A stretch of DNA of 64,000 bases, taken from Thiothrix fructosivorans (GTDB lineage Bacteria > Pseudomonadota > Gammaproteobacteria > Thiotrichales > Thiotrichaceae). Position numbers and translations under genes: made by a program. The stretch spans positions 124,001 through 188,000 of the forward strand of contig NZ_JAFMPM010000005.1 in assembly GCF_017349355.1 (NCBI RefSeq), in the 5' to 3' direction. The notes beneath the pieces were generated by a model that saw only the letters and a program-made list of their open reading frames with translations, was not told the DNA's origin and made no database searches. Positions 1-64,000 of this stretch are shown one piece after another. Position 1 is the first letter of the stretch, and every line of letters starts with the position of its first letter.

Positions 1-64
1 AGGCGAGCAATAAACGCGCCTGCAAGCTGTTGGTTTTTCCGACGTAAAAATCAATCTTGGTCAT
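1..64 (-). CDS. holC: DNA polymerase III chi subunit, N-terminal fragment cut by the window edge
   Basis: Only the first 21 codons are visible. They read from an ATG at 64 and begin MTKIDFYVGK, like the N-terminus of the chi subunit, which joins the clamp-loader psi subunit to single-strand-binding protein. The gene lies immediately downstream of pepA on the same strand with 8 bases between stop and start. That matches the pepA-holC(-valS) order common in gammaproteobacteria. The assignment rests on this short N-terminus plus gene order, so it is probable rather than certain. Confidence 0.7.
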   Translation of the reverse strand, partial: MTKIDFYVGKTNSLQARLLLA

Positions 65-72
65 TACGCGGT

Positions 73-1560
73 TTAAACACCCGCACGGTTAATTAACAGT
101 TGGCACAGCAAGGGCACAGGGCGACCCGTTGCGCCTTTCGCTGCGCCGCTTTTCCACGCTGTACCCGCGATGTCGAGATGCGCCCACGGGTAGCTTTCGG
201 TAAAGCGTGACAGGAAGCAAGCTGCCGTGATCGTGCCACCGGGTGCGCCGCCGATGTTTGCCATATCCGCAAAGTTGCTTTTGAGCTGGTCGTGGTATTT
301 TTCACCCATTGGCATCCGCCACGCTTCGTCGTTGGACTGTTTGCCCGCAGCAAGCACTTCGTCGGCTAACCCGTCGTTATTGCTCAATAACGCGCAAATG
401 TGATGCCCCAACGCGGTGATGCACGCGCCAGTGAGGGTGGCAATGTCGACGACGGCGGCAGGGTTGAAGCGTTCCACGTAGGTGAGCGCGTCGCACAATA
501 CCAAGCGTCCTTCCGCGTCGGTGTTGAGGATTTCGATGGTTTTGCCGGACATGCTGGTTACGATGTCGCCGGGTTTGCTGGCTTTGCTGCTGGGCATGTT
601 TTCGGCAGCGGCAATCACGCCAATCACGTTCATGGGCAATTGCATCGCCACGCACGCGGTGAGTGTGCCGAGCACGCTGGCAGCACCCGTCATGTCGAAT
701 TTCATTTCATCCATTGCGCCACCGGGTTTGAGAGAGATGCCGCCGGTGTCGAAAGTGATGCCTTTGCCGACCAAGACAAACGGGGCTTCGCCTGCTGTGC
801 CACCGTGGTATTGCAGGATGATCATTTTACCATCTTGCGCACTGCCTTTGGAGACGGAGAGGAATGAACCCATGCCGAGGGCTTCCATGTCGGCTTCTTC
901 GAGCACGTTGATGTCAACGTTGTTGGAAGAGTTTGCGAGTTCTTGCGCAATATCCGCCAAATACGTGGGGGTGCAGACGTTGCCGGGGCTGTTGGCGAGG
1001 TCACGGCTGACGCGCATTCCTTCTGCAATCGCTGCGCCTTGGGTGAGGGCAGTGCTGAAATCACCGGCGATGGTGTGCGCCACTGTCCAGCTTTCAAGAG
1101 CAGGGCGAGCGGATTCGTCTTTTTTGCTCTTGTGCGTGTCGAAGGTGTAGAGCGCGTCGCTCACCGCCATCACCGATTGGCGCACAGCGGCAGCGATGAA
1201 TTCGGAGGCGGTTTCGTCGGTGAGGAAACTGACGGCGTTGATGACCTTGCCTGTTTTCAAGGCATTCACAGCAGCTTGGGTGATTGACACTAAAGCTTCT
1301 TGGGTGAGCTTGTCTTTGTCGCCCATGCCGACGAGCAGCACGCGTTTGGCACTGATATTGGGGAGCTTATACAGCAGGCTGGTGCGCCCTTTTTCACCCG
1401 TGAAATCGCCGAATTCCAGGTGTGCTTGGATTGCGCCTTCGCTAGCAGTGTCGATTTGGGTCGCAGCGGCGGAGAGTTTCGCGTTTTTGTAAATGCCGAC
1501 GACTACGCAGTCGGTGTGCAGTTCTGCCGCGTTGGCGGAGGAATCAAAATGGTAATTCAT
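73..1560 (-). CDS. pepA: Leucyl aminopeptidase (M17 family, PepA)
   Basis: This is a 495-residue cytosolic metallo-exopeptidase that removes N-terminal residues from peptides. In gammaproteobacteria PepA can also act as a DNA-binding accessory factor in recombination and regulation. The length is normal for the family. The M17 signature NTDAEGRL is present near residue 343. The metal and bicarbonate-site stretches VGKGITFDTGG and KPGGAMDEMKFD lie upstream of it. The first ~170 residues form the more variable N-terminal domain that carries the DNA-binding role in E. coli. The gene is followed directly by holC. The upstream neighbour on the same strand is an unrelated methyltransferase 53 bases away. 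The assignment is firm. Confidence 0.97.
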   Translation of the reverse strand: MNYHFDSSANAAELHTDCVVVGIYKNAKLSAAATQIDTASEGAIQAHLEFGDFTGEKGRTSLLYKLPNISAKRVLLVGMGDKDKLTQEALVSITQAAVNALKTGKVINAVSFLTDETASEFIAAAVRQSVMAVSDALYTFDTHKSKKDESARPALESWTVAHTIAGDFSTALTQGAAIAEGMRVSRDLANSPGNVCTPTYLADIAQELANSSNNVDINVLEEADMEALGMGSFLSVSKGSAQDGKMIILQYHGGTAGEAPFVLVGKGITFDTGGISLKPGGAMDEMKFDMTGAASVLGTLTACVAMQLPMNVIGVIAAAENMPSSKASKPGDIVTSMSGKTIEILNTDAEGRLVLCDALTYVERFNPAAVVDIATLTGACITALGHHICALLSNNDGLADEVLAAGKQSNDEAWRMPMGEKYHDQLKSNFADMANIGGAPGGTITAACFLSRFTESYPWAHLDIAGTAWKSGAAKGATGRPVPLLCQLLINRAGV

Positions 1561-1613
1561 GCGTTATTATCCTTAGGGTGATTTGCCGTTACGGGCAGTT
1601 TTACACGACGACT

Positions 1614-2363
1614 TTACAAAGCACAATAAGGCTTACGCAACACGTCGAAACGGGCGGGGTTCTCGAACGCTGCGCCGTTTGTGACAACGTGGGCGTTAAA
1701 ACGGGTTTTGACGGTTTGATACAGCGCGTCATCCAATTGGTGGTTGGTGTGGGTGACTTGGATAATGCGCTGGTCAAATTCGTTGAAATCGGCAAAGCGT
1801 GATTCGGTATTGCAGAAGATTTGTTCCACCAGTTCCAACGTTCCCGCAGCTACCGCATCACTCACGGCCTGAAACGCCAATTCACGCACCACTTTTTCAT
1901 CGTGGAACAGGCGCAAGATGTCGTTGAAATCGCCTGCATACACGGGTTCGGAAATCCACGCCAGCCCACCGGGTTTGAGCACGCGGGCAATTTCTTGCAG
2001 GGATTGCGCCATGAGTTCGCGGGGAACGTGGTGCAGCGATTTGAACATGAATACCACGTCGACGCTGTTGTCGGGTGCGTCGATGGCTTGTGCGCCGCTT
2101 AGTTTGAAGGTAATGGGGTGGGGATTCCCTTCGACTTCGTTCAGGGAACGTTGTGTTTCTAGGTTGTTGGCGTGTTGGATTTGATCGACTTCGGTGGCAA
2201 TGATGCGCACGGTCGGGAAGCGCTCAGCGATACGGCGCGTCATTTGCGCTTTGCCGCAGCCGAGTTCCAGCACGGTGGCATTGTCCAGTGGTAAGTGCTG
2301 GGCAATCAGGTCGAGTTCGTTGCAGCGCGTGGTGGCGGTAGGATTCTGGATTTGCATGGGCAT
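1614..2363 (-). CDS. Class I SAM-dependent methyltransferase, substrate unknown
   Basis: This 249-residue protein has a Rossmann-type methyltransferase core. Motif I is VLELGCGKAQ near residue 33, an acidic strand-2 end (ATEVDQ) follows, and a post-I block FMFKSLHHVP resembles the UbiE/Methyltransf_11 group. The sequence LKPGGLAWISEPVY is a typical motif III region. The start could be the ATG at 2363 or the one two codons later; neither has a strong ribosome-binding site. The gene stands between ychJ, which is divergent, and pepA, and neither suggests a substrate. The methyltransferase fold is clear; the substrate cannot be read from the sequence. Confidence 0.85.
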   Translation of the reverse strand: MPMQIQNPTATTRCNELDLIAQHLPLDNATVLELGCGKAQMTRRIAERFPTVRIIATEVDQIQHANNLETQRSLNEVEGNPHPITFKLSGAQAIDAPDNSVDVVFMFKSLHHVPRELMAQSLQEIARVLKPGGLAWISEPVYAGDFNDILRLFHDEKVVRELAFQAVSDAVAAGTLELVEQIFCNTESRFADFNEFDQRIIQVTHTNHQLDDALYQTVKTRFNAHVVTNGAAFENPARFDVLRKPYCAL

Positions 2364-2690
2364 GATAGGGTAACGTTACAGTGATTGAAGGGCGTATTGT
2401 GGCATACGCTCCGCTGACAACAAACAGGAGTAATGATGAATAACTGCCCGTGTGGTTCGGAAATGACTTATAACCAGTGCTGCCGTCAGTACCATGATGG
2501 CAAGTCTGCCCCCACGGCGGAAACGCTGATGCGCTCGCGTTACAGTGCGTATGTGATGCGCAATGGCGCGTACTTGCATCGCAGTTGGCATGGCAGTACG
2601 CGCCCGAATAAGAAGGGTTTGCTGCAATTACCGCCGATGGATTGGTTAGGGTTGGAGATCGTGCGTACTGAGCAGGGTGGGGAACAGGAT

Positions 2691-2698
2691 GCGGCGGG
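2691..2698. repeat. Target-site duplication, left copy
   Basis: The octamer GCGGCGGG directly precedes the left end of the insertion sequence and recurs exactly at 4339-4346. Eight-base duplications are characteristic of IS66-family transposition. Confidence 0.92.
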
Positions 2699-4338
2699 GT
2701 AACTGAACAGTCCCCCCTTACCCAAACGCACTAAATTTGCGACACTCCCCCGATGACCCAACAACTGAAAGACCACAGCCTCAAACAGCTTAACAGCCAG
2801 TACCTTGCCAAGCTCACGCCGGAGGAACTGCTGCACCTGTCGACCAAGTTGTTGCATGACCTGAAAGAAGCGCGGGAACAGATCAACCAAAACTCCAACA
2901 ACTCCTCCAAACCACCCAGCAGCGGTTTCCCGTGGGAAACGTCACCCAAAACGGTGGCTTTGCCCGAAACAGAAGGGGTGGGTGCAGCCAGAGGAAAGCC
3001 AACCCCGGAACCAGAAGCTGTGGCGGGCACAAAGCCAGCCCAACCAGCCAAACGCAAAGCGGGTAAACAACCCGGCGCACCGGGTTATGGTCGGGTATGG
3101 CATCCGCCCATCAATGCAGACGAACACCATTACCCCAGCCGATGTGAAGCCTGTGGCAGGTCCCTGGATGCGGCTGTCTCCCGTATTTATACCGCCTATG
3201 ACAGTGTGGACATCCAGTTTGGCACGGATGGGAACCCCGGACTGACCGTCATCACCACCCGCCACCACCTTCACGATAGCGTATGCACCTGCGGTCATGT
3301 GAGCCGCCATATCCCGCATCGCCAAGCTCCCGACCCGTTATACCCGGAGGTTGATGTGGGCGAGTGGCGGCTGATTGGGGGCAATCTGGCGGCACTTATT
3401 GTCCACCTACGGCTGCGCTCACGCTTGTCACTGCGTGGCACACAAGAACTGTTGCGGGAGGTGTTGGGCATTCCCCTAAGTGTCGGGGTGTTGCAGCAAT
3501 GTTTTGAGGAAGCAGCCGCGAGTGCTTCTCCATTGGAAGATGCCTTGGTGGAAGGGCTGTTGGCAGAAGCCACCGCTGACGGCGGGGTGCTGTATATTGA
3601 TGAAACCTCTTGGAAAGAGCGTGGCGAAGCCCTGTGGCTATGGACATTCGTCACCACCCTCAGCGTTTGTTTCTACGTAGGGCAGCGCACCATTGAAATG
3701 CTCGACAACGTGATTAGCCCCCACTTTGGGGGCTGGCTGATGAGTGATGGCTATGCCGCTTACCGCCACCACCCCAAACGCTTGCGTTGCTGGGCGCACC
3801 TGATCCGCAAAGCCCGTGGGCTGGCAGAATCACTGGACAAAGACGGGCGGACGTTTGGCAACTTCACCCTCGCTTGGCTGAGGGTATTACAGGACGACAT
3901 TTACGCTTGGCGGGCAGCAGGCGGCACGGTGGGGACGCAAACCGACGTGATCCGTCAACGCCATCAGGCAAAACTCCTGGAATTCAGGGCATTATGCTTG
4001 ATCCATGCCGTATCTGCCCATGACAAGACGGCGGCACTGGCGAAAGAGTTCATCAATGATTGGGATGCCATTTTCCGAATCCTTGACCACCCGTGGCTTC
4101 CCTTGACCAATAATGAGGCTGAGCGGGCGTTGCGCCATTGGGTGATCCTGCGCAAAACCAACCATGGCACAAAGAGTGCTACGGGGAGCCGTGCGTTTGC
4201 CATGCTGGCCAGCATCATCGGTACTTGCCGCAAACGTGGACAGTCTGCCTTGGCTTATCTTGCCAGTGTTATTACCGCTGCCCGCGCTGGCTTTGCCCTG
4301 CCCGCTTTACCGCAAGGGGTGGGGATGTGATCAATTAC
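2699..4338 (+). mobile_element. IS66-family insertion sequence, single-ORF type, complete
   Basis: The element is 1640 bp. It begins GTAACTGAACAGTCCCCC and its other end, read on the opposite strand, begins GTAATTGATCACATCCCC. These imperfect terminal repeats match at 13 of 18 positions and start with the GTAA typical of IS66. It contains only the large transposase and no tnpA or tnpB, as in the ISBst12-like branch of the family. Ends and target duplications are intact, so it may still be active. It lies inside ychJ in the same orientation as that gene. Confidence 0.92.
2753..4330 (+). CDS. IS66-family transposase
   Basis: This is a 525-residue DDE transposase. The first ~60 residues are rich in charged and leucine residues and likely form a coiled coil, followed by the family-typical NSNNSSKPPSS. 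A lysine/proline-rich linker leads to a zinc-binding segment with CEACG and CTCG. The catalytic core shows YIDETSW (first Asp, near residue 283), LMSDGYAAYR (second Asp, near 331) and TNNEAERALRHW (Glu, near 455). All three acidic residues are present, so the enzyme is predicted active. It starts 54 bases inside the left end and stops 8 bases before the right end. Confidence 0.95.
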   Translation: MTQQLKDHSLKQLNSQYLAKLTPEELLHLSTKLLHDLKEAREQINQNSNNSSKPPSSGFPWETSPKTVALPETEGVGAARGKPTPEPEAVAGTKPAQPAKRKAGKQPGAPGYGRVWHPPINADEHHYPSRCEACGRSLDAAVSRIYTAYDSVDIQFGTDGNPGLTVITTRHHLHDSVCTCGHVSRHIPHRQAPDPLYPEVDVGEWRLIGGNLAALIVHLRLRSRLSLRGTQELLREVLGIPLSVGVLQQCFEEAAASASPLEDALVEGLLAEATADGGVLYIDETSWKERGEALWLWTFVTTLSVCFYVGQRTIEMLDNVISPHFGGWLMSDGYAAYRHHPKRLRCWAHLIRKARGLAESLDKDGRTFGNFTLAWLRVLQDDIYAWRAAGGTVGTQTDVIRQRHQAKLLEFRALCLIHAVSAHDKTAALAKEFINDWDAIFRILDHPWLPLTNNEAERALRHWVILRKTNHGTKSATGSRAFAMLASIIGTCRKRGQSALAYLASVITAARAGFALPALPQGVGM

Positions 4339-4346
4339 GCGGCGGG
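4339..4346. repeat. Target-site duplication, right copy
   Basis: This is a second exact copy of GCGGCGGG, abutting the terminal GTAA-type end of the element. The interrupted ychJ frame resumes immediately after it. Confidence 0.92.
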
Positions 4347-4511
4347 TATTGTTGAATTCATTGCGCGTTTCCGCGATGGGGAGCAAACCGGCGAGTTGCA
4401 TGAAACTAGCCGGTTTGTGAAGGAAGGCGGGAAGTGGTTTTACGTGGATGGGGAGCATTAGGGGAAAGCGTGTGCTATCGTGTTGCCTAATCAATACAGG
4501 GGGAAACACCA

Positions 4512-4796
4512 ATGACAACACTCTGGATCAACACCCTCGTCAGTGTGATCGGTGTCCTTCTCGGCGCATTTTTGGCGATGGGCAGCGTTATAAGCATCGC
4601 CAATATGCAGGTCGCGTGGGCGGGTGCGCTACTAATCGCCGCGTTTGGCGTGCCGTTAGCGTTTGCGATGTCGGGCGTTGGCGCATGGTGGGCGTATGCC
4701 GCAGGCGCAACCCAACTCATCACTTACTTAATAGCGTTCCCGTGGGTGTATTTGGCGGTTTTTATCGCGGCAATGCTGCTGTCATTCAAGTTCTAG
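4512..4796 (+). CDS. Small integral membrane protein, function unknown
   Basis: This 94-residue protein is almost wholly hydrophobic, with three predicted membrane spans (about residues 5-32, 36-54 and 64-92) and few charges. A GGGGGAAA stretch lies about 5 bases before the ATG and can serve as ribosome-binding site. It lies between the broken ychJ and convergent glnS and does not form an obvious operon. I recognise no family. Confidence 0.65.
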   Translation: MTTLWINTLVSVIGVLLGAFLAMGSVISIANMQVAWAGALLIAAFGVPLAFAMSGVGAWWAYAAGATQLITYLIAFPWVYLAVFIAAMLLSFKF

Positions 4797-4819
4797 CAGC
4801 ACGCCAACGTAGCCTTTAC

Positions 4820-6487
4820 CTATTTTTTCTCCCAAGTATCCCGCAACCCAATCACCCGATTAAACACGAGCTTTTCGGCAGCCGAATACTTGGAGTCCAG
4901 CACAAAATACCCCTCACGCTCAAACTGATAGCGGTCTTCCAGCGTGGCTTGCGCCAGCCCGATTTCGCCCTTGCAGCCGTTGAGAATTTCCAAGCTGTTT
5001 GGATTCATGAATTCCAAGAAGTTTTTGCCGCCCGCATCCGGTGCCGGGTCGCTGAACAAGCGGTCATACAAGCGCACTTCGCAATCCACGTTATCACGCG
5101 CTGACACCCAATGAATCACGCCTTTGGCTTTCACGCCATCCGCCGGATCTTTGCCGACAGTATCCTCGATCACCCGCGCCCGCACTTCGATAATGTTGCC
5201 GTCGGCATCTTTCACAGCTTCATCGGCTTCGATCACGTAGCTGTTACGCAGGCGTACCCGTTTGCCCAATACCAAACGCTTGTACTGCTTATTGGCTTCT
5301 TCGCGGAAATCGTCCTGATCAATCAGAATTTCGCGGCAAAACGGCATGGCGCGTGTCCCCATCGCCTCATTTTGCGGATGCACGGGCGCAGTCATGGTTT
5401 CCACTTGGTCATCAGGATAGTTGGTCAAGATGACTTTGAGCGGGCGCAATACGCACATGGCACGCGGCGAAATGTTGTTCAAATCTTCGCGGATGGCAAA
5501 TTCCAACATGCCAAGGTCCACTACGCCTTCGACCTTGGTCACGCCCGCCATTTCGCAGAAATCATTAATGGCTTTAGGGGTGAAACCCCGACGGCGCAAG
5601 CCGGAAACGGTCGGCATACGCGGATCATTCCAGCCATCAACGTGCTTTTCATCCACCAATTGCTTGAGCTTGCGCTTGCTAGTGACGGTGTAATTGATAT
5701 TGAGGCGCGAAAATTCGTACTGGTGCGGTTGCGCAGGTACGGGAATATTGTCGATAAACCAGTCATACAACGGGCGATGCACTTCAAATTCCAGCGTACA
5801 TACCGAATGGCTAATGCCTTCAATCGCGTCACTTTGCCCGTGGGCGTAGTCGTAAGACGGGTAAATGCACCATTTATCACCTGTTTGATGATGCGTAGCG
5901 CGTTTAATGCGGTAAATCACCGGGTCACGCAAATTGATATTGGACGATGCCATATCAATTTTGACGCGCAAAGTACGGCTGCCGTCGGGGAATGCGCCGT
6001 CACGCATTTGGGTGAACAGTTCGAGGTTTTCTTCGATAGAACGGGTGCGGAACGGGCTTTCTTTACCGGCCTCGGTCAAATTGCCACGGTATGCCCGCAT
6101 TTCTTCTGCGGTCAAATCGCACACAAACGCTTTGCCCGCTTTAATGAGGTAAACCGCCCAGTCGTACAACTGGTCGAAATAGTCGGAGGCGTAATGCACA
6201 TCGCCATCCCATTGATAACCCAACCATTGCACATCCGCTTTGATGGATTCGACGTATTCTTCGTCTTCTTTTTCGGGGTTGGTGTCATCCATGCGCAGGT
6301 TGCACTTGCCGCCAAATTTCTGTGCCAGCCCGAAGTTCAGCCAGATGGATTTGGCGTGTCCAATGTGCAGGTAGCCGTTGGGTTCGGGGGGGAAGCGCGT
6401 GCGCACGCTGGTGACTTTGCCGTTTTCTACGTCTTCCTTGACGATACGCTCAATAAAATTGAGTGGTTTGCTGATTTCTTCGCTCAT
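4820..6487 (-). CDS. glnS: Glutaminyl-tRNA synthetase
   Basis: This class Ic synthetase charges tRNA-Gln with glutamine in the cytosol. The HIGH-type ATP motif appears as [15 protein letters not shown] near residues 34-48, and the KMSKR equivalent is [11 protein letters not shown] in the middle of the protein. The C-terminal half has the two beta-barrel anticodon-binding domains of GlnRS. From the ATG at 6487 the product is 555 residues, close to the 554 of E. coli. An in-frame TTG at 6505 would add six residues but is less likely. The gene is convergent with the upstream small membrane protein and lies downstream of the TDT transporter on the same strand. Confidence 0.97.
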
Positions 6488-6531
6488 GGGGGTAGTTCTT
6501 GTCAATTATTGCAATGCAGGAATTAGACTAT

Positions 6532-6562
6532 TAAGCACCGCCGTTGTCCAGTGCGGTGCTTA
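6532..6562 (-). terminator. Hairpin between the TDT transporter and glnS
   Basis: A perfect 10-bp stem (TAAGCACCGC and its complement) with an 11-base loop starts 20 bases past the transporter stop codon. There is no strong T-run after it on the minus strand, so it may be a weak terminator or an mRNA-end stabiliser. A partial third copy of one arm (GTGGTGCTTA) overlaps the transporter stop codon. Confidence 0.5.
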
Positions 6563-6581
6563 CCCATTTGCGTTGTGGTGC

Positions 6582-7556
6582 TTAATGCCCCGGTTTGCAG
6601 ATGTCGTGACGCAACACGGCGCGTAGTGTCAACGTCACCAGCAACGCAACCAACACGGTCAGCACCGCCAACAAACCGCTGGCAATCCACAGATACGCCG
6701 CCGCCTGCGATTGTTCATACATAATGAAGCTGGCAATGGTAATCGCCGCCAACGGGAACGAATACGCCCACCAAGGCAAGCCAAACTTCAACTTCACAAA
6801 CCGCCCGAACTGACTAAACAACAGCAGCGTCAGGAACAAACCAAAGAAATACAACACCCGTGCAAACGCATCCAGCTCACTTTCCAAGCGCATATAGGCA
6901 ATGAACCCCACGGCTGGCGGCGCAATCAAAATGAACAAACTTGGCAGCAAAAACGCATCAATCGCCTGATGGAACATCATGCGGTTAAACACCAATGTCA
7001 TTAAAATCAGCCAGAAAAACATGCCGATGCTGAAGAAAAACCACGACACATCCACAAAACCGAGTGGTACACCAATAACGGGTACGAGCACATTCCCCAC
7101 CGCCGGAATAAACCACGCGGGGTTAATGTGCTGAATTTGGAAATGTTCGTGGTGCATCCATTTATTAATCACATACAGTGTAAACACCAAATGCAATAAC
7201 GTTCCCGCCACCCAGACCGGCAGGGCAAGCTCAGCATTCACCCCATACAATGCCGTCGCAATCAGCAACAAACTGATCGAAATCGTCGGGAAAAAACTGA
7301 GCTTGACCGGATGCGCCAACTCCTGCGCCACACTCTGCGGGTAGCGCCACGCTTTACTCACATACAGCAGGAATAACAGCGCGAAGACACTGACAGTCAC
7401 TGCCAACATCCCGATATTGATACCCAAATCGCGGTGAAATACATGCTGGGCTTTTTCCCATGCAATGGTTAAACCGGATAAGCCCATCACCACCGAAAAA
7501 AACGAGATGGGTAAAAAGGCTAAACGCCCGTGTGGGGCAGGAGTGTGTTCCATCAT
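6582..7556 (-). CDS. TDT/SLAC1-family anion or tellurite/dicarboxylate transporter
   Basis: This 324-residue protein has about ten hydrophobic segments spaced evenly along its length, as in the TehA/SLAC1 channel fold. The N-terminal FFSVVMGLSGLTIAWEKA matches the conserved first-helix region of the family, and FWLILMTLVFNRMMF lies in a middle helix. Family members carry anions, including C4-dicarboxylates, tellurite-related species and (fungal Ssu1) sulfite. It is divergent from a sulfur-compound molybdoenzyme operon across a 328-base promoter region. That makes export of sulfite or another anionic product attractive, but this is inference from context only. Confidence 0.85.
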   Translation of the reverse strand: MMEHTPAPHGRLAFLPISFFSVVMGLSGLTIAWEKAQHVFHRDLGINIGMLAVTVSVFALLFLLYVSKAWRYPQSVAQELAHPVKLSFFPTISISLLLIATALYGVNAELALPVWVAGTLLHLVFTLYVINKWMHHEHFQIQHINPAWFIPAVGNVLVPVIGVPLGFVDVSWFFFSIGMFFWLILMTLVFNRMMFHQAIDAFLLPSLFILIAPPAVGFIAYMRLESELDAFARVLYFFGLFLTLLLFSQFGRFVKLKFGLPWWAYSFPLAAITIASFIMYEQSQAAAYLWIASGLLAVLTVLVALLVTLTLRAVLRHDICKPGH

Positions 7557-7884
7557 GTCAATCCTCAGTCGGTGATGACCAATGCTTTTTTTCTTGCAGC
7601 ATCATTTGTTTCATGGGTGTTCCCTCTGAAAAGTCAGAGAGCTAAAAGTAGGGGCGATGCTAGCGGTTAGCGGCTGGTTTGGCATTGAAAAATAGCAAAC
7701 TAAAGCACTAAGGTATTGCACCGCTTATCGCTGCGCGGCAATCGGGGTTCTCATGATGTAAGTCAATAAATACTCAACAAAATCTTGCGATTTAGCAAGG
7801 TTGCTTCATGCCCCTGCCTCGCAGACTATCCTTTATAAATAGATGTCAATGAACATCGTTGTATCGCGCTAGTAGGAGTCAAAC
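7557..7884. other. Divergent intergenic promoter region
   Basis: This is the only gene-free stretch over 300 bases. It separates the transporter from the molybdoenzyme operon. It contains an FNR-type half-site pair (7753-7766), a perfect small inverted repeat CTTGC-N6-GCAAG (7784-7799), AT-rich candidates for -10 boxes around 7827-7839, and AGGAGT (7873-7879) before the GTG start of the catalytic subunit. No coding potential was seen in it. Confidence 0.6.
7753..7766. promoter_or_regulatory. FNR/CRP-type operator upstream of the molybdoenzyme operon
   Basis: The sequence ATGATGTAAGTCAA matches the FNR consensus TTGAT-N4-ATCAA at 8 of 10 half-site positions and has the TGA-N6-TCA spacing of Crp/Fnr-family sites. 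It lies about 120 bases upstream of the catalytic subunit start, which suits oxygen- or redox-dependent control of the operon. An FNR-like regulator is encoded at 24192-24896. The direct link between them is inference. Confidence 0.5.
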
Positions 7885-10185
7885 GTGCAGGAATCTAATC
7901 AATCCGGCAAGGCATCGCGCCGCGCCTTTCTCAAAAGCATGATGGGAACAGCCGTCGCTTCAACGGCTGCGTTAAGCCTTGATGCGCAAGCGCGTATCCA
8001 TGCCCCCCACGAGTTGGAAACCCTCAAGGATTACGAAGAACATTGGGGTTTTTGCGACATGTGTTACTGGCGATGTGGCTTGAAAGTCCGCAGCCGTGAC
8101 GGCAAAGCCTTCAAAATCGACGGCAACCCGGAACACCCGCTCAATCGCGGTGTGGTCTGTGGCAAAGGCAATTCCGGCATTCAGGTGGCGTTTGCACCCA
8201 ACCGTTTGAAACAGCCAATGGAACGTACCGGCGCACGCGGCGACAATAAATGGCGACCGATGCCGTGGGATGAAGCACTCGACAAAGTAGCGCACGAACT
8301 CAATAAGGTGAAGGAAAAATACGGCCCGCAAGCATTGGTCATGATTGGTCACGGCACGTGGGAAAAGCCCTACCACCGCCTTGCCCACGCTTTCGGTACA
8401 CCCAACACCACCAGTCCGGTTTTTGGTCTATGCTGCGGGCCACGCGGTGTTGCCAATATGTTGGTAGCGGGGCGCGAACTGGGCGGCAATGAAACGCTGG
8501 ATCTGGAAAACTGCAAATATTTTCTGATGATGGGGCGTAATGTCACCGAATCCCTGCACAACGGCGAAACCCTCGGCTGGATTGACGGCGTAGCGAATGG
8601 CGCGAAAGTGACTTATGTGGATCCGCGTTACACCATCACGGCCTCCAAAGCCGATGAGTGGCTGTCGATTCGCCCGCTCACTGACCACGCCTTCCTGCTG
8701 GCACTGATCCATGTGGTGATTAAAGGCGGCCTGTACGACACGCAGTTTGTCGCCGAATACGTCACCGGCTTGGATGAATTGGCTGCCAAAGTCGAGCAAT
8801 ACACCCCCGAATGGCAGGAGGAAATTACCACGATTCCAGCGGACACGGTGCGCCGCATTGCGCTCGAAATGGCACAGAAAGCCCCTGCCGTTTTGGTCTA
8901 CAGCCCGCGCCGCCTGACGCGCAGTTCCAATGATTTAGGGACGGGCATGAGCATTTCGATCCTCAACTCGCTATTCGGTGTGTGGGATCGTAACGGCGGA
9001 ATTTTTACGCCACAAACCTTCAAAATCCCTGAAATCACCTTGCCGGAATTTCCGCACGCGCATGTGACACGCGGTGAAACCGGCGGTGATTTCGATTTCG
9101 CCCAAAAGCCCTTTGCTACCGATGCGGAAGGTAAAATCCAGCGGGCGGATGGCGCAGGTGTGGTCGGACGTTGGCCGCTGGCGAATGCCCAGTACGGTTT
9201 AACCAATGAAATGTGGCGGGCAATGGCGGAACAAGATCCTTACCCGCTCAAAGCCTTGTTGACGGCGGGGGGTAATGGCTTCAGCAATAGCACCGATTAC
9301 GACACTATCCGTAAAGCCTTGCTGAATATGGATTTTTACGTCGCTGCCGATGTTATACCCAACGAAATGAACAGTTACGCCGACATCTTGTTGCCGGAAG
9401 CGAGCTATCTGGAGCGTTACGACGACTTGCAAACCGGTGGGATGCAGGAAGGGTTTGTGGCGTTGCGCGAACCGGCGATGCAGCCGTTGCATGATACCAA
9501 AGGCTCGTGGGACATCTGTAAAGCATTGTCACAACGCATGGGCTTAGAGGCGTGGTTCCCACACGATTCCATTGAAGCATTGCTGGAGGATCGCCTGAAA
9601 AAAGCGGGTTTGTCACTGGCAGAATTGAAGGAAAAGGGTGTCATCAAAATTCCCGCCGACCCCAAGATCAATTTCCCGCGTGAACACGGCGGTAAGTCAG
9701 TATTCCCGACCCCCAGCGGCAAGATCGAGCTGATTCCCAGCCAGTTACAAGCGTTAGGGATGGCGGATGCGATTGAGTGGGCAGAGCAGCCACGCCCCAA
9801 GGATGGTGAATTCCATTTCACCTTTGGGCGGGTGGGTTTCCATACCCATGCGCGTACTCAAGACAATATCTGGTTGAACTATTTCATGCCGGAAAACTTG
9901 CTGTGGATACACCCGGACGCTGCCGTCAAGCTCGGCATTAGCGATGGTGAGACGGTGGAGGTCAAGGATGCCAAAGGACGTGGTGGCAAGATTGCTGCCA
10001 AAGTCACGCCGCGTATCCGCCCGGATACGGTGTTCACGGTACACGGTTTTGGGCATTGGGATACGCGCATGACCACGGCGGTCGGCAAAGGCTTGTCGGA
10101 TTCGTTGCTGGCATCGGATACCCGTGAAAAACACATTGGCAGTATTTCGATGGGTATGAACATGGTCACTGTGACTAAAGTCTGA
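7885..10185 (+). CDS. Molybdopterin oxidoreductase catalytic subunit, PhsA/PsrA-like, Tat-exported
   Basis: This 766-residue catalytic subunit belongs to the DMSO-reductase superfamily. A twin-arginine signal (SRRAFLK, residues 11-17, then a hydrophobic stretch ending near AQA) predicts export of the folded enzyme. Cys57, Cys60, Cys64 and Cys92 form the N-terminal [4Fe-4S] motif. CCGPRG near residue 183 is a likely site for the cysteine ligand to molybdenum. The length (PhsA of Salmonella is about 760) and the partner subunits point to thiosulfate or polysulfide reduction. Tetrathionate, arsenate or an oxidative role cannot be excluded. The start is GTG with AGGAGT upstream. Two downstream genes complete the complex. 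Confidence 0.88.
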   Translation: MQESNQSGKASRRAFLKSMMGTAVASTAALSLDAQARIHAPHELETLKDYEEHWGFCDMCYWRCGLKVRSRDGKAFKIDGNPEHPLNRGVVCGKGNSGIQVAFAPNRLKQPMERTGARGDNKWRPMPWDEALDKVAHELNKVKEKYGPQALVMIGHGTWEKPYHRLAHAFGTPNTTSPVFGLCCGPRGVANMLVAGRELGGNETLDLENCKYFLMMGRNVTESLHNGETLGWIDGVANGAKVTYVDPRYTITASKADEWLSIRPLTDHAFLLALIHVVIKGGLYDTQFVAEYVTGLDELAAKVEQYTPEWQEEITTIPADTVRRIALEMAQKAPAVLVYSPRRLTRSSNDLGTGMSISILNSLFGVWDRNGGIFTPQTFKIPEITLPEFPHAHVTRGETGGDFDFAQKPFATDAEGKIQRADGAGVVGRWPLANAQYGLTNEMWRAMAEQDPYPLKALLTAGGNGFSNSTDYDTIRKALLNMDFYVAADVIPNEMNSYADILLPEASYLERYDDLQTGGMQEGFVALREPAMQPLHDTKGSWDICKALSQRMGLEAWFPHDSIEALLEDRLKKAGLSLAELKEKGVIKIPADPKINFPREHGGKSVFPTPSGKIELIPSQLQALGMADAIEWAEQPRPKDGEFHFTFGRVGFHTHARTQDNIWLNYFMPENLLWIHPDAAVKLGISDGETVEVKDAKGRGGKIAAKVTPRIRPDTVFTVHGFGHWDTRMTTAVGKGLSDSLLASDTREKHIGSISMGMNMVTVTKV

Positions 10186-10198
10186 GGAGGCGAATAAC

Positions 10199-10948
10199 AT
10201 GGTTGCAAAATACGTGATGTTGGCGGATACCACCCGCTGCATTAACTGCAAGGCGTGCGAAGTCGCTTGCCGTGCGGAATGGGATACCCCGCTGGGTTAC
10301 TCGCGTGACTGGGTGAAGGAAGTCGAATACGTCAATGCCAAGGGTTTGCCGGAAGTGCAATTATTCCCCGGTCGTTGCCAGCATTGCGACGATCCACCGT
10401 GCGTGGAAGTTTGCCCCTCCGGTGCGTCCTGGAAGCGTGAGGACGGCATTGTGCTGGTCGATCATGCGATTTGTTCCGGTTGCGAATTGTGCGTTCCGGC
10501 TTGTCCGTATGAAGCGCGATGGCTGAATCCGGTGACGAATACCATTAGCAAATGCACGTTCTGCCAGCCGCGTATCGACAAGGGCTTACAGCCTGCGTGC
10601 GTGGAGACGTGTGTGGGGCGTGCGCTGATTTTTGGCGATGCCAATGACCCGAATTCTGCGGTTTCCCAATTGCTGAAAGCCAAAGAATGGCAAAAACTGG
10701 TGACGGATGAGGTCAATATTGGCCCCAACCATTATTACTACACGGCGGGCAAAGCGATTCCTGACTCGGTGATGCCGAAGCTGAATGAGCGGCATTTGTC
10801 CGGCACGCTGATGGAAAACATCGTTAATCCGCTGGGAACACTGGGTATCGGCGGGATGATGGCGGTATTCCTCGGTGCAGGTATTAAAAAATTGATCGAC
10901 CGTCGTCAAGACGTGAGCAACAAGGAGGGCAGCCATGAGCAGCACTAA
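10199..10948 (+). CDS. Four-cluster ferredoxin-like electron-transfer subunit with C-terminal membrane anchor
   Basis: This 249-residue Fe-S subunit passes electrons between the molybdenum subunit and the cytochrome b subunit. It has the cysteine groups of four [4Fe-4S] clusters, for example CINCKACEVAC, CQHCDDPPCVEVC, CSGCELCVPAC and CTFC with a following CVETC. A hydrophobic helix near residues 205-228 should anchor it, as in formate dehydrogenase-N beta subunits. GGAGG lies just before the ATG and 13 bases separate it from the catalytic gene. Its end overlaps the next gene by 14 bases, which suggests translational coupling. Confidence 0.9.
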   Translation: MVAKYVMLADTTRCINCKACEVACRAEWDTPLGYSRDWVKEVEYVNAKGLPEVQLFPGRCQHCDDPPCVEVCPSGASWKREDGIVLVDHAICSGCELCVPACPYEARWLNPVTNTISKCTFCQPRIDKGLQPACVETCVGRALIFGDANDPNSAVSQLLKAKEWQKLVTDEVNIGPNHYYYTAGKAIPDSVMPKLNERHLSGTLMENIVNPLGTLGIGGMMAVFLGAGIKKLIDRRQDVSNKEGSHEQH

Positions 10949-11663
10949 ACCCACCATTAAGGTACGCACCAAGGATGTGATTGCGATCCACTGGTTCAAC
11001 GCTTTTTTCTGGCTGACGCTGGTATTGACTGGCTTTGGCATTATTTCCGGCGATTTTGTGCGCCTTGCTCCGGCATTCTGGCCGACATTCCTGCAAAATT
11101 TGCTGGGGGGCAATGCCAATTTGGTGTTGCTGCACGGCATCGGTGGCATGGTGTGGGCAGGGGTGATTGGCGTGTACGCGCTGTTGAATTTCAAGCGGGT
11201 GGTGTTGCCGTTTCTGAAAAATGTGCTGGTGTTAACGCCTAAGGCAGCGATAGCGGATATGAGTTCGATGGTGATCACGCTGGCGCATTTATTTGGCTTG
11301 CTGAAACACAAAAGCGTGCCACCGCAAGGGCGTTACAACGGGGCGCAACGTTTGCTGGGGACGATGATTATTGCGTGTTCGTTGGCGATTGCGGTGACGG
11401 GGATATATTTGTTCCTCAGCCCGATGCTTCTGGATTTTGCCGCATCAGCGGGGGTCTTGGGGGGCGTGTTCCGCTGGGCGTTGGTGATTCATTTGGCAGC
11501 GGTGTTGCTGGTATTGTTGGGCTTGGTGGCGCATATCTATTTCGCGGTGGTGGAAGAGCCGGAATCGCTGGAAACCATGAAGTCGGGCGAGGCGGAAGTT
11601 GCGTTTATCAAGCACCATAATCCGTTGTGGTATGCGGAGTTGGAGCGTGAGGGGAAGGTTTGA
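10935..11663 (+). CDS. Cytochrome b membrane subunit of the molybdoenzyme (FdnI/PhsC-like)
   Basis: This 242-residue protein has four main hydrophobic spans (about residues 17-40, 55-78, 128-150 and 162-186). Histidines sit where b-type heme ligands are expected: IHWFN in the first span, LHGIGG in the second, and IHLAA and HIYFAVVEEPE in the last. The closing block resembles the formate dehydrogenase gamma family. It should take electrons from, or give them to, the quinone pool. A cytochrome b rather than an NrfD-type subunit favours a PhsABC-like over a PsrABC-like enzyme. Its 3' end overlaps the convergent hydrolase gene by 56 bases. Confidence 0.87.
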   Translation: MSSTKPTIKVRTKDVIAIHWFNAFFWLTLVLTGFGIISGDFVRLAPAFWPTFLQNLLGGNANLVLLHGIGGMVWAGVIGVYALLNFKRVVLPFLKNVLVLTPKAAIADMSSMVITLAHLFGLLKHKSVPPQGRYNGAQRLLGTMIIACSLAIAVTGIYLFLSPMLLDFAASAGVLGGVFRWALVIHLAAVLLVLLGLVAHIYFAVVEEPESLETMKSGEAEVAFIKHHNPLWYAELEREGKV

Positions 11664-12546
11664 AGTCAGCTTTTTCCTGTAAAAAAGCCAGTAATGCGGG
11701 CGCGTGTTCCTCGATTTTATCGACGGAGGCGTGACCTGCATCTACCACTTCCAGCAAGCTGAGATGCGGGCGCGGGCAGTGCGCCAAAATCGCGTGTGCA
11801 TCTTTTAGCGGCACAACCGTATCTGCCGTGCCATGCACCAGCAAAATCGGGCAAGTGATGCGGCACACGCTATGCATTGGCGCAATCGCCGCAAAGCGAT
11901 GCCCGATCACCCATTGCACGTAACGGTTGATGACGCGAATCAAAATGTTGGGTAAGTGTACCGTTTGCAGGTAACGGCGCATCACCCATTCAGGGTGAGC
12001 AAATGCTGAAACACTGATCACCGCAGCAATGTCAGTGCGTCGTGACGCTGCCAGCAATACCGCACCCGCGCCGACCGAATGCCCCAGCAACACCAGTTTC
12101 TCGCAAGCCGTCGGATGATTGGCGTGCAACCACGCCAGCGCACTGTCCAAATCCTCGGCAAAACGCGGTAGGGAGGAAAAGCTGTGGGTGTCACTTTGCC
12201 CATGATTGCGGGCATCGAAGAGCAGCACATTCAAGCCTGCCTGTCGAAAGGGCGCGGCGATGGGCAACATCAGTTCCGCATTACTGCCCCAGCCGTGCAA
12301 GATGACCAGCGTTTGTGTGGCATTGCCAGCGGGTAAAAACCAGCCGAATAAGCGTTTGTTGGCAACGCTGGGAATCCACACTTGTTCAAAAGCAAAGCCT
12401 AAATCTTGCGGCGTGCCTTTCTCTACTTGGCGTGGCGCACGAAAACCCCAGTGGATGCCGAGCATGAACAGCGCAATTGCTGCGACAATAATTCCCGCAA
12501 TGATCAGCAATGCCAGTGTCAAAAGTCGTAGCCTGCCCCGATCCAC
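11608..12546 (-). CDS. Alpha/beta hydrolase with N-terminal membrane anchor
   Basis: This 312-residue protein has a strong hydrophobic N-terminal helix (about residues 7-29) followed by a periplasm-facing alpha/beta-hydrolase domain. The nucleophile elbow is GHSVGAG, an oxyanion-side HGWGSN lies upstream, and DTVVPL and DAGHASV near the end supply a plausible Asp and His. This is the layout of the YqkD/FrsA-like and BAAT-like esterases; no substrate is evident. The start is GTG at 12546, or TTG at 12522 overlapping the stop of the beta-barrel gene, so the two are probably translationally coupled. The 3' end overlaps the convergent cytochrome b gene by 56 bases. Confidence 0.8.
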   Translation of the reverse strand: MDRGRLRLLTLALLIIAGIIVAAIALFMLGIHWGFRAPRQVEKGTPQDLGFAFEQVWIPSVANKRLFGWFLPAGNATQTLVILHGWGSNAELMLPIAAPFRQAGLNVLLFDARNHGQSDTHSFSSLPRFAEDLDSALAWLHANHPTACEKLVLLGHSVGAGAVLLAASRRTDIAAVISVSAFAHPEWVMRRYLQTVHLPNILIRVINRYVQWVIGHRFAAIAPMHSVCRITCPILLVHGTADTVVPLKDAHAILAHCPRPHLSLLEVVDAGHASVDKIEEHAPALLAFLQEKADFKPSPHAPTPHTTTDYGA

Positions 12547-13418
12547 GTACTGTCATGCGTAAAATCCGCATCAAACATACCCGGAACACTGGCGCTGCCG
12601 ATGGGGGTGTTAATCGCGGCACTGTCGTAATTCCAGTCGCTGCGGCTATGCCCGATGCTGACGAATGCATTCTTCAGTTGTGGCTGATTCAGCAATTTGG
12701 CGGGTTTGAGCTTGGCTTCAACTTCCAGCGTGCGGTACGTGCCATCCATGTCGATGCCTGAACCCACCCAGCCGTTATCCATTTCACCGGTTTGGTGATT
12801 GAGGGAGGCATTGCCAGCCACTTCCAACCAAGGGGTTGCCTGATAGCTGCCTTGCACCGCGACACCGGCTTTGTAAGTGGTGACTTCGGTATCAAAGGTA
12901 TCCAGCATATCCAAGGCGAGATTGGCGGCGGGCAGGACATTGCGCACTTTTATGAATGGCGTGCTGACACCGGTATTCACGCCAACACCCACATGTCCCC
13001 GCGCAGTTTTCAGCACATCGTAACCCACGCCTACATCAAAGTTTACGCCGTGGATGCGGTAATCGGCGGGGACGGGAATCGCGGTATTGTCCGCAATCAA
13101 ATCCGTGACGCTGCTACCGATCACAGGCAGGTTGCTGGTCATCGACACACTGGCAAGGTCGGTCATCTGGTTCACGGTGTCCGAGTCGAAATAATCGGCG
13201 CGAAATTGGTAATACAGCGGTGAATCGTTGATATTGCGGTGCGGTTCTGCCAGCGTCCAAGTGTCCACTTCCAGTGACGGATCCATGCTGACAAATGGCT
13301 TGGCGGCTGCGCCCATGTCGAAATCGCCGCTGCCGTAGCGCAATTCCAGCGCATGGGCAGGTGCGATGCTGGCGAAGCTTAGGCAGGCGAGGGTTGCTGA
13401 GCGGGTTAATACATCCAT
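12519..13418 (-). CDS. Outer-membrane beta-barrel protein (TIGR04219-like)
   Basis: This 299-residue exported protein begins MDVLTRSATLAC and has a signal peptide ending in AHA. The mature part has alternating polar and hydrophobic strands and many Gly and aromatic positions, and ends in GAGYDF with a terminal Phe, the usual signal for the Bam machinery. The overall pattern (an ELRYG start, paired strands of alternating character, F at the end) resembles the TIGR04219 barrel group. The ATG at 13418 is chosen because AGGA lies 10 bases before it and it starts the signal peptide; an in-frame codon 36 bases upstream would spoil the signal. It overlaps the hydrolase start by 28 bases. Confidence 0.72.
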   Translation of the reverse strand: MDVLTRSATLACLSFASIAPAHALELRYGSGDFDMGAAAKPFVSMDPSLEVDTWTLAEPHRNINDSPLYYQFRADYFDSDTVNQMTDLASVSMTSNLPVIGSSVTDLIADNTAIPVPADYRIHGVNFDVGVGYDVLKTARGHVGVGVNTGVSTPFIKVRNVLPAANLALDMLDTFDTEVTTYKAGVAVQGSYQATPWLEVAGNASLNHQTGEMDNGWVGSGIDMDGTYRTLEVEAKLKPAKLLNQPQLKNAFVSIGHSRSDWNYDSAAINTPIGSASVPGMFDADFTHDSTWIGAGYDF

Positions 13419-13550
13419 GTAAACAAGTCCTGAATTAGTGGTGGTGATGGGCATTTTTCCCAGCAGATTAGTCAGTCATAGCAAAAATGGCATTGAAAAA
13501 TCACAAAGTACGCGGTGGGGGCTGAATCTCTCCGATGTGAAAAAACTCTG

Positions 13551-13579
13551 TTCTTAATTTGTCCAACACATTGTATGAT
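13551..13579 (+). promoter_or_regulatory. Candidate sigma-70 promoter for the conflict island
   Basis: TTCTTA and TATGAT are separated by 17 bases, ending 61 bases before the ATG of the Trypco2 gene. The -10 hexamer is good and the -35 is weak. It is the best promoter-like pair in the 222-base gap ahead of the island. Confidence 0.4.
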
Positions 13580-13640
13580 CATTTGGGGCGTATACGGTAA
13601 ACGTAGGTCTGTTTTATCCATCTGAATTAAGGGGCTTTGC

Positions 13641-13976
13641 ATGAGTGTAGGTAAACGGCAGTTAGTTGACGTAGTAGCAGCGTTGCGCAGTGATATTGAA
13701 GAGGCGATTGCTGAAGGTATCGGTAAAAGCGTCAAGTTTAACCTTGAGGAGATTGAGGTCGAGTTGCACACTCAAATTACTAAAACCGGGGATTTGAAAA
13801 TTAACGGTGGGGTTGAGTTCAAGATTTTGGGTTTCGATGTAGGTAGTGCAGGGGCTGAAGCCAATGGGAGCTACAGCAAGGAAGATACGCATACCATTCG
13901 TTTGAAACTGAAGCCCAAGCGTTGGGATGAAAAATCCCAGAGTTACAAGGGTGTCGACATGTCTGACCTCGATTGA
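13641..13976 (+). CDS. Trypco2-family protein (trypsin-co-occurring domain)
   Basis: This 111-residue protein starts with an amphipathic helix (LVDVVAALRSDIEEAIAEG). It continues with beta-strand-rich sequence (FNLEEIEVELHTQI, GGVEFKILGFDVG) and ends in a short charged tail with HTIRLKLKP. This is the profile of the Trypco2 domain, a small domain found beside trypsin-like proteases in predicted bacterial conflict systems. Its usual partner, a trypsin-like protease, begins 13 bases downstream. It may hold the protease inactive or link it to a sensor; that role is inferred from association. Confidence 0.78.
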   Translation: MSVGKRQLVDVVAALRSDIEEAIAEGIGKSVKFNLEEIEVELHTQITKTGDLKINGGVEFKILGFDVGSAGAEANGSYSKEDTHTIRLKLKPKRWDEKSQSYKGVDMSDLD

Positions 13977-13989
13977 GGGAGCATGAGCC

Positions 13990-15618
13990 ATGCTGAAGTC
14001 TGAGTTAGTGGCACTGGTTGAAGTACCCACAACACTCAAGGGAGACGATGGGCAGTTTAAAAAAGCGGTTGGCACTGCTTATCCGATACGGGATGGGCTG
14101 GTGCTGACAGCGCGGCATGTGCTGTACCACGATAAGATCAACCCTGAACAAAAGCGCATCTTCAGTTGGCGGCTTTCAGATGAAGATGCGCCTTACCATA
14201 CGGCAGAAGTGACGCAGGCTGACATCGTGTTTGAAGATGAAAACTTCGATGTGGCGGTGGTCAGGTGTGATACTTCCAAATTGACGCTGCCGTTATCGGT
14301 GTTGAGCGATGTTTTTCCGAAAGCGAACGAGCCTTGGGAAGCAGTAGGATACCCCAGAGCGGGAGTAGAAGCAGGACAACGCAAGAAAATTCCAGCGGGT
14401 GGTACTTACTTCACGCCCGATCCAGACCATTACATCCAGCAATTAGAATCCAAAGGTGATGCAGAGGAAGCTAAGCTGTGGAAAGGTATGTCTGGTGCTC
14501 CTCTATTTCATTGTCCAACGGGTAAGTTATTGGGCATTCTGATTCGCACACCCAATCAATATGACAAGGTAGTTGAGTATGCTGATAGACGTAGCGAAAC
14601 AACGGTTGAAGCAGTGTTTGAGAACCGTTTGGTGGCAGCATCCATTCCCTATCTGCTGCGTGTTGGTAAGTGTGAAAAGTTTCGGCAGGCTGTCTGGCAG
14701 TCACAAGCAAGCCAGTTATTGCCAACAGTCCAAACCGGCGATGAATTCAAAACGTACCTGACCAAAAAAATTACGCGGGAACTGAAAAAACGTGATCAGG
14801 ATACCCCGCGTTTGCGTGAACAATTGTCCGAAGCATTGGATATGGAGGATGAGGGCAGTGAACCTAAGACGCTTGCCAAGGCACTGGTTGAACGGAAGAT
14901 AAGTAAAGCAATTGATGTGCTTGCCACCGCTACTGCTGATTGCGTTGTGCCGGGCGGTATGCGTTACAAGGAAACCGATTCTATTGATGAGGTCAAGGCA
15001 ACTGCGCAACAGGTTCTGGGTTGGTTGGTGCTGGGCAGTTTTGATGAAAAACAGTTAGATGCTGTTTTGCCGCATTGTATCCAACATGATTCGCTGTTCT
15101 TCACCCTCGCCGTGAAATCCCTGACAGGCGTGGAAATTGTCATGGCACGGCGTTTTAATCGCCCATCACAATTTGAGCATCAAACTGGCCCGGAACAGAA
15201 AAGCCGCCATTTGATTGCACCACCCACAGGTTGTTTGAAATGGGACGAAAAGGAAAGTGCTAGACTCATTTTCATTGAAGTCTGGAACAAGGTTTTTCCC
15301 AGTCGCAAGTTGGATAATCGGCATTATGACCCAAAACCGGAAGACTGGGAGCGATTGAACTCGGAACTGGCAGCACGTCGTGATGATTCCCAGCCGGAAC
15401 ATTACTACATACCGTTCAAAGCCAGTGCCTATGATCAGGTTGAAATGACTGCCTACGTGGCTGACGTTTATCGGCATTTTCTCAGTAAACTTAACCAGAT
15501 GACCGTTATCCAGTACGGTGAAGACGGCTGCGACAGCAACCTGTTTTTTATCAAGGAAGCCGATTTGCAGGCAGCCATCAACAAGTTTTACCGCCGTATC
15601 CACGGTGAAAAAGGATAG
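13990..15618 (+). CDS. Trypsin-like serine protease with large uncharacterised C-terminal region
   Basis: This is a 542-residue protein without a signal peptide, so it is cytosolic. Residues ~1-215 form a chymotrypsin-fold protease: His43 in LTARHVLY, Asp87 in NFDVAVVRCD and Ser168 in KGMSGAPLF make a full catalytic triad. Residues ~240-540 are of unknown type, helical and charged at first. They could be an effector-associated or sensor module that couples to the ATPase. GAGGGAG about 8 bases before the ATG supports this start. The gene is co-directional with Trypco2 and the MoxR ATPase, with gaps of 13 and 5 bases, so all three belong to one operon. Confidence 0.85.
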   Translation: MLKSELVALVEVPTTLKGDDGQFKKAVGTAYPIRDGLVLTARHVLYHDKINPEQKRIFSWRLSDEDAPYHTAEVTQADIVFEDENFDVAVVRCDTSKLTLPLSVLSDVFPKANEPWEAVGYPRAGVEAGQRKKIPAGGTYFTPDPDHYIQQLESKGDAEEAKLWKGMSGAPLFHCPTGKLLGILIRTPNQYDKVVEYADRRSETTVEAVFENRLVAASIPYLLRVGKCEKFRQAVWQSQASQLLPTVQTGDEFKTYLTKKITRELKKRDQDTPRLREQLSEALDMEDEGSEPKTLAKALVERKISKAIDVLATATADCVVPGGMRYKETDSIDEVKATAQQVLGWLVLGSFDEKQLDAVLPHCIQHDSLFFTLAVKSLTGVEIVMARRFNRPSQFEHQTGPEQKSRHLIAPPTGCLKWDEKESARLIFIEVWNKVFPSRKLDNRHYDPKPEDWERLNSELAARRDDSQPEHYYIPFKASAYDQVEMTAYVADVYRHFLSKLNQMTVIQYGEDGCDSNLFFIKEADLQAAINKFYRRIHGEKG

Positions 15619-15623
15619 ACCTG

Positions 15624-16673
15624 ATGATCCTCCCCATCACCCCGCATAAAAAATACACCTTGCCCGCCTACGGCACATGGAAGCCCAGCGTCCATGTCTT
15701 CGACGAGCGCACCACGAATGCGCTGACGGCGGCATGGCTTTCGGAACGCCCATTACTGGTACGCGGCGACCCCGGTACAGGCAAAAGCCAGTTAGCGCGT
15801 GCCGCCGCCGTCGCGTTGGGCTGGCAACTGGTGTCGGAAGTGGTCAGCGCACACACGGAAATTCAGGATTTGTGGTATCGCTTTGATGCGGTCAGCCGTT
15901 TGGGGCAGGCGCAATTACTGAGTGCGATTGGCAGCAGGTTTACCCCGGAAACGTTGAAAACCGAGCTTGACCCGCGCAAGTTCCTGAGTCCGGGCGCGTT
16001 GTGGTGGGCGTATGACTGGCAAACGGCACAGGACTATTACATCGCCAGTGATTTCAGGTTGTACCACCCCAATCCTGCCAATGAGGAAGACAAAACCTTA
16101 CCCAAGGGCGTTGTCTTGCTGATTGATGAAATCGACAAGGCGGATGCCGATTTGCCCAATAGCCTGCTGGAAACGTTGGATAATGCGCGTTTCCGCATTC
16201 CGTGGGTGAATGAAAGCATTGGCTATCGTGCTGATGATGACAAGGCTATCCGACCGCTGGTCGTCATCACCACCAATGAAGACCGCCAATTGCCCGCCGC
16301 GTTTGTGCGCCGTTGTCTGGTGCTGAACCTTGAGTTACCAGAGAAAGAATCCGCTTTGGTGGATCATCTGGTGAAGCGTGGCGGTGAACATTTCAGTGAC
16401 GCAAAAAATCAGCCTTTGTTCAGCCGCAAAGTGATGGAAACCGCTGCCAAACAATTGCATCAGGACAGGCTTGAAGCGGCAACCCTTGGTTTCAAACCGC
16501 CCGGTCAGGCAGAGTTTCTGGATATATTGCGGGTGTTGGCACGGCTGGAACTGGATGAAGCAAAGCAACTGAAAAAGCTGGAACAGATTCAGGATTTTGC
16601 CCTGAAAAAACACCCCGGCATGAAGCAGCGCATGGATACCGACGTTGGTGATGCAGGCGAGGATGCCGCGTGA
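15624..16673 (+). CDS. MoxR-type AAA+ ATPase
   Basis: This 349-residue AAA+ ATPase has Walker A GDPGTGKS at residues 48-55 and Walker B LLIDE at 166-170. A sensor-1 stretch VVITTNEDRQLP and the arginine pair in FVRRCL follow. An insertion containing tryptophan-rich sequence lies between the Walker motifs. Such ATPases usually act as chaperones on partners with vWA-like domains; the next gene, overlapping by 4 bases, encodes a candidate partner. In this island it likely remodels or gates the SAV_2336/FGE protein or the protease. That role is inference from gene order. Confidence 0.88.
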   Translation: MILPITPHKKYTLPAYGTWKPSVHVFDERTTNALTAAWLSERPLLVRGDPGTGKSQLARAAAVALGWQLVSEVVSAHTEIQDLWYRFDAVSRLGQAQLLSAIGSRFTPETLKTELDPRKFLSPGALWWAYDWQTAQDYYIASDFRLYHPNPANEEDKTLPKGVVLLIDEIDKADADLPNSLLETLDNARFRIPWVNESIGYRADDDKAIRPLVVITTNEDRQLPAAFVRRCLVLNLELPEKESALVDHLVKRGGEHFSDAKNQPLFSRKVMETAAKQLHQDRLEAATLGFKPPGQAEFLDILRVLARLELDEAKQLKKLEQIQDFALKKHPGMKQRMDTDVGDAGEDAA

Positions 16674-19540
16674 GTTCACGGGTAAGCCGCGCCGACCTGT
16701 TGCTGTTTCTGGAGCAGCAGGATAGCGGGGAATTGGATAACATTCTGGATTGCTTTGGCTACCAGCGTGTGCCAGTGCAACATCCGTTGAACCTTGGCGG
16801 TGATGATCAAGAGGTGTTCCCCACACCGGAACGGCGCAAGCCATTGCTTGATCGTGATAATGGTTTAGCACCCTCGGCACTGCCCCCCGAAGTGTTTTAT
16901 GTTGTGCAAGGGCAGGAAGCCAGCAGCCTGTTACCCGCCCCCAAACAACCCGGTCAGCCGGATGTTCCCGACTGGGTAAATAGTATCCAGCACCAAGCAC
17001 TGGATTTGGAGGCAGGCAAACGCCGTTACGCCAGCCAACCGCCACCCCATCAGCCCTTGGTGGCTTGGTCAACTTTGTGGCCTTTATTGCGTAAGTTACT
17101 CAGCCAACAACAGATCCACAAACGCCCGGATATTCCCAAGCTGGTGAAACAGGTTGCCAAAGCCGAGCAATTGCGCCGCATCCCCCAACAGCAGCGGCTG
17201 AACTGGACGGCTAAAGTCGTGATCTTGGTAGACCGTCCACCCCGGCTGGATGGTTTGAACCGGGATTACGTGATGCTGCAAGCACAATTGGGTAAGCAGC
17301 GCGGTGAGGTTGGGGTGGAAAGCTGGTTTGTACTGGATTTGCCGACCCGCAGCATGTTGTTGGGGGATGAGCGTAAAACTTGGCATCCGCCCACGCCAGA
17401 AACGCCCATCTTGATCCTTAGCGATTTGGGGATTTATGAGCATAGCGGGCAAATCACCCGTCAATGGTTGCGCTTTGGGCAGAGTCTGCGGCGGGCGGGT
17501 TGTCAGGCATTTGCGCTAGTCCCTGCACCCGTGCGCTATTTATCCGAGGAACTGACCCAGTGTTTTCAGTGCATCAGTTGGGATCGTTACAGCAAGCTGA
17601 TACCCGTTAGCCCGACTGCCACTACGCGAGAAACCGTGCAACAGCGAATGGCGGAAGATCAGCATCACGCTGGTGAGCTGCTGGCGCTGGCGATTGCTGC
17701 CACGGAAATTGAACCGGCATTCCTGCGTAGCCTGCGCTATCAGTTCACTCTCGGCAAGCCGTGGGATATTGGGCATGAATTACTGATTTGGAATCATGCC
17801 GCTGTTGAATATGGCAGTAACGCGGTGGTGTTGGATGCAGAGGCACAACAGCATTACCGTGATCACTTGGCAACGCTGCTGACCCGGCAACCGGAACTGG
17901 CAGTGCCCTTGTATTGGCACGTCCGGCAGCAATTGGCGCATACCTTCACGCTGGATTACGCTGATGCGCTGTGTTTTCTGGGGGCGTTGGCGGGTATCAA
18001 CGCTGATGAGCGATTGGAAGCAGCCGAGCGTTACCTGAAGCAATACATCCTCGCCACCCACCAGCAGGCACAGCATCGGGGGCTGTTGTTCAATGGGCAG
18101 TTGTTGCTGGAGCGGCAGGGAAACCGCAGCCGTCGGCACAACGATTACTTTTCATCGCTGTGGGCAATCACCCAGCAGCGGCTTGGCAACAATGCGCCGC
18201 GCCCTGATTGGCTTGATCACGGGGCAGCCAATGCGTTTCTGACGCACCCCATTGACCTTAAGCGGGTGCAACTCATCCAGTATGGCGAGCGTTTTTATCT
18301 GGGGACACCCAAAGCCCTGCAAAGCCTGCAAGTACCCGGTTTCGCTTTCCAGCCTTATGTCTTGGCGGAAGTCGAGACTGATCAGGATTTGGTGATTGCT
18401 GAGTATGAAGGTGAAACAACCGATCATTACCTAAGCAATGACGGCTATCTGCAATGGGCGGTCACGGGCAAATCACGGATTTTGCACATTGGCGGGCAGC
18501 GGTTGGTGGTTGAAGCACTGACCCGACCTGAGTGGGCGGGGGGCTTCAGTTGTAGCGCAAATGGCTGGGAGAAACCGGCGATTCAGCCTACTGGCGAAGA
18601 CGAATATGGCGTGTATTTTGATTTAGTGCTACCCCAACCGTTCCCTGAGCGAAGCCGAAGGGAACACCTCACTCAACGCTTCCGCTACATCCCGCCACAA
18701 ACCTTCTTGATGGGTTCGCCATTCAGTGAACCGGGGAGTTATTTATATGAAACCCAACACAAAGTCACTCTCACCCTAGGCTACTGGCTGGCTGACACTA
18801 CCGTGACTCAAGCCTTCTGGGCAGCCGTCATGGGTGTGAACCCTAGCCATTTCCAAGGCTCACAACGCCCGGTCGAAAAAATCAGTTGGGACGACACCCA
18901 AGTCTTTCTCCAAAAACTGCAACAACATTGGCAGTTGCTCGACGTGCGTTTGCCGCTGGAAGCCGAATGGGAATGCGCTTGCCGCGCAGGGACAACCAGC
19001 GCGTTTTCATTCGGTGGCAAAGATGATTTGAACACCGAGAAGGTCAATTATTTTGGTAAGTGGAATGAACAGGATAATGAAAGAAAAGGTGAAACCAAAC
19101 CCGTAAAAAGCTATTCACCCAATGGGTGGGGACTATACGAAATGCACGGGAACATCTGGGAATGGTGTCAGGATGAATGGCAGGGGGATCTTGGTTCGGA
19201 GTCTGTCACTCTTAGCCCCTTTCCATCAGGAATAGGGATTGAGGTGAGGGAACCCCCGAAGGGGCAGCAGCGGCAGAGAGTGTTGCGTGGCGGTTCGTGG
19301 GGCTACGCGGGCAAGCTCTGCCGATCTGCCTACCGTCGCAGATTCATGCCCGACGACCGTCGCTTCAACCTGGGTTTCCGGCTTGCCCTAGGTCATCCGA
19401 GCTCAGGTCAGGAGCAGGCTGGCAGCAAGCACGGGCAGGCGCGTTACGGAGTAGCGCCAGACCGTGATGGCAGCCAGACTGCGGTGGGGCGGGCAGGGCA
19501 GTGGCTAAAATCGGCATTCAACAAATTGACAGGTAAGTAA
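16670..19540 (+). CDS. SAV_2336-like/vWA-like N-terminus fused to an FGE-sulfatase domain carrying a DGR-type variable region
   Basis: This is a 956-residue protein. Residues ~80-540 resemble the SAV_2336-related architecture: a linker, then a vWA-like start (AKVVILVDRPPRLDG near residue 182) and long helices. Residues ~667-907 form a formylglycine-generating-enzyme-type (FGE/SUMF1) fold: RYIPPQTFLMGSP, PVEKISWDD, RLPLEAEWECACRAG, GLYEMHGNIWEWCQDEW and RVLRGGSW. Residues 870-907 are the segment usually diversified by DGRs. A further ~49 low-complexity residues follow. The GTG start overlaps the MoxR stop (GTGA). Two palindromic repeats are read through in frame. The FGE fold here probably serves as a ligand-binding scaffold rather than an enzyme. 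Confidence 0.82.
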   Translation: MSSRVSRADLLLFLEQQDSGELDNILDCFGYQRVPVQHPLNLGGDDQEVFPTPERRKPLLDRDNGLAPSALPPEVFYVVQGQEASSLLPAPKQPGQPDVPDWVNSIQHQALDLEAGKRRYASQPPPHQPLVAWSTLWPLLRKLLSQQQIHKRPDIPKLVKQVAKAEQLRRIPQQQRLNWTAKVVILVDRPPRLDGLNRDYVMLQAQLGKQRGEVGVESWFVLDLPTRSMLLGDERKTWHPPTPETPILILSDLGIYEHSGQITRQWLRFGQSLRRAGCQAFALVPAPVRYLSEELTQCFQCISWDRYSKLIPVSPTATTRETVQQRMAEDQHHAGELLALAIAATEIEPAFLRSLRYQFTLGKPWDIGHELLIWNHAAVEYGSNAVVLDAEAQQHYRDHLATLLTRQPELAVPLYWHVRQQLAHTFTLDYADALCFLGALAGINADERLEAAERYLKQYILATHQQAQHRGLLFNGQLLLERQGNRSRRHNDYFSSLWAITQQRLGNNAPRPDWLDHGAANAFLTHPIDLKRVQLIQYGERFYLGTPKALQSLQVPGFAFQPYVLAEVETDQDLVIAEYEGETTDHYLSNDGYLQWAVTGKSRILHIGGQRLVVEALTRPEWAGGFSCSANGWEKPAIQPTGEDEYGVYFDLVLPQPFPERSRREHLTQRFRYIPPQTFLMGSPFSEPGSYLYETQHKVTLTLGYWLADTTVTQAFWAAVMGVNPSHFQGSQRPVEKISWDDTQVFLQKLQQHWQLLDVRLPLEAEWECACRAGTTSAFSFGGKDDLNTEKVNYFGKWNEQDNERKGETKPVKSYSPNGWGLYEMHGNIWEWCQDEWQGDLGSESVTLSPFPSGIGIEVREPPKGQQRQRVLRGGSWGYAGKLCRSAYRRRFMPDDRRFNLGFRLALGHPSSGQEQAGSKHGQARYGVAPDRDGSQTAVGRAGQWLKSAFNKLTGK
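18640..18665 (+). repeat. In-frame palindromic repeat in the SAV_2336/FGE gene
   Basis: The arms GTTCCCT and AGGGAAC flank a 12-base centre GAGCGAAGCCGA. This is the kind of dispersed small palindrome seen in many copies in some bacterial genomes. It is translated as part of PFPERSRREHL and sits at the junction between the N-terminal module and the FGE domain. Confidence 0.6.
19211..19270 (+). repeat. 60-bp GC-rich repeat, copy 1, inside the FGE domain
   Basis: This 60-base segment starts CTTAGCCCCT, contains GGTGAGGGAACCCCCG and ends GCAGCAG. It lies between the WEWCQDEW block and the variable region. A second copy of equal length sits at the matching place in the next FGE gene (20353-20412). 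It is translated in frame and lengthens a loop of the fold. Confidence 0.65.
19277..19390 (+). other. DGR-type variable region 1
   Basis: These 38 codons read from RVLRGGSW to GFRLAL. Compared with the segment at 20419-20532, the framework codons agree (GGSW, CRSAY, PDDR, LAL), while 13 exposed positions differ in amino acid. Nine of these differ only in the first two bases of a codon that ends in C in both copies. That is what adenine-directed mutagenesis of AAC template codons produces. No template repeat or reverse transcriptase was found in the window. Confidence 0.72.
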
Positions 19541-19644
19541 TGAGATACAAGTTCTATCACATCCCCAAGATGTCTCCCGACCAAGCCGAAGCGGAGTTAA
19601 ACCACTTTTGCACCGAACATCATGTACTTCACTTTATCTACTGA
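19540..19644 (+). pseudogene. Stub of a small DGR/FGE-associated accessory protein
   Basis: This is a 34-codon frame whose ATG overlaps the stop of the preceding gene (TAATG). It begins MRYKFYHIP and continues AEAELNHFC. I recall this start from the longer HRDC-containing accessory proteins encoded beside FGE-type DGR target genes. Here the frame stops shortly after HHVLHFIY, and nothing that looks like the rest of such a protein follows. It is therefore probably a truncated remnant. The family match is from memory of the N-terminal pattern and needs a profile search. Confidence 0.5.
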
Positions 19645-19653
19645 TTGACACTC

Positions 19654-20535
19654 ATGGACTACCGCAACCACCTCTCACCACCCCAATTCCCCACCACATG
19701 GGCATCCGCTTGGGGCGAAGACTGCCACGGCTTGTGGATGACGCTCACCTATCAGGGCGCAAGCCTCACTTTCCGCTGGATTATCCCCGGCACATTCATG
19801 ATGGGTTCGCCAGATGGTTCAAAAAAAGACGAACCAGCAGAAAAAGGGCGGGCAAATTGGGAAGATCAGCACAAAGTCACTTTGGAAGAAGGTTTCTGGT
19901 TGGCAGATATACCTGTTACACAGGCATTCTGGCAGGCAGTGAACGGCGACAACCCCAGCTATTTCAAAGACGATGATTCACTGCCAGTAGAAAACGTCAG
20001 TTGGGATGACGTACAGGCATTCATCCAAAAACTTAACCAACTTCACCCTGATTTAACCGTGCGCCTGCCGTGGGAAGCAGAATGGGAATACGCCTGCCGT
20101 GCCGGAACGACTACCGCCTTCCATTTCGGCGATGAAATTGATGCCAGTAAAGCCAATTACCGGGGCGTATGGGAGGTGAAGGACATCAAGAGTTATGAAA
20201 ATGATAAGGAATGGGGAAAAGATGCCTTAAAAAAAACCACTCCCGTCAAAAGCTATCTTCCAAACTCGTGGGGCTTGTACGACATGCACGGCAACGTTTG
20301 GGAATGGTGTCAGGATGAATGGCAAGAACACCTCGGTTCGGAGTCAGTTACTCTTAGCCCCTCTACCTTAGGGAGAGGGGGTGGGGTGAGGGAACCCCCG
20401 GAGGGGGAGCAGGGGCGGCGCGTGGTGCGCGGCGGCTCGTGGAGCAGCGTAGGCAGGTACTGCCGATCCGCCTACCGCTACAGGCACGCGCCCGACGACC
20501 GTTTCGACATCGATGGTTGCCGCCTTGCCCTATGA
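19654..20535 (+). CDS. FGE-sulfatase (SUMF1-fold) protein with DGR-type variable C-terminus
   Basis: This is a stand-alone formylglycine-generating-enzyme-fold protein of 293 residues. It shows FRWIIPGTFMMGSP near the start, then EGFWLADIPVTQAFWQAV, PVENVSWDDVQAF, RLPWEAEWEYACRAG and GLYDMHGNVWEWCQDEW. It ends in RVVRGGSW followed by the variable segment and a stop right after RLAL. It is a paralogue of the C-terminal domain of the 956-residue protein. The ATG at 19654 is chosen over a TTG nine bases upstream; neither has a clear ribosome-binding site. Its role is probably ligand recognition, as for other DGR-diversified FGE scaffolds; catalytic activity is unlikely. Confidence 0.85.
   Translation: MDYRNHLSPPQFPTTWASAWGEDCHGLWMTLTYQGASLTFRWIIPGTFMMGSPDGSKKDEPAEKGRANWEDQHKVTLEEGFWLADIPVTQAFWQAVNGDNPSYFKDDDSLPVENVSWDDVQAFIQKLNQLHPDLTVRLPWEAEWEYACRAGTTTAFHFGDEIDASKANYRGVWEVKDIKSYENDKEWGKDALKKTTPVKSYLPNSWGLYDMHGNVWEWCQDEWQEHLGSESVTLSPSTLGRGGGVREPPEGEQGRRVVRGGSWSSVGRYCRSAYRYRHAPDDRFDIDGCRLAL
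20353..20412 (+). repeat. 60-bp GC-rich repeat, copy 2, inside the second FGE gene
   Basis: This copy has the same length and location in the fold as the repeat at 19211-19270 and shares most of its bases, including GGTGAGGGAACCCCCG. Here the hairpin is clearer: CCCCTCT (20358-20364) pairs with AGAGGGG (20374-20380), and CCCCC (20395-20399) pairs with GGGGG (20403-20407). It is translated in frame. Confidence 0.65.
20419..20532 (+). other. DGR-type variable region 2
   Basis: These 38 codons match variable region 1 and end immediately before the TGA stop. Variable codons include AGC, TAC, CAC, TTC, GAC, ATC and TGC, all one or two adenine substitutions away from AAC. The last nine bases (CTTGCCCTA) are identical in both copies and the similarity continues for about 20 bases beyond. 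Such a boundary would suit an initiation-of-mutagenic-homology site, although that element cannot be confirmed without the template. Confidence 0.72.
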
Positions 20536-20644
20536 CATCTGAGTTCAAGCGTGGCGAAGCAGCCAAACAGGTAGAGCAGGCGGGCAGCCAGCCTGCGGCG
20601 CTTCTGCTACACTAACCCCAACCAACAGCCACAGACACTCCCAC

Positions 20645-22249
20645 ATGCCCAAACATTTCAACACCACCGGCCCGGTCATTCCCAGTGAGCATTACTGCAT
20701 CGACCCCATGCAGCGTATGGATTGGACTGAAATTCACTCACTGATTGCCGACAAAAAGTTCTTTGTCCTGCACGCCCCGCGCCAAACCGGCAAAACCAGC
20801 ACCTTGCTGGCAATGATGGATACCCTCAACCAGTCCGGCGAATACACCGCGCTCTACATCAATGTGGAAGCCGCCCAAGCTGCGCGTAATGATGTGGCAC
20901 TGGGGATGAAGACGATTCTCGGCACACTCGCCGATGGCGCGTATTACCGCCTGCAAGACGACCGCCTGAATCAATGGCTGGAAGAAATATGGCAAAAACA
21001 CGGCGCAACCGGGGCGCTCAAAGCCATCCTCAACCGCTGGGCGCAAGCATCCGCCTTGCCGATTGTGCTCATGATCGACGAAGTGGATGCCCTCGTCGGT
21101 GACACGCTGATTTCGCTGTTACGCCAATTGCGCGAAGGCTACATCGGTCGCCCCGGCGTACCGTTTGTGCAAAGCGTCATCCTCTGTGGCGTTCGGGATG
21201 TGCGTGATTACCGTATCCATACCTCGCACCATGAAATCATTACCGGCGGCAGTGCTTTCAACGTCAAGGCTAAATCCTTGGTAATGGGCAGCTTTAGCCG
21301 TGCCGAAGTCGAAACCTTGTACGCACAACATACCGCCGAAACCGGGCAAGTGTTTTCCCCAGAAATTTTCCCGGAACTTTGGGAAGATACCCACGGGCAG
21401 CCTTGGCTGGTCAATGCCTTGGGGCATGAATTGATTTGGGAAGACAAAACCGCCCGTGACCGCAGCACGCCCATTACACTGGAACGTTACCGTGTTGCTC
21501 GCGAACGCCTGATTCAATCTCGTGCCACGCATCTCGAACAACTGGCTGACAAACTCAAGGAAGCACGGGTACGTTCGGTCATCGAGCCAATCCTCAAAGG
21601 CGCAGACAGTGACCAGTCGCTTAACCCAGACGCAGTGGAATACGTGCGTGATTTGGGCTTGATCGAACGCGCCAGTAACGGTGCTATCCGCATCAGCAAC
21701 CGCATTTATCAGGAAGTGATTCCGCGTGAATTGTCGTGGGGCAGCCAAATGGCGATTACCCAAAGCCAAGCGTGGTATCTGACCCCGCAGCGGCGGGTCG
21801 ATATGCCCAAGTTGTTAAATGCATTCCAGCAATTTTTCCGCGAACATGCCGAAAGCTGGCTGGAACGCTTTGACTACAAGGAAGCCGGGCCACAATTGCT
21901 GCTGCAAGCCTTTTTGCAGCGGATTATCAACGGTGGTGGGCGCATCAACCGCGAATACGGCTTAGGGCGCAAACGTACCGACCTGTACATTGAATGGCCT
22001 GTAGATGAGCAGCAAGGTTTCCACGGTGAAGTCCAGCGTATTGTGTTGGAACTCAAGCTCTTGCATAAAGGTTTAGCCGCTACCCTTACTGAAGGTCTGG
22101 AGCAAACCGCCGGTTATGCCGATCAGTGCGGTGCGCAGGAAATGTACCTGATCATTTTCGACCGTAACCCCAACACCCCGTGGGATGCCAAAATCTGGCA
22201 ACGCCAAGAAAGCTGGCAAGAACGGGATATTGGTGTGTGGGGGATGTGA
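20645..22249 (+). CDS. P-loop ATPase with C-terminal PD-(D/E)XK nuclease-like domain
   Basis: This is a 534-residue protein. Walker A lies in HAPRQTGKTST near residues 40-48 and Walker B in IVLMIDEVDAL. Helical STAND/AAA-like sequence follows. Near the C-terminus, RTDLYI and, after a spacer, VLELKLL supply the Asp and the Glu-x-Lys of a PD-(D/E)XK fold. The arrangement is like the AAA-ATPase/DUF1703-type protein at 41037-42575, but the sequences are only distantly similar. It is co-directional with the conflict island, 109 bases after the second FGE gene. It might be part of the system as a nuclease effector or might be independent. Confidence 0.78.
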   Translation: MPKHFNTTGPVIPSEHYCIDPMQRMDWTEIHSLIADKKFFVLHAPRQTGKTSTLLAMMDTLNQSGEYTALYINVEAAQAARNDVALGMKTILGTLADGAYYRLQDDRLNQWLEEIWQKHGATGALKAILNRWAQASALPIVLMIDEVDALVGDTLISLLRQLREGYIGRPGVPFVQSVILCGVRDVRDYRIHTSHHEIITGGSAFNVKAKSLVMGSFSRAEVETLYAQHTAETGQVFSPEIFPELWEDTHGQPWLVNALGHELIWEDKTARDRSTPITLERYRVARERLIQSRATHLEQLADKLKEARVRSVIEPILKGADSDQSLNPDAVEYVRDLGLIERASNGAIRISNRIYQEVIPRELSWGSQMAITQSQAWYLTPQRRVDMPKLLNAFQQFFREHAESWLERFDYKEAGPQLLLQAFLQRIINGGGRINREYGLGRKRTDLYIEWPVDEQQGFHGEVQRIVLELKLLHKGLAATLTEGLEQTAGYADQCGAQEMYLIIFDRNPNTPWDAKIWQRQESWQERDIGVWGM

Positions 22250-22250
22250 A

Positions 22251-22643
22251 TTAGTGGTGGTGATGCTCGTGATCGTGGTGATCATGATCGTGTTCATGCG
22301 GCGCTGCCGGTGGCAGTGTATTCGACAATAACGCTTTCACCGCCGTCACCGGATCCGTTTCCGCCGTTGCCCGCACCATCACACCCCGGCTGCCCATTTT
22401 ACGCATGAAACCTTCGCCGCAGCCGCTGGTGATTAAATAGTCCAGTTCAAACAACGGGTGTTCGCCCTGACCGTTCCATTCGTGCAACGCCATTTCCTTG
22501 GGCAAATCCAGCCGCTCAAGTTCCTGTATTTCGTTGCCATCATACGTTTCGTACACCATAAAACGCCGCCCCTTACCGGCATGTCCGGTAATGGTACGGA
22601 AATTCTGGCTGCTGACACCAATTTTCAAAGAACCAACTTTCAT
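22251..22643 (-). CDS. NifX/NifB-type (Nitro_FeMo-Co) domain protein with histidine-rich tail
   Basis: This 130-residue protein has the dinitrogenase iron-molybdenum cofactor-biosynthesis fold, with GVSSQNFRTITGHAGKGRRF at the start and DYLITSGCGEGF in the middle. The last 15 residues are almost only His, Asp and Glu, which suggests binding of a transition metal. A ribosome-binding site GAGGAG lies 7 bases before the ATG. It follows the Rieske gene by 17 bases on the same strand, so it may help in handling the Fe-S or another metal centre. No nif genes are visible. Confidence 0.82.
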   Translation of the reverse strand: MKVGSLKIGVSSQNFRTITGHAGKGRRFMVYETYDGNEIQELERLDLPKEMALHEWNGQGEHPLFELDYLITSGCGEGFMRKMGSRGVMVRATAETDPVTAVKALLSNTLPPAAPHEHDHDHHDHEHHHH

Positions 22644-22660
22644 GGGGGAACTCCTCGTTA

Positions 22661-23257
22661 TTAAGCAACGTTACCGTCTTCGCCGATCAGGATGGTGTTG
22701 TCATCCTTAAAGTAATACGGCGGTACGACCAGATTAGTGGCAGCCGGTACGTTTTTGTATACCCGTCCAGCCAAGTCAAAGCGCGAACCGTGGCAGGGGC
22801 AATACCAGCCGCCTTTCCAATCCGCGCCCAAGTCTTCCGGCGCAACTTCCGGGCGGTAAGTCGGCGAGCAGCCTAAATGCGTACAAATCCCGATCAATAC
22901 CAAATAGTGAGGGTTTCGTGAACGGTGGGCGTTTTGGGCATACGCAGGTTGCTGGGATAGGATTTCTGAGGCTGGGTCACGTAAGTTTGTATCATTTTTT
23001 GGCAAGTCAGTCAGCATTGCCTCGGTACGATTCACGATCCATACGGGTTTTCCCCGCCAAATAACCCGTAATAATTGCCCCGCTTCCACTTTGCTAATAT
23101 TCACCTCGACGGGAGCGCCAGCGGCTAATGCTCGCGCACTGGGTTGCCAAGACGATAGGAAGGGGGCGGCGATAGCTGCCGTACCTGACGCGCCAACCAC
23201 GGACGTGGCAGCAATCAATAGGCGACGTCGCCCGTGGTTAATCTCTGTGTGTGCCAT
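22661..23257 (-). CDS. Rieske [2Fe-2S] protein of cytochrome bc1 type, without petB/petC
   Basis: This 198-residue protein resembles ubiquinol-cytochrome c reductase iron-sulfur subunits. It has a Tat-like start GRRRLLIAATS, one membrane helix, and the cluster-binding boxes CTHLGC and CPCHGSRF. The linker between helix and head and the final GEDGNVA are standard. The start at 23257 is chosen because the twin-arginine motif then falls near residue 10; a longer frame exists upstream but does not look like protein of this family. In most proteobacteria petA is followed by petB and petC. Here a NifX-like gene follows, so this is an orphan copy or a Rieske for another complex. Confidence 0.85.
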   Translation of the reverse strand: MAHTEINHGRRRLLIAATSVVGASGTAAIAAPFLSSWQPSARALAAGAPVEVNISKVEAGQLLRVIWRGKPVWIVNRTEAMLTDLPKNDTNLRDPASEILSQQPAYAQNAHRSRNPHYLVLIGICTHLGCSPTYRPEVAPEDLGADWKGGWYCPCHGSRFDLAGRVYKNVPAATNLVVPPYYFKDDNTILIGEDGNVA

Positions 23258-23470
23258 GTGCAAGTTGTTCCTGATGAATGCTAATGACCGAGCAACGTAC
23301 TGGGTTAACAGGGTAAGTGCATTGAGAAACTGCAAAGCCCTATTGCTTATTCCGTTCATCAAGGATGAAGCTGATGTATTGGATAATTTTTGATTTTTTT
23401 TAATGCAGGCATACGAAGCTTTAGGCAGTTTGCCCGCTGTGTTTTAGGTTCTAGTGTAAAAGGTACGATG

Positions 23471-24118
23471 ATGAACAAATCTTTACTCATGATTGGCTTG
23501 GCGGTATTGCTGAGTGCGTGCGGCGAAAAAACCGAAAAGGTAGCGGAAGCTCCAGCAGAAGCACCGAAGGCAGCAGAACAAGCCACTGCCCCTGCTCAAC
23601 AAGCAGCAGCACTTGCGGTGGATAAAGCGGTACTGGCAGAAGAAGCCAAAGCTGCCGTACAAGCCCTAGGCAGTACACTCAAAGGCGAATTGGAAGCCGC
23701 CATGAAAGCGGGTGGCCCTGTTGAGGCGATGGGTATTTGCCACACCAAAGCCCCCGAAATTGCCAAAGCCGTTTCTACCGAAAAAGGTTTGCAAGTTAGC
23801 CGCGTCAGTCTGAAAAATCGTAACCCTGACATGGGTGTTGCCAACGAATGGCAAACCAAGGTTCTGAATGACTTTGAAACCAAAAAAGCGGCTGGTGAAG
23901 ATCCTGCGACGCTGGTTCATGCGGAAGTAGTTGGTAGCGAGTTTCGTTTCATGAAAGCCATTCCGACCGCAGCGGTTTGCTTAAACTGCCACGGCACGGA
24001 TCTTAGTCCAGCCGTGACCGCGAAATTGTCCGAGCTATACCCGAACGATAAAGCGGTGGGATACAAAGAAGGCGACTTGCGCGGTGCATTTGTTGTTGTG
24101 AAAAATCTCGTGCAGTAA
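23471..24118 (+). CDS. Lipoprotein with DUF3365/Tll0287-like c-type heme domain
   Basis: This 215-residue protein begins MNKSLLMIG and has a lipobox LSAC, so it is predicted to be a lipoprotein. An Ala/Glu-rich linker (to about residue 60) precedes a Tll0287-like domain. That domain contains MGICHTKAPEIA and the heme-attachment motif CLNCH. These domains bind a c-type heme with sensory or redox roles in the periplasm. The ATG at 23471 is preferred to 23468 because AAGG is 7 bases upstream. It is divergent from the Rieske gene and 73 bases ahead of an FNR-like regulator. Confidence 0.8.
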   Translation: MNKSLLMIGLAVLLSACGEKTEKVAEAPAEAPKAAEQATAPAQQAAALAVDKAVLAEEAKAAVQALGSTLKGELEAAMKAGGPVEAMGICHTKAPEIAKAVSTEKGLQVSRVSLKNRNPDMGVANEWQTKVLNDFETKKAAGEDPATLVHAEVVGSEFRFMKAIPTAAVCLNCHGTDLSPAVTAKLSELYPNDKAVGYKEGDLRGAFVVVKNLVQ

Positions 24119-24139
24119 CACGGGCCTCTTGCTATACCT

Positions 24140-24187
24140 TCTCCTTACACTTAGTCTTCGTTATTGGCGGAAGCGTAACTAAGGAGA
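24140..24187 (+). promoter_or_regulatory. Inverted repeat covering the ribosome-binding site of the FNR-like gene
   Basis: TCTCCTTA (24140-24147) is the exact complement of TAAGGAGA (24180-24187), which is the ribosome-binding site for the ATG at 24192. The loop is 32 bases and contains a smaller stem. Folding would hide the site, so translation of the regulator could depend on structure. It could also terminate the preceding gene, though no T-run follows. Confidence 0.4.
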
Positions 24188-24191
24188 GGGT

Positions 24192-24896
24192 ATGTCACAT
24201 CTTAAAGGCAGGGGACACTGCCAAGCCTGTCAAATTCGGCATTTGAGTATTTTTGCACAATTGCCGGTGAATCGACTGGTGGAAATACAGGCTTTCCAGC
24301 CGTCTGTGGTCGTTTTTGCTGCGGATGAAACCATCTACCATCAAGGCGATGCTTCTCTTAATGCGTTTACCTTGCGCAAAGGTTTAGTCAAACTCATCAA
24401 AACCTTACCGAATGGGCGTACCCAAATTGTGCGCGTCTTGCGTACTGGGGATTTGTTTGGTTTTGATGGTTTTGCGGGGGAATCCTATAATCATACTGCG
24501 ATTCCGCTGAGTGAAATTGAAGTATGCCGTTTGCCTTTACAGGAATTAACGGAACTCAAAAAGCAAAATCCCGAAATTGAAAACACCATGATGAAACGTT
24601 GGATTCAGCATTTGCGTGAAGCCGAAGACATGATGTTAGAATTGGGCGCGAAAAAAGCGGCAGAACGGCTTGCGTCTTTCCTCATTCGTTGGTGTGAAAA
24701 TAATAACGGGGGTTGGGTGGCGTTGCCACTGTCCCGTGCTGAAGTGGGTGAGCTGTTAGGGTTAACGATTGAAACCGTGAGCCGTTTCCTGTCAGATTGG
24801 AAACGTCAGGGGTTTATCAACGAGCAACGCGGCAGTATTCAGCTTGAAAATGTCGAGGGGTTGCGTAAAGCGGTGTGTTCCAGCGGGAGTTGCTAA
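24192..24896 (+). CDS. FNR-like Crp-family transcription regulator with an altered Fe-S ligand set
   Basis: This 234-residue protein has a cyclic-nucleotide-binding-type beta-roll, a long dimer helix and a C-terminal HTH (RAEVGELLGLTIETVSRFLSDW, with the E-SR recognition-helix pattern of FNR). FNR of E. coli ligates its [4Fe-4S] cluster by Cys20, 23, 29 and 122. Here Cys10 and Cys13 and a Cys in EVCRLP correspond to the first, second and fourth. The third position is Ser19. The last residues are CSSGSC. The DNA target should be FNR-like (TTGAT-N4-ATCAA), but its oxygen response may be altered. The next gene starts directly at its stop. Confidence 0.88.
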   Translation: MSHLKGRGHCQACQIRHLSIFAQLPVNRLVEIQAFQPSVVVFAADETIYHQGDASLNAFTLRKGLVKLIKTLPNGRTQIVRVLRTGDLFGFDGFAGESYNHTAIPLSEIEVCRLPLQELTELKKQNPEIENTMMKRWIQHLREAEDMMLELGAKKAAERLASFLIRWCENNNGGWVALPLSRAEVGELLGLTIETVSRFLSDWKRQGFINEQRGSIQLENVEGLRKAVCSSGSC

Positions 24897-25628
24897 ATGA
24901 ATCGGATGGCGGCGGAAGCAAACTTGAATTTGTATATCACCGCTGTGCATCCCTGCCCGTATTTGCCTGAGCAGCAGGCAATGAATCTGTTGGTCGACCC
25001 TTGTTACAAGATGACCGCTGATTTGTACGGGCGTTTGTTGGAAAGCGGTTTCCGGCGCAGCGGTACGGATGTGTATCGCCCGCATTGCAAAGGGTGTAGT
25101 GCCTGTGTTTCCAGCCGTATTCCCGTCGCCGATTTTAAACCGGATCGTTCGCAACGGCGCAATTGGCAGCGCAATCAGGATTTGCACGTCGTGGTGAATC
25201 ACGCTGGTTTTAAGCCGTTGTATAACGATGTTTATCGGCATTATATTCGTGAACGCCATGCGGGGGGCGGCATGGATACTGATAGCGTGGCAACTTTCGC
25301 CGGTTTTCTGGTGACACGTTGGTGTAAAACGGCATTGGTGGAGTTTTGGGATAACGAGCGTTTGCTTGCTGTTGCAGCAGTTGATGAGATGAATACAGGC
25401 TTATCATCGGTGTATACGTTCTTTGACCCCGACGCGGGCGAGCAGCGTGGCATCGGTACATTTGCGGTATTGTGGCAAATCGAGCAAGCCCGCCAATTGG
25501 ATTTGCCTTATGTTTACCCCGGTTATTGGATCGCGGAATCCCCGAAAATGCGTTACAAAACGCGCTTTCAGCCAATTGAAGGCTTGATCAACGGTCGTTG
25601 GGTCAAGTTAGTGTCGAATAGTCGCTAA
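24897..25628 (+). CDS. bpt: Aspartate/glutamate leucyltransferase (Bpt)
   Basis: This 243-residue enzyme of the N-degron pathway transfers Leu from Leu-tRNA to N-terminal Asp or Glu. Typical blocks are YLPEQQAMNLLVDP, SGFRRSGTDVYRPHCKGCSACV and the acetyltransferase-like YPGYWIAESPKMRYKTRFQPIE. The ATG directly follows the stop of the FNR-like gene (TAAATG), which suggests cotranscription. The usual partner infA is not next to it here. Confidence 0.93.
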   Translation: MNRMAAEANLNLYITAVHPCPYLPEQQAMNLLVDPCYKMTADLYGRLLESGFRRSGTDVYRPHCKGCSACVSSRIPVADFKPDRSQRRNWQRNQDLHVVVNHAGFKPLYNDVYRHYIRERHAGGGMDTDSVATFAGFLVTRWCKTALVEFWDNERLLAVAAVDEMNTGLSSVYTFFDPDAGEQRGIGTFAVLWQIEQARQLDLPYVYPGYWIAESPKMRYKTRFQPIEGLINGRWVKLVSNSR

Positions 25629-25715
25629 ACATTCATTTCCTGTTCATAGAATCTATGTATCATTCATAAATTTTATGATAACTTGCTGCTATTGGTGGGT
25701 CACGGGAAGACAACG

Positions 25716-26075
25716 ATGATTAAGACATTTACCCTGAATGCCATTGACCATGATCAGGCTACCCCAGAAAGTGGCGTAATCGTTTGGCATGTGGTCGATG
25801 AAAATAAGCGCGAGCGCTTGATCAAAGCAACCACGGAATTAAGCCGTCAGGGCTTTATCAAAACCGTTAAACCGCACAATGATCGCGAAATGCCCTTGGT
25901 CGAATTGCTGTCGTATTACGTGGAAGGCGAAAGTTTCCGCATTGATTTTTCCATGTTCAATGAAACGTTTGGCTATACGCCACGCGAAGTATTTGCGGCG
26001 ACACAACACCAATCCGAAACGGCTAGCAATCGTATGAAAAAAGGCATTCGCCAATTGTTCCACGTTCCCTTCTAA
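25716..26075 (+). CDS. Hypothetical protein, 119 residues
   Basis: The start is ATG at 25716 with GGGAAGA about 8 bases upstream. The product is soluble and mixed alpha/beta. It contains [27 protein letters not shown] and ends in a basic helix ([12 protein letters not shown]). No family is recognised. It stands alone, followed by a strong terminator. Confidence 0.65.
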
Positions 26076-26077
26076 AA

Positions 26078-26103
26078 AAGGGCGCAACGGGTGCGCCCTT
26101 TTT
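26078..26103 (+). terminator. Rho-independent terminator
   Basis: AAGGGCGCA and TGCGCCCTT form a perfect 9-bp stem with loop ACGGG, followed by T's. It lies 2 bases after the 119-residue gene. An A-run before the stem makes it usable from the opposite strand as well, so it may also end the convergent purH transcript. Confidence 0.9.
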
Positions 26104-26124
26104 GTGGTGGCTATCGGTTAGCCA

Positions 26125-27711
26125 TCAATGGCGGAAATGTCTCATCCCCGTAAACACCATCGCCATGCCATGCTCATTCGCCGCTGCAATGACTTCTTCG
26201 TCACGCATGGAACCACCTGGCTGAATCACTGCTTTGATACCCGCTGCTGCCGCGCTGTCGATACCGTCGCGGAAGGGGAAGAACGCATCCGATGCCATCA
26301 CTGACCCCGGTACAACCAACCCAGCATGTTCCGCCTTGATGCCCGCAATCCGCGCAGAATTGATACGGCTCATTTGACCCGCCCCTACGCCAATCGTCAT
26401 ATTGCCTTTCGCGTACACAATCGCGTTGGACTTAACGAATTTGGCAACCTTCCACGCAAATTGCAGATCCAGCAATTCAGCCTCAGAAGGTTGACGCGTT
26501 GATACGACTTTCAGCTCATCCAGTAACGCAAGGTCAGCGGTTTGCACCAGCAAGCCACCATTGACGCGTTTGAAGTCCAAGCGATTCGGCACTTCACCGC
26601 TCCACATATCCACGGTCAATAAGCGCACGTTTTTCTTCGCCGCCACGACTGCAACTGCTTCAGGTGAAACCCCCGGTGCGATAATCACTTCCACAAACTG
26701 GCGGTCGACGATGACTTTTGCCGTTTCGCCATCCAACGGCTGGTTGAACGCGATAATGCCGCCAAACGCTGATTCAGGGTCAGTGCTATAAGCGCGGTTG
26801 TAGGCTTCCAGCAAGTTAGCACCGACTGCAACGCCGCACGGGTTGGCATGTTTGACAATGACGCAAGCCGGTGCGCCGTCAAATTGCTTCACACATTCCA
26901 GCGCCGCATCAGTGTCAGCGATATTGTTGTAAGACAGTTCCTTGCCCTGAATCTGGGTGGCGGTTGCAATGCTGCCTTGCGGTGCGTTGTATTCGGCGTA
27001 GAACGCGCCAGCTTGGTGACTGTTTTCACCGTAGCGGCAATCTTGCTTCTTCTCGACTTGCAGGCTGAAAGTGCGTGGGAAGGTTGCCGGTGCTGCATGG
27101 CTGGCTTCGCCGACGCGTGCGCCGAAGTAGTTAGCAATCATGCCGTCGTAACGCGCGGTGTGTTCAAACGCTTTGATTGCAAGGTCAAAACGGGTGGCAG
27201 GCGTGATGCAGCCTGCGCTGGCTTCCATTTCTGCTTGAATGCGGGCGTAATCGCCGGGTTCGGTCACAATGGTAACGTGTGCGTGGTTCTTGGCGCTGGC
27301 GCGAACCATCGTGGGACCGCCGATGTCGATGTTTTCCACTGCATCTTCAAACGTGCACCCGGGCTTGGAAACGGTCGCTTCAAACGGGTAGAGATTGACC
27401 ACAATCAAGTCGATGCGCCCGATACCGTGTTCTGCCATGATCGCATCATCTTGCCCGCGTCGCGCCAAAATGCCGCCGTGGATTTTCGGGTGTAAGGTCT
27501 TCACGCGCCCATCCATCATTTCAGGAAAGCCCGTATGATCAGAGACTTCCGTTACAGGTACGCCGTTATCTGCCAGCAATTTGGCAGTACCGCCCGTGGA
27601 GAGGAGATGCACCCCTTGGCTATGCAGAAAACGCGCAAAGTCGAGCACGCCGGATTTGTCAGAAACGCTCAACAAAGCGCGAGTGACGGGCAGGTTAGAA
27701 GCAGTTGTCAT
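26125..27711 (-). CDS. purH: Bifunctional AICAR transformylase/IMP cyclohydrolase
   Basis: This 528-residue enzyme carries out the last two steps of IMP synthesis. The N-terminal MGS-like cyclohydrolase domain shows [22 protein letters not shown] and [11 protein letters not shown]. The C-terminal transformylase domain contains the Lys-His pair in [14 protein letters not shown] and the end [18 protein letters not shown]. From the ATG at 27711 the length matches E. coli PurH (529). A longer frame upstream adds 19 unlikely residues. It is divergent from the next gene and shares a terminator with the previous one. Confidence 0.97.
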
Positions 27712-27837
27712 CGTGTGGAATCTCAGGGGGTGAAAAACGCCACATTGTAACGGTTTGCTGCTATGCACGGAATAGGTGCTGATACGAGTATCTCTGCTAC
27801 ACTTCAGCCTTTTATCCCTCTTGGAAAGGACGAAGCA

Positions 27838-28092
27838 ATGCCGGAAATAAGTCTATTCACGTACATCATGAGTCATCCATTGGTATGGTTAGGCTGCGGT
27901 TTATTCATGGTTGCCAGTTTAGTCGCCTTATCGGGGCGGTTAGGTAAGCGTGATAGCGCCTTGATTTACACCTTCGTGGTATCGGTGTTGATTGTGTTGA
28001 TGGGGGTTGCTTCGGCGCTGTCGCGGATGCAGCAAGACAGGCTGATGGCGCAACAACCTGCTGCGCAAGTAGCGCCTACTCAGCAGCAGTAA
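27838..28092 (+). CDS. Small membrane protein, 84 residues
   Basis: The start is ATG at 27838 with GGAAAGGA 6-13 bases upstream. It has two membrane helices (about residues 14-33 and 44-63), a polar link GRLGKRDSA, and a Gln/Ala/Pro-rich tail ([13 protein letters not shown]). It is divergent from purH. No family is recognised. Confidence 0.65.
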
Positions 28093-28189
28093 CCTAGTAA
28101 ACCCGTGAAACTTGACCTGCACCCTACAACCGCACACGGATAAGCGTTAAACTCGGCTTCTTTTCAGCTTGACCCCAGCGGAGACAGGA

Positions 28190-28981
28190 ATGCAGGAAGA
28201 TTTACTGGCGTATGTGCCATCCGAAAACGCCTTACAAGGGCGGGTGATTTTGGTAACCGGCGCAGCCGCAGGCATGGGCAAAGCGATTGCAACGGCTTGT
28301 GCGCAATACGGTGCGACGGTCGTGATGCTCGACAAGGAAGTGCGTCGCGCTGAAGAAACTTACGATGCAATCGTGAATGCAGGCTACCCGCAACCCGCGA
28401 TTTACCCGCTGGATATGCAGGGTGCGACCGCCAAAGATTATTACGATCTGGCTGAAAATATCCACGCGCAATTAGGGCGTTTGGATGGCGTGATGCTGAA
28501 TGCAGCATGGTTGGGTTCATTCACGCCAATCAACCACTACGACACTGAATTGTGGTCGAAGATGATAATGGTGAATTTGCACGCTAATTTCTTGCTGACG
28601 CGTGCCTGTTTGCCGTTTTTATTGGAAGCAGCTGACCCCGCTATTGTGTACGCTAGTCATGAATCCAACAAAGCCTATTACGGCGCATTCGGTGTGGCGA
28701 AAGCCGGTATGGAAGCGTTTTGCGACATTCTGGCGGCGGAACACGATGAGCCATCGCATTTTTTGCGCGTGAATACGGTGGATACCAATGCGATCCGCAC
28801 GGGTATGCGTACCCTGAATTTCCCCGGTGAAAATCCCAATAGCGTGGCACGTCCTGAAGCCTTGGTCGCGCCGTATTTATTCTATCTAGGTGCAGATGCG
28901 GGCAAGCGCACGGGTGAACATGCCGTGTTTGCGCGTCAACCCGCCGATGCCCGTTGGGCGGGCGAGGCCAGTGCAGCATAA
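28190..28981 (+). CDS. SDR-family oxidoreductase (YciK-like) with degenerate active site
   Basis: This 263-residue protein has the short-chain dehydrogenase fold, with the cofactor loop TGAAAGMG and LNAAWLG after LDGV. Its overall pattern is like YciK (e.g. RVNTVDTNAIRTGMRT near the end). The usual Tyr-x3-Lys is FGVAK here, with Phe in place of the catalytic Tyr. The catalytic Ser region (YASHES) is also shifted by two residues. Activity of the normal kind is therefore doubtful. The ATG at 28190 has GGAG 7 bases upstream. Its stop overlaps the cmoA start (TAATG), so it is in one operon with cmoA-cmoB. Confidence 0.87.
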   Translation: MQEDLLAYVPSENALQGRVILVTGAAAGMGKAIATACAQYGATVVMLDKEVRRAEETYDAIVNAGYPQPAIYPLDMQGATAKDYYDLAENIHAQLGRLDGVMLNAAWLGSFTPINHYDTELWSKMIMVNLHANFLLTRACLPFLLEAADPAIVYASHESNKAYYGAFGVAKAGMEAFCDILAAEHDEPSHFLRVNTVDTNAIRTGMRTLNFPGENPNSVARPEALVAPYLFYLGADAGKRTGEHAVFARQPADARWAGEASAA

Positions 28982-29709
28982 TGCAACGTGATGCTATCTA
29001 CGCACTGCCGCAAGAGCAGGTAGTCGATTTCGCTTTCAACGAAGCGGTCGCGGATGTGTTTCCTGACATGATTCGCCGTTCTGTGCCAGGGTATGAAACC
29101 ATCATCGGCTTGCTGGGCGTGATTGCGCGGCGTTATGCCCAGCCGCATAGCCGGATTTACGATCTTGGTTGTTCGTTGGGTGCGTCCACGTTGTCGATGG
29201 CGGCGCAAATGCGGGCGGATGATGTGCGTTTTGTGTGTGTGGATAACTCGACAGCCATGACGCGGCGTTGTGAGCAAATTTTGCAACGGCATTTGCCTGC
29301 GGGTCAGTTTGAAGTGCAATGCGCCGATATTGAGGCGATTCCGCTGGAAAATGCGTCGGTGGTGGTGCTGAATTTCACCCTGCAATTCCTCAAACCGGCG
29401 GATCGTTTGGCGATGTTGCACAAGATTCATGCTGGCTTGTTGCCCGGTGGCGTGCTGATTTTGTCGGAAAAACTGCAATTCGCGGATGCAGCCGAACAGA
29501 CGTTAATCAACGATCTGCATCTGGAATTCAAGCGTGCCAACGGTTACAGCGAACTCGAAATCAGCCAGAAACGTTCCGCACTGGAAAATGTCATGATTCC
29601 TGATACGTTTGAGCAGCATCAAGCACGATTGCAAGTCGCCGGATTTGCACAAGTGGTAAACTGGTTTCAGGGCTTTAACTTTGCGTCGTTATTGGCGGTG
29701 AAAGCGTGA
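28981..29709 (+). CDS. cmoA: Carboxy-S-adenosyl-L-methionine synthase
   Basis: This 242-residue enzyme makes carboxy-SAM from SAM and prephenate for tRNA wobble-uridine modification. It has the family start RDAIYALP and VVDFAFNEAVADVFPDMIRRSVPGY, then the SAM loop YDLGCSLGAST and the motif VVLNFTLQFL. It overlaps the SDR stop and its own stop overlaps the cmoB start. Confidence 0.96.
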   Translation: MQRDAIYALPQEQVVDFAFNEAVADVFPDMIRRSVPGYETIIGLLGVIARRYAQPHSRIYDLGCSLGASTLSMAAQMRADDVRFVCVDNSTAMTRRCEQILQRHLPAGQFEVQCADIEAIPLENASVVVLNFTLQFLKPADRLAMLHKIHAGLLPGGVLILSEKLQFADAAEQTLINDLHLEFKRANGYSELEISQKRSALENVMIPDTFEQHQARLQVAGFAQVVNWFQGFNFASLLAVKA

Positions 29710-30683
29710 TGGACACTGATTCCCTGTACCGTTTTCTTGGCGAGTCACGCCTTGCACCGTGGTTGGATACCTTGCCTACGCAACTGGATACCGCGCTGCA
29801 AAGTTCGCACGGCAAGTGGCAGGAATGGCAAACCGCGCTCGCGTCCGCCCCCGATTTGCATACTACGCATACCGACTTCAACAGTTCTGCGGTTCAAGTG
29901 GGCGTGGCGACTGAAGTCGATGACGCTACCCGTGCGCCATTGCTGGTAGCCTTGCAAGCCTTAATTCCGTGGCGCAAAGGCCCTTACGACCTATTTGGTA
30001 TCGAGGTGGATACCGAATGGCGTTCCGATTGGAAATGGGAACGCGTGTTGCCGCACCTCAGCCCATTGGAGGGGCGTTTGGTGCTGGATGTCGGTTGTGG
30101 CAGCGGCTACCACATGTGGCGCATGTTGGGAGCAGGGGCGCAAGCGGTGATCGGCATTGATCCAACGTTGCTGTTTTTGACCCAATTCCAGTTGATAAAA
30201 CGCTACGCAGGTGAACAACCCGTGTGGATGTTGCCGCTGAAAAGTGAAGATTTGCCTGATTTTCGTCAGAAAGGTTTCGATACAGTGTTTTCGATGGGCG
30301 TGTTGTATCACCGTCGCGATCCGCTCGGGCATTTGCAGGAATTGCGCAGAGCTTTAAAAGCGGGTGGTGAATTGGTATTGGAAACGTTGGTGGTAGAGGG
30401 TGACGCGCACACCACGCTGATGCCGCATGACCGTTACGCCAAAATGCGTAATGTGTGGTTCATACCTTCGGTCGCCCTGTTGGAATTGTGGTTGAAACGC
30501 CTTGGATTCACCCATATTCGTGTGGTTGATGTGACCGTAACCAGTACGCAGGAACAACGTTGTACGGAATGGAGCAAAGGCGAATCATTGGCGGATTTCC
30601 TTGATCCCAGCGATAGCAGCCGTACCATCGAAGGTTATCCTGCCCCGCTGCGTGCCACGCTTATAGCTAATACCCCTGCGTGA
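29709..30683 (+). CDS. cmoB: tRNA U34 carboxymethyltransferase
   Basis: This 324-residue partner of CmoA transfers the carboxymethyl group from carboxy-SAM to 5-hydroxyuridine at position 34. The diagnostic segments are RKGPYDLFGIEVDTEWRSDWKW, VLDVGCGSGYHMWRMLGAG and FSMGVLYHRRDPL. The ATG lies within the overlap TGATG with cmoA. The length agrees with the E. coli enzyme (323). Confidence 0.96.
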   Translation: MDTDSLYRFLGESRLAPWLDTLPTQLDTALQSSHGKWQEWQTALASAPDLHTTHTDFNSSAVQVGVATEVDDATRAPLLVALQALIPWRKGPYDLFGIEVDTEWRSDWKWERVLPHLSPLEGRLVLDVGCGSGYHMWRMLGAGAQAVIGIDPTLLFLTQFQLIKRYAGEQPVWMLPLKSEDLPDFRQKGFDTVFSMGVLYHRRDPLGHLQELRRALKAGGELVLETLVVEGDAHTTLMPHDRYAKMRNVWFIPSVALLELWLKRLGFTHIRVVDVTVTSTQEQRCTEWSKGESLADFLDPSDSSRTIEGYPAPLRATLIANTPA

Positions 30684-30736
30684 TCTGGTCAAGGCAATAT
30701 CACTAAATTACAATATGATTAAGCATTGAAATAAAA

Positions 30737-31438
30737 GTGAGCCAAGTGGATACACTATTGCAAAAACCAGGGTTTATGTTCGCGATGGGGGAAACCAATC
30801 GCTTGCACCAACAACTTGCTCGCCGCATGGGGCAGGCATACAAACGCTTCCGCCAAAGCTGGGGCGGGTTGTTGCTCGACCCGTATTTGCGCGATGGTGG
30901 TCAATACCGCTATCGACGTTATTCTGTTTTTCATTGGAAAAACAATGCACTGGAAATACTGCCTCACGAGCCGCATTACCAAAGTAGCCATTATAATCAT
31001 GTCCACGGTGGCTTTAATCGTCATTTTCGGGCGTGGTTGCCCACAACATTGCAAAATCCGGTACTGACGGAAATTATTCGTTGGTCAACACAGCAGTTTT
31101 CACGCAGCCCTGCGGAATTGTGGCGGATTCAGGCGCACCAATTTCGCATCATTGCCAGCGATGGGCAGTTTGGTAAACCCACGCCGGAAGGTGTTCACAA
31201 AGACGGCGCGGAATATATCCTGATCATGATGATGGATCGGCACAATATTCAAGGTGGGGTGAGCCGTATTTACGACAATACCATGCAGCCCTTAGGCGAG
31301 GGCACGCTAGAACAGGCGGGGGATTTGGTGCTGGTGAATGACCATGCGGTGTACCACGGGGTTACGGAGATTAGCCCAGCAGACACAGCACAACCCGCAT
31401 GGCGAGATGTGCTGGTGCTGACTTTTCACAAGGCTTAG
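30737..31438 (+). CDS. 2OG-Fe(II) dioxygenase family protein
   Basis: This 233-residue protein resembles the 2OG-Fe dioxygenase family that includes L-isoleucine hydroxylases. The iron facial triad is visible as His and Asp in GVHKDGAEY and His in AVYHGVTEI; the Arg of WRDVLVLTF is placed for the 2-oxoglutarate carboxylate. The start is GTG at 30737; no strong ribosome-binding site is seen. The substrate, probably a free amino acid or a small molecule, is not evident. It is convergent with the lipoprotein gene, 6 bases away. Confidence 0.8.
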   Translation: MSQVDTLLQKPGFMFAMGETNRLHQQLARRMGQAYKRFRQSWGGLLLDPYLRDGGQYRYRRYSVFHWKNNALEILPHEPHYQSSHYNHVHGGFNRHFRAWLPTTLQNPVLTEIIRWSTQQFSRSPAELWRIQAHQFRIIASDGQFGKPTPEGVHKDGAEYILIMMMDRHNIQGGVSRIYDNTMQPLGEGTLEQAGDLVLVNDHAVYHGVTEISPADTAQPAWRDVLVLTFHKA

Positions 31439-31444
31439 TCGGGT

Positions 31445-32020
31445 TTAACCAGGACCTTCAAAGTATTTCCACGGGTATTGCAGATCCTTCTCGATGGTAT
31501 TCCAATACAAATCGCCGGAATTGCGCCACGGGTCAAGCAAAATGCCGGTTTTGAATGGCTTGCCTTTGGCGGTAACGATCAGCGTGCTATGTTCGCGCCA
31601 CGGATTACCCTTGTAAGCCACCCCCCAATACAGATCGAAAGTGCGCAGGTTTTTGCTGCGCATTTTCGCCCGCATCGCCCGTGCCCAGTCGACGCATAAC
31701 CCCGCCTTACGTTGCTTGGAATTGCGGAGAGTATTGTGGAAAATAGGCGGCCATTCCAGCCCCCAATCATTCGCCAAATACATTGGGTAAACGAAAGCAT
31801 CGTGCGCTACTGAGCGTGCTTCGCTGGGGTCGATAATGGCGGGGTCAAGCGCAATCAGCGCGACTGCCAATTCGTCGATACGCTGTTTCATCTGCGGTGT
31901 CAGATTTTGCAGACGCGGATTGCCATCTTTCGCCAGCGTCACGTTATCGTAATGGACAGCACAACCGCTGACCGTGAAAAAGACTAATAACAAACCGATT
32001 AGTCGTTTAACATCAAGCAT
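31445..32020 (-). CDS. Lipoprotein with transglutaminase-like Cys/His/Asp pattern
   Basis: This 191-residue protein has a hydrophobic leader and lipobox VSGC, so it is predicted to be a lipoprotein. In the second half, GLCVDWARAM, REHSTLIVTA and ILLDPWRN give a Cys-His-Asp series in the order and spacing of transglutaminase-like cysteine enzymes. No closer family is recognised. It lies 3 bases upstream of the ubiG stop in the minus-strand cluster, so it may be cotranscribed with that cluster. Confidence 0.65.
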   Translation of the reverse strand: MLDVKRLIGLLLVFFTVSGCAVHYDNVTLAKDGNPRLQNLTPQMKQRIDELAVALIALDPAIIDPSEARSVAHDAFVYPMYLANDWGLEWPPIFHNTLRNSKQRKAGLCVDWARAMRAKMRSKNLRTFDLYWGVAYKGNPWREHSTLIVTAKGKPFKTGILLDPWRNSGDLYWNTIEKDLQYPWKYFEGPG

Positions 32021-32023
32021 TAA

Positions 32024-32746
32024 TCAGATTTCCTTTTTAAAATACATCAGGTAGTTGACATCAACATCCTTTCCCAGACGGTAACTCTGGAACAGCGGAT
32101 TGTAGGTCATACCCGCAATATTGCGCAGCTCCAACCCGACAGACCGCGCCCAACGTTCCAATTCGGAAGGTTTGATGAATTTGCTGTATTCGTGCGTCCC
32201 CTTGGGAAGCATCTGCATCACGTATTCCGCACCGAGTATTGCCAAAGCGAAGGCTTTAGGATTGCGGTTGATGGTGGAAAAAAATACGTCGCCACCCGGT
32301 TTGACCAAGCGTGCGCAAGCTGCAATGACCGAGGCAGGGTCGGGAACGTGTTCCAACATTTCCATGCAGGTAACAACGTCAAATTGTTCCGGGGCTTCAG
32401 CAGCGATGGCTTCGGCGCTGATCTGGCGGTAAGTCACCTCGACTTGGGATTCGAGTGCGTGTAATTCGGCAACTTCCAGCGGGGTTGCGCCCATGTCGAT
32501 GCCAGTCACATTCGCGCCGCGTTGCGCCATGCTTTCGGCGAGAATGCCGCCGCCGCAACCGATGTCGATGACGTTTTTCCCCTTGATGGTGGCGTAGTCG
32601 TCAATGTAATTCAGGCGTAACGGGTTGATGTCGTGCAGAGGTTTGAATTCGCTATCACGATCCCACCAGCGCCACGCAAGGTCTTCAAACTTGCGGATTT
32701 CGTTGGGGTCAACATTGGGTGTCGCGGTTGCGTTTATGGTGGTCAT
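32024..32746 (-). CDS. ubiG: Bifunctional 2-polyprenyl-6-hydroxyphenol methylase/3-demethylubiquinol O-methyltransferase
   Basis: This 240-residue enzyme carries out the two O-methylations in ubiquinone synthesis. It shows the UbiG start [22 protein letters not shown] and SAM motif [21 protein letters not shown] and [11 protein letters not shown] are also family-specific. The ATG at 32746 overlaps the stop of the deaminase gene (ATGA), a clear start choice over a longer frame. The quinone made here would serve the membrane electron transfer complexes of the window. Confidence 0.95.
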
Positions 32747-34059
32747 GGGGTTTCTCCAATTTTTTGTTGCCAAGCACGGGCTTTGGCAAGCAGGGCTGGA
32801 ATATCCAGCGTGGTCAGTTGGCGGTTTGCCATTAATGCTTTGCCTGCGACCCACGTATGCGTCACTTGGTCGCGGCTGGTGCAATACACCAGATGCGATA
32901 CAGGGTCGTACAAGGGGCTGGCTTCCAGTGTACCAAGGTCGACGGCAATCATATCAGCAAATTTGCCGACTTCCAGCGAGCCGATGTCCGCCTCCAGCCC
33001 CAGCGCTTGTGCACCATTGATGGTTGCCATGCGTAAGGCTTGTATGGCGGGAATCGCGCTGGCATCTTGCGCCACGGCTTTGCCAAGCAGTGCGGCGGTG
33101 CGCATTTCACCGAGCATATCGAGATCGTTATTGCTGGCATTGCCGTCCGTACCCAAGGCAACATTGACTCCAGCGGCAGTCAGTTTGGCGACAGGGCAGA
33201 AGCCGCTGGCCAGTTTTAAGTTGGATTCTGGGCAATGGATAACGTTCGTGCCTTTTTGCGCCAGTAATGCAATGTCTGCATCGGTTAATTGTGTCATGTG
33301 AACCGCGAGGAAAGGTTTGTCGAGCAGACCAAGTTTTTCCAAGCGTGCGAGAGGACGCATTCCCGTTTGTTCGACCGCTTGCTGGACTTCAAACGCGGTT
33401 TCGTGGACGTGCATGTGGATGGGAATAGCGAGTTCACACGCCAGATGCAGCACTTTATGCAGCGGATCGTCGGAAACGGTGTACGGTGCGTGCGGTGCGA
33501 ATGCCGTCGTTAACAGCGGATTGGCTTGTAAGCGATCATGCAGGGCCAAGCCTTTTTGCAAGTAGTCGTCAGGGTTGTTGCCCCAGCGCGTTGGGAAGTC
33601 GATCATGATCAAACCGATGCAGGCACGAATGCCCGCTTCCTCGGCAGCTTGTGCGGTAGCTTCGGGGAAGAAATACATATCGTTAAAGCAAGTCGTGCCA
33701 GAACGAATCATTTCGGCAATTGCCAGTTGTGCGCCGTCATAGACGAAGCTTGCATCCGCCCAACGTGCTTCCGCAGGCCAAATATGCCCTTGCAACCAGT
33801 CCATGAGCGGTAGATCGTCTGCCAAGCCTTTGAGGAGTGCCATCGCCACATGCGTATGCGCATTGACAAAACCGGGGAGTACAGCCTGTTGCGCTAATAC
33901 GACAGTTTGTCGGGGGGTGTAGCGTTTTTCTGCCTCAGAAGTGGGCATAATGCCCACAATCCTGTTATCATCGACCGCTATGGCGTGGTGTCGCAAAACT
34001 TGATTCGCTGAATCGACCGTAATAATCCATTCAGGGATGATGAGTAATTCAATTTCCAT
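32743..34059 (-). CDS. mtaD: TRZ/ATZ-family 5-methylthioadenosine/S-adenosylhomocysteine deaminase
   Basis: This is a 438-residue amidohydrolase. Metal ligands are seen in [19 protein letters not shown] and a late GTDGNASNN. The gene pair with ubiG overlaps by 4 bases and it is divergent from mtnA, in keeping with recycling of SAM by-products. The ATG at 34059 gives the family start [12 protein letters not shown]; a GTG at 34080 would add seven residues. Methylthioadenosine, S-adenosylhomocysteine or adenosine are the likely substrates. Confidence 0.88.
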
Positions 34060-34097
34060 TGGGTGTTGTAAGATTGCCACTGTAAAGCAACCTATTT

Positions 34098-35153
34098 ATG
34101 CCGAAAATCATCATGAGTCAACACGATTCGATCCGTGCAGTAGAATGGAAAGACAATCATCTAGTGCTGCTTGACCAGCGTAAATTGCCGCATAACGAGC
34201 AATTTATCGCTTTATACAGTGCCGACGATACGGCTGAAGCCATCCGCAATATGGTCGTGCGCGGTGCGCCAGCTATCGGTATCGCGGCGGCGTATGCGGT
34301 GGTCATGGCAGCACGCAAAAGCTATAAGCAGTATCCCCAAGACTGGCGGCAACGTTTGCTGGCAGAAATCGAGATGCTGAAAAATTCCCGCCCGACCGCT
34401 GTCAATCTCATGTGGGCACTGAATCGCATGTGTGAAGCCGCCGATGATATTCAGGGCGACCCCGAATACCCGCTGTTAGAGCTGGCGAAAAAAATCCACC
34501 AAGACGACATTGATGCCAATTACCGCATGGGTGAATTGGGCAGTGCGTTGATTGCTCCCTCACACGGTGTATTAACCCATTGCAACACCGGTTCATTGGC
34601 AACGGGTGGTTACGGCACAGCACTTGGTGTGATTCGCAGCGCCTATAGCAAAGGCATCATCGAACACGTTTACGCCGATGAAACGCGCCCGTGGTGGCAA
34701 GGTTCACGCCTAACCGCGTGGGAATTGGTGAAAGACAAAATTCCCGCACATTTGCTGTGTGACAGTGCTGCCGCGCATCTGATGAAACTGGGCAAAGTGT
34801 CGTGGGTCATTGTCGGTTCTGACCGCATTGCCGCCAATGGTGATGTAGCCAATAAAATTGGCACATACAGTTTGGCAGTGAATGCGCGTTACCACGGTGT
34901 GAAGTTTATGGTAGTTGCGCCAACCAGCACCATCGACCTTGCGACCTTGTGTGGTAATGACATTCCCATCGAAGAACGTCCGCAAGATGAAGTGCTGAAC
35001 GTCAGCAATCAACGTATTGCTGCGTACCATACGCAAGCGTGGAATCCCGCCTTTGACGTAACCCCTGCCTCCTTAGTGGATGCACTCGTTACCGAAAAAG
35101 GCGTGATTGAAAACCCCACTGCCGAGAAAATTGCGGCGCTGATGGCATCGTAA
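34098..35153 (+). CDS. mtnA: Methylthioribose-1-phosphate isomerase
   Basis: This 351-residue enzyme of the methionine salvage pathway turns methylthioribose-1-phosphate into the ribulose form. Characteristic blocks are [55 protein letters not shown], and the catalytic CDSAAAHLM and [10 protein letters not shown]. The first ATG (34098) or the ATG at 34113 may be used. It ends directly against a convergent gene, with no spacer. Confidence 0.95.
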
Positions 35154-36428
35154 TCAAGACGCTTTCGCCACCTCATACAGCCGCTGATGCAAGCAGCGGT
35201 TCAAGCGCTGCATATCACTGTCCAGCCCGTAGCGATCTTTCCACTCAGTTTGCCGGAAAGGTCGTTCGCTGATCGGCAATGTTGCACATTCATACGTTTT
35301 CCCGCCATGCGTTCCAACTGACAGCAGTGTAACGGGCTGTTGGAAAAAGCGCTGGTAGATCGTTTCCGGCAACCGTTCTTTCAGAATGGGCAGTTCAGGC
35401 AACACTTGCTCGGTGAGTTCAATATGCGCTAATTGCGCGTAAGGGTAGAACTCATGTTGCTCGTACAAAAACTGATTGGCTACGCGGTCAAAATAACCCC
35501 GTCCCATCAGCAGTCCTTGCTGCGTTACAATCCATACGTGCAAATATTGCAGCCGGAACAAGCTGTGACCTTTGCGTTCGAATGGGTCGTCTTGCATCGC
35601 ACTGAGCGGGATATTGGCTTCTGCGAGCAGTCGCCGCTGCAAATCGGTCTGCGTATAAGAGGGTAGCGGCAATTGCAGATTGCCCCAGCTTTCCGTAATA
35701 AAGCCTTCCCAACGCTGCTTTTTCAGGGTTTGTGCAAGGTCGCCTAATTCTACCGGATTCAGGTGGTGTAGCAGCGTATTGCGGAATAGGGTTTCAACGG
35801 CTTGCTGATATTGGCGGTTAAGTTGTCCTAAGCCAGCCGGAGGTGGCAAGCTGTCCAATTGGTGTGCCATGATGCGCTGTTGCGTTTCCAGCGTGTGCAT
35901 TTTGTCCAGATGCTCGTCGAGTGCTTGCTGCGTTTGCTGGATTTTCTTGCCAGACCTGTACCAGTAATATGTCAAACCGAGGATAGGCAATAGCGGCAAT
36001 AAGAAGTGCCCCCGTGCTACCAGCAAGATAATGGTGAAAAACGTTGCTACGAACAGAATCAAGCGCGGTGAATTCAAATTCAGTAAGCGTTGACGCAACG
36101 TTTCCAAGTGCGCTTCCATCTGTTTTTGGTATTCAATTTGCGGTAGTTTCCACGGATCAGGCGCATAAAAAAAGCTCCAGCGTTCGCAATAGGCTTCTTC
36201 TGAACCTACTTTTAGCAATTCTTTGGCATCGTGATTACCGCACGCATGATTGGAAAAAATAGGATACGCCAGTACTTCACCCTCAAATTGTTGGTAATCG
36301 GGTTTTCTATTCGCCTGTGCTTCAGACGTTGCTTCTTCTTGCTTGCGTTGCGCTTGTAACTCACGCAGCATGTGATGGCTCATCGCCAGTGTTTCGTATT
36401 CGGTATTAGTCATTATTGTTAGCCCCAT
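35154..36428 (-). CDS. Hypothetical protein with central membrane helices and coiled coil
   Basis: This 424-residue protein has a Gln/Glu-rich N-terminus, two close hydrophobic spans at about residues 121-150, and a Gln-rich predicted coiled coil immediately after (KIQQTQQALDEHLDKMHTLETQQ). A long C-terminal half contains WEGFITESWGNLQLPLP and KTYECATLPISERPFRQTEWKDRYGLD. The two short spans with both ends polar suggest a hairpin anchor. No family is recognised. The start may be the ATG at 36428 or one at 36413. It is divergent from xerD with 48 bases between. Confidence 0.65.
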   Translation of the reverse strand: MGLTIMTNTEYETLAMSHHMLRELQAQRKQEEATSEAQANRKPDYQQFEGEVLAYPIFSNHACGNHDAKELLKVGSEEAYCERWSFFYAPDPWKLPQIEYQKQMEAHLETLRQRLLNLNSPRLILFVATFFTIILLVARGHFLLPLLPILGLTYYWYRSGKKIQQTQQALDEHLDKMHTLETQQRIMAHQLDSLPPPAGLGQLNRQYQQAVETLFRNTLLHHLNPVELGDLAQTLKKQRWEGFITESWGNLQLPLPSYTQTDLQRRLLAEANIPLSAMQDDPFERKGHSLFRLQYLHVWIVTQQGLLMGRGYFDRVANQFLYEQHEFYPYAQLAHIELTEQVLPELPILKERLPETIYQRFFQQPVTLLSVGTHGGKTYECATLPISERPFRQTEWKDRYGLDSDMQRLNRCLHQRLYEVAKAS

Positions 36429-36476
36429 GGATACACGCAGAAATTATTCAAATTTCCATCTTCACGTAGTAAGACA

Positions 36477-37415
36477 ATGAAACCTGAAAAAAAATCCCCT
36501 GCCCCTATGATTCGTACAAATTGCCTGAATCAGGCGTTAATTGATCGTTTTTTAGACGCTTTTTGGTCAGAACGCGGGGTAAGCCGGAATACCCTCGCCA
36601 GTTACGACCGTGATTTACGCTTGTTGTGCCATTGGTTGGACGAACACGGCGTATCAATGGAACAGGCAACACGAGCTGAATTGTTGGAATATTTAGCAGT
36701 TCGAGTACGTGATGGGGCAAAAGCTGCCACTACCGCCCGTTTGCTTTCCAGCGTGCGCCGTTTTTACCGCTGGCAGGTGCGCGAAAACATGCGCAAAGAT
36801 GATCCCACCGCGCAAATCGAAGCGCCCAAACAGGGGCGGCATTTGCCGAATACGTTATCGGAAGAGGAAGTGGAAGCGTTATTGCAAGCACCCGATACCA
36901 GCAATGCTCACGGCTTGCGAGATCGAGCGATGTTAGAATTGTTGTATGCGACGGGTTTGCGTGTCTCCGAATTGGTAGGGATTCGTTTGAGTGAATTGTC
37001 GCTGTCACACGGCGTGATTCGCATTACCGGCAAGGGTAACAAAGAACGCCTTGTGCCGATGGGGGAGGAAGCACATGACTGGATTCAAACCTATTTACGC
37101 GATGCACGTCCGACCTTGATGCAGGGTAAAGACATTGCAGAACACGTTTTTGTGACCACGCGTGGCAGCGGCATGACGCGGCAAATGTTCTGGGTGATGA
37201 TTCAACGTTATGCGTTCGAGGGCGGTATCGTGCGTCATATTTCCCCGCATACCTTGCGCCACGCGTTCGCGACCCATTTATTGAACCACGGGGCGGATTT
37301 GCGTGTCGTACAGATGTTACTGGGGCATAGCGATTTGTCGACGACCCAGATTTATACGCATGTGGCGCAAGCACGTTTGCAGGATTTGCATCGTGAACAT
37401 CACCCACGCGGTTAA
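36477..37415 (+). CDS. xerD: Tyrosine recombinase XerD
   Basis: This 312-residue site-specific recombinase works with XerC at dif to resolve chromosome dimers. The N-terminal core-binding domain contains FLDAFWSERGVSRNTLASYDRDL. The catalytic residues are Arg in GLRVSEL, Lys in TGKGNKER, His and Arg in HTLRHAFATHLL, His in LLGHSDLSTT and the nucleophile Tyr in QIYTHVA. The order xerD then dsbC (121 bases apart) is common in gammaproteobacteria. Confidence 0.94.
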   Translation: MKPEKKSPAPMIRTNCLNQALIDRFLDAFWSERGVSRNTLASYDRDLRLLCHWLDEHGVSMEQATRAELLEYLAVRVRDGAKAATTARLLSSVRRFYRWQVRENMRKDDPTAQIEAPKQGRHLPNTLSEEEVEALLQAPDTSNAHGLRDRAMLELLYATGLRVSELVGIRLSELSLSHGVIRITGKGNKERLVPMGEEAHDWIQTYLRDARPTLMQGKDIAEHVFVTTRGSGMTRQMFWVMIQRYAFEGGIVRHISPHTLRHAFATHLLNHGADLRVVQMLLGHSDLSTTQIYTHVAQARLQDLHREHHPRG

Positions 37416-37536
37416 GCCGCTGAAAAGTGGGGAAACGTATACACGCTACAGTCAGCCATGCTAAGGTATTATCCATTATGTGATTAAACAATAAGCATTT
37501 TTTACCTTTCGATTTTCATTCAGGACTAGAGAAACC

Positions 37537-38277
37537 ATGTACAAAAAGATGATGTTGGGCACTATTATGGCTGCTGTATTAGCCACAACTGCGGTAATGG
37601 CTGACGCTGTACCCGCTGATTTAGGCGAAAAATTAAAGCCTATGTTTGGTGGTAAAGCCCCTGATTCTCTGAAAGCCACTCCGATTGCGAATATGTTTGA
37701 AGCCAAATTTGGCGGCGAAATCATTTATGTGAGCGGTGATGCGCGTTATGTATTTGCGGGCGAATTGATTGATGCACAAACTAAATCCAGCTTAACCGAA
37801 GCCTCACGTTCGGCGGATCGCATCGGTTTGGTGAAAACCATTGATGCGACTAAAAGCATCGAATTCAAAGCTAAAGGCGAAGAAAAGCACGTACTGTATG
37901 CGTTTACCGACGTGGATTGCCCTTTCTGTGTGAAACTGCATAAAGAAGTGCCTGCTCTGAATGAAAAAGGTGTGACCGTGCGTTACTTGGCGTATCCGCG
38001 TGCGGGCGTGGGTTCTCCGGCGTACAAAAAGATGGTGAACATCTGGTGTGCGGATGACAAAGCGGCGGCGATGAACCAAGTGAAAAACGAGGGTAAAGAA
38101 GTCACCTCTAAAGAATGCGCCAACCCTGTCGCCGACCAATTTGAACTGGGGCAAAAATTGGGTGTGAATGGTACACCTGCGTTGCTGACGACTGATGGCA
38201 CCATGATTCCGGGATTCCGTCCGGCGGCTGATTTGGTCAAAATGTTGGACGATGCTAAGGCGAAAGCGGCGAAGTAA
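37537..38277 (+). CDS. dsbC: Periplasmic thiol:disulfide isomerase DsbC-like
   Basis: This 246-residue exported protein has a signal peptide (MYKKMMLGTIMAAVLATTAVMADA). A short dimerisation domain follows, then a thioredoxin-fold domain with the active site FTDVDCPFCVKLH (CPFC instead of the CGYC of E. coli DsbC) and a cis-Pro in GVNGTPALL. A second Cys pair (IWCADD and KECANP) matches the structural disulfide of DsbC. Low-complexity Ala/Lys ends the protein. It repairs wrong disulfides in the periplasm. Confidence 0.9.
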   Translation: MYKKMMLGTIMAAVLATTAVMADAVPADLGEKLKPMFGGKAPDSLKATPIANMFEAKFGGEIIYVSGDARYVFAGELIDAQTKSSLTEASRSADRIGLVKTIDATKSIEFKAKGEEKHVLYAFTDVDCPFCVKLHKEVPALNEKGVTVRYLAYPRAGVGSPAYKKMVNIWCADDKAAAMNQVKNEGKEVTSKECANPVADQFELGQKLGVNGTPALLTTDGTMIPGFRPAADLVKMLDDAKAKAAK

Positions 38278-38284
38278 GGCGGGA

Positions 38285-38330
38285 GAACCCCACATCCCCA
38301 ACCCTTCCCCCGCAAGGGGTGAAGGGAGTT
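38285..38330. repeat. Dispersed palindromic repeat between dsbC and mutS
   Basis: The stem CCCTTCCCC-CGCAA-GGGGTGAAGGG (38302-38326) lies in the 60-base convergent gap and can act as a terminator for both genes. Its core CCCTTCCCCCGCAAGGGG is identical to one inside mutS (40496-40545). Confidence 0.7.
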
Positions 38331-38337
38331 ATAGCTG

Positions 38338-40950
38338 TTATTTCAGCAGTTTCCTCAACCGATAGAGTTCATCCAGCGCTTGGCGTGGGGTGAGTTCATC
38401 CGGGTCTACGGCGGTTAATGCCGCTTTCACTTTTTCAGCACTTTCATCTTTCGGCGCGGCGGCTGCGGGTGTTGCAAACATCAGCGGTAGGGTTTGTCCT
38501 GCGCGTGGGGCTTGCTGGCTGTGCTTTTCCAGCGATACCAGTTTCTTTTTGGCTTGCGCGATAATGCTTTTGGGAACACCGGCTAGTTGCGCGACTTGTA
38601 AGCCGTAGCTTTGGTTAGCGGGGCCGTCTTTTACCGCGTGTAAAAACACGATCTTATCGCCGTGCTCAATCGCATCAATGTGGACATTGACGATGGTGCT
38701 GATTTGTTCCGGCAATACCGTTAGCTCGAAGTAGTGGGTGGCGAACAGGGTGAATGCCTTGCGTTCGCGGGCGAGGAATTCGGCGAATGCCCATGCCAGT
38801 GATAAACCGTCGAAAGTGCTAGTGCCGCGTCCGATTTCATCCATCAACACCAAACTGTGCGTAGTGGCGTTATTGAGGATATTGGCGGCTTCGGTCATTT
38901 CCACCATGAAGGTCGAACGCCCGGTGCTGAGGTCGTCGTGTGCGCCGATGCGGGTGAAAATGCGGTCAATATTGCCGAGACGGGCGGTTTGAGCAGGCAC
39001 GTAGCTGCCGATGTGTGCCAGTAACACGATCAGGGCAATTTGGCGCATGTAGGTGGATTTGCCGCCCATGTTGGGGCCGGTGATCATTAACATGCGGCGG
39101 CGCGAATCCATGTACAGGTCATTCGGCACGAAGGGGTTGTCGAGGGTGCGTTCCACAACCGGATGCCGTCCGCCTTCGATTTGAATGCCTGCGCCGTCTA
39201 CGAGAGAGGGACAGTTGTAATTCAGGGTATTGGCGCGTTCGGCAAAATTGCTTAACACATCCAATTCGGCGATGGCTTGCGCACTGTTGCGGATGGGATT
39301 GAGGTGTTCCAGCAAGTCGCCTAACAGGTTGTCGTAAATGGCTTTTTCGCGGGCAAGGGCGCGTTCGCGGGCGGAGAGCACCTTGTCTTCAAACTTTTTC
39401 AGTTCGGGCAGAATGAAGCGTTCTACGCCTTTAAGCGTTTGGCGGCGGATGTAATCGGCGGGGATGCGGCTCAATTGGCTTTGCGGGATTTCCACGTAGT
39501 AGCCGTGAATGCGGTTGTAGGCAACTTTGAGATTGTTGATGCCGGTGCGGACTTTTTCGCGGGCTTCGAGATCCAACAGGTATTGGTCGGCGTTTTCGCT
39601 GAGATTGCGCAGTTCATCCAGTTCGGCATCGAAACCGGTGGCAATCACGCCGCCGTCGCGGATGACGACGGGCGGATTGTCGATGATGGCGCTATCGAGC
39701 AAATGGCGTAGTGCATCGTGTTGGTCGATGTTGCCTTGTAATTGCTGAATGTGCGGGTTGTCGAGTGCGGCAACGAGGCTGTGGATGCGCGGGATGACGT
39801 GCAAGGAACTACGCAATGTGGATAGGTCACGCGGGCGTGCCGAGCCGAGGGCGATGCGGCTGGCAATGCGTTCGATGTCGCCGATGCCGCGTAAGGTTTC
39901 CAGCAGGGTTTCGTAGCGGTATTGGTCGAGCAATGCGCCGACGGCTTGGTGACGGTTGCGTAGGGTGAAACGGTCACGTAACGGTTTGTTGAGCCAGCGG
40001 CGTAGCAGGCGGCTGCCCATGCTGGTGGCGGTTTTGTCGATGACTGAAATCAGGGTGTTTTTGTGTTCACCGCTGATGCTGTATTCGAGTTCCAGATTGC
40101 GGCGGCTGGCAGCGTCGAGAATGATGCCTTCGTCGCTGAGTTCTACCGTGAGGCTGTTGATGTGGGGCAGGGCGGTGCGCTGGGTTTCTTGCACGTAATT
40201 GAGCAATGCGCCCGCAGCGGCAATCGCCAGTGGCAGGTGGTTGCAGCCGAAACCGTCGAGATCGTGTACCCCGAATTGACGTAGCAGTAGGCGCTTGGCG
40301 GTGTCGAGGTCGAAGTGCCATTGCGGGCGCGGGGTGGAAATGCGGTTGCGGGCGAAGGCGGGTTTCCAGTCTTCGTCGTGCAGGATTTCAGCGGGTTGCA
40401 GGCGTTCGATTTCGTTGTGCAGGGTGGTGTCGGAATCGGCTTCTTGTACGGTGAAGCGTCCGGTGCTGAGGTCGATGGCGGCGATGCCGTAAGAAGACCC
40501 CCCCTTCCCCAGCCCTTCCCCCGCAAGGGGGGCAGGGAGTGAAGAGCGGTGAATCGCTACCAAAAGGTTGTCGCGGCGGTCGTCGAGGAGGTAGTCGTCG
40601 GTGACTGTGCCGGGGGTGAGTAGGCGGGTGATTTTGCGTTCGACCGGGCCTTTGGATTTTGCGGGGTCGCCGATTTGTTCGCAAATGGCGACGGATTCGC
40701 CGACTTTGAGGAGTTTGGCGAGGTATTGTTCGACGGCGTGGTAGGGAACGCCAGCCATTGGGATGGGGTCGCCTGCCGATGAACCGCGTGCCGTGAGGGT
40801 GATGTCGAGCAGCGCGGCGGCTTTTTTGGCATCGTCCATGAACAGTTCGTAGAAATCCCCCATGCGGTAAAACAGGAGAATGTCGGGGTATTCCGCTTTG
40901 ATTCGGAAATACTGCTGCATCATGGGAGTGTGTTGCTGTTCTTTGCTCAT
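38338..40950 (-). CDS. mutS: DNA mismatch repair protein MutS, with in-frame repeat insertion
   Basis: This 870-residue protein recognises mismatches and starts repair with MutL. The mismatch-binding domain shows the Phe-Tyr wedge region [11 protein letters not shown] near the start. The ATPase shows [14 protein letters not shown] (Walker A), [13 protein letters not shown] (Walker B) and [10 protein letters not shown] segment of about 17 residues ([17 protein letters not shown], near residues 136-153) breaks the usual YGIAAID-preceding sequence and is encoded by a palindromic repeat. The rest is intact, so it is probably functional. The ATG at 40950 gives the canonical N-terminus [14 protein letters not shown]; the frame is open for 35 more codons upstream. 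Confidence 0.96.
40496..40545. repeat. Palindromic repeat inside the mutS coding sequence
   Basis: The core CCCTTCCCCCGCAAGGGG is flanked by CCCC and GGGCAGGGAGT. It closely matches the intergenic copy at 38285-38330. Its length adds complete codons, so the mutS frame continues. It lies in domain II of MutS, probably on a surface loop. Confidence 0.7.
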
Positions 40951-41036
40951 GGCTCGTCGGGGCTGCGTAATCAAGCCAGTGAGTTTAGCAGTAATCGGCG
41001 GGGGGCGTGAATGTGTAACCCGATATGCTGGCTTGG

Positions 41037-42575
41037 TTAACCCTCCATCACCCAATCATCCACACTCTTCAGCTCACTGCTAAAATTAATACCCACTAAC
41101 ACCTTCGGGCGCGGGTCATCCCGAAATGCCCCCGCGTAATTGCGCTCTTTAATCTGGGCCATTGCTGCCTGCGCCGTTTTATCCAGCTTGAACTCCAGAA
41201 TATAAATATGCGTTGCCGTCTTCACCACGCAATCCACCCGCCCATTGCTCTCATTCACTTCTGCTTCGCTGTACTGCCCCAGATAGAAAAACGTCAAGTA
41301 AATCAAACTGTGGTAATACGCCTCACGGTCTTGCAGGAAAATCTGATACGGAATTTTCTTGAAGACCGTTTTGATGATTTCAATCACCTCAGGCAAATCA
41401 TTATCGTCAACGGCTTCACTCAGATGTACCACCATCGGCGTTGTTTTTGCAGGCTCAACATGCGCCCATTCCGCCATCAAAAACATCATCATTGATGCAC
41501 GTACTTCACGGTTCGGGTAATCCAACCAATACATGCCACGTTTATCTTGGTCTTTCAGGGTCAAATAGCCTGTCTGGAACATTACGGGGACAAGCTCCAA
41601 TTCTTCAAGATCGTAATTGCCCAAAGCCAATTCATCCACCCGCAATTTATCCAGTCGATACACTTTCTTACGAAGCATCAACTTCGGCAAAAACGTCGGC
41701 GTGCCTGATTCAAACCAGAAATTGCGGAATGCCTGCGCCTGAAAAAAGCTCAAGATCGAATACGGATTGTAAACGCGGGTACGCAAATCCCAACTGTAAC
41801 CGTTATACCATTCGCGGATTTTTGCCTGCAACGCCTCACGACTTAACCCAAGATAGCTTTCAGTTTCCGGCATATAGGGCGTGAAATAGTATTCCAACTC
41901 CGTCTGTGTGTACCCCAATAGCGTACTGGCACTGCGGTCAAACGTCAGGTCAAACAGGTTATTCAAATCCGAGAAAATCGACACGCGGCTAAACTTCGAC
42001 ACGCCGGTAATCAGCAAAAACTCCAAATACGGATCACTGTCTTTCAGCACCGAATAGAAGGTTTTCATGGTTTGTTGATTGGCTTTGGCTTGCGGAATGT
42101 CATCAAGGTAGTCAATCAACGGCTTGTCGTATTCGTCGATCAGCAACACCACATTGCCCTGTTGTTTGGCTAGTTTTTCCAGCAGTTCGGCAAACACGTT
42201 TTTCAGCGTCGTGCTCACTAAAGTAAGGCCGTGTTGTGCCGCAATTGCTTCAAGAGTTTGTTGTAATGCCGTTTCTAAACCCAATCCCTGATAGTCGAGT
42301 TTGTTGATAGATAGGTGAATGACCGGGTGTGTCTTGCTCCAATCCCACTGATCCGCGATCCACAGTCCATCGAACAACGCACGATTGCCTTGGTAGATTT
42401 CTTTGATGGTGGAAAGCAGCAACGATTTACCGAAACGTCGTGGGCGCGATAGGAAAAAATAGCCTGCTTTGCCCGTCAGCAAATTATGGATAGCTTGTGT
42501 TTTGTCTACATACAAGTAGTTATCTTGACGCAACTTGTCAAAAGTTTGGATACCAACAGGGAGGCTTTGTAGCAT
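41037..42575 (-). CDS. AAA-ATPase-like protein with PD-(D/E)XK nuclease domain (DUF1703 type)
   Basis: This is a 512-residue protein. The N-terminal AAA-ATPase_like domain starts [22 protein letters not shown] and has Walker A in [12 protein letters not shown] and Walker B in [11 protein letters not shown]. The C-terminal PD-(D/E)XK domain shows NGRVDCVV and YILEFKLDK. The family is very common and of unclear role, with links to mobile DNA or defence. The gene begins 45 bases upstream of the divergent tesA-side region and ends 87 bases before the mutS start, on the same strand as mutS. Confidence 0.9.
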
Positions 42576-42619
42576 GGCAGTAGTCTACGTAAACAATCAC
42601 CTTGTGAGTTTAGCAGATT

Positions 42620-43252
42620 TCAGCGTGTCTCTGAGGGCAGTAACACGCCCTCCAACACCTTCCAAACATTCTCCAACACCTTCGGCTCTGCCTCAGCAGT
42701 CGGGTGCAAGCCATCCGCCTGCATCAAATCCCAATTATCCGCCACGCCATCGAGCAGGAAGGGAACGAGCGGTGTGTCATATTGCTTTGCCAGTTCGCTA
42801 TACGTGGCTTCAAATTTGTCGGTGAAAGTCGCGCCGTAATTTGGCGGTAGCTTGATGCCAATCAGCACGACTTTCGCCTTGGCTGCCTGCGCCAGTTTCA
42901 CCATCTGTTCCAAATTGCTGCGCATGGTGGGCAGGTCGATACCACGCAACCCGTCATTCGCGCCCAATTCCAGTAGCAGATAGGCAGGTTTATGTTCTCT
43001 GAGCGCATCCGGCAAGCGTGTCAAACCACCGGCAGAGGTTTCGCCACTAATACTGGCATTGACCACTTTATATTGATCGCCCAGCTTGGTTTGCAATAAA
43101 TTAACCCAGCCTTTTTCGACCGGAATGCCATACGCGGCGCTCAGGCTGTCGCCCCACACCAATACGGTTGGTGGCACTTCGGCAGCCATAACCACAGTCG
43201 TAGACGGTAAAAACCCCAGTAGGGCAAAGATCAGGTAAAGTACACGCACCAT
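42620..43252 (-). CDS. tesA: Periplasmic arylesterase/lysophospholipase, TesA family (SGNH)
   Basis: This 210-residue exported SGNH hydrolase has a signal peptide ending in MAA. It shows GDSLSAAYGI (Ser nucleophile), ELGANDGLRG, IKLPPNYG and DGLHPTAEA (Asp-His pair). It acts on thioesters and lysophospholipids. It is divergent from the ybbA-ybbP ABC transporter genes, the same arrangement as in E. coli, with 19 bases between starts. Confidence 0.93.
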   Translation of the reverse strand: MVRVLYLIFALLGFLPSTTVVMAAEVPPTVLVWGDSLSAAYGIPVEKGWVNLLQTKLGDQYKVVNASISGETSAGGLTRLPDALREHKPAYLLLELGANDGLRGIDLPTMRSNLEQMVKLAQAAKAKVVLIGIKLPPNYGATFTDKFEATYSELAKQYDTPLVPFLLDGVADNWDLMQADGLHPTAEAEPKVLENVWKVLEGVLLPSETR

Positions 43253-43271
43253 TCAGCGGATTCCTTAATAA

Positions 43272-43943
43272 ATGAATAACACAGCCATTCAGACCGACAA
43301 CTTAGTGAAAACTATCCCCCAAGCAGGGCGTGAATTGCAAATTCTCCGTGGCGTAAGCCTCACGATTGACAGCGGTGAATCGGTCGCGATTACCGGCTTA
43401 TCCGGTTCTGGCAAAAGCACCTTACTGGGCTTGCTGGCGGGGTTGGATTTGCCCACCAGCGGTTCAGTCAAACTTTTTGGGCAAGCCTTGGACGGTTTGG
43501 ATGAAGACCAACGCGCAGCCTTGCGCTTGGGGCGGGTCGGCTTCGTGTTCCAATCCTTCCATTTGCTGGAAAACCTGACGGCGCTGGAAAATGTCATGCT
43601 GCCGCTGGAATTGGGCACGCAAACGGGTGATTACACCGTACTTGCCACGCAAGCCTTGCAACGAGTCGGGCTGGCGGAACGTTTGGGGCATTTCCCCAAC
43701 CAGCTTTCCGGCGGTGAACAGCAACGCGTTGCCTTAGCACGGGCATTTGTCACTCGCCCACAAATCTTGTTTGCAGATGAGCCGACCGGCAATCTCGACC
43801 GTGCCACCGGCAATGAAATCATCGCGTTGCTGTTTGCCTTGCAAGAAAAATTGCAGACCACGCTGGTATTGGTGACGCACGATGAGACGCTCGCCGCCCG
43901 TTGCCAAACGCATTACCGCTTGGTCGAAGGAGCGTTGGCATGA
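43272..43943 (+). CDS. ybbA: ABC transporter ATP-binding protein, YbbA-like
   Basis: This 223-residue ATPase of the LolD/MacB class has Walker A GLSGSGKSTLL, the ABC signature LSGGEQQRVALARAF and Walker B ILFADEPTGNLD. It overlaps the permease gene by 4 bases (ATGA). With tesA divergent it forms the ybbAP/tesA cluster. The system is thought to move lipid-like or hydrophobic substrates out of the inner membrane; the substrate is not known. Confidence 0.93.
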   Translation: MNNTAIQTDNLVKTIPQAGRELQILRGVSLTIDSGESVAITGLSGSGKSTLLGLLAGLDLPTSGSVKLFGQALDGLDEDQRAALRLGRVGFVFQSFHLLENLTALENVMLPLELGTQTGDYTVLATQALQRVGLAERLGHFPNQLSGGEQQRVALARAFVTRPQILFADEPTGNLDRATGNEIIALLFALQEKLQTTLVLVTHDETLAARCQTHYRLVEGALA

Positions 43944-46393
43944 ATTTGCTGTTTAAACACTGGCAACAACGCTGGCGGATGCCAGAACTGCGCCTGTTAT
44001 TGCTGGCGTTGATTGTCTCTGTCAGCGTTGTGACTGCCGTGGGCTTTTTCACCAGTCGTGTCGAAAACGCCATGCAAGCGCAAGCACGTCAGCTACTTGG
44101 CGGGGATTTGGTGTTGACTTCGGCACGCCCGTTGGATGCCACTTACTTGCAACGTGCCAAAGCCTTGGGGCTGGAAACGGCGGAAACCATTAGTTTTCCG
44201 AGCATGGCTTCGCGGGGTGATAAATTGCAATTGACCCAGCTCAAAGCAGCCTCCAACACATACCCGTTGCGCGGCGATTTGAAAACGGCAGCAACACCGG
44301 ATGCGCCGTCATTATTGGCGAATGGGCAATTTCCGGCGCGTGGCGAAATCTGGGCGGAAGCGCGTTTGTTTACCGAACTCGCTGCCAAGGTTGGCGATGC
44401 GGTGAACTTGGGGCGCAGCACGTTCACATTGGCTCGTGTGTTGACTGAAGAACCCGACCGCAGCAGTAATATGTTCCAGCTTGCGCCCGTGGTTTTGATG
44501 AATATGGACGATCTGCAAGCGACAGAATTGCTGTCACCCGCCAGCCGCGCCCGCTTTAATCAGTTGTTTGCAGGCAAGGCGGCGGTGATTCAGCAATTTC
44601 AAAAAGCCATTGAACCGCAATTGAAACCGACGGAACGCGTGCGTACTTTGGATGAAGATTTAGCGTCGGTACAGGAAACCTTACAACGGGCGACGCGCTT
44701 TCTGGGACTGGCGGCATTGCTGAGTGTGGTGCTGGCAGGCGCTGCGGTGGTATTAACCTCGGCCAGTTTGATGCGGCGTGAATTGCCAGCGGTGGCAGTG
44801 CTGAAAGCAATGGGGATGTCGCGGCGGCAGGTGTTGCTGGATCATGCGTTTTCCTTGCTGTTGACGGCGTTGCTGGCGGCGGCAATTGGCGTGGCGGTCG
44901 GGTTTGTGTTGCAGTTTGCGTTAGCGGAATGGTTGAGCCAGTTGGTGGGGAAGGCATTGCCTGCGCCTAGTTTGTTGCCGTTGCTGAGTGGCGTGCTGAC
45001 AGCGGTGGTCTTGCTGTTGGGGTTTGCGTTGCCGCAATTATTGCGCTTGGTGAATACCTCGCCGATGCAGATTTTGCAGGGGGCGTTGCAACGTCCGCAG
45101 CAGTCGTTGTTGTGGGTAGGCGCGAGTTTGTTGCTGGCGGTGTTTGGGTTGTTGTGGCTGCAAGCGCGGGATTGGCAATTGGCAGGCATGTTGTTGTTGG
45201 GGCTGATTGTGGGGACGGTGTTGTTTTGGGGCTTGGCAACGGCAGCATTACGTTTAGTGCAAGCTTTGAGTAAACGCGTCGGTGGCGGTTGGTTGCCATC
45301 GTTGGGACGTTCGCGGCGGGCGGTGTTGCTGGTGGTGGTGTTTGCGACAGGCTTGTTTGCGTTGCTGTTGCTGACGACGGTGCGTACTGATTTGCTGAAT
45401 CGCTGGGCGGAAACCTTGCCTGCGGATGCGCCGGATCATTTCCTGATTAATATCCAGCCTGCGGAAGCTGCCCCGCTTCAGGCGTTTTTTAAACCGCATG
45501 GGGTGGAACTTAACCTGTATCCGATGATTCGCGGGCGTTTGGTGGAAATCAACGGCAAGCCGGTGAGGGTGGATGATTATGAAAATCCACGGGCGCAACG
45601 CTTGCTGGAACGCGAGTTTAATTTGTCATCCTTTGCGGAATTTCCTGTCAGCAATGTGTTGTTGGAAGGCCAGTGGTTTGCGGGGGCAACGCAAGGTTTG
45701 TCGATTGAGCAAGAGATTGGTGCAATGCTCCAGTTTGGGATGGGCGATAAGCTGACCTTCGATGTGGCGGGGCAACGTTTCAGCGATACCGTGACCAGTG
45801 TGCGCGAAGTCCGCTGGGACAGTATGCAGCCGAATTTCTTTGTGATTGCCGCGCCCAATAGCATGACACAGATGCCGCAAACCTTGATTACTAGTGTCCA
45901 TTTTGGTGAGAAAAAGGCGCTGGTGACGGAGCTGATTCAGCAATTCCCCAGTATTACGGCGATTGATGTGGGGGCGGTGGTGACACAAATTCGCTCATTG
46001 GTGGAGCAGGTGAGCTTTGCTGTGCAGGGCATTTTCGTGTTTACGCTGATTGCGGGGGTGGTGGTATTGATTGCGGCGTTGCAGTCGCAAAAAGCGGAAC
46101 GGCGGCGTGAGTTGGCTATCCTCAAATCGTTGGGAGCGGGTCGAGCGTTGCTTCAGCGGCGTATTTGGAGTGAATTCTTGTTATTGGGTGCATTGGCGGG
46201 GGCGTTGGCGGGTTTGCTGGCGTTGACCGCAGGCAATGTGCTGGCGTATTACCTGTTCGATTTGGGTATTAGCCTGAATATTGTGCCGTTAGTGGTGAGC
46301 AGTTTGATTGGTAGTGTGTTGGTGGGCGTGGCAGGCTATTGGAATTTGCGCGGGTTGTTGCAGGTATTGCCGTTGTCGTTGCTGAAAAGTTGA
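43940..46393 (+). CDS. ybbP: ABC transporter permease, FtsX-type, YbbP-like
   Basis: This 817-residue protein has two FtsX-type blocks. After the first membrane span (residues ~18-36) comes a periplasmic MacB-like domain (about 40-245), then three spans (260-360) and further spans to about 480. A second periplasmic domain (~490-690) precedes the last three spans. VLKAMGMSRRQVL and ILKSLGAGRALLQRR are the two FtsX coupling motifs. The ATG at 43940 overlaps the ybbA stop. The length is close to E. coli YbbP (804). Confidence 0.92.
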   Translation: MNLLFKHWQQRWRMPELRLLLLALIVSVSVVTAVGFFTSRVENAMQAQARQLLGGDLVLTSARPLDATYLQRAKALGLETAETISFPSMASRGDKLQLTQLKAASNTYPLRGDLKTAATPDAPSLLANGQFPARGEIWAEARLFTELAAKVGDAVNLGRSTFTLARVLTEEPDRSSNMFQLAPVVLMNMDDLQATELLSPASRARFNQLFAGKAAVIQQFQKAIEPQLKPTERVRTLDEDLASVQETLQRATRFLGLAALLSVVLAGAAVVLTSASLMRRELPAVAVLKAMGMSRRQVLLDHAFSLLLTALLAAAIGVAVGFVLQFALAEWLSQLVGKALPAPSLLPLLSGVLTAVVLLLGFALPQLLRLVNTSPMQILQGALQRPQQSLLWVGASLLLAVFGLLWLQARDWQLAGMLLLGLIVGTVLFWGLATAALRLVQALSKRVGGGWLPSLGRSRRAVLLVVVFATGLFALLLLTTVRTDLLNRWAETLPADAPDHFLINIQPAEAAPLQAFFKPHGVELNLYPMIRGRLVEINGKPVRVDDYENPRAQRLLEREFNLSSFAEFPVSNVLLEGQWFAGATQGLSIEQEIGAMLQFGMGDKLTFDVAGQRFSDTVTSVREVRWDSMQPNFFVIAAPNSMTQMPQTLITSVHFGEKKALVTELIQQFPSITAIDVGAVVTQIRSLVEQVSFAVQGIFVFTLIAGVVVLIAALQSQKAERRRELAILKSLGAGRALLQRRIWSEFLLLGALAGALAGLLALTAGNVLAYYLFDLGISLNIVPLVVSSLIGSVLVGVAGYWNLRGLLQVLPLSLLKS

Positions 46394-46450
46394 GGGAAAA
46401 GGTGGTAGTAGCGCGATTGTCGCGTAGGGTTCGTTTGCTGCCGTGGATGC

Positions 46451-46459
46451 TGTTATACT
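46451..46459 (+). promoter_or_regulatory. Extended -10 promoter for the PilZ-like/FimX-like module
   Basis: TGTTATACT fits TG-N-TATACT. It ends 37 bases before the ATG at 46497. No good -35 is present, as is usual for extended -10 promoters. Confidence 0.4.
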
Positions 46460-46496
46460 GGGGAATACATAAAAAATAATAGCGGATGCAGTGATC

Positions 46497-46784
46497 ATGG
46501 CGACAGACGAAGCGCAAATTAGCAACCATCGTTTTATTCCCCTTTCGACCAGCAAAGCGCGTGACTGGATAGCGGCGTTGCCGTTAACTGACCCCGGCGA
46601 AACCACACGGCGACTGTTCCACGGGTTGGTGGATTTGAATCGGCGTGCCTTGCCTGCGATGAATCGCTTGCAAATCAGTGAGATGTTGCGCCCAGCCGTC
46701 GATGTGGCATTGGAAGCCTTGCAGCGTCATCTGGAGGCGCGTGCTTTTCCGCTTACCCCGAAAAGTCAGAAGATTTTGAGTTGA
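46497..46784 (+). CDS. Hypothetical protein, first gene of c-di-GMP-type module
   Basis: This 95-residue protein is mostly helical (DLNRRALPAMNRLQISEMLRPAVDVALEALQRHLEARAFPL) with no signal or membrane span. The ATG at 46497 is preferred to the GTG two codons earlier. Its TGA overlaps a TTG start of the next gene (TTGA). Together the two frames look like the two halves of the single PA4958-like protein seen upstream of fimX in Pseudomonas; there could also have been a split. No known domain is recognised. Confidence 0.65.
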   Translation: MATDEAQISNHRFIPLSTSKARDWIAALPLTDPGETTRRLFHGLVDLNRRALPAMNRLQISEMLRPAVDVALEALQRHLEARAFPLTPKSQKILS

Positions 46785-48169
46785 CCCAATCATTAATGCT
46801 GGAATTTGCGGGTTCGTATCAGGTGGCAACGCTGGATATGATGACCAAAAAGGAAGGCAATAAAAAAGCCCTGCAATTAGCCATTTACCGTGCGTTGGAT
46901 TTGATGGGCAAGGTACTCTTGCTGACGTATTCGGTGTACGTGCGTACTCGTGAAACCTTGTGGCATGACATTCACCACCTGTACTTGCTGGCGGTTGAGA
47001 ATGGCGTGGAAAAAGTGGTGTTACGCGATGCGTCGCCCGGTGCACCGACGATTGAAACGCGTTATGTGCAAATGAACTTGCTGGCGTTGGTGAAGCCGTA
47101 TTGCTTACGCCAAGGTGAAGTGACGCGCTTGGTGCAGTATTTTGTGTTGAATACTGCGTTGGTGACGATTACGCGAGACGCGGAAGGGCAGCAGACGGGG
47201 GATTATGTCCATGCGGTGATGCTCAATAGCGATGAGCCAGCGGTAATGATGTTGTTGAGTGACTTGCCGCATTCGCCGACGGTGCGGGTATTAAACCTGA
47301 ATGCGTTGGTAGGGCGCATCGATGCGCATATTCGCGAGCTGGAGGTCAAGGGCGTACCCGCGATGATGCTTCAGGAAGGTTTGAGCCGTAACCTCGCCAA
47401 ACGGGTGATTTATCATCTGTCAGCGGTGCGCAATCGCAGCTATAACCGTTTCCCGAAGAAAGAACAGATTGGCATGGTGACCCGTTTTCCCGATGTGTTA
47501 ACCGTGATTCGCGATGCGCAAAAAACCGAAGCCAGCGAGGATGCGGAAGCAGAAGACATGCTCTTCAATGTTTTTATGTCGAGCGATAGTTATGAGGATG
47601 ACGATAAGGCAAAAAAAGCCGTGATTCATCGGGTCGCCGAAGAAGAGAGCGCTCGTATCCAAACGTGGAAAGTGCTGAATACCAGCGTGGGCGGTTACGG
47701 TTTGTGTTGGGAGGGTAAGGAGACATCGGGGGCGCGTGTGGGCGAAATTGTGGCGCTGCGTGATATGGCTGATCCTAGTGCCATTTGGATGATTGGGGTG
47801 ATCAAGTGGATGGAGTTTGTGTCAGGCAAAGGTTTATGCTGTGGGGTTGAATTGCTTTCTACCAAAATCATGGTGGTGTCAGTACAGCATGTGATCAACC
47901 GGACATTGACACAAAAAATGCCGGTTGATGGCTTGATGTTGCCGAGTATTGAGGGAATTCGCCCTGACCCTGCGTTGATTTTGCCTGCGTATATTTTTCA
48001 GGCGAGCGATGAAATCCGGTTGGAATTTGCGGAACGTCAAGAGCGCGTGCGGCTGGTGTTGCTGGATGAATGTTTGGGGGCGTTTGCGTATTTCCGCTTC
48101 ACCACGCTGGCAGAAAAGTCGTTGGAGGAAGACGAGGATGACTTTACCTCGTTGTGGCAATCGCTTTAA
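46781..48169 (+). CDS. Protein with C-terminal PilZ-like domain
   Basis: This 462-residue protein has a long helical N-terminal region, then a PilZ-like domain from about residue 285. VLNTSVGGYGL has the N-x-S-x-x-G motif of PilZ, and a following VIKWMEFVSGKGLCCGVELLS has the usual beta-barrel strand. An Arg before the motif (SARIQTWK) is a candidate for the c-di-GMP contact. The TTG start (46781) is suggested by the overlap with the previous stop; an ATG lies at 46796. It is upstream of a FimX-like gene, so it probably works with it in type IV pilus or surface control. Confidence 0.72.
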   Translation: MTQSLMLEFAGSYQVATLDMMTKKEGNKKALQLAIYRALDLMGKVLLLTYSVYVRTRETLWHDIHHLYLLAVENGVEKVVLRDASPGAPTIETRYVQMNLLALVKPYCLRQGEVTRLVQYFVLNTALVTITRDAEGQQTGDYVHAVMLNSDEPAVMMLLSDLPHSPTVRVLNLNALVGRIDAHIRELEVKGVPAMMLQEGLSRNLAKRVIYHLSAVRNRSYNRFPKKEQIGMVTRFPDVLTVIRDAQKTEASEDAEAEDMLFNVFMSSDSYEDDDKAKKAVIHRVAEEESARIQTWKVLNTSVGGYGLCWEGKETSGARVGEIVALRDMADPSAIWMIGVIKWMEFVSGKGLCCGVELLSTKIMVVSVQHVINRTLTQKMPVDGLMLPSIEGIRPDPALILPAYIFQASDEIRLEFAERQERVRLVLLDECLGAFAYFRFTTLAEKSLEEDEDDFTSLWQSL

Positions 48170-48228
48170 GCAGTTCATCCCCTAGTCTGACTCGATAATC
48201 GGTCTTTATGTAGGTTTGTTGCACCCTG

Positions 48229-49791
48229 ATGCGTATCTTCTGTGTTATGAAAAAGCAGAAGATACAGTGTATTGTCATTGATCAGGATGTGGAAGTGACC
48301 GCATTGCTGGATGCTGCCTTGCGCCGTTCCAACGTATTGTTGGAGTTGAAGCAGGTGGCATCGCTTGCGCAACTGATCCCCGTGTTGCAGGAGCTTCAGC
48401 CCCACCTATTGTTTTGCCCGCATGAAAAATCAGCACCGTCGTTGGAGCTGTTAGAAACCCTGCAACGCTATTCGCCCGACACCTTGTTGGTGTGGATTTC
48501 CCGTGATGAATGGCAGGGCTTAACCACTTGGCTGATGGGCGTGGAGTCCTGCATTCTGCCGCTGAATGACGTGGATTATTTTGGGCAGTACATTGATTTT
48601 CTGCTGCGTTATTCAACCATTAAACAAGATTTTCGCAATTGTAAGCACTTGCTAGGGGTGGCGGAGTTACGTTGCCATTGGCTGGTGGATTATTCGTGGG
48701 AAGCCATTGCGTACATTTCCCAAGGAATGCACTTGTACGCCAACAATGCCTACGTGACCCTGTTTGGGTTTGAAAGTATGGCTGAAGTACGCTCTATGCC
48801 CGTGGTGCAATTAGCCGAAGCCGCCGAACGCAAGGCGTTTGAAGCCATGAGCAAAGCAGCGGATGTGGGCAATAAACCTTCTAACCGTTTACTCATTACC
48901 TTGCGCACTTTGGAAGGGGAACGGATGCGGGCAGAAATCCGCTTCATTCCTGCTGTATTGAAAGGTAAACGTTGCACGCAACTGCATGTACGCCCATTGG
49001 AACGCAATATACTGAAAGGTGTGTCGCTACGTAAGCAAGATAATCCGTGGGAAGCCAGTGAATTGCGTCTGCAAACGGCATCTGCACCGCCTCCGCCAAT
49101 GCAACCTGCCGCTCCTGCTGTGGCTGTCGCTAACACGGCTGACACTGCTTCCGGCAGCGGTATGAAAATGGCTTTCCACAAGTTACAGCGCGTGAGTGAA
49201 CAGTTGCCCACGCTTTATGTGGCAGAACCGGAATTTCGGCAAAAATCCCAAACCTTGGATTATGCGGCATTGGTAAAACAGTTGGTCACGCCCGCGAGTC
49301 GCTTTCGTTTGGATTACTGGAATTTAGGGCAAGTTGTTTTGAAACTGTCAGCTCAGGGCAGTGAAAAGCCCAGTTATCTGGTTTTTGTGTCAGTTGGCGG
49401 GTCTATTCTGAATAATGAAACTGACCTGAAGCGCATGATTGAGTTGCTGAATACTGCTCCAGCAGCTGCTAAGCGTATTGTGTTGGCGCTCCACTACCGC
49501 GATTGCATGGAACAACTTCAGCCATTCAGTAAAGTGGTGAAGTTGTGTAAAGCGGTGGGGGTGCGGTTAGCCATTGATGGCTTGCCAGATGAAGCGCAAG
49601 CCTTACGCTTTGTGCAAGCGGTAAAGCCGGTGTTAGTACGCATTGACCCCGCAAAAATCCAGCGTTTGCAAGCGTTTGTGGCGGAATTAGTGGAACACAA
49701 ATGCAAGGTTATTATTCCGGGAATTCAGGATAAAACCGCTTTGAAAGCTGCGTATGCTAGCGCAGCCGCTTATGTGCAAGGCGGTCAATAA
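48229..49791 (+). CDS. FimX-like protein: degenerate receiver, PAS and EAL-like domains, no GGDEF
   Basis: This 520-residue protein has a receiver-like start (residues ~10-135) in which the phospho-acceptor Asp strand reads HLLFCPHEK, so the Asp is missing. A PAS domain (LLGVAELRCHWLVDYSWEAI on) and a Pro/Ala-rich linker (~residues 285-310) follow. The rest is EAL-like: VRLAIDGLPDEAQALRFVQAVKP, LVRIDPAKI and AAYVQGGQ at the end match the order of an EAL domain but lack its catalytic residues. FimX of Pseudomonas has REC-PAS-GGDEF-EAL; here the GGDEF is absent. It is likely a c-di-GMP binder or an empty scaffold. Starts at 48229 and 48247 are both possible. Confidence 0.75.
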   Translation: MRIFCVMKKQKIQCIVIDQDVEVTALLDAALRRSNVLLELKQVASLAQLIPVLQELQPHLLFCPHEKSAPSLELLETLQRYSPDTLLVWISRDEWQGLTTWLMGVESCILPLNDVDYFGQYIDFLLRYSTIKQDFRNCKHLLGVAELRCHWLVDYSWEAIAYISQGMHLYANNAYVTLFGFESMAEVRSMPVVQLAEAAERKAFEAMSKAADVGNKPSNRLLITLRTLEGERMRAEIRFIPAVLKGKRCTQLHVRPLERNILKGVSLRKQDNPWEASELRLQTASAPPPPMQPAAPAVAVANTADTASGSGMKMAFHKLQRVSEQLPTLYVAEPEFRQKSQTLDYAALVKQLVTPASRFRLDYWNLGQVVLKLSAQGSEKPSYLVFVSVGGSILNNETDLKRMIELLNTAPAAAKRIVLALHYRDCMEQLQPFSKVVKLCKAVGVRLAIDGLPDEAQALRFVQAVKPVLVRIDPAKIQRLQAFVAELVEHKCKVIIPGIQDKTALKAAYASAAAYVQGGQ

Positions 49792-49835
49792 CCTAACGAT
49801 AACAATGACTAACAATTATTAAGCGAGCGTTATTT

Positions 49836-51560
49836 ATGTCGGTTAGCCCTTTCAGGATCGCCCTGATTGTTGATGGCGAATATATTTCTGCTTGGCAGTA
49901 TTTGATGCTGGAGCGCTTGCTCGCGTCCCCTCATGCCGTGTTGGTTGTGGTTATTTTTCGTCAGTCTGTTGCTACAACGCTATCACAGCGCCTCAATGCC
50001 GTTTTGCTCAAAGTTTTGCACGCTTTGGATGGTCGCTTTTTTAGCTGTAAACCCACGGCCCAGACACCCACCAGTTTTTTGCCGCTGCTCGGTGACGTAG
50101 GGTGCTATGCGCACGGCAGTAAACGTTATCAAACCTTTGTTAGCACTCAACGCGTGGATGTGGCGATTGAGTTAACAGGACAAGCCGTATTGCCGGAAAT
50201 GGTTGCTAGTACTACTCACGGTGTGTGGCGGCATTTTTATGGTAATCCTGTGCACTGGTGGGATGATTACACGAATATTCGTGAATACGCGCGGCGGCAA
50301 GATGAAATTGTCTCTGGGGTGGTGCGTTACATGGCAGGGCAAGCGGCAGCGGATTGCGTATTTTATGCGACGACCAGCACCGACAAAGTGTCGATTAACC
50401 GTGGGGTGGAACGTACCTTGTGGAAAATGGCTGATTTTATTCCGCAGCGTTTGCATGAATTGGCGACGGTGGGTGAGGCGCTGTTTCAGCGGAATATGCG
50501 TGAACGTGTGCTCGCACGACCGTTATCATCACAGGATGCGGTAGCACCGGGCTTAATCACAACTTGTCGCATTGCTTTGCGTTACCCCAGTAATTTTTTG
50601 CGAAAACTCTATAAGTTTTTGTTTCGTCAAGAGCAATGGATATTGTTGACCACCTCGCATGGCAACGTTACTGAGCTTGGCTTATTGGAAAATTTCCATA
50701 AATGGATTCCGCCGCGTGATCGTTTCTGGGCTGATCCGTTTGTGGTTGAACAGGCCGGTGAACAGTACATCTTTTTTGAGGAGCTGATTTACGCACGCGG
50801 TATTGGGCATTTGGCTTGTGTGCGTTTGCAGCCTGACGGTTCGCATACTGAACCCGTCAAGATTCTCGAAAAGCCGTATCACTTGTCGTATCCCTTTGTT
50901 TTTAAACATCAAGGGCAGTATTACCTCATCCCTGAAACGGCGGGTAATCATACCGTTGAAGTGTACCGTTGTGAGGAGTTTCCACACCGTTGGGTCTTCG
51001 AGAAGAATCTGATGGAGAGTGTGGAAGCCTATGACGCGACGTTGCAGGAATACGACGGGCGTTGGTGGATGTTTGTCAGTATGCGCAGCCACCAAAGCTG
51101 TTCACCGAATGAGGCACTGTATTTATTTCATGCCGATGATCCGTTGAGCACGCAATGGCAAGCACATCCGCAGAATCCCGTGGTGGCAAGTGCAGCACAG
51201 GCACGTCCTGCTGGACGTATGTTTACGGATGCGGAGCAACTTTACCGCCCTTCGCAGAATTGCGCGGGTGTGTATGGACGCGGTTTGAACCTCAATCGCA
51301 TTACGCAATTGGATCAGGAGTGCTACCGCGAAGAGGTCGTCAGTAGCTATTTGCCTGATGGCGATTTCGACATGAATGGGATGCACACCTTGGGTATCGG
51401 GCGCGGCTTATCGGTATCGGATGCGGTGTATATCCACCGCCGTTTAGGACGTTTGGATCACTGGATAGGGAAGCTCAGTGGTTTTATTGATCAGTTGGTG
51501 TGGAAGCATTGCTATGTATTGATGGTGCTACCCCTGACATTTTTATGGCTTGATATGTGA
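49836..51560 (+). CDS. Formyltransferase-like N-terminus fused to Gint1/GH43-like beta-propeller protein
   Basis: This is a 574-residue protein. The first ~200 residues begin RIALIVDGEYISAWQYLML and resemble formyltransferase-like folds. The second half (from about 265) fits the bacterial group related to the glucosamine inositolphosphorylceramide transferase N-terminal (Gint1, GH43-like propeller) domain: DRFWADPFVVEQ, YIFFEELIYARG, YHLSYPFVFKH, YYLIPETAGNHTVEVYRC and DATLQEYDGRWWMFV. Its place at the head of the exopolysaccharide operon suggests transfer or trimming of a sugar residue; the true reaction is unknown. Confidence 0.75.
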   Translation: MSVSPFRIALIVDGEYISAWQYLMLERLLASPHAVLVVVIFRQSVATTLSQRLNAVLLKVLHALDGRFFSCKPTAQTPTSFLPLLGDVGCYAHGSKRYQTFVSTQRVDVAIELTGQAVLPEMVASTTHGVWRHFYGNPVHWWDDYTNIREYARRQDEIVSGVVRYMAGQAAADCVFYATTSTDKVSINRGVERTLWKMADFIPQRLHELATVGEALFQRNMRERVLARPLSSQDAVAPGLITTCRIALRYPSNFLRKLYKFLFRQEQWILLTTSHGNVTELGLLENFHKWIPPRDRFWADPFVVEQAGEQYIFFEELIYARGIGHLACVRLQPDGSHTEPVKILEKPYHLSYPFVFKHQGQYYLIPETAGNHTVEVYRCEEFPHRWVFEKNLMESVEAYDATLQEYDGRWWMFVSMRSHQSCSPNEALYLFHADDPLSTQWQAHPQNPVVASAAQARPAGRMFTDAEQLYRPSQNCAGVYGRGLNLNRITQLDQECYREEVVSSYLPDGDFDMNGMHTLGIGRGLSVSDAVYIHRRLGRLDHWIGKLSGFIDQLVWKHCYVLMVLPLTFLWLDM

Positions 51561-51569
51561 TATAAGGTT

Positions 51570-52637
51570 ATGACATTACGCAGAAAAATCGCTTTGGTGG
51601 TTTACTCGCTAGGCATGGGGGGCGCGGAGAAAGTCGTGTCCGATTTGTCCTTTCAGTTTGCTAAACAACATGATGTAACGCTCATCTTGTTCGATGGCAG
51701 CCGCATGTATTACCCCTATGCGGGTGAGTTGATTGATATTCACTGCCCCTCCAAACACGGTTTTCTGGCTAAGGTGTTTAACTTTCTGGATCGTGCCAAT
51801 CAATTACGGCGTATTTTTAAAATCAAACGTTTCGACACGATTATTAGCGTGATGGAACATGCGAATTTTCCGTCGATTTTGGCGAGCCGTTTGACGATTG
51901 CAGCGAATCATTGCAACCCTGAGCGGAATTTTTCGCGCTTTGATTGGTTGTTTGCGCGGTGGCTCTATCCGCGTGCTAAAAAGGTTGTCGCGGTTTCCCG
52001 TGAGGGAATGCGGATTTTTCAGCAGCATTTAAACCTGAAAAATTTGGATTGCTTGTATAACCCCGTTAATTTGTACCGTATTCGGCAATTAGCGCAAGAG
52101 CGCCCCGCTGTAACCCTTGATGAGCCGTATATTGTGGCGGCAGGGCGGCTTAGCCCTGAAAAAAACTTCACCAGCTTGTTGGATGCGTATGCGCAATCAC
52201 AGGCGCGAGAATCCTTCAAACTATTGATTCTAGGCGAAGGCTCCGAACGCGCCACTTTGGAACAACATATTAAAGATAAGGGCTTGGAGCAGCGGGTGAT
52301 TTTACCCGGTTTTATGCGCAATCCTTACCCGTATATCCACAAATCGCGGTGTTTAGTGCTGTCCAGCTTACACGAAGGTTTTCCGGTTATTTTGATTGAA
52401 GCACTGGGGTTGGGGCGTCCGGTGATTTCGACGGATTGTGAAACAGGGCCGCGTGAAATCATTGTGCAAGGTGAAAACGGTTTATTAGTGCCGACGCACG
52501 ATGTGGCAGCATTGACCGATGCGTTGGATCGAGTGTGTTTGGATGACGTATTGCACGCCCATTTTCAAGAGAATGCGATTCCGTCGGTCGAGTATTTAGA
52601 CATCGAAAAGGTGGCGGAACAATGGCTCGCGCTCTAA
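51570..52637 (+). CDS. Glycosyltransferase family 4, copy 1
   Basis: This 355-residue retaining GT-B enzyme shows VYSLGMGGAEKVVSDL at the start, then YNPVN, VAAGRLSPEKNF, LILGEGSERATLEQ and a donor-binding STDCETGPREII followed by GENGLLVP. It presumably adds a sugar to the lipid-linked repeat unit of the exopolysaccharide. It overlaps the next gene by 16 bases. It is close kin of the enzyme at 55602. Confidence 0.92.
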   Translation: MTLRRKIALVVYSLGMGGAEKVVSDLSFQFAKQHDVTLILFDGSRMYYPYAGELIDIHCPSKHGFLAKVFNFLDRANQLRRIFKIKRFDTIISVMEHANFPSILASRLTIAANHCNPERNFSRFDWLFARWLYPRAKKVVAVSREGMRIFQQHLNLKNLDCLYNPVNLYRIRQLAQERPAVTLDEPYIVAAGRLSPEKNFTSLLDAYAQSQARESFKLLILGEGSERATLEQHIKDKGLEQRVILPGFMRNPYPYIHKSRCLVLSSLHEGFPVILIEALGLGRPVISTDCETGPREIIVQGENGLLVPTHDVAALTDALDRVCLDDVLHAHFQENAIPSVEYLDIEKVAEQWLAL

Positions 52638-54406
52638 TTCGCTGGTGCTGTGTCTGTTTAGTGCTGTTGGGGTTGGGCGGCTGTACACCTGAGCCTTCTG
52701 GCACGGGTTTGCAAGTGAAAGCGATTGGCGTGTTAGACCGCTTTGCCCCCTTTGAACCTGTCGGTGGTAGTGCGGAAATTGCGCTGTTTGCGGCGCGGAA
52801 TGAGTATGAAGGTTTTCAATTTGTGATTACGGCGGGAGGTCGTGGCGCAGCAAATGTGCAAGTGCGTATTTCCCCGTTACGCAATGCTGCGGGTGATAGT
52901 ATTGCCGGTATTGAGGTGTTTCGTGAGCGTTATGTGCAGGTGAGCAAGCCCTCCCCGCATTCACCGTATCCGCCGCAAGCATGGCCGGATATTTTATTGC
53001 CTGCTGGCAAAACATCCGCCATCACGGCAGCGGCGTATCGTGCTTTTCCGCAAAATCTTGTGGCGGGTGAAAATTTGCCCGTGTGGGTGGATGTGCATGT
53101 TCCTGCTGTCACGAAACCCGGTGTGTATACGGGGGAGGTGCTGGTGACGGCGGATGGGCAAGCTACCGTGTCATTGCCGATTACCCTGACGGTGTGGACG
53201 TTTACGTTGCCGGAGCGTTCGCCATTGCGCACGGTATTTGGTACGAATGGCTTCCGTGTGGCGGAGATTTATGACTTTGAGCGCACGGGCGAGTCGGTGC
53301 AAGACAATCGCCTGATTCGTGCTTATAACGATTTCATGCTGGATCATTATTTGACACCGGAGAGCCTATGGGATGCGTCGCCCGAAGCGGATGCCACTGG
53401 TAAACCCCATTTCCAGCGTACCTTGGCGGGGTTGGGGACGGTGACGGAAAACATGCGTCACTACATGCAGGATAAACACGCCTCGGCTTACACTTATGTG
53501 TTTGCGGATAGTTATCCGTTTGCTGATCCGTTGGGTAAAGATCGCAAGAAGGCGCAGCAATTTATACGTGAATACGCCGGATGGTGTGCGGCAAACGCAG
53601 GTGCGGAACGGTGTTATACCGATCCGTCGTTTGTGGATGAGCCGGATACCCGCGAGGCGTATCAAGCGGTACAGCGTTGGGGAACGTTTTTTGACGAAGT
53701 ACGCCTGCCAAAAGGTGAAAAAATTCACTTTCAAGTCAGTGAGCCGCCACTCAATGAACAGCCGGAATTAGGCAATTTAGCGGGCGCTGTGGATGTGTGG
53801 ATTCCGAAATTCTACGATCTTTGGCGCGATGTCGATCATCTCGGTAAAAAGGTGGTGGAGCAACGTTTGGCGGCGGGTGAGGAAGTCTGGGCGTATACCG
53901 CGTTAGTGTTGGATTTTGCCGAATACCGTAAAAATAATCCTCGCGCTGATGCTTTAGCAGGTAACTATCCGCCCGTTTGGCAATTGGATTTTCCGGCGAT
54001 TAATTACCGTGTGCCAACGTGGTTATTTCATCGTTATGGCGTAACGGGCTTGGGCTATTGGGATACGTTGGCATGGTCAGCAGGCACGGATATTTGGCAC
54101 GATGCGGCAAGTTTTATCAGCGATAATCCGTCGAGTGTGGTGTTTAATGGCGATGGTTTGTTGGTTTATCCTGCGAAACATGCACAGATAGGTTTCGATG
54201 CGCCGCTGGCTTCGTTACGGCTGAAATGGATTCGTGCGTCGGTGGAAGATTACATGTACATCGACTTGCTGTTGCAGGCGGGTGAAACCGACTTTGTGAA
54301 CCAGCAACTGGGGCGTATTGCTCGCCATTTCGGTGATTGGGATAACAACCCGACCTTATTAATGCAAGTACGGCAGGCGTTAGGCGAACGCTTGGCAAGC
54401 CTATGA
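52622..54406 (+). CDS. Lipoprotein with DUF4091 (GH123-like) domain
   Basis: This is a 594-residue protein. The N-terminal leader ends in the lipobox LGGC, so it should be a lipoprotein. A beta-sandwich domain (residues ~25-200: EIALFAARNEYEGFQFVI, YTGEVLVTADG) precedes a DUF4091-type domain with DEPDTREAYQ, DVWIPKFYDL, WAYTALVLDF and GLGYWDTLAW. This group is related to GH123 glycoside hydrolases. Its place in the operon suggests a role in cutting or finishing the polysaccharide. The start overlaps the GT4 gene; the stop overlaps the next start (ATGA). Confidence 0.82.
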   Translation: MARALIRWCCVCLVLLGLGGCTPEPSGTGLQVKAIGVLDRFAPFEPVGGSAEIALFAARNEYEGFQFVITAGGRGAANVQVRISPLRNAAGDSIAGIEVFRERYVQVSKPSPHSPYPPQAWPDILLPAGKTSAITAAAYRAFPQNLVAGENLPVWVDVHVPAVTKPGVYTGEVLVTADGQATVSLPITLTVWTFTLPERSPLRTVFGTNGFRVAEIYDFERTGESVQDNRLIRAYNDFMLDHYLTPESLWDASPEADATGKPHFQRTLAGLGTVTENMRHYMQDKHASAYTYVFADSYPFADPLGKDRKKAQQFIREYAGWCAANAGAERCYTDPSFVDEPDTREAYQAVQRWGTFFDEVRLPKGEKIHFQVSEPPLNEQPELGNLAGAVDVWIPKFYDLWRDVDHLGKKVVEQRLAAGEEVWAYTALVLDFAEYRKNNPRADALAGNYPPVWQLDFPAINYRVPTWLFHRYGVTGLGYWDTLAWSAGTDIWHDAASFISDNPSSVVFNGDGLLVYPAKHAQIGFDAPLASLRLKWIRASVEDYMYIDLLLQAGETDFVNQQLGRIARHFGDWDNNPTLLMQVRQALGERLASL

Positions 54407-55605
54407 ATACTCTGCGCAATATCGCGATGTTTTTCGTGATGCTGTTGGTATTTGCGTTGCCAACCGATGGTGCTGTCGAAATTGCGGGCATGTCTTTGGT
54501 AAAAATTGCGGGTTTGATGGCGTTTGGGCTGACGGCTGTGTTAATGATGATGGGCAATAGTGTCCATGCCGTGTCGAGTTTTCACACGGGTGTATTGCTG
54601 TATGTGGCTTGGGTGGTGTTGTCGTATACGTGGTCGGAAATGCCAGTACCGTATGAAACCGCGCAGGCAGTCAGTAGCGAACAATCGTTGAAAAGCAATC
54701 TGTATATTTTAATGATTAGTTTGCTGTTGTTTCAGTTGGCGAATACCCAGCAAGATTTGCATAAATTGTACATTGCGTTTGTGTTGGGTTCGTTTTGGCT
54801 GGTGTATTTGATGGTGAAAGATTATCAAATTTCCGCGAATACGGTGCGGCATGAAATCAAGCAATTCGATGCGAATGAGGTGTCGGTTAAATTGGCGATG
54901 GTAATTCCCTTGGCGATTTATTTGCTGACGCATACGCGAGAATGGTGGTGGCGTTTATTGGGGCTGGCGTATATTCCCGCCGCTGCCTTTACCATTTTGA
55001 TTACCGGTTCGCGGACTGGGGCGGTGATTATGGTATTGGGATTGGCAGGCTTTGTTCCTACGGTGTTACGCTCTGGGGTAATGGGTAAGATTGCTAGTGT
55101 ATTGGTCGTGGTGGTAGCGCTGATTGCGATTGCCAATGTGATCCCGCAAAAAACCATTGAGCGTATTTTTACGACCGGAAAGGAAATCTCCAGCGGCACA
55201 TTGAACGAACGCAGCGTAATATGGGCGAATGCGTATGAAGAGTGGGAGGAAAGCCCGTTTTATGGTCATGGGTTAGGTTCTTTCCGCCGCATTATTAATC
55301 CGTATCATGTGGATTACACCGCACATAACAGTTTTGTCGCGATCACTGCTGAGCAGGGCATTATTGGCACAATGTTGTACTTAACGGTGATCACGCTGGC
55401 ATTGGCTGCTGCGTGGCGCTTGCCCGGTGATGATCGTTGGTTGATGTTACTGATGTTATTGATTGTGATGATTGGGCAGATGTCCCTGACATTGCAAGAC
55501 CGTATGTATATTTGGTTTGCCTACGCGCTGACCGTTTTGAATCTTTATATTAAAAATAACGCATTAACTGCTGAAAACGTCAATAAGGTTCGCATTAACG
55601 TATGA
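54403..55605 (+). CDS. O-antigen ligase/Wzy-like polymerase
   Basis: This 400-residue membrane protein has about ten to eleven spans and a large loop with GTLNERSVIWANAYEEWEES and GHGLGSFRRI. A conserved HNSFVAITAEQGIIG follows, which is typical of the Wzy_C (O-antigen ligase/polymerase) family. It should join repeat units outside the inner membrane. It overlaps both neighbours by 4 bases, so it is in the same transcript. Confidence 0.85.
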   Translation: MNTLRNIAMFFVMLLVFALPTDGAVEIAGMSLVKIAGLMAFGLTAVLMMMGNSVHAVSSFHTGVLLYVAWVVLSYTWSEMPVPYETAQAVSSEQSLKSNLYILMISLLLFQLANTQQDLHKLYIAFVLGSFWLVYLMVKDYQISANTVRHEIKQFDANEVSVKLAMVIPLAIYLLTHTREWWWRLLGLAYIPAAAFTILITGSRTGAVIMVLGLAGFVPTVLRSGVMGKIASVLVVVVALIAIANVIPQKTIERIFTTGKEISSGTLNERSVIWANAYEEWEESPFYGHGLGSFRRIINPYHVDYTAHNSFVAITAEQGIIGTMLYLTVITLALAAAWRLPGDDRWLMLLMLLIVMIGQMSLTLQDRMYIWFAYALTVLNLYIKNNALTAENVNKVRINV

Positions 55606-56669
55606 AAAAGATCGCCATTGTCATTGCCGAATTGGCTGCACCGGGTGGTGCAGAAAAAGTCGCAGTGGATCTCGCCGAGGAGTTTCGCCAGCGTGATTAC
55701 GAGGTGACAGTCGTGAAATTTGCGCGATTACCACCGGGTATTACGCGCCATGATATTCCGGTACGCATGATCAATTTGGACATTCCTGAGCGACCGGGTG
55801 GTTTATTGACCCAAGTGTCTATCTTGTTACAGCGTGCGTGGCAATTTCGTAAGTTGTTCCAACGTGAGCAATTTGATCATATTTTTTCGTTTCTGGAAGC
55901 CGCGAATGTGCCGTGTGCGCTGGCGTGTGCGGATTCAGTGCTGTCTATCCACCTTGACCCCAGCACCATGACGCGCAGCGAATGGCTGGCATTTCGTTGG
56001 CTGTATCCGCGTGCTAAACGGGTGATTGCGGTATCGCGCCAGATGCAAGACTTGCTGGAAAAGCAGGCGCATTTAAAGAATGTGAATTGCATCTACAACC
56101 CCGTGAATACCCGTTTGATTCGTGAAAAAGCGCAAGCATCCATCGACATTGACGGGCGTTTCATTCTGGCGGTGGGGCGTTTAGAAAAACAGAAACGCTT
56201 TGATTTATTGCTGGAAGCCTTTGCACACAGCCAAGCACGGCAAGAGTGCAAATTAGTGATCGTGGGGCGCGGCAGTCAACAAGAAGCCCTTGAGCAAGGT
56301 ATTCAGCGCTTGGGGTTGGAGGAACAGGTAATACTGGTGGGTTTTGATCCTAACCCTTACAAATACATGGCGAAAGCAGATTTTCAAGTGATGAGCAGTG
56401 ATTACGAAGGCTATCCGCTGGTGTTAATTGAGGCATTGTCGCTGGGATGTCCGATTGTTTCGACCGATTGTCCGACGGGGCCACGCGAGATTATTCGGCA
56501 CGGTGAGAACGGTTTACTGGTCGAGAAAGGCAATATTATGGCGATTGCGGGCGGTATTGACGCGTTGTTTTTTGATGCTGAAATGCGTGAGACGATGCGT
56601 CAGCAGGCGCAAGAATCGGTGCGCGGCAATGATATTGCCGCAGTAGCGGATGCGTGGTTGGCAGCATGA
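55602..56669 (+). CDS. Glycosyltransferase family 4, copy 2
   Basis: This 355-residue GT4 enzyme is parallel in layout to the one at 51570: VIAELAAPGGAEKVAVDL, RWLYPRAKRVIAVSRQ, NCIYNPVN, ILAVGRLEKQKRF and STDCPTGPREIIRHGENGLL. Shared length and blocks indicate a past duplication with later change of specificity. It overlaps the Wzy-like and the next gene by 4 bases. Confidence 0.92.
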   Translation: MKKIAIVIAELAAPGGAEKVAVDLAEEFRQRDYEVTVVKFARLPPGITRHDIPVRMINLDIPERPGGLLTQVSILLQRAWQFRKLFQREQFDHIFSFLEAANVPCALACADSVLSIHLDPSTMTRSEWLAFRWLYPRAKRVIAVSRQMQDLLEKQAHLKNVNCIYNPVNTRLIREKAQASIDIDGRFILAVGRLEKQKRFDLLLEAFAHSQARQECKLVIVGRGSQQEALEQGIQRLGLEEQVILVGFDPNPYKYMAKADFQVMSSDYEGYPLVLIEALSLGCPIVSTDCPTGPREIIRHGENGLLVEKGNIMAIAGGIDALFFDAEMRETMRQQAQESVRGNDIAAVADAWLAA

Positions 56670-57760
56670 GTGCCGTCCCCCACTGCAAAATCATTGCACA
56701 CAGTGACAGCCCGCATTTGTCGCAGGTGTATACCGGTTTCAGGTTGTTACAACAGGCGGGGGCGCTCAAATTGCACTATGAATTGGGCGATTGTCAGCTT
56801 CGCGGTAAAGCCTTGCGTCAGCACGCGCCGCCGTTAGGTGGGCTTTATGTGCAACTGAATGATGGGCATGTGGTGTATTACGATGTCCGCGATGGTGCTG
56901 ATTTTGATGCAGAAGCGTTAGATGTTGCCGACTTCTATTTCAAACGCAGTTATTCGCGTGCGGATACGCCTGCGCAATATTCCAATAAAGTGATGCCGTT
57001 AGGGTTAAATTACGAAATTTACCCCGACAAACCCAGTGTTGCGGATATTCGCAAATGGATGAGTCAGCCGCGTTTATCGAAGTATTTTCTACGCAGTGCG
57101 GCGCAAATAGCCACGCAGTTGACGGGGTATCCGTTCTTATTTGTACCTACCTTGAGTCGGGTACAGGCGATGCCGGATGTATCCAGTGAACCACGCATTT
57201 TGTTTATGATGCACGCTTGGGACCCTGATGAGATTGCTGATTTGCCTGAAGCGACCCGCGCTGATCGACGTCATGTGAATGCAATGCGTGCCGAGTGTGT
57301 CAGCGTGTTGCGGCAAGCGTTTGGGGAACGTTTTTACGGTGGCTTTGCACACAGTGAATATGCGCTTAAACATTACCCCGATGCGTTATTGCCGGATAAT
57401 CAGTTAGCCGGTAAAGCAAAGTATTTGGAGCTTTTGAAAAATCATGCTATTTGCATTGCCACCACCGGTTTGCACGGTTCGATTGGTTGGAAGTTTGCAG
57501 AATACGTGGCGTTTTCGCGGGCGATTGTATCGGAGCAATTAGCGTTTGAAGTGCCGCATGGTTTTCAGCAGGGTAGCCATTATTTAGCGTTTTCAACAGC
57601 TCAAGAATGCGTTGAAGTTGTGGCGCGTTTAATGCAAGATACGGCGTTAAGAACGCAGCTTATGCAAAATAATCATGCTTACTATCAGCACTATTTAAAA
57701 CCTGATCAGTTGGTGGCTCACACTCTCGCGGTTGTTTCAGGGAGTGCCCATGTTTCTTAA
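56666..57760 (+). CDS. Hypothetical protein of the exopolysaccharide operon
   Basis: This 364-residue protein is soluble. The start (AHSDSPHLSQVYTGFRLLQQAG) and KRSYSRADTPAQY, VMPLGLNYEIYP and IATTGLHGSIGWKFAEYVAFSRAIVSE look like GT-B-type or exostosin-like proteins, but no family is clear. The start overlaps the previous stop (ATGA), and the end overlaps the Wzx-like gene. A glycosyltransferase role is likely by context only. Confidence 0.7.
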   Translation: MSAVPHCKIIAHSDSPHLSQVYTGFRLLQQAGALKLHYELGDCQLRGKALRQHAPPLGGLYVQLNDGHVVYYDVRDGADFDAEALDVADFYFKRSYSRADTPAQYSNKVMPLGLNYEIYPDKPSVADIRKWMSQPRLSKYFLRSAAQIATQLTGYPFLFVPTLSRVQAMPDVSSEPRILFMMHAWDPDEIADLPEATRADRRHVNAMRAECVSVLRQAFGERFYGGFAHSEYALKHYPDALLPDNQLAGKAKYLELLKNHAICIATTGLHGSIGWKFAEYVAFSRAIVSEQLAFEVPHGFQQGSHYLAFSTAQECVEVVARLMQDTALRTQLMQNNHAYYQHYLKPDQLVAHTLAVVSGSAHVS

Positions 57761-59225
57761 GCACGGCATTGTCTATTTTCTGTCGATGTTAGCCCCAGCA
57801 TTATCGAGCTTTATTGCGGTGGCATTCTATACGCGCTGGATGAATACTGCCGAATACGGCATTTACACCACGGTATTGATGGTCGGATCAAGTATTAACA
57901 GCATTATGTTGGGTTGGCTACAAGCGGGGATCATGCGCTTTTGGAGCGATAAGTTGGTTTCAGTCGAAGCGATCCGCGATTTGATTGCTACGGCGGTATT
58001 GGTAACGTCGATACTGGTCGCCATTGCTTTATTGCTGTTTGCGTTGGTATCGGGCGAGTTTCATGTGGCTTGGGTTTTGGCGTTGTTATTTGTCGCTACG
58101 GCGTTATATGAGGCGTGGCAACGCATTAATTCGATTACGTTTCAGACGAATCATTATCTGATCGCTGAAATTGCGCGGGCGGTGATGATCGTGAGTATCG
58201 GGTTATTGCTGGTGCACTGGGGATTTTCATGGATGGGGGCGGCATTAGGTGTGGTTCTCAGTAACCTCATTGTGTTGCTCTTTTCTTCTAGCTTCTGGAC
58301 ATTGCTGAAACCGCAATTTGCCACGCTTGATCAGGCTGTGTTGAAAAAGATTTTAGTGTACGGCATTCCGATGAGCTTATCCGCGATTCTCTTTGGCGTG
58401 ATTCAAATTTCTGAACGTACCTTGATTGGTTGGTTTAGTGGTTACGAATTGGTGGGTAAATACGCCGCTGCTTATAATCCGCCGCGCCAAATATTGTTTA
58501 TGATTGCGGGTGCATTAAATATGGCAGCTTATCCTTTGATTATTCATGCGTTAGAAAATGAAGGGGCGGAACAGGCGGCGAATAAAATGCGTGATTATAC
58601 CGTGTTTTATGTTGGCGTATTTGCGGCGTGTGCCTTCGGATTTATGGGTATTGCTGATGTATTTCTGCCTATTTTGATTGGCGCTGAATTTGTGGAAGCG
58701 GCATTGCAGTTCTTACCGTGGGTCGTATTGGCTGTTACCTTTCATGCATTTTATCTGTTCTATATTTCGTTATTTTTTCAAATCAATAAACAGACGATCA
58801 AAGAAATTCAGGTGATTTTCTTAGGGGCGGTGGTGAGTGTGGTGTTGAATGTGCTGTTATTGCCGCTCTACGGTTTGATGGGGGCAGCGATTACTGCCAT
58901 CCTGACGTATTTTGCGTGTGTGGTGTACGGGTATTTTCGGGGTAAAGGTGATTTTCGGGTAGCCTTGCCGTGGGTAGACATCGCTAAAATTGGGTTGGCA
59001 GCATTGCTGATGTATGCGTTGATGCACCAGACACCCAGCTTGCCACAGCCTATTGCCACCTTATTGTTGAAAATGTTGGTGGGCGGCGTGTCTTACGCTG
59101 TACTGGTTTGGTTGTTGAATATTGGTAATGTGCGTCAACGCTTAAAAGGGAGGCTAGGATGGCTAAGATTCTCTATGTCGTCACTTTGGGTGCGTAGGCG
59201 TCTTAATTGCACTGAAAAACAATGA
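57750..59225 (+). CDS. Wzx-type polysaccharide flippase, C-terminus altered by insertion
   Basis: This 491-residue protein has about 12-14 membrane helices, with the MATE/polysaccharide-synthase start LSMLAPALSSFIAVAFYTRWMNTAEYGIY. It should flip the lipid-linked repeat unit. The ATG at 57750 has GGGAG upstream and lies 11 bases inside the previous gene. The last ~26 residues (from KGRLGWLRF) come from DNA that also holds the start of a next gene and then the mobile element, so the original C-terminus was probably different. The membrane part is complete. Confidence 0.85.
   Translation: MFLKHGIVYFLSMLAPALSSFIAVAFYTRWMNTAEYGIYTTVLMVGSSINSIMLGWLQAGIMRFWSDKLVSVEAIRDLIATAVLVTSILVAIALLLFALVSGEFHVAWVLALLFVATALYEAWQRINSITFQTNHYLIAEIARAVMIVSIGLLLVHWGFSWMGAALGVVLSNLIVLLFSSSFWTLLKPQFATLDQAVLKKILVYGIPMSLSAILFGVIQISERTLIGWFSGYELVGKYAAAYNPPRQILFMIAGALNMAAYPLIIHALENEGAEQAANKMRDYTVFYVGVFAACAFGFMGIADVFLPILIGAEFVEAALQFLPWVVLAVTFHAFYLFYISLFFQINKQTIKEIQVIFLGAVVSVVLNVLLLPLYGLMGAAITAILTYFACVVYGYFRGKGDFRVALPWVDIAKIGLAALLMYALMHQTPSLPQPIATLLLKMLVGGVSYAVLVWLLNIGNVRQRLKGRLGWLRFSMSSLWVRRRLNCTEKQ
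59159..59197 (+). pseudogene. Start of a glycosyltransferase-like gene, cut by an integrative element
   Basis: The frame ATG..TAG reads MAKILYVVTLGA. It is preceded by GGGAGG six bases before the ATG. This start pattern resembles glycosyltransferases whose sequence would continue with a Gly-rich loop. Here it stops after 12 codons, just before the integrase and its palindromic flank. The rest of the gene is expected beyond the far end of the element. Confidence 0.55.
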
Positions 59226-59318
59226 ATTAGTACAGCATCTGTACAGTTTTGTCTTGAAAATACCGGTGCGGACACGGTATCTTTAACGGTACTAATTTGA
59301 CAGCAGGAAACAGATACC
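59198..59318. other. Probable attachment-site flank with inverted repeats
   Basis: This short stretch is dense in symmetric sequence: GTACAG-CAT-CTGTAC (59230-59244), ATTAGTAC (59226-59233) complementary to GTACTAAT (59289-59296), and ATACCG near 59260 with CGGTAT near 59275. Such sites are common for binding of a tyrosine integrase or its control at the element end. The exact core cannot be set without the other end. Confidence 0.5.
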
Positions 59319-60587
59319 GTGGCAGCACTGAAAGACAGATACCTGAGACAAGTTCTAGCCGGTGAAGTTGTTCCAGACAAAACAAAGCTCACCGACAAAA
59401 ACGGGCTGTACCTGCTGGTGAAGCAATTAAGCAAAGGCGGGGTTGGGCTGTACTGGCGTTTTGACTTCCAATATGCAGGCAAGCGCAAAACGCTATCACT
59501 GGGAACGTTCCCGCTTGTATCAATTACGGCAGCAAGGGAACGGCTACTGGAAGCAAAGCTTAACCTGTCGAAAGGCATTAACCCGTCAGTCGAGCGTGAG
59601 GCAGCAAAGGCACAGAAAGTATCGCCTGACACATTCAAGTCGCTGGCTGAAGAATGGCTGGCACGCAAGGACGGAGGTGTTGGCCCCGAAAGGCATGACG
59701 CCATTACCAGCAAGCTTGAACGCTACGTGTACCCATCAATAGGCAGCAAGGCGGTTCAGGAAGTTATCCCTAAAGATGTGGTCAGTATTCTCAGAAAGGT
59801 AGACGGCCTTGGCTATCCGGTGGCTGCGCGTGAAACCATCTCAATCATCGGATCGGTATTCCGGTATGCGATGGCGACAGGGGCTGCCGACAGGAACCCT
59901 GCTGACTTGGATTTGGTCGCCTTGATAAAGCCACACGTTAAGCAGCACCATCCAACCATCACAGAGCCAGCAAGGATAGGCGAGCTGTTACGCAAGATTG
60001 ATGGATACCACGGACATGCAGCGACACGTTATGCACTGCAACTGATGCCGCTGCTGATGTTGAGACAGGGTGAGCTGAGGTCGACAAGGTGGGATGAAAT
60101 CGACTGGGAGGCCAAGACATTAACGATCCCTGCCATGCGGATGAAACTCAGGGTTCACCTGAAAGAAGCAAACCGTGAACAGGATAGACATGTCGTGCCG
60201 CTGTCAACACAGGCGATTGCCATATTCCGTCAGTTGCATGAGATCAGCGGGATGTTTGAGCATTGCTTCCCTAACCAGAGAAACCCACGGTCGTTCATGT
60301 CAAGCAACACCATTGGAGGAGCCTTGCTGCGTATAGGTATTTCAGGTGACGAACTCACCCCGCATGGGTTTCGTAGCATGGCAAGTACGCTGCTGAATGA
60401 AATGGCTTGGAACCCGGATGCCATTGAACGGCAACTGGCACACGTTGAGCGGAATACCGTGCGACGCTCATATAATCACGGCACGTACCTAGATGAACGC
60501 CGGGAAATGCTTCAGGCTTGGGCTGATTATCTGGACAGTCTGCGACTCGGTGGCGATGTCGTGCCGTTCCGAAGGAAGACCGCCTAG
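59319..60587 (+). CDS. Tyrosine integrase (P4-like, DUF4102 N-terminus)
   Basis: This 422-residue site-specific recombinase has a DUF4102-type N-terminal arm-binding domain (TDKNGLYLLVKQLSKGGVGLYWRFDFQYAGKRKTLSLGTFPLVS), a core-binding domain (~residues 95-190), and a catalytic domain with Arg in LRQGELRSTRW, His-x-x-Arg in LTPHGFRSMASTLLNE, and the Tyr in RRSYNHGTYL. The start is GTG with AGGAAA 8-13 bases upstream. It is located next to the cut gene, so it marks the left end of the element. Confidence 0.93.
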   Translation: MAALKDRYLRQVLAGEVVPDKTKLTDKNGLYLLVKQLSKGGVGLYWRFDFQYAGKRKTLSLGTFPLVSITAARERLLEAKLNLSKGINPSVEREAAKAQKVSPDTFKSLAEEWLARKDGGVGPERHDAITSKLERYVYPSIGSKAVQEVIPKDVVSILRKVDGLGYPVAARETISIIGSVFRYAMATGAADRNPADLDLVALIKPHVKQHHPTITEPARIGELLRKIDGYHGHAATRYALQLMPLLMLRQGELRSTRWDEIDWEAKTLTIPAMRMKLRVHLKEANREQDRHVVPLSTQAIAIFRQLHEISGMFEHCFPNQRNPRSFMSSNTIGGALLRIGISGDELTPHGFRSMASTLLNEMAWNPDAIERQLAHVERNTVRRSYNHGTYLDERREMLQAWADYLDSLRLGGDVVPFRRKTA

Positions 60588-60646
60588 CAGGAAAGGAATG
60601 TTCAGGGTGTGGTGGGTATCGCTTCGCTCTGCTGCTTATGGGGGCT

Positions 60647-60883
60647 TTATTGAATGAAGCCCTCGGTCACATAGAGCAAAGCCAAGCCAGCTACAGCGGC
60701 AGAACCCCACCAGAAAATGCTGAACACGATCTGCATCCATGACTGCTTAGTGCTCCAAACCTCAACCTCTGCCTCACCATTGACGACCCTGACAACCACC
60801 GAAATGTTCAGGTAGTCGATGTCGACTTGTTTCTTACCACCTTCTCTCACCACCATCCGCCCAAGGATTTTCTTCAGTTCCAT
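60647..60883 (-). CDS. Small membrane protein of the integrative element
   Basis: This 78-residue protein has a polar N-terminal half (MELKKILGRMVVREGG, then a beta-rich VDIDYLNISVVVRVVNGEAEVEVW) and one membrane helix at the C-terminal end. GGGAG lies about 8 bases before the ATG. No family is recognised. It may cooperate with the next gene. Confidence 0.55.
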   Translation of the reverse strand: MELKKILGRMVVREGGKKQVDIDYLNISVVVRVVNGEAEVEVWSTKQSWMQIVFSIFWWGSAAVAGLALLYVTEGFIQ

Positions 60884-60925
60884 GACTGTCACTCCCGTAA
60901 AAAACTGATGATGCGCCAAATGCCA

Positions 60926-61132
60926 TTACAGGTACTTGGATAACAGAAAAACTATGATGAAGACCACCACAACAGTCCAAAAGGCTTCCTTCAGGCGCTC
61001 GTGTTTCTGCCTAATATCATGAAAACGGACATCAACGTCAAGATCAAGGCGATCTAATTTCTTTTCTAGCCTTTGTAATTTCTCATGCAGAAGTTCGTAA
61101 TTTTGTTCGTTTCGGTCGTCGGTAGATTGCAT
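60926..61132 (-). CDS. Small coiled-coil membrane protein of the integrative element
   Basis: This 68-residue protein is a charged coiled coil (residues ~8-48) followed by a single C-terminal membrane helix (VVVVFIIVFLLSKYL). It is encoded 43 bases upstream of the 78-residue protein. No family is recognised. Confidence 0.55.
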   Translation of the reverse strand: MQSTDDRNEQNYELLHEKLQRLEKKLDRLDLDVDVRFHDIRQKHERLKEAFWTVVVVFIIVFLLSKYL

Positions 61133-61222
61133 ATTGATTAACCAGATCAGCAGATTATTATTGGTCAGAATTTACCACGACTAACGCCAGCAAAAGAATG
61201 ACGGCTATCACACAAAAGCAGA

Positions 61223-61241
61223 AGCCCGGATTTACCGAGCC
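61223..61241 (-). terminator. Possible terminator of the replication gene
   Basis: Read on the minus strand, GGCTCGG pairs with CCGGGCT (with G-U pairs) around a 5-base loop, nine bases after the stop of the replication protein. A T-rich CTTTTG follows. It is weak but well placed. Confidence 0.4.
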
Positions 61242-61249
61242 TCGCTGTG

Positions 61250-63769
61250 TTAGCAGTGATCTTTCACAATCACCCGTGCATTCGCTTCCACGTACTCACG
61301 GAGATAGGTGTTTGCGTAGTAGACAGGTGAGAAGTTGTCGCCAGCAATACGCGGCTTGCGTGCAAGGCGGATGTAGTTGGTGATCACCTCAGCCTGACGA
61401 CGTGGCTGCACAGACTTCAACTGAGCATGGACAAAGTTCACTACGTCAAGGTCAAGCCCCAATTCCTTCTGTACAGCCTCATTCAATGCCCCATTATCAC
61501 CAAGAGCTTGCTTTGCCTGAACGCGAGCCAACTTACCAAGATCACCAAACAGACCAGACTTGCGGCGCATATTGAAGTTGTCAATCACTGCCTGTTCAGC
61601 ATGGATGATGAATGAACCCTTGCCATTGGCCTTGGTTTTCAGCTTCAAGTGGGATTCGATCAGCTTACGGGTAGCCTTTACTGGGTCAGCATCAAAGTCC
61701 TTACGGCTGATACGCTTGTTACGGTCAATCAGGTGTGCTGCATTCCAGCCAGCGATGGCATCGCGGATGTGATACACGAAAGACTGACCGCAAAAACCTG
61801 CTGACTTATCAGTAAGGGCAGCCACGGTGATTTCAAAGTCAGCCTCGATACGGGCGTTCTCCCAGTTATCATCAGTAACGACACTGGCAACCCCTGCAAG
61901 GGCGCGGAACAACTTCCACTTTACCTTGATGGCAACATCATCAGAGCTACTTGAGTCGGATTCACCATCACCTTCACCATCATTCACCTTGGCTGAAATC
62001 AGGGAGCGAATGTCTGTGTAGCTCAATAAGGCTTTAGCCAGATTGTTGCGCCCCATTGCAACACCCGCGTCGTCTGCCTCAATGTATTCCTTGATCTGCT
62101 CTACAGTTGCCTCACCAAGTTCAGGGTCATGATACCCGCGAACCAAGTCATACTTTTTCTTGGCGTGAATCTCTTCAGCGGTAACAGGCTCACCAGAACC
62201 CTTGCCTGCCTTACGGCGGGAAATGTCGGCAGCGGTTGCGTCGTCAATGAGCGGGCTGTTTGCAATAAGGTCGGACTTGACCGCCTCGCGAAGCTCTTTG
62301 GCAACCTTGGCAGCATCAAGGTCAACAGTACCCTCACGTTCATCACATTCTTCAATGGTCAGACCCTTCTCAATGAGAGCCGCACGGAGCAGACCAAAGT
62401 AATCCCTGTAACGCTGCTCTGTGATGATTGACTGCCCTACCTGATAGCCAGCGTAGTTGGTGAAGCTATTCATAATTACTGCGTAGCGCAATTCATCAGT
62501 GACGTGTTCCTTGGCGATAACATCCTTCAGGCTAATCAGGTCTTGCAGGCTGTGGCGAAGCTCAGATGCGTAGATAGGGCGACCACGGCTTGATTGATCA
62601 ACCTCAACCACAGTGACCGTCTTACTCAACGGATTACGCACCCGGAACAGCATCTGCAATGCAGTGGTGTAGTCGGGGCAGTCTGGGTCATGCACAGCAA
62701 ATAGGATGGTTGTATCAAAATGCGGCTGGTCAAGACTGATGCCAGTACCCATCGCTGGGGTGTAGATGAAAATGTCATAACCGTAAACCAAGCTGATGTT
62801 GTTGCGGATAGCGGCTGCTTCAGCGGAATCAGCACCATCGTCCTCAGTTGCCACCAGCAAGATACGCAACCCGTCAGTCATGGGGTCAGCAGCAAGGATG
62901 TCAGCCAACTTAACAGCCAGTGAGCGTGAAGTAACACTGATAGCTGGCTTTTGACCCTTACGGAGAGCGTCAGCAATAGCCTCAACCCCCTGCTCAAACC
63001 CTTTGACGAAGACAGCCTTGATGCCATCCCAACGCTTGAATGTGTTCACAACACGGGTGAAGGCGCGGGACGGGAAGAATGTCTGCGTCATCAGTGATGT
63101 GCGACTATCCATGTTGGCATCCATCATGATGACTGGCACACCGGAGGCATCCACGAGCTTCACGAAGTCACGGAAGGCATTGAATGAGCCATTCATAATC
63201 GGGCTGGCGATAGTCCCTGCAACGCTCTCGCTTTCATCGAAGACCACAGCAAACAGTGTCTTCCCAGTAGATTCCATCGCAAGCCGTACCGCTTCTACGC
63301 TATGGGCAGTGGAAGAAATAACATCATATCCAGCACGGCTGCGCTTACTGGCGAGCAACACCTTGTAGTCTACGGCGAATGGGGCAGCAATAGCGCTGCC
63401 ATCACGGTCGGTGTTCATAGCTGATGCACTGGAGAGTGCCAACTTGGTCAGGTGGGATACGAGTAGGATGTACTGACCTTCAGGAAGGTTGGCAACAAGA
63501 TCACGAATTGCTTCAGTCTTGCCGGAACCTTCGTGAGACTTCAGCATAATTGCCTTGTGACCGTCAGAAACTAGGTCGCGCAGCAAAACGCCAATATACC
63601 GTTGGTTGATTGTGATTTCGTCAGGAAGATCTACAAGTGAAACACCAGTGGCAAGCATCTGGCTGAAGTCAGCGAAAAGACCCGGTAAATCAGCGTGGTT
63701 TTCGTGGAATTTCACATTTCCAGCTAAGGAAAGGCTTTTAGTATCTTGATTTGAGATAGGAAAGGACAT
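61250..63769 (-). CDS. Replication-initiator-like SF2 helicase (CyRepA1/origin-binding type)
   Basis: This is an 839-residue protein from the ATG at 63769. Helicase motifs are Walker A in KSHEGSGKTEAI, a DE box in VVFDESESVAG, VIMMDANMDS, a sensor-like ISVTSRSLAVKLADIL, and YTPAMGTGISLD with MLFRVRNPLSK (motif VI-like). This is the layout of herpesvirus-origin-binding-type proteins and of CyRepA1 plasmid replicases. The C-terminal ~350 residues are helical and of unknown role. Open frame continues upstream but overlaps a hairpin and a different small gene, so 63769 is preferred. It suggests that the element can replicate when excised. Confidence 0.72.
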   Translation of the reverse strand: MSFPISNQDTKSLSLAGNVKFHENHADLPGLFADFSQMLATGVSLVDLPDEITINQRYIGVLLRDLVSDGHKAIMLKSHEGSGKTEAIRDLVANLPEGQYILLVSHLTKLALSSASAMNTDRDGSAIAAPFAVDYKVLLASKRSRAGYDVISSTAHSVEAVRLAMESTGKTLFAVVFDESESVAGTIASPIMNGSFNAFRDFVKLVDASGVPVIMMDANMDSRTSLMTQTFFPSRAFTRVVNTFKRWDGIKAVFVKGFEQGVEAIADALRKGQKPAISVTSRSLAVKLADILAADPMTDGLRILLVATEDDGADSAEAAAIRNNISLVYGYDIFIYTPAMGTGISLDQPHFDTTILFAVHDPDCPDYTTALQMLFRVRNPLSKTVTVVEVDQSSRGRPIYASELRHSLQDLISLKDVIAKEHVTDELRYAVIMNSFTNYAGYQVGQSIITEQRYRDYFGLLRAALIEKGLTIEECDEREGTVDLDAAKVAKELREAVKSDLIANSPLIDDATAADISRRKAGKGSGEPVTAEEIHAKKKYDLVRGYHDPELGEATVEQIKEYIEADDAGVAMGRNNLAKALLSYTDIRSLISAKVNDGEGDGESDSSSSDDVAIKVKWKLFRALAGVASVVTDDNWENARIEADFEITVAALTDKSAGFCGQSFVYHIRDAIAGWNAAHLIDRNKRISRKDFDADPVKATRKLIESHLKLKTKANGKGSFIIHAEQAVIDNFNMRRKSGLFGDLGKLARVQAKQALGDNGALNEAVQKELGLDLDVVNFVHAQLKSVQPRRQAEVITNYIRLARKPRIAGDNFSPVYYANTYLREYVEANARVIVKDHC

Positions 63770-63800
63770 AAAATGTACCTCACATCGTAAGTTCTCATTC

Positions 63801-63832
63801 AACCCCAAAGTCGTTGGTCCGTCTTTGGGGTT
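63801..63832 (-). terminator. Strong hairpin between the small element gene and the replication gene
   Basis: AACCCCAAAG and CTTTGGGGTT form a perfect 10-bp stem with a 12-base loop. It starts 11 bases after the small gene and lies 31 bases before the replication gene start on the minus strand. No T-run follows, so it could terminate or attenuate, or take part in copy control. Confidence 0.5.
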
Positions 63833-63843
63833 ACTCATTTGGG

Positions 63844-63993
63844 CTACCTGAAAACCTTCCGGCCTTCTATCTCCCGCGTTAACCACTTCACCCACATACT
63901 TGCTACGAATGCCCGTGGGTTGGCTGGCTGTGCCTGCTGCTTTCTCCGCTGGATCTCTGCGGCTACTTGCTGGATTCTCTGTGCATCTGTCAT
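63844..63993 (-). CDS. Small basic protein, 49 residues, of the integrative element
   Basis: From an ATG at 63993 the frame reads a basic, Gln-rich helix (QQVAAEIQRRKQQAQ), then FVASMWVKWLTREIEGRKVF and TAG. It lies ahead of the replication gene. The size and charge suit a small DNA-binding regulator, but no motif is present and the family is unknown. A longer frame in a different phase covers the same bases. Confidence 0.45.
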   Translation of the reverse strand: MTDAQRIQQVAAEIQRRKQQAQPANPRAFVASMWVKWLTREIEGRKVFR

Positions 63994-64000
63994 GTCGCAC

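Follow-up and report, generated by a model that had tools for sequence, protein, structure and literature searches.

The window, a stretch of 64,000 nucleotides from Thiothrix fructosivorans (contig NZ_JAFMPM010000005.1, positions 124,001 to 188,000), carries at 13641-22249 a cassette encoding a Trypco2 protein, a trypsin-like peptidase, a MoxR-like ATPase, two FGE proteins and a STAND-like ATPase, all on the plus strand. The features of the cassette are:

13641..13976, + strand: Trypco2 (trypsin-co-occurring domain 2), 111 aa; Pfam PF19631, E 6e-18
13990..15618, + strand: trypsin-like peptidase, candidate effector, 542 aa; Pfam PF13365, E 1.5e-9
15624..16673, + strand: MoxR-like AAA ATPase, 349 aa; Pfam AAA_5, E 1.4e-14, and bpMoxR, E 1.4e-5, under its cut-off
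16670..19540, + strand: target protein 1 (FGE1), 956 aa, with a C-terminal FGE domain at aa 675-906; PF03781, E 8.3e-38
19286..19390, + strand: variable repeat VR1, differences concentrated at A-sites
19540..19644, + strand: HRDC stub, an open frame of 34 aa between the FGE genes, residues 1-29 resembling the HRDC protein of locus L010
19654..20535, + strand: target protein 2 (FGE2), 293 aa, FGE domain only; Pfam PF03781, E 5.1e-42
20428..20532, + strand: variable repeat VR2, differences concentrated at A-sites
20645..22249, + strand: AAA/STAND-like ATPase, 534 aa; Pfam AAA_22 / AAA_35

PF03781 lies at the C-terminus of both FGE proteins and spans the variable repeat (VR); the long N-terminal extension of target protein 1 gave no Pfam match. 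A first-pass annotation, made from the sequence alone, had placed the FGE pair in a conflict system, and the Pfam assignments agree with this setting, since a MoxR-like ATPase, a protease and a Trypco adaptor stand beside the FGE target. The putative effector role of the peptidase (13990..15618) follows the accounts of such genes in Doré 2024 (PMC10907252) and Kaur 2020 (PMC7159879). Scanned against Pfam at E ≤ 0.01, the six window proteins gave no match to a vWA or VMAP domain, of which divergent forms may be present. PADLOC returned weak, partial matches of the peptidase to LmuA (E 2.3e-13), HamA, RT-Protease and Avs1b, weak and partial matches of the ATPase, and nothing for either FGE target, and every NCBIfam match of the window proteins fell under its cut-off. 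The STAND-like ATPase also adjoins the orthologous cassette of another species (L049, in genome G008).

The C-terminal codons of the two FGE domains form blocks of 38 codons at 19277-19390 and 20419-20532. Between these blocks 14 amino-acid differences were counted rather than the 13 first reported, nine of which do affect, as had been stated, codons whose third base is C in each copy, and the framework of RGGSW, CRSAY, PDDR and LAL is fixed in the aligned blocks as the first-pass annotation had described (CRSAYR in both). Among codons with a changed amino acid, those that end in C in both copies accounted for 9 of 13 within 31 VR codons against 9 of 56 within 152 aligned upstream codons (window 18740-19199; Fisher p=3.4e-4), a comparison that needs no template. 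Differences in the VRs were also shifted to codon positions 1 and 2 (21/27 versus 77/158 upstream, p=0.004). A map of template adenines was taken from the template repeats (TRs) of sister cassettes. On the TR of L010, a locus elsewhere in the same genome, VR1 and VR2 differ at 18 of 27 A-sites and 11 of 78 others (p=6.1e-7), and on the TRs of two other species they differ in each case at 16 of 25 A-sites and 13 of 80 others (p=1.1e-5); the p values of all these codon and A-site tests are indicative, the sites being non-independent and the tests sharing sequences. Differences between the copies are concentrated at the codon sites of template adenines, as in a former DGR target. Because silent framework sites (CGT/CGC, GGT/GGC, TCT/TCC and CGG/CGC) and also CTG/GAT differ between them, VR1 and VR2 are not a clean, recent DGR pair.

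Comparison of VR2 with the VR of G008 gave 15 differences at 27 A-sites and four at 78 others (p=7e-8). Provided that VR2 and the G008 VR are fair counterparts, diversification continued after, or was polymorphic at, the split of the two species. The G008 cassette has a single, apparently mosaic FGE gene and no HRDC match, and its VR and VR2 may for this reason not be orthologous in the strict sense. A repeat-like insert, absent from G008, is common to both window FGE copies.

No match to a reverse transcriptase (RT) was found at E ≤ 1e-3 in window positions 11001-24000, and the locus yielded neither an RT with a DGR motif nor a TR matching the VRs at non-A sites. The one trace of an engine lies in the spacer of approximately 113 bases between the FGE genes, which contains an open frame of 34 codons; the translation of positions 19540-19626 resembles the N-terminus of the L010 HRDC protein (tblastn against the fetched loci, 48% over 29 aa, E 7.6e-6), a match equalled by 0 of 300 shuffles. 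No trace of an RT or TR accompanies this short stub.

A PF00078 search of the whole genome gave 12 matches. Two RTs on the same contig as the window, at C5:258979 and C5:411627, carry the motif IGxLTSQ, which we take to be a DGR RT motif through the signature [IVL]GxxxSQ, together with YxDD. Locus L010 surrounds the RT at C5:411627, which lies 267 kb from the window and has the motifs IGSLTSQ and YMDD. It encodes, in order, a Trypco2-like protein, a trypsin-like protein, a MoxR-like protein, an FGE target of 964 aa, HRDC, RT, TR and a short FGE target; the gene order is that of the window cassette, with HRDC-RT-TR lying between the FGE genes. L010 is a distant paralogue, with 24% identity over the N-terminal extension of the target. 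Its first VR differs from its own TR at 8 of 27 A-sites and none of 78 others, and its second VR does not share the frame of the TR. A TIR-FGE gene located elsewhere in the genome, on a different contig (L062), has a VR that agrees with the L010 TR at 77 of 78 non-A sites, with 17 of 27 A-sites changed. A further TR, at locus L009, is paired with a NACHT-FGE target. The proposal of the first-pass annotation that a retroelement diversified the recognition tips is thereby backed by DGR-motif RTs and TR-VR pairs in the same genome and by DGR-motif RTs in sister genomes.

None of these templates fits the window VRs. Against each of three scored sequences, read as TRs from their richness in AAC and their position outside FGE frames, 14-18 of 78-80 non-A sites differ; the closest are missed by VR1 at 14 of 78 and by VR2 at 16 of 78 or 16 of 80 non-A sites. 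The L010 TR was discounted as the template on 14 (VR1) and 16 (VR2) mismatches at 78 non-A sites, and the L009 TR on its different framework, as read by eye and unscored. Neither the genome itself nor 16 genomes of the genus yielded a cognate TR. A pattern search of 63 genomes of the family, which assumes the inferred framework and includes 17 genomes outside the bounds of at least 90% completeness and at most 5% contamination, recovered only VR2 and two known TRs (G009 and G011), and no cognate TR. Among plasmid records (72,556 searched), 0 of 773 matching records held an RT with at least 60% identity. The search for an RT and a template that had been recommended thus succeeded for DGR-motif RTs and failed for a template fitting the window VRs. 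The outcome named beforehand as fatal, that neither would exist in this or sister genomes, did not arise in those words; what is missing is the template of the window's own VRs.

In BPP-1, a hairpin downstream of the VR is reported to be required for efficient retrohoming (PMC3240598). Among the 28 VRs of the pattern table, a set apart from five L052 VRs, two L063 pattern hits and additional VRs in a separate listing, a 13-base hairpin GCGGCGGAGCCGC with at most one mismatch followed 18, and none of four TRs examined. A structural hairpin score, computed for 27 VRs (without L009), reached 4.5-5 out of 5 at 19 of them; for some of the perfect scores, 6 to 18 of 1000 shuffles scored as well. Seven scored VRs have no hairpin, three of them from L051 and two from L054; an eighth, from L060, contains an N. 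Downstream of VR1 the hairpin is absent (five mismatches, reached by 419 of 500 shuffles; structural score 2.0/5) and downstream of VR2 it is degraded (approximately 20551-20563, three mismatches, 32 of 500 shuffles; structural score 3.0/5), so that neither window VR has the hairpin of a competent target. The hairpin is intact downstream of the G008 VR, where an alignment places a gap of approximately 20 bases in window VR1. The junction CTAGGTC at the VR 3' end, a candidate IMH common to many of the VRs listed for the genus, is kept at VR1 and missing from VR2.

The genes neighbouring the VRs are under purifying selection. The dN/dS was 0.069 for the MoxR-like ATPase against its G008 orthologue, 0.11 for the N-terminal extension of FGE1, 0.045 for the STAND-like ATPase and 0.27 for FGE1 outside the VR, averages that also cover the time preceding the putative engine loss. 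For the repeats, dN/dS was 0.78 between VR1 and the G008 VR and 0.94 between VR1 and VR2, neither exceeding 1, and 3.3 between VR2 and the G008 VR on 35 codons with just two silent changes. Outside the VRs, the comparison of FGE1 with FGE2 was saturated (nan).

A protein search of 16 genomes of the genus identified 14 related cassettes in 11 genomes, and the surroundings of all 14 were inspected. No adjacent RT match was present in 11 of the 14. Full-length HRDC and RT were present in the remaining three (L010, L060 and L056), the L056 RT matching as two segments that lack 97 residues of the query. Remains of the HRDC gene were sought in the first 450 bases of the spacers of eight of the 11 engine-less cassettes (all except L049, L052 and L057). 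The HRDC start was equalled by 0 of 300 shuffles in six of these spacers, the window included, and was weaker in L054 (4/300); the L051 spacer showed no HRDC stub (41/300 shuffles as good). By tblastn, the stub was detected only in the window, L055 and L058 (E 0.57). The stubs of L050, L058 and L059 each lead into a palindromic repeat, CCCTCACCCC...CCTCTCCC, behind which comes a short open frame; in L059, the case scanned, this encodes a DUF559 protein.

Several VRs of the genus fit a template in another species. In each of the genomes G002, G005 and G014 the single PF00078 match carries a non-DGR motif, QGAPTSP, and the VRs of these genomes show 0-4 mismatches at 78-80 non-A sites against TRs of sister species. 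Both VRs of G005 equal the G000 TR at every one of 78 non-A sites and depart from it at 17 and 14 of 27 A-sites; the sole PF00078 match of that genome carries QGAPTSP. The VRs of L058 differ at 4 of 80 non-A sites from the G011 TR and at 3 of 78 from the G000 TR. This scoring applies to VRs other than those that differ in length or type (L010 10494, L051 7664, L059 8099, and L052, L061 and L063), and an extra codon distorts the ungapped score of L056 6951.

A tree of the MoxR-like proteins, in which long branches meet, requires three changes of engine state, and shuffled labels required as few (mean 2.9; 500/500). It joins L010, which has an RT, with L050, L058 and L059, which have none, at 100/100, and L056 with L057 at 98/99. 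For repeated, independent loss of the engine, the tree offers support only locally. The cassettes nearest to the window, L049 and L051, are both engine-less, and among the 14 genus cassettes no engine-bearing member of the window's own group is known. A search of genome contigs returned 37 loci, none assigned to this genus, from a set in which near records may be missing. Because L010 is distant and L049 and L051 are engine-less, the case for a former engine at the window rests on the stub of 29 aa and the VR pattern.

Taken together, it is likely that the window's cassette is a conflict system of DGR type whose engine has been lost and whose sensors, formerly diversified, are now fixed. The two FGE-domain (C-type-lectin-like) targets would once have been rewritten by a DGR at adenine-template codons, with an HRDC accessory gene, a reverse transcriptase and a template repeat lying between the FGE genes. 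The engine would subsequently have been deleted, leaving the start of the HRDC gene as the sole remnant, and the stub presumably marks this deletion of HRDC-RT-TR. VR1 and VR2 may then have accumulated silent changes in the framework, with loss of the hairpin that once followed them, and after loss of engine and hairpin no further diversification would be expected. The VRs look frozen on this reading of the sequence. With uninterrupted open frames, and with selection acting on the neighbouring genes, the cassette most likely still works, with binding tips that are fixed instead of renewable.

A history without any DGR, in which ordinary FGE paralogues diverged in their surface loops under positive selection, is highly improbable. 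FGE loops are surface-exposed, and such a history would sit well with the failure of both window VRs to fit a scored TR cleanly and with a VR1-VR2 dN/dS of 0.94, for which no special process is needed. Ordinary selection is, however, not expected to fix a third-base C (9/13 versus 9/56 upstream), nor would it predict the enrichment on the adenine map, an HRDC stub between the FGE genes, or loci of the same order with an engine in that place. It is also unlikely that the VR blocks were borrowed by recombination or gene conversion from DGR-active cassettes and never diversified in place, a course of events that would accommodate the resemblance of the two L058 VRs to different TRs (G011 and G000), the repeat-like insert that the window FGE copies share to the exclusion of G008, and the agreement of the G005 VRs with the G000 TR at 78/78 non-A sites in a genome whose only PF00078 match has no DGR motif. 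Diversification in place is nevertheless the simpler account, because the HRDC stub points to an engine formerly lying between these two genes.

The window VRs might instead still be diversified in trans by a DGR elsewhere, at L010, at L009 or on an unsampled replicon. Action in trans is plausible, given that the L062 VR on another contig fits the L010 TR at 77/78 non-A sites and that Doré 2024 (PMC10907252) infers it for the targets of DGR 4 and 5. Applied to the window it is very unlikely: mismatches with the L010 TR number 14 (VR1) and 16 (VR2) over 78 non-A sites, a search of the genome yielded no other TR that fits, the hairpin is absent (VR1) or degraded (VR2), and the two repeats have drifted at silent framework sites. 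Current diversification was not borne out, with no RT match in window 11001-24000, no cognate TR found in the genomes searched and no intact hairpin; the window is probably not a DGR target any longer.

Under the preferred reading of an engine-less cassette with fixed sensors, the variable FGE face may, after Doré 2024, sense an invader, the MoxR ATPase relay the signal and the trypsin-like peptidase act. That the sensors can probably no longer be renewed is the point specific to the window. Extended to the genus, engine loss might be recurrent, tolerated and perhaps a favoured end state, in which variants are made, HRDC-RT-TR is excised and a memory-like fixed repertoire remains; this extension is doubtful. 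If true, such a repertoire would be memory-like and invisible to RT-first surveys, which miss sensors whose engine is gone; the approach described for the large metagenome survey of Roux 2021 (PMC8144416) would not detect VRs that do not adjoin an RT. If frozen sensors still work, they would allow a test of whether hypermutated sensors become fixed after acquiring a useful specificity.

The MoxR-vWA ternary systems described by Kaur 2020 (PMC7159879) share with the window a MoxR protein, a Trypco-trypsin pair and a DGR-linked FGE-type domain, and differ in their vWA and VMAP components, for which the six window proteins gave no match at E ≤ 0.01. The layout of the window matches the description of clade-5A DGR loci with a MoxR-like ATPase in Doré 2024 (PMC10907252), e.g. 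DGR 8 of Thiohalocapsa PB-PSB1, a likeness drawn from gene layout. In those loci too, as there described, a MoxR-like ATPase lies directly upstream of a long target without a predicted N-terminal domain, a second, short target consists of CLec only, and Trypco and trypsin-like genes are often adjacent; in the window, by contrast, HRDC is reduced to a stub, RT and TR are absent and the VRs fit no TR found. In Treponema denticola, target genes are reported from isolates without RT and TR, as in the window, and the HRDC accessory gene adjoins the RT in complete loci; the loci described in that account (PMC4891356) include no MoxR-type conflict cassette. The degenerate loci of PB-PSB1 (PMC10907252) resemble the window in keeping their targets while key machinery is missing or pseudogenised, and repeat elements are described as degrading their components; unlike the window VRs, several of their targets agree at every non-A site with an intact TR at another location. 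Both the DGR conflict layout and degenerate loci are thus already known, and the frequency of engine loss in this genus is the least expected result.

The variable repeat (VR) of a TIR-FGE protein in the Thiothrix fructosivorans genome was identical at 77 of 78 non-A sites to the template repeat (TR) of L010, the distant paralogue cassette that carries an HRDC-RT-TR engine between its FGE genes. Judged from sequence, this protein (L062) is likely a remote (trans) target of the L010 diversity-generating retroelement, on a different contig. A second protein of the same genome, L061, carries an orphan VR; as read from the sequences, its framework is similar to a TR-like sequence in a different species (L075).

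7609-8784, minus strand, L062 (G000:C6): TIR-FGE protein with VR
6662-8488, plus strand, L061 (G000:C5): TIR-PEGA-FGE protein with orphan VR

Within L010 itself, the second VR (~10494) has a one-base length difference that places it out of frame relative to its own TR. The reverse transcriptase of the G011 cassette L056 matched as two pieces with an internal part absent; L056 nevertheless retains its TR and HRDC.

The FGE-FGE spacers of three related cassettes without an adjacent reverse transcriptase (L050, L058 and L059) contain a small open frame flanked by CCCTCACCCC/CCTCTCCC palindromes, which occupies the place expected for HRDC-RT-TR. In L059 this frame is a DUF559, for which 2 matches were found in the T. 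fructosivorans genome. The palindrome-bounded frame is possibly a mobile unit with a role in engine loss.

A palindromic repeat-like stretch, with CTCTTAGCCCC...GGTGAGGGAACCCCC common to its two copies, was also observed inside both FGE reading frames of the window.

~19206-19250, window: palindromic repeat-like stretch, a short way 5' of VR1
~20352-20392, window: palindromic repeat-like stretch, a short way 5' of VR2

The VR2 copy matched 9 additional places in the same genome, and alignment placed no such insert in the G008 orthologue.

The L058 cassette has two VRs, whose frameworks are near two different TRs, one differing from that of G011 at 4 of 80 non-A sites and the other from that of T. 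fructosivorans at 3 of 78.

7817, minus strand, L058: VR
6264, minus strand, L058: VR

This proximity to two templates suggests, at the level of sequence comparison, template exchange or recombination.
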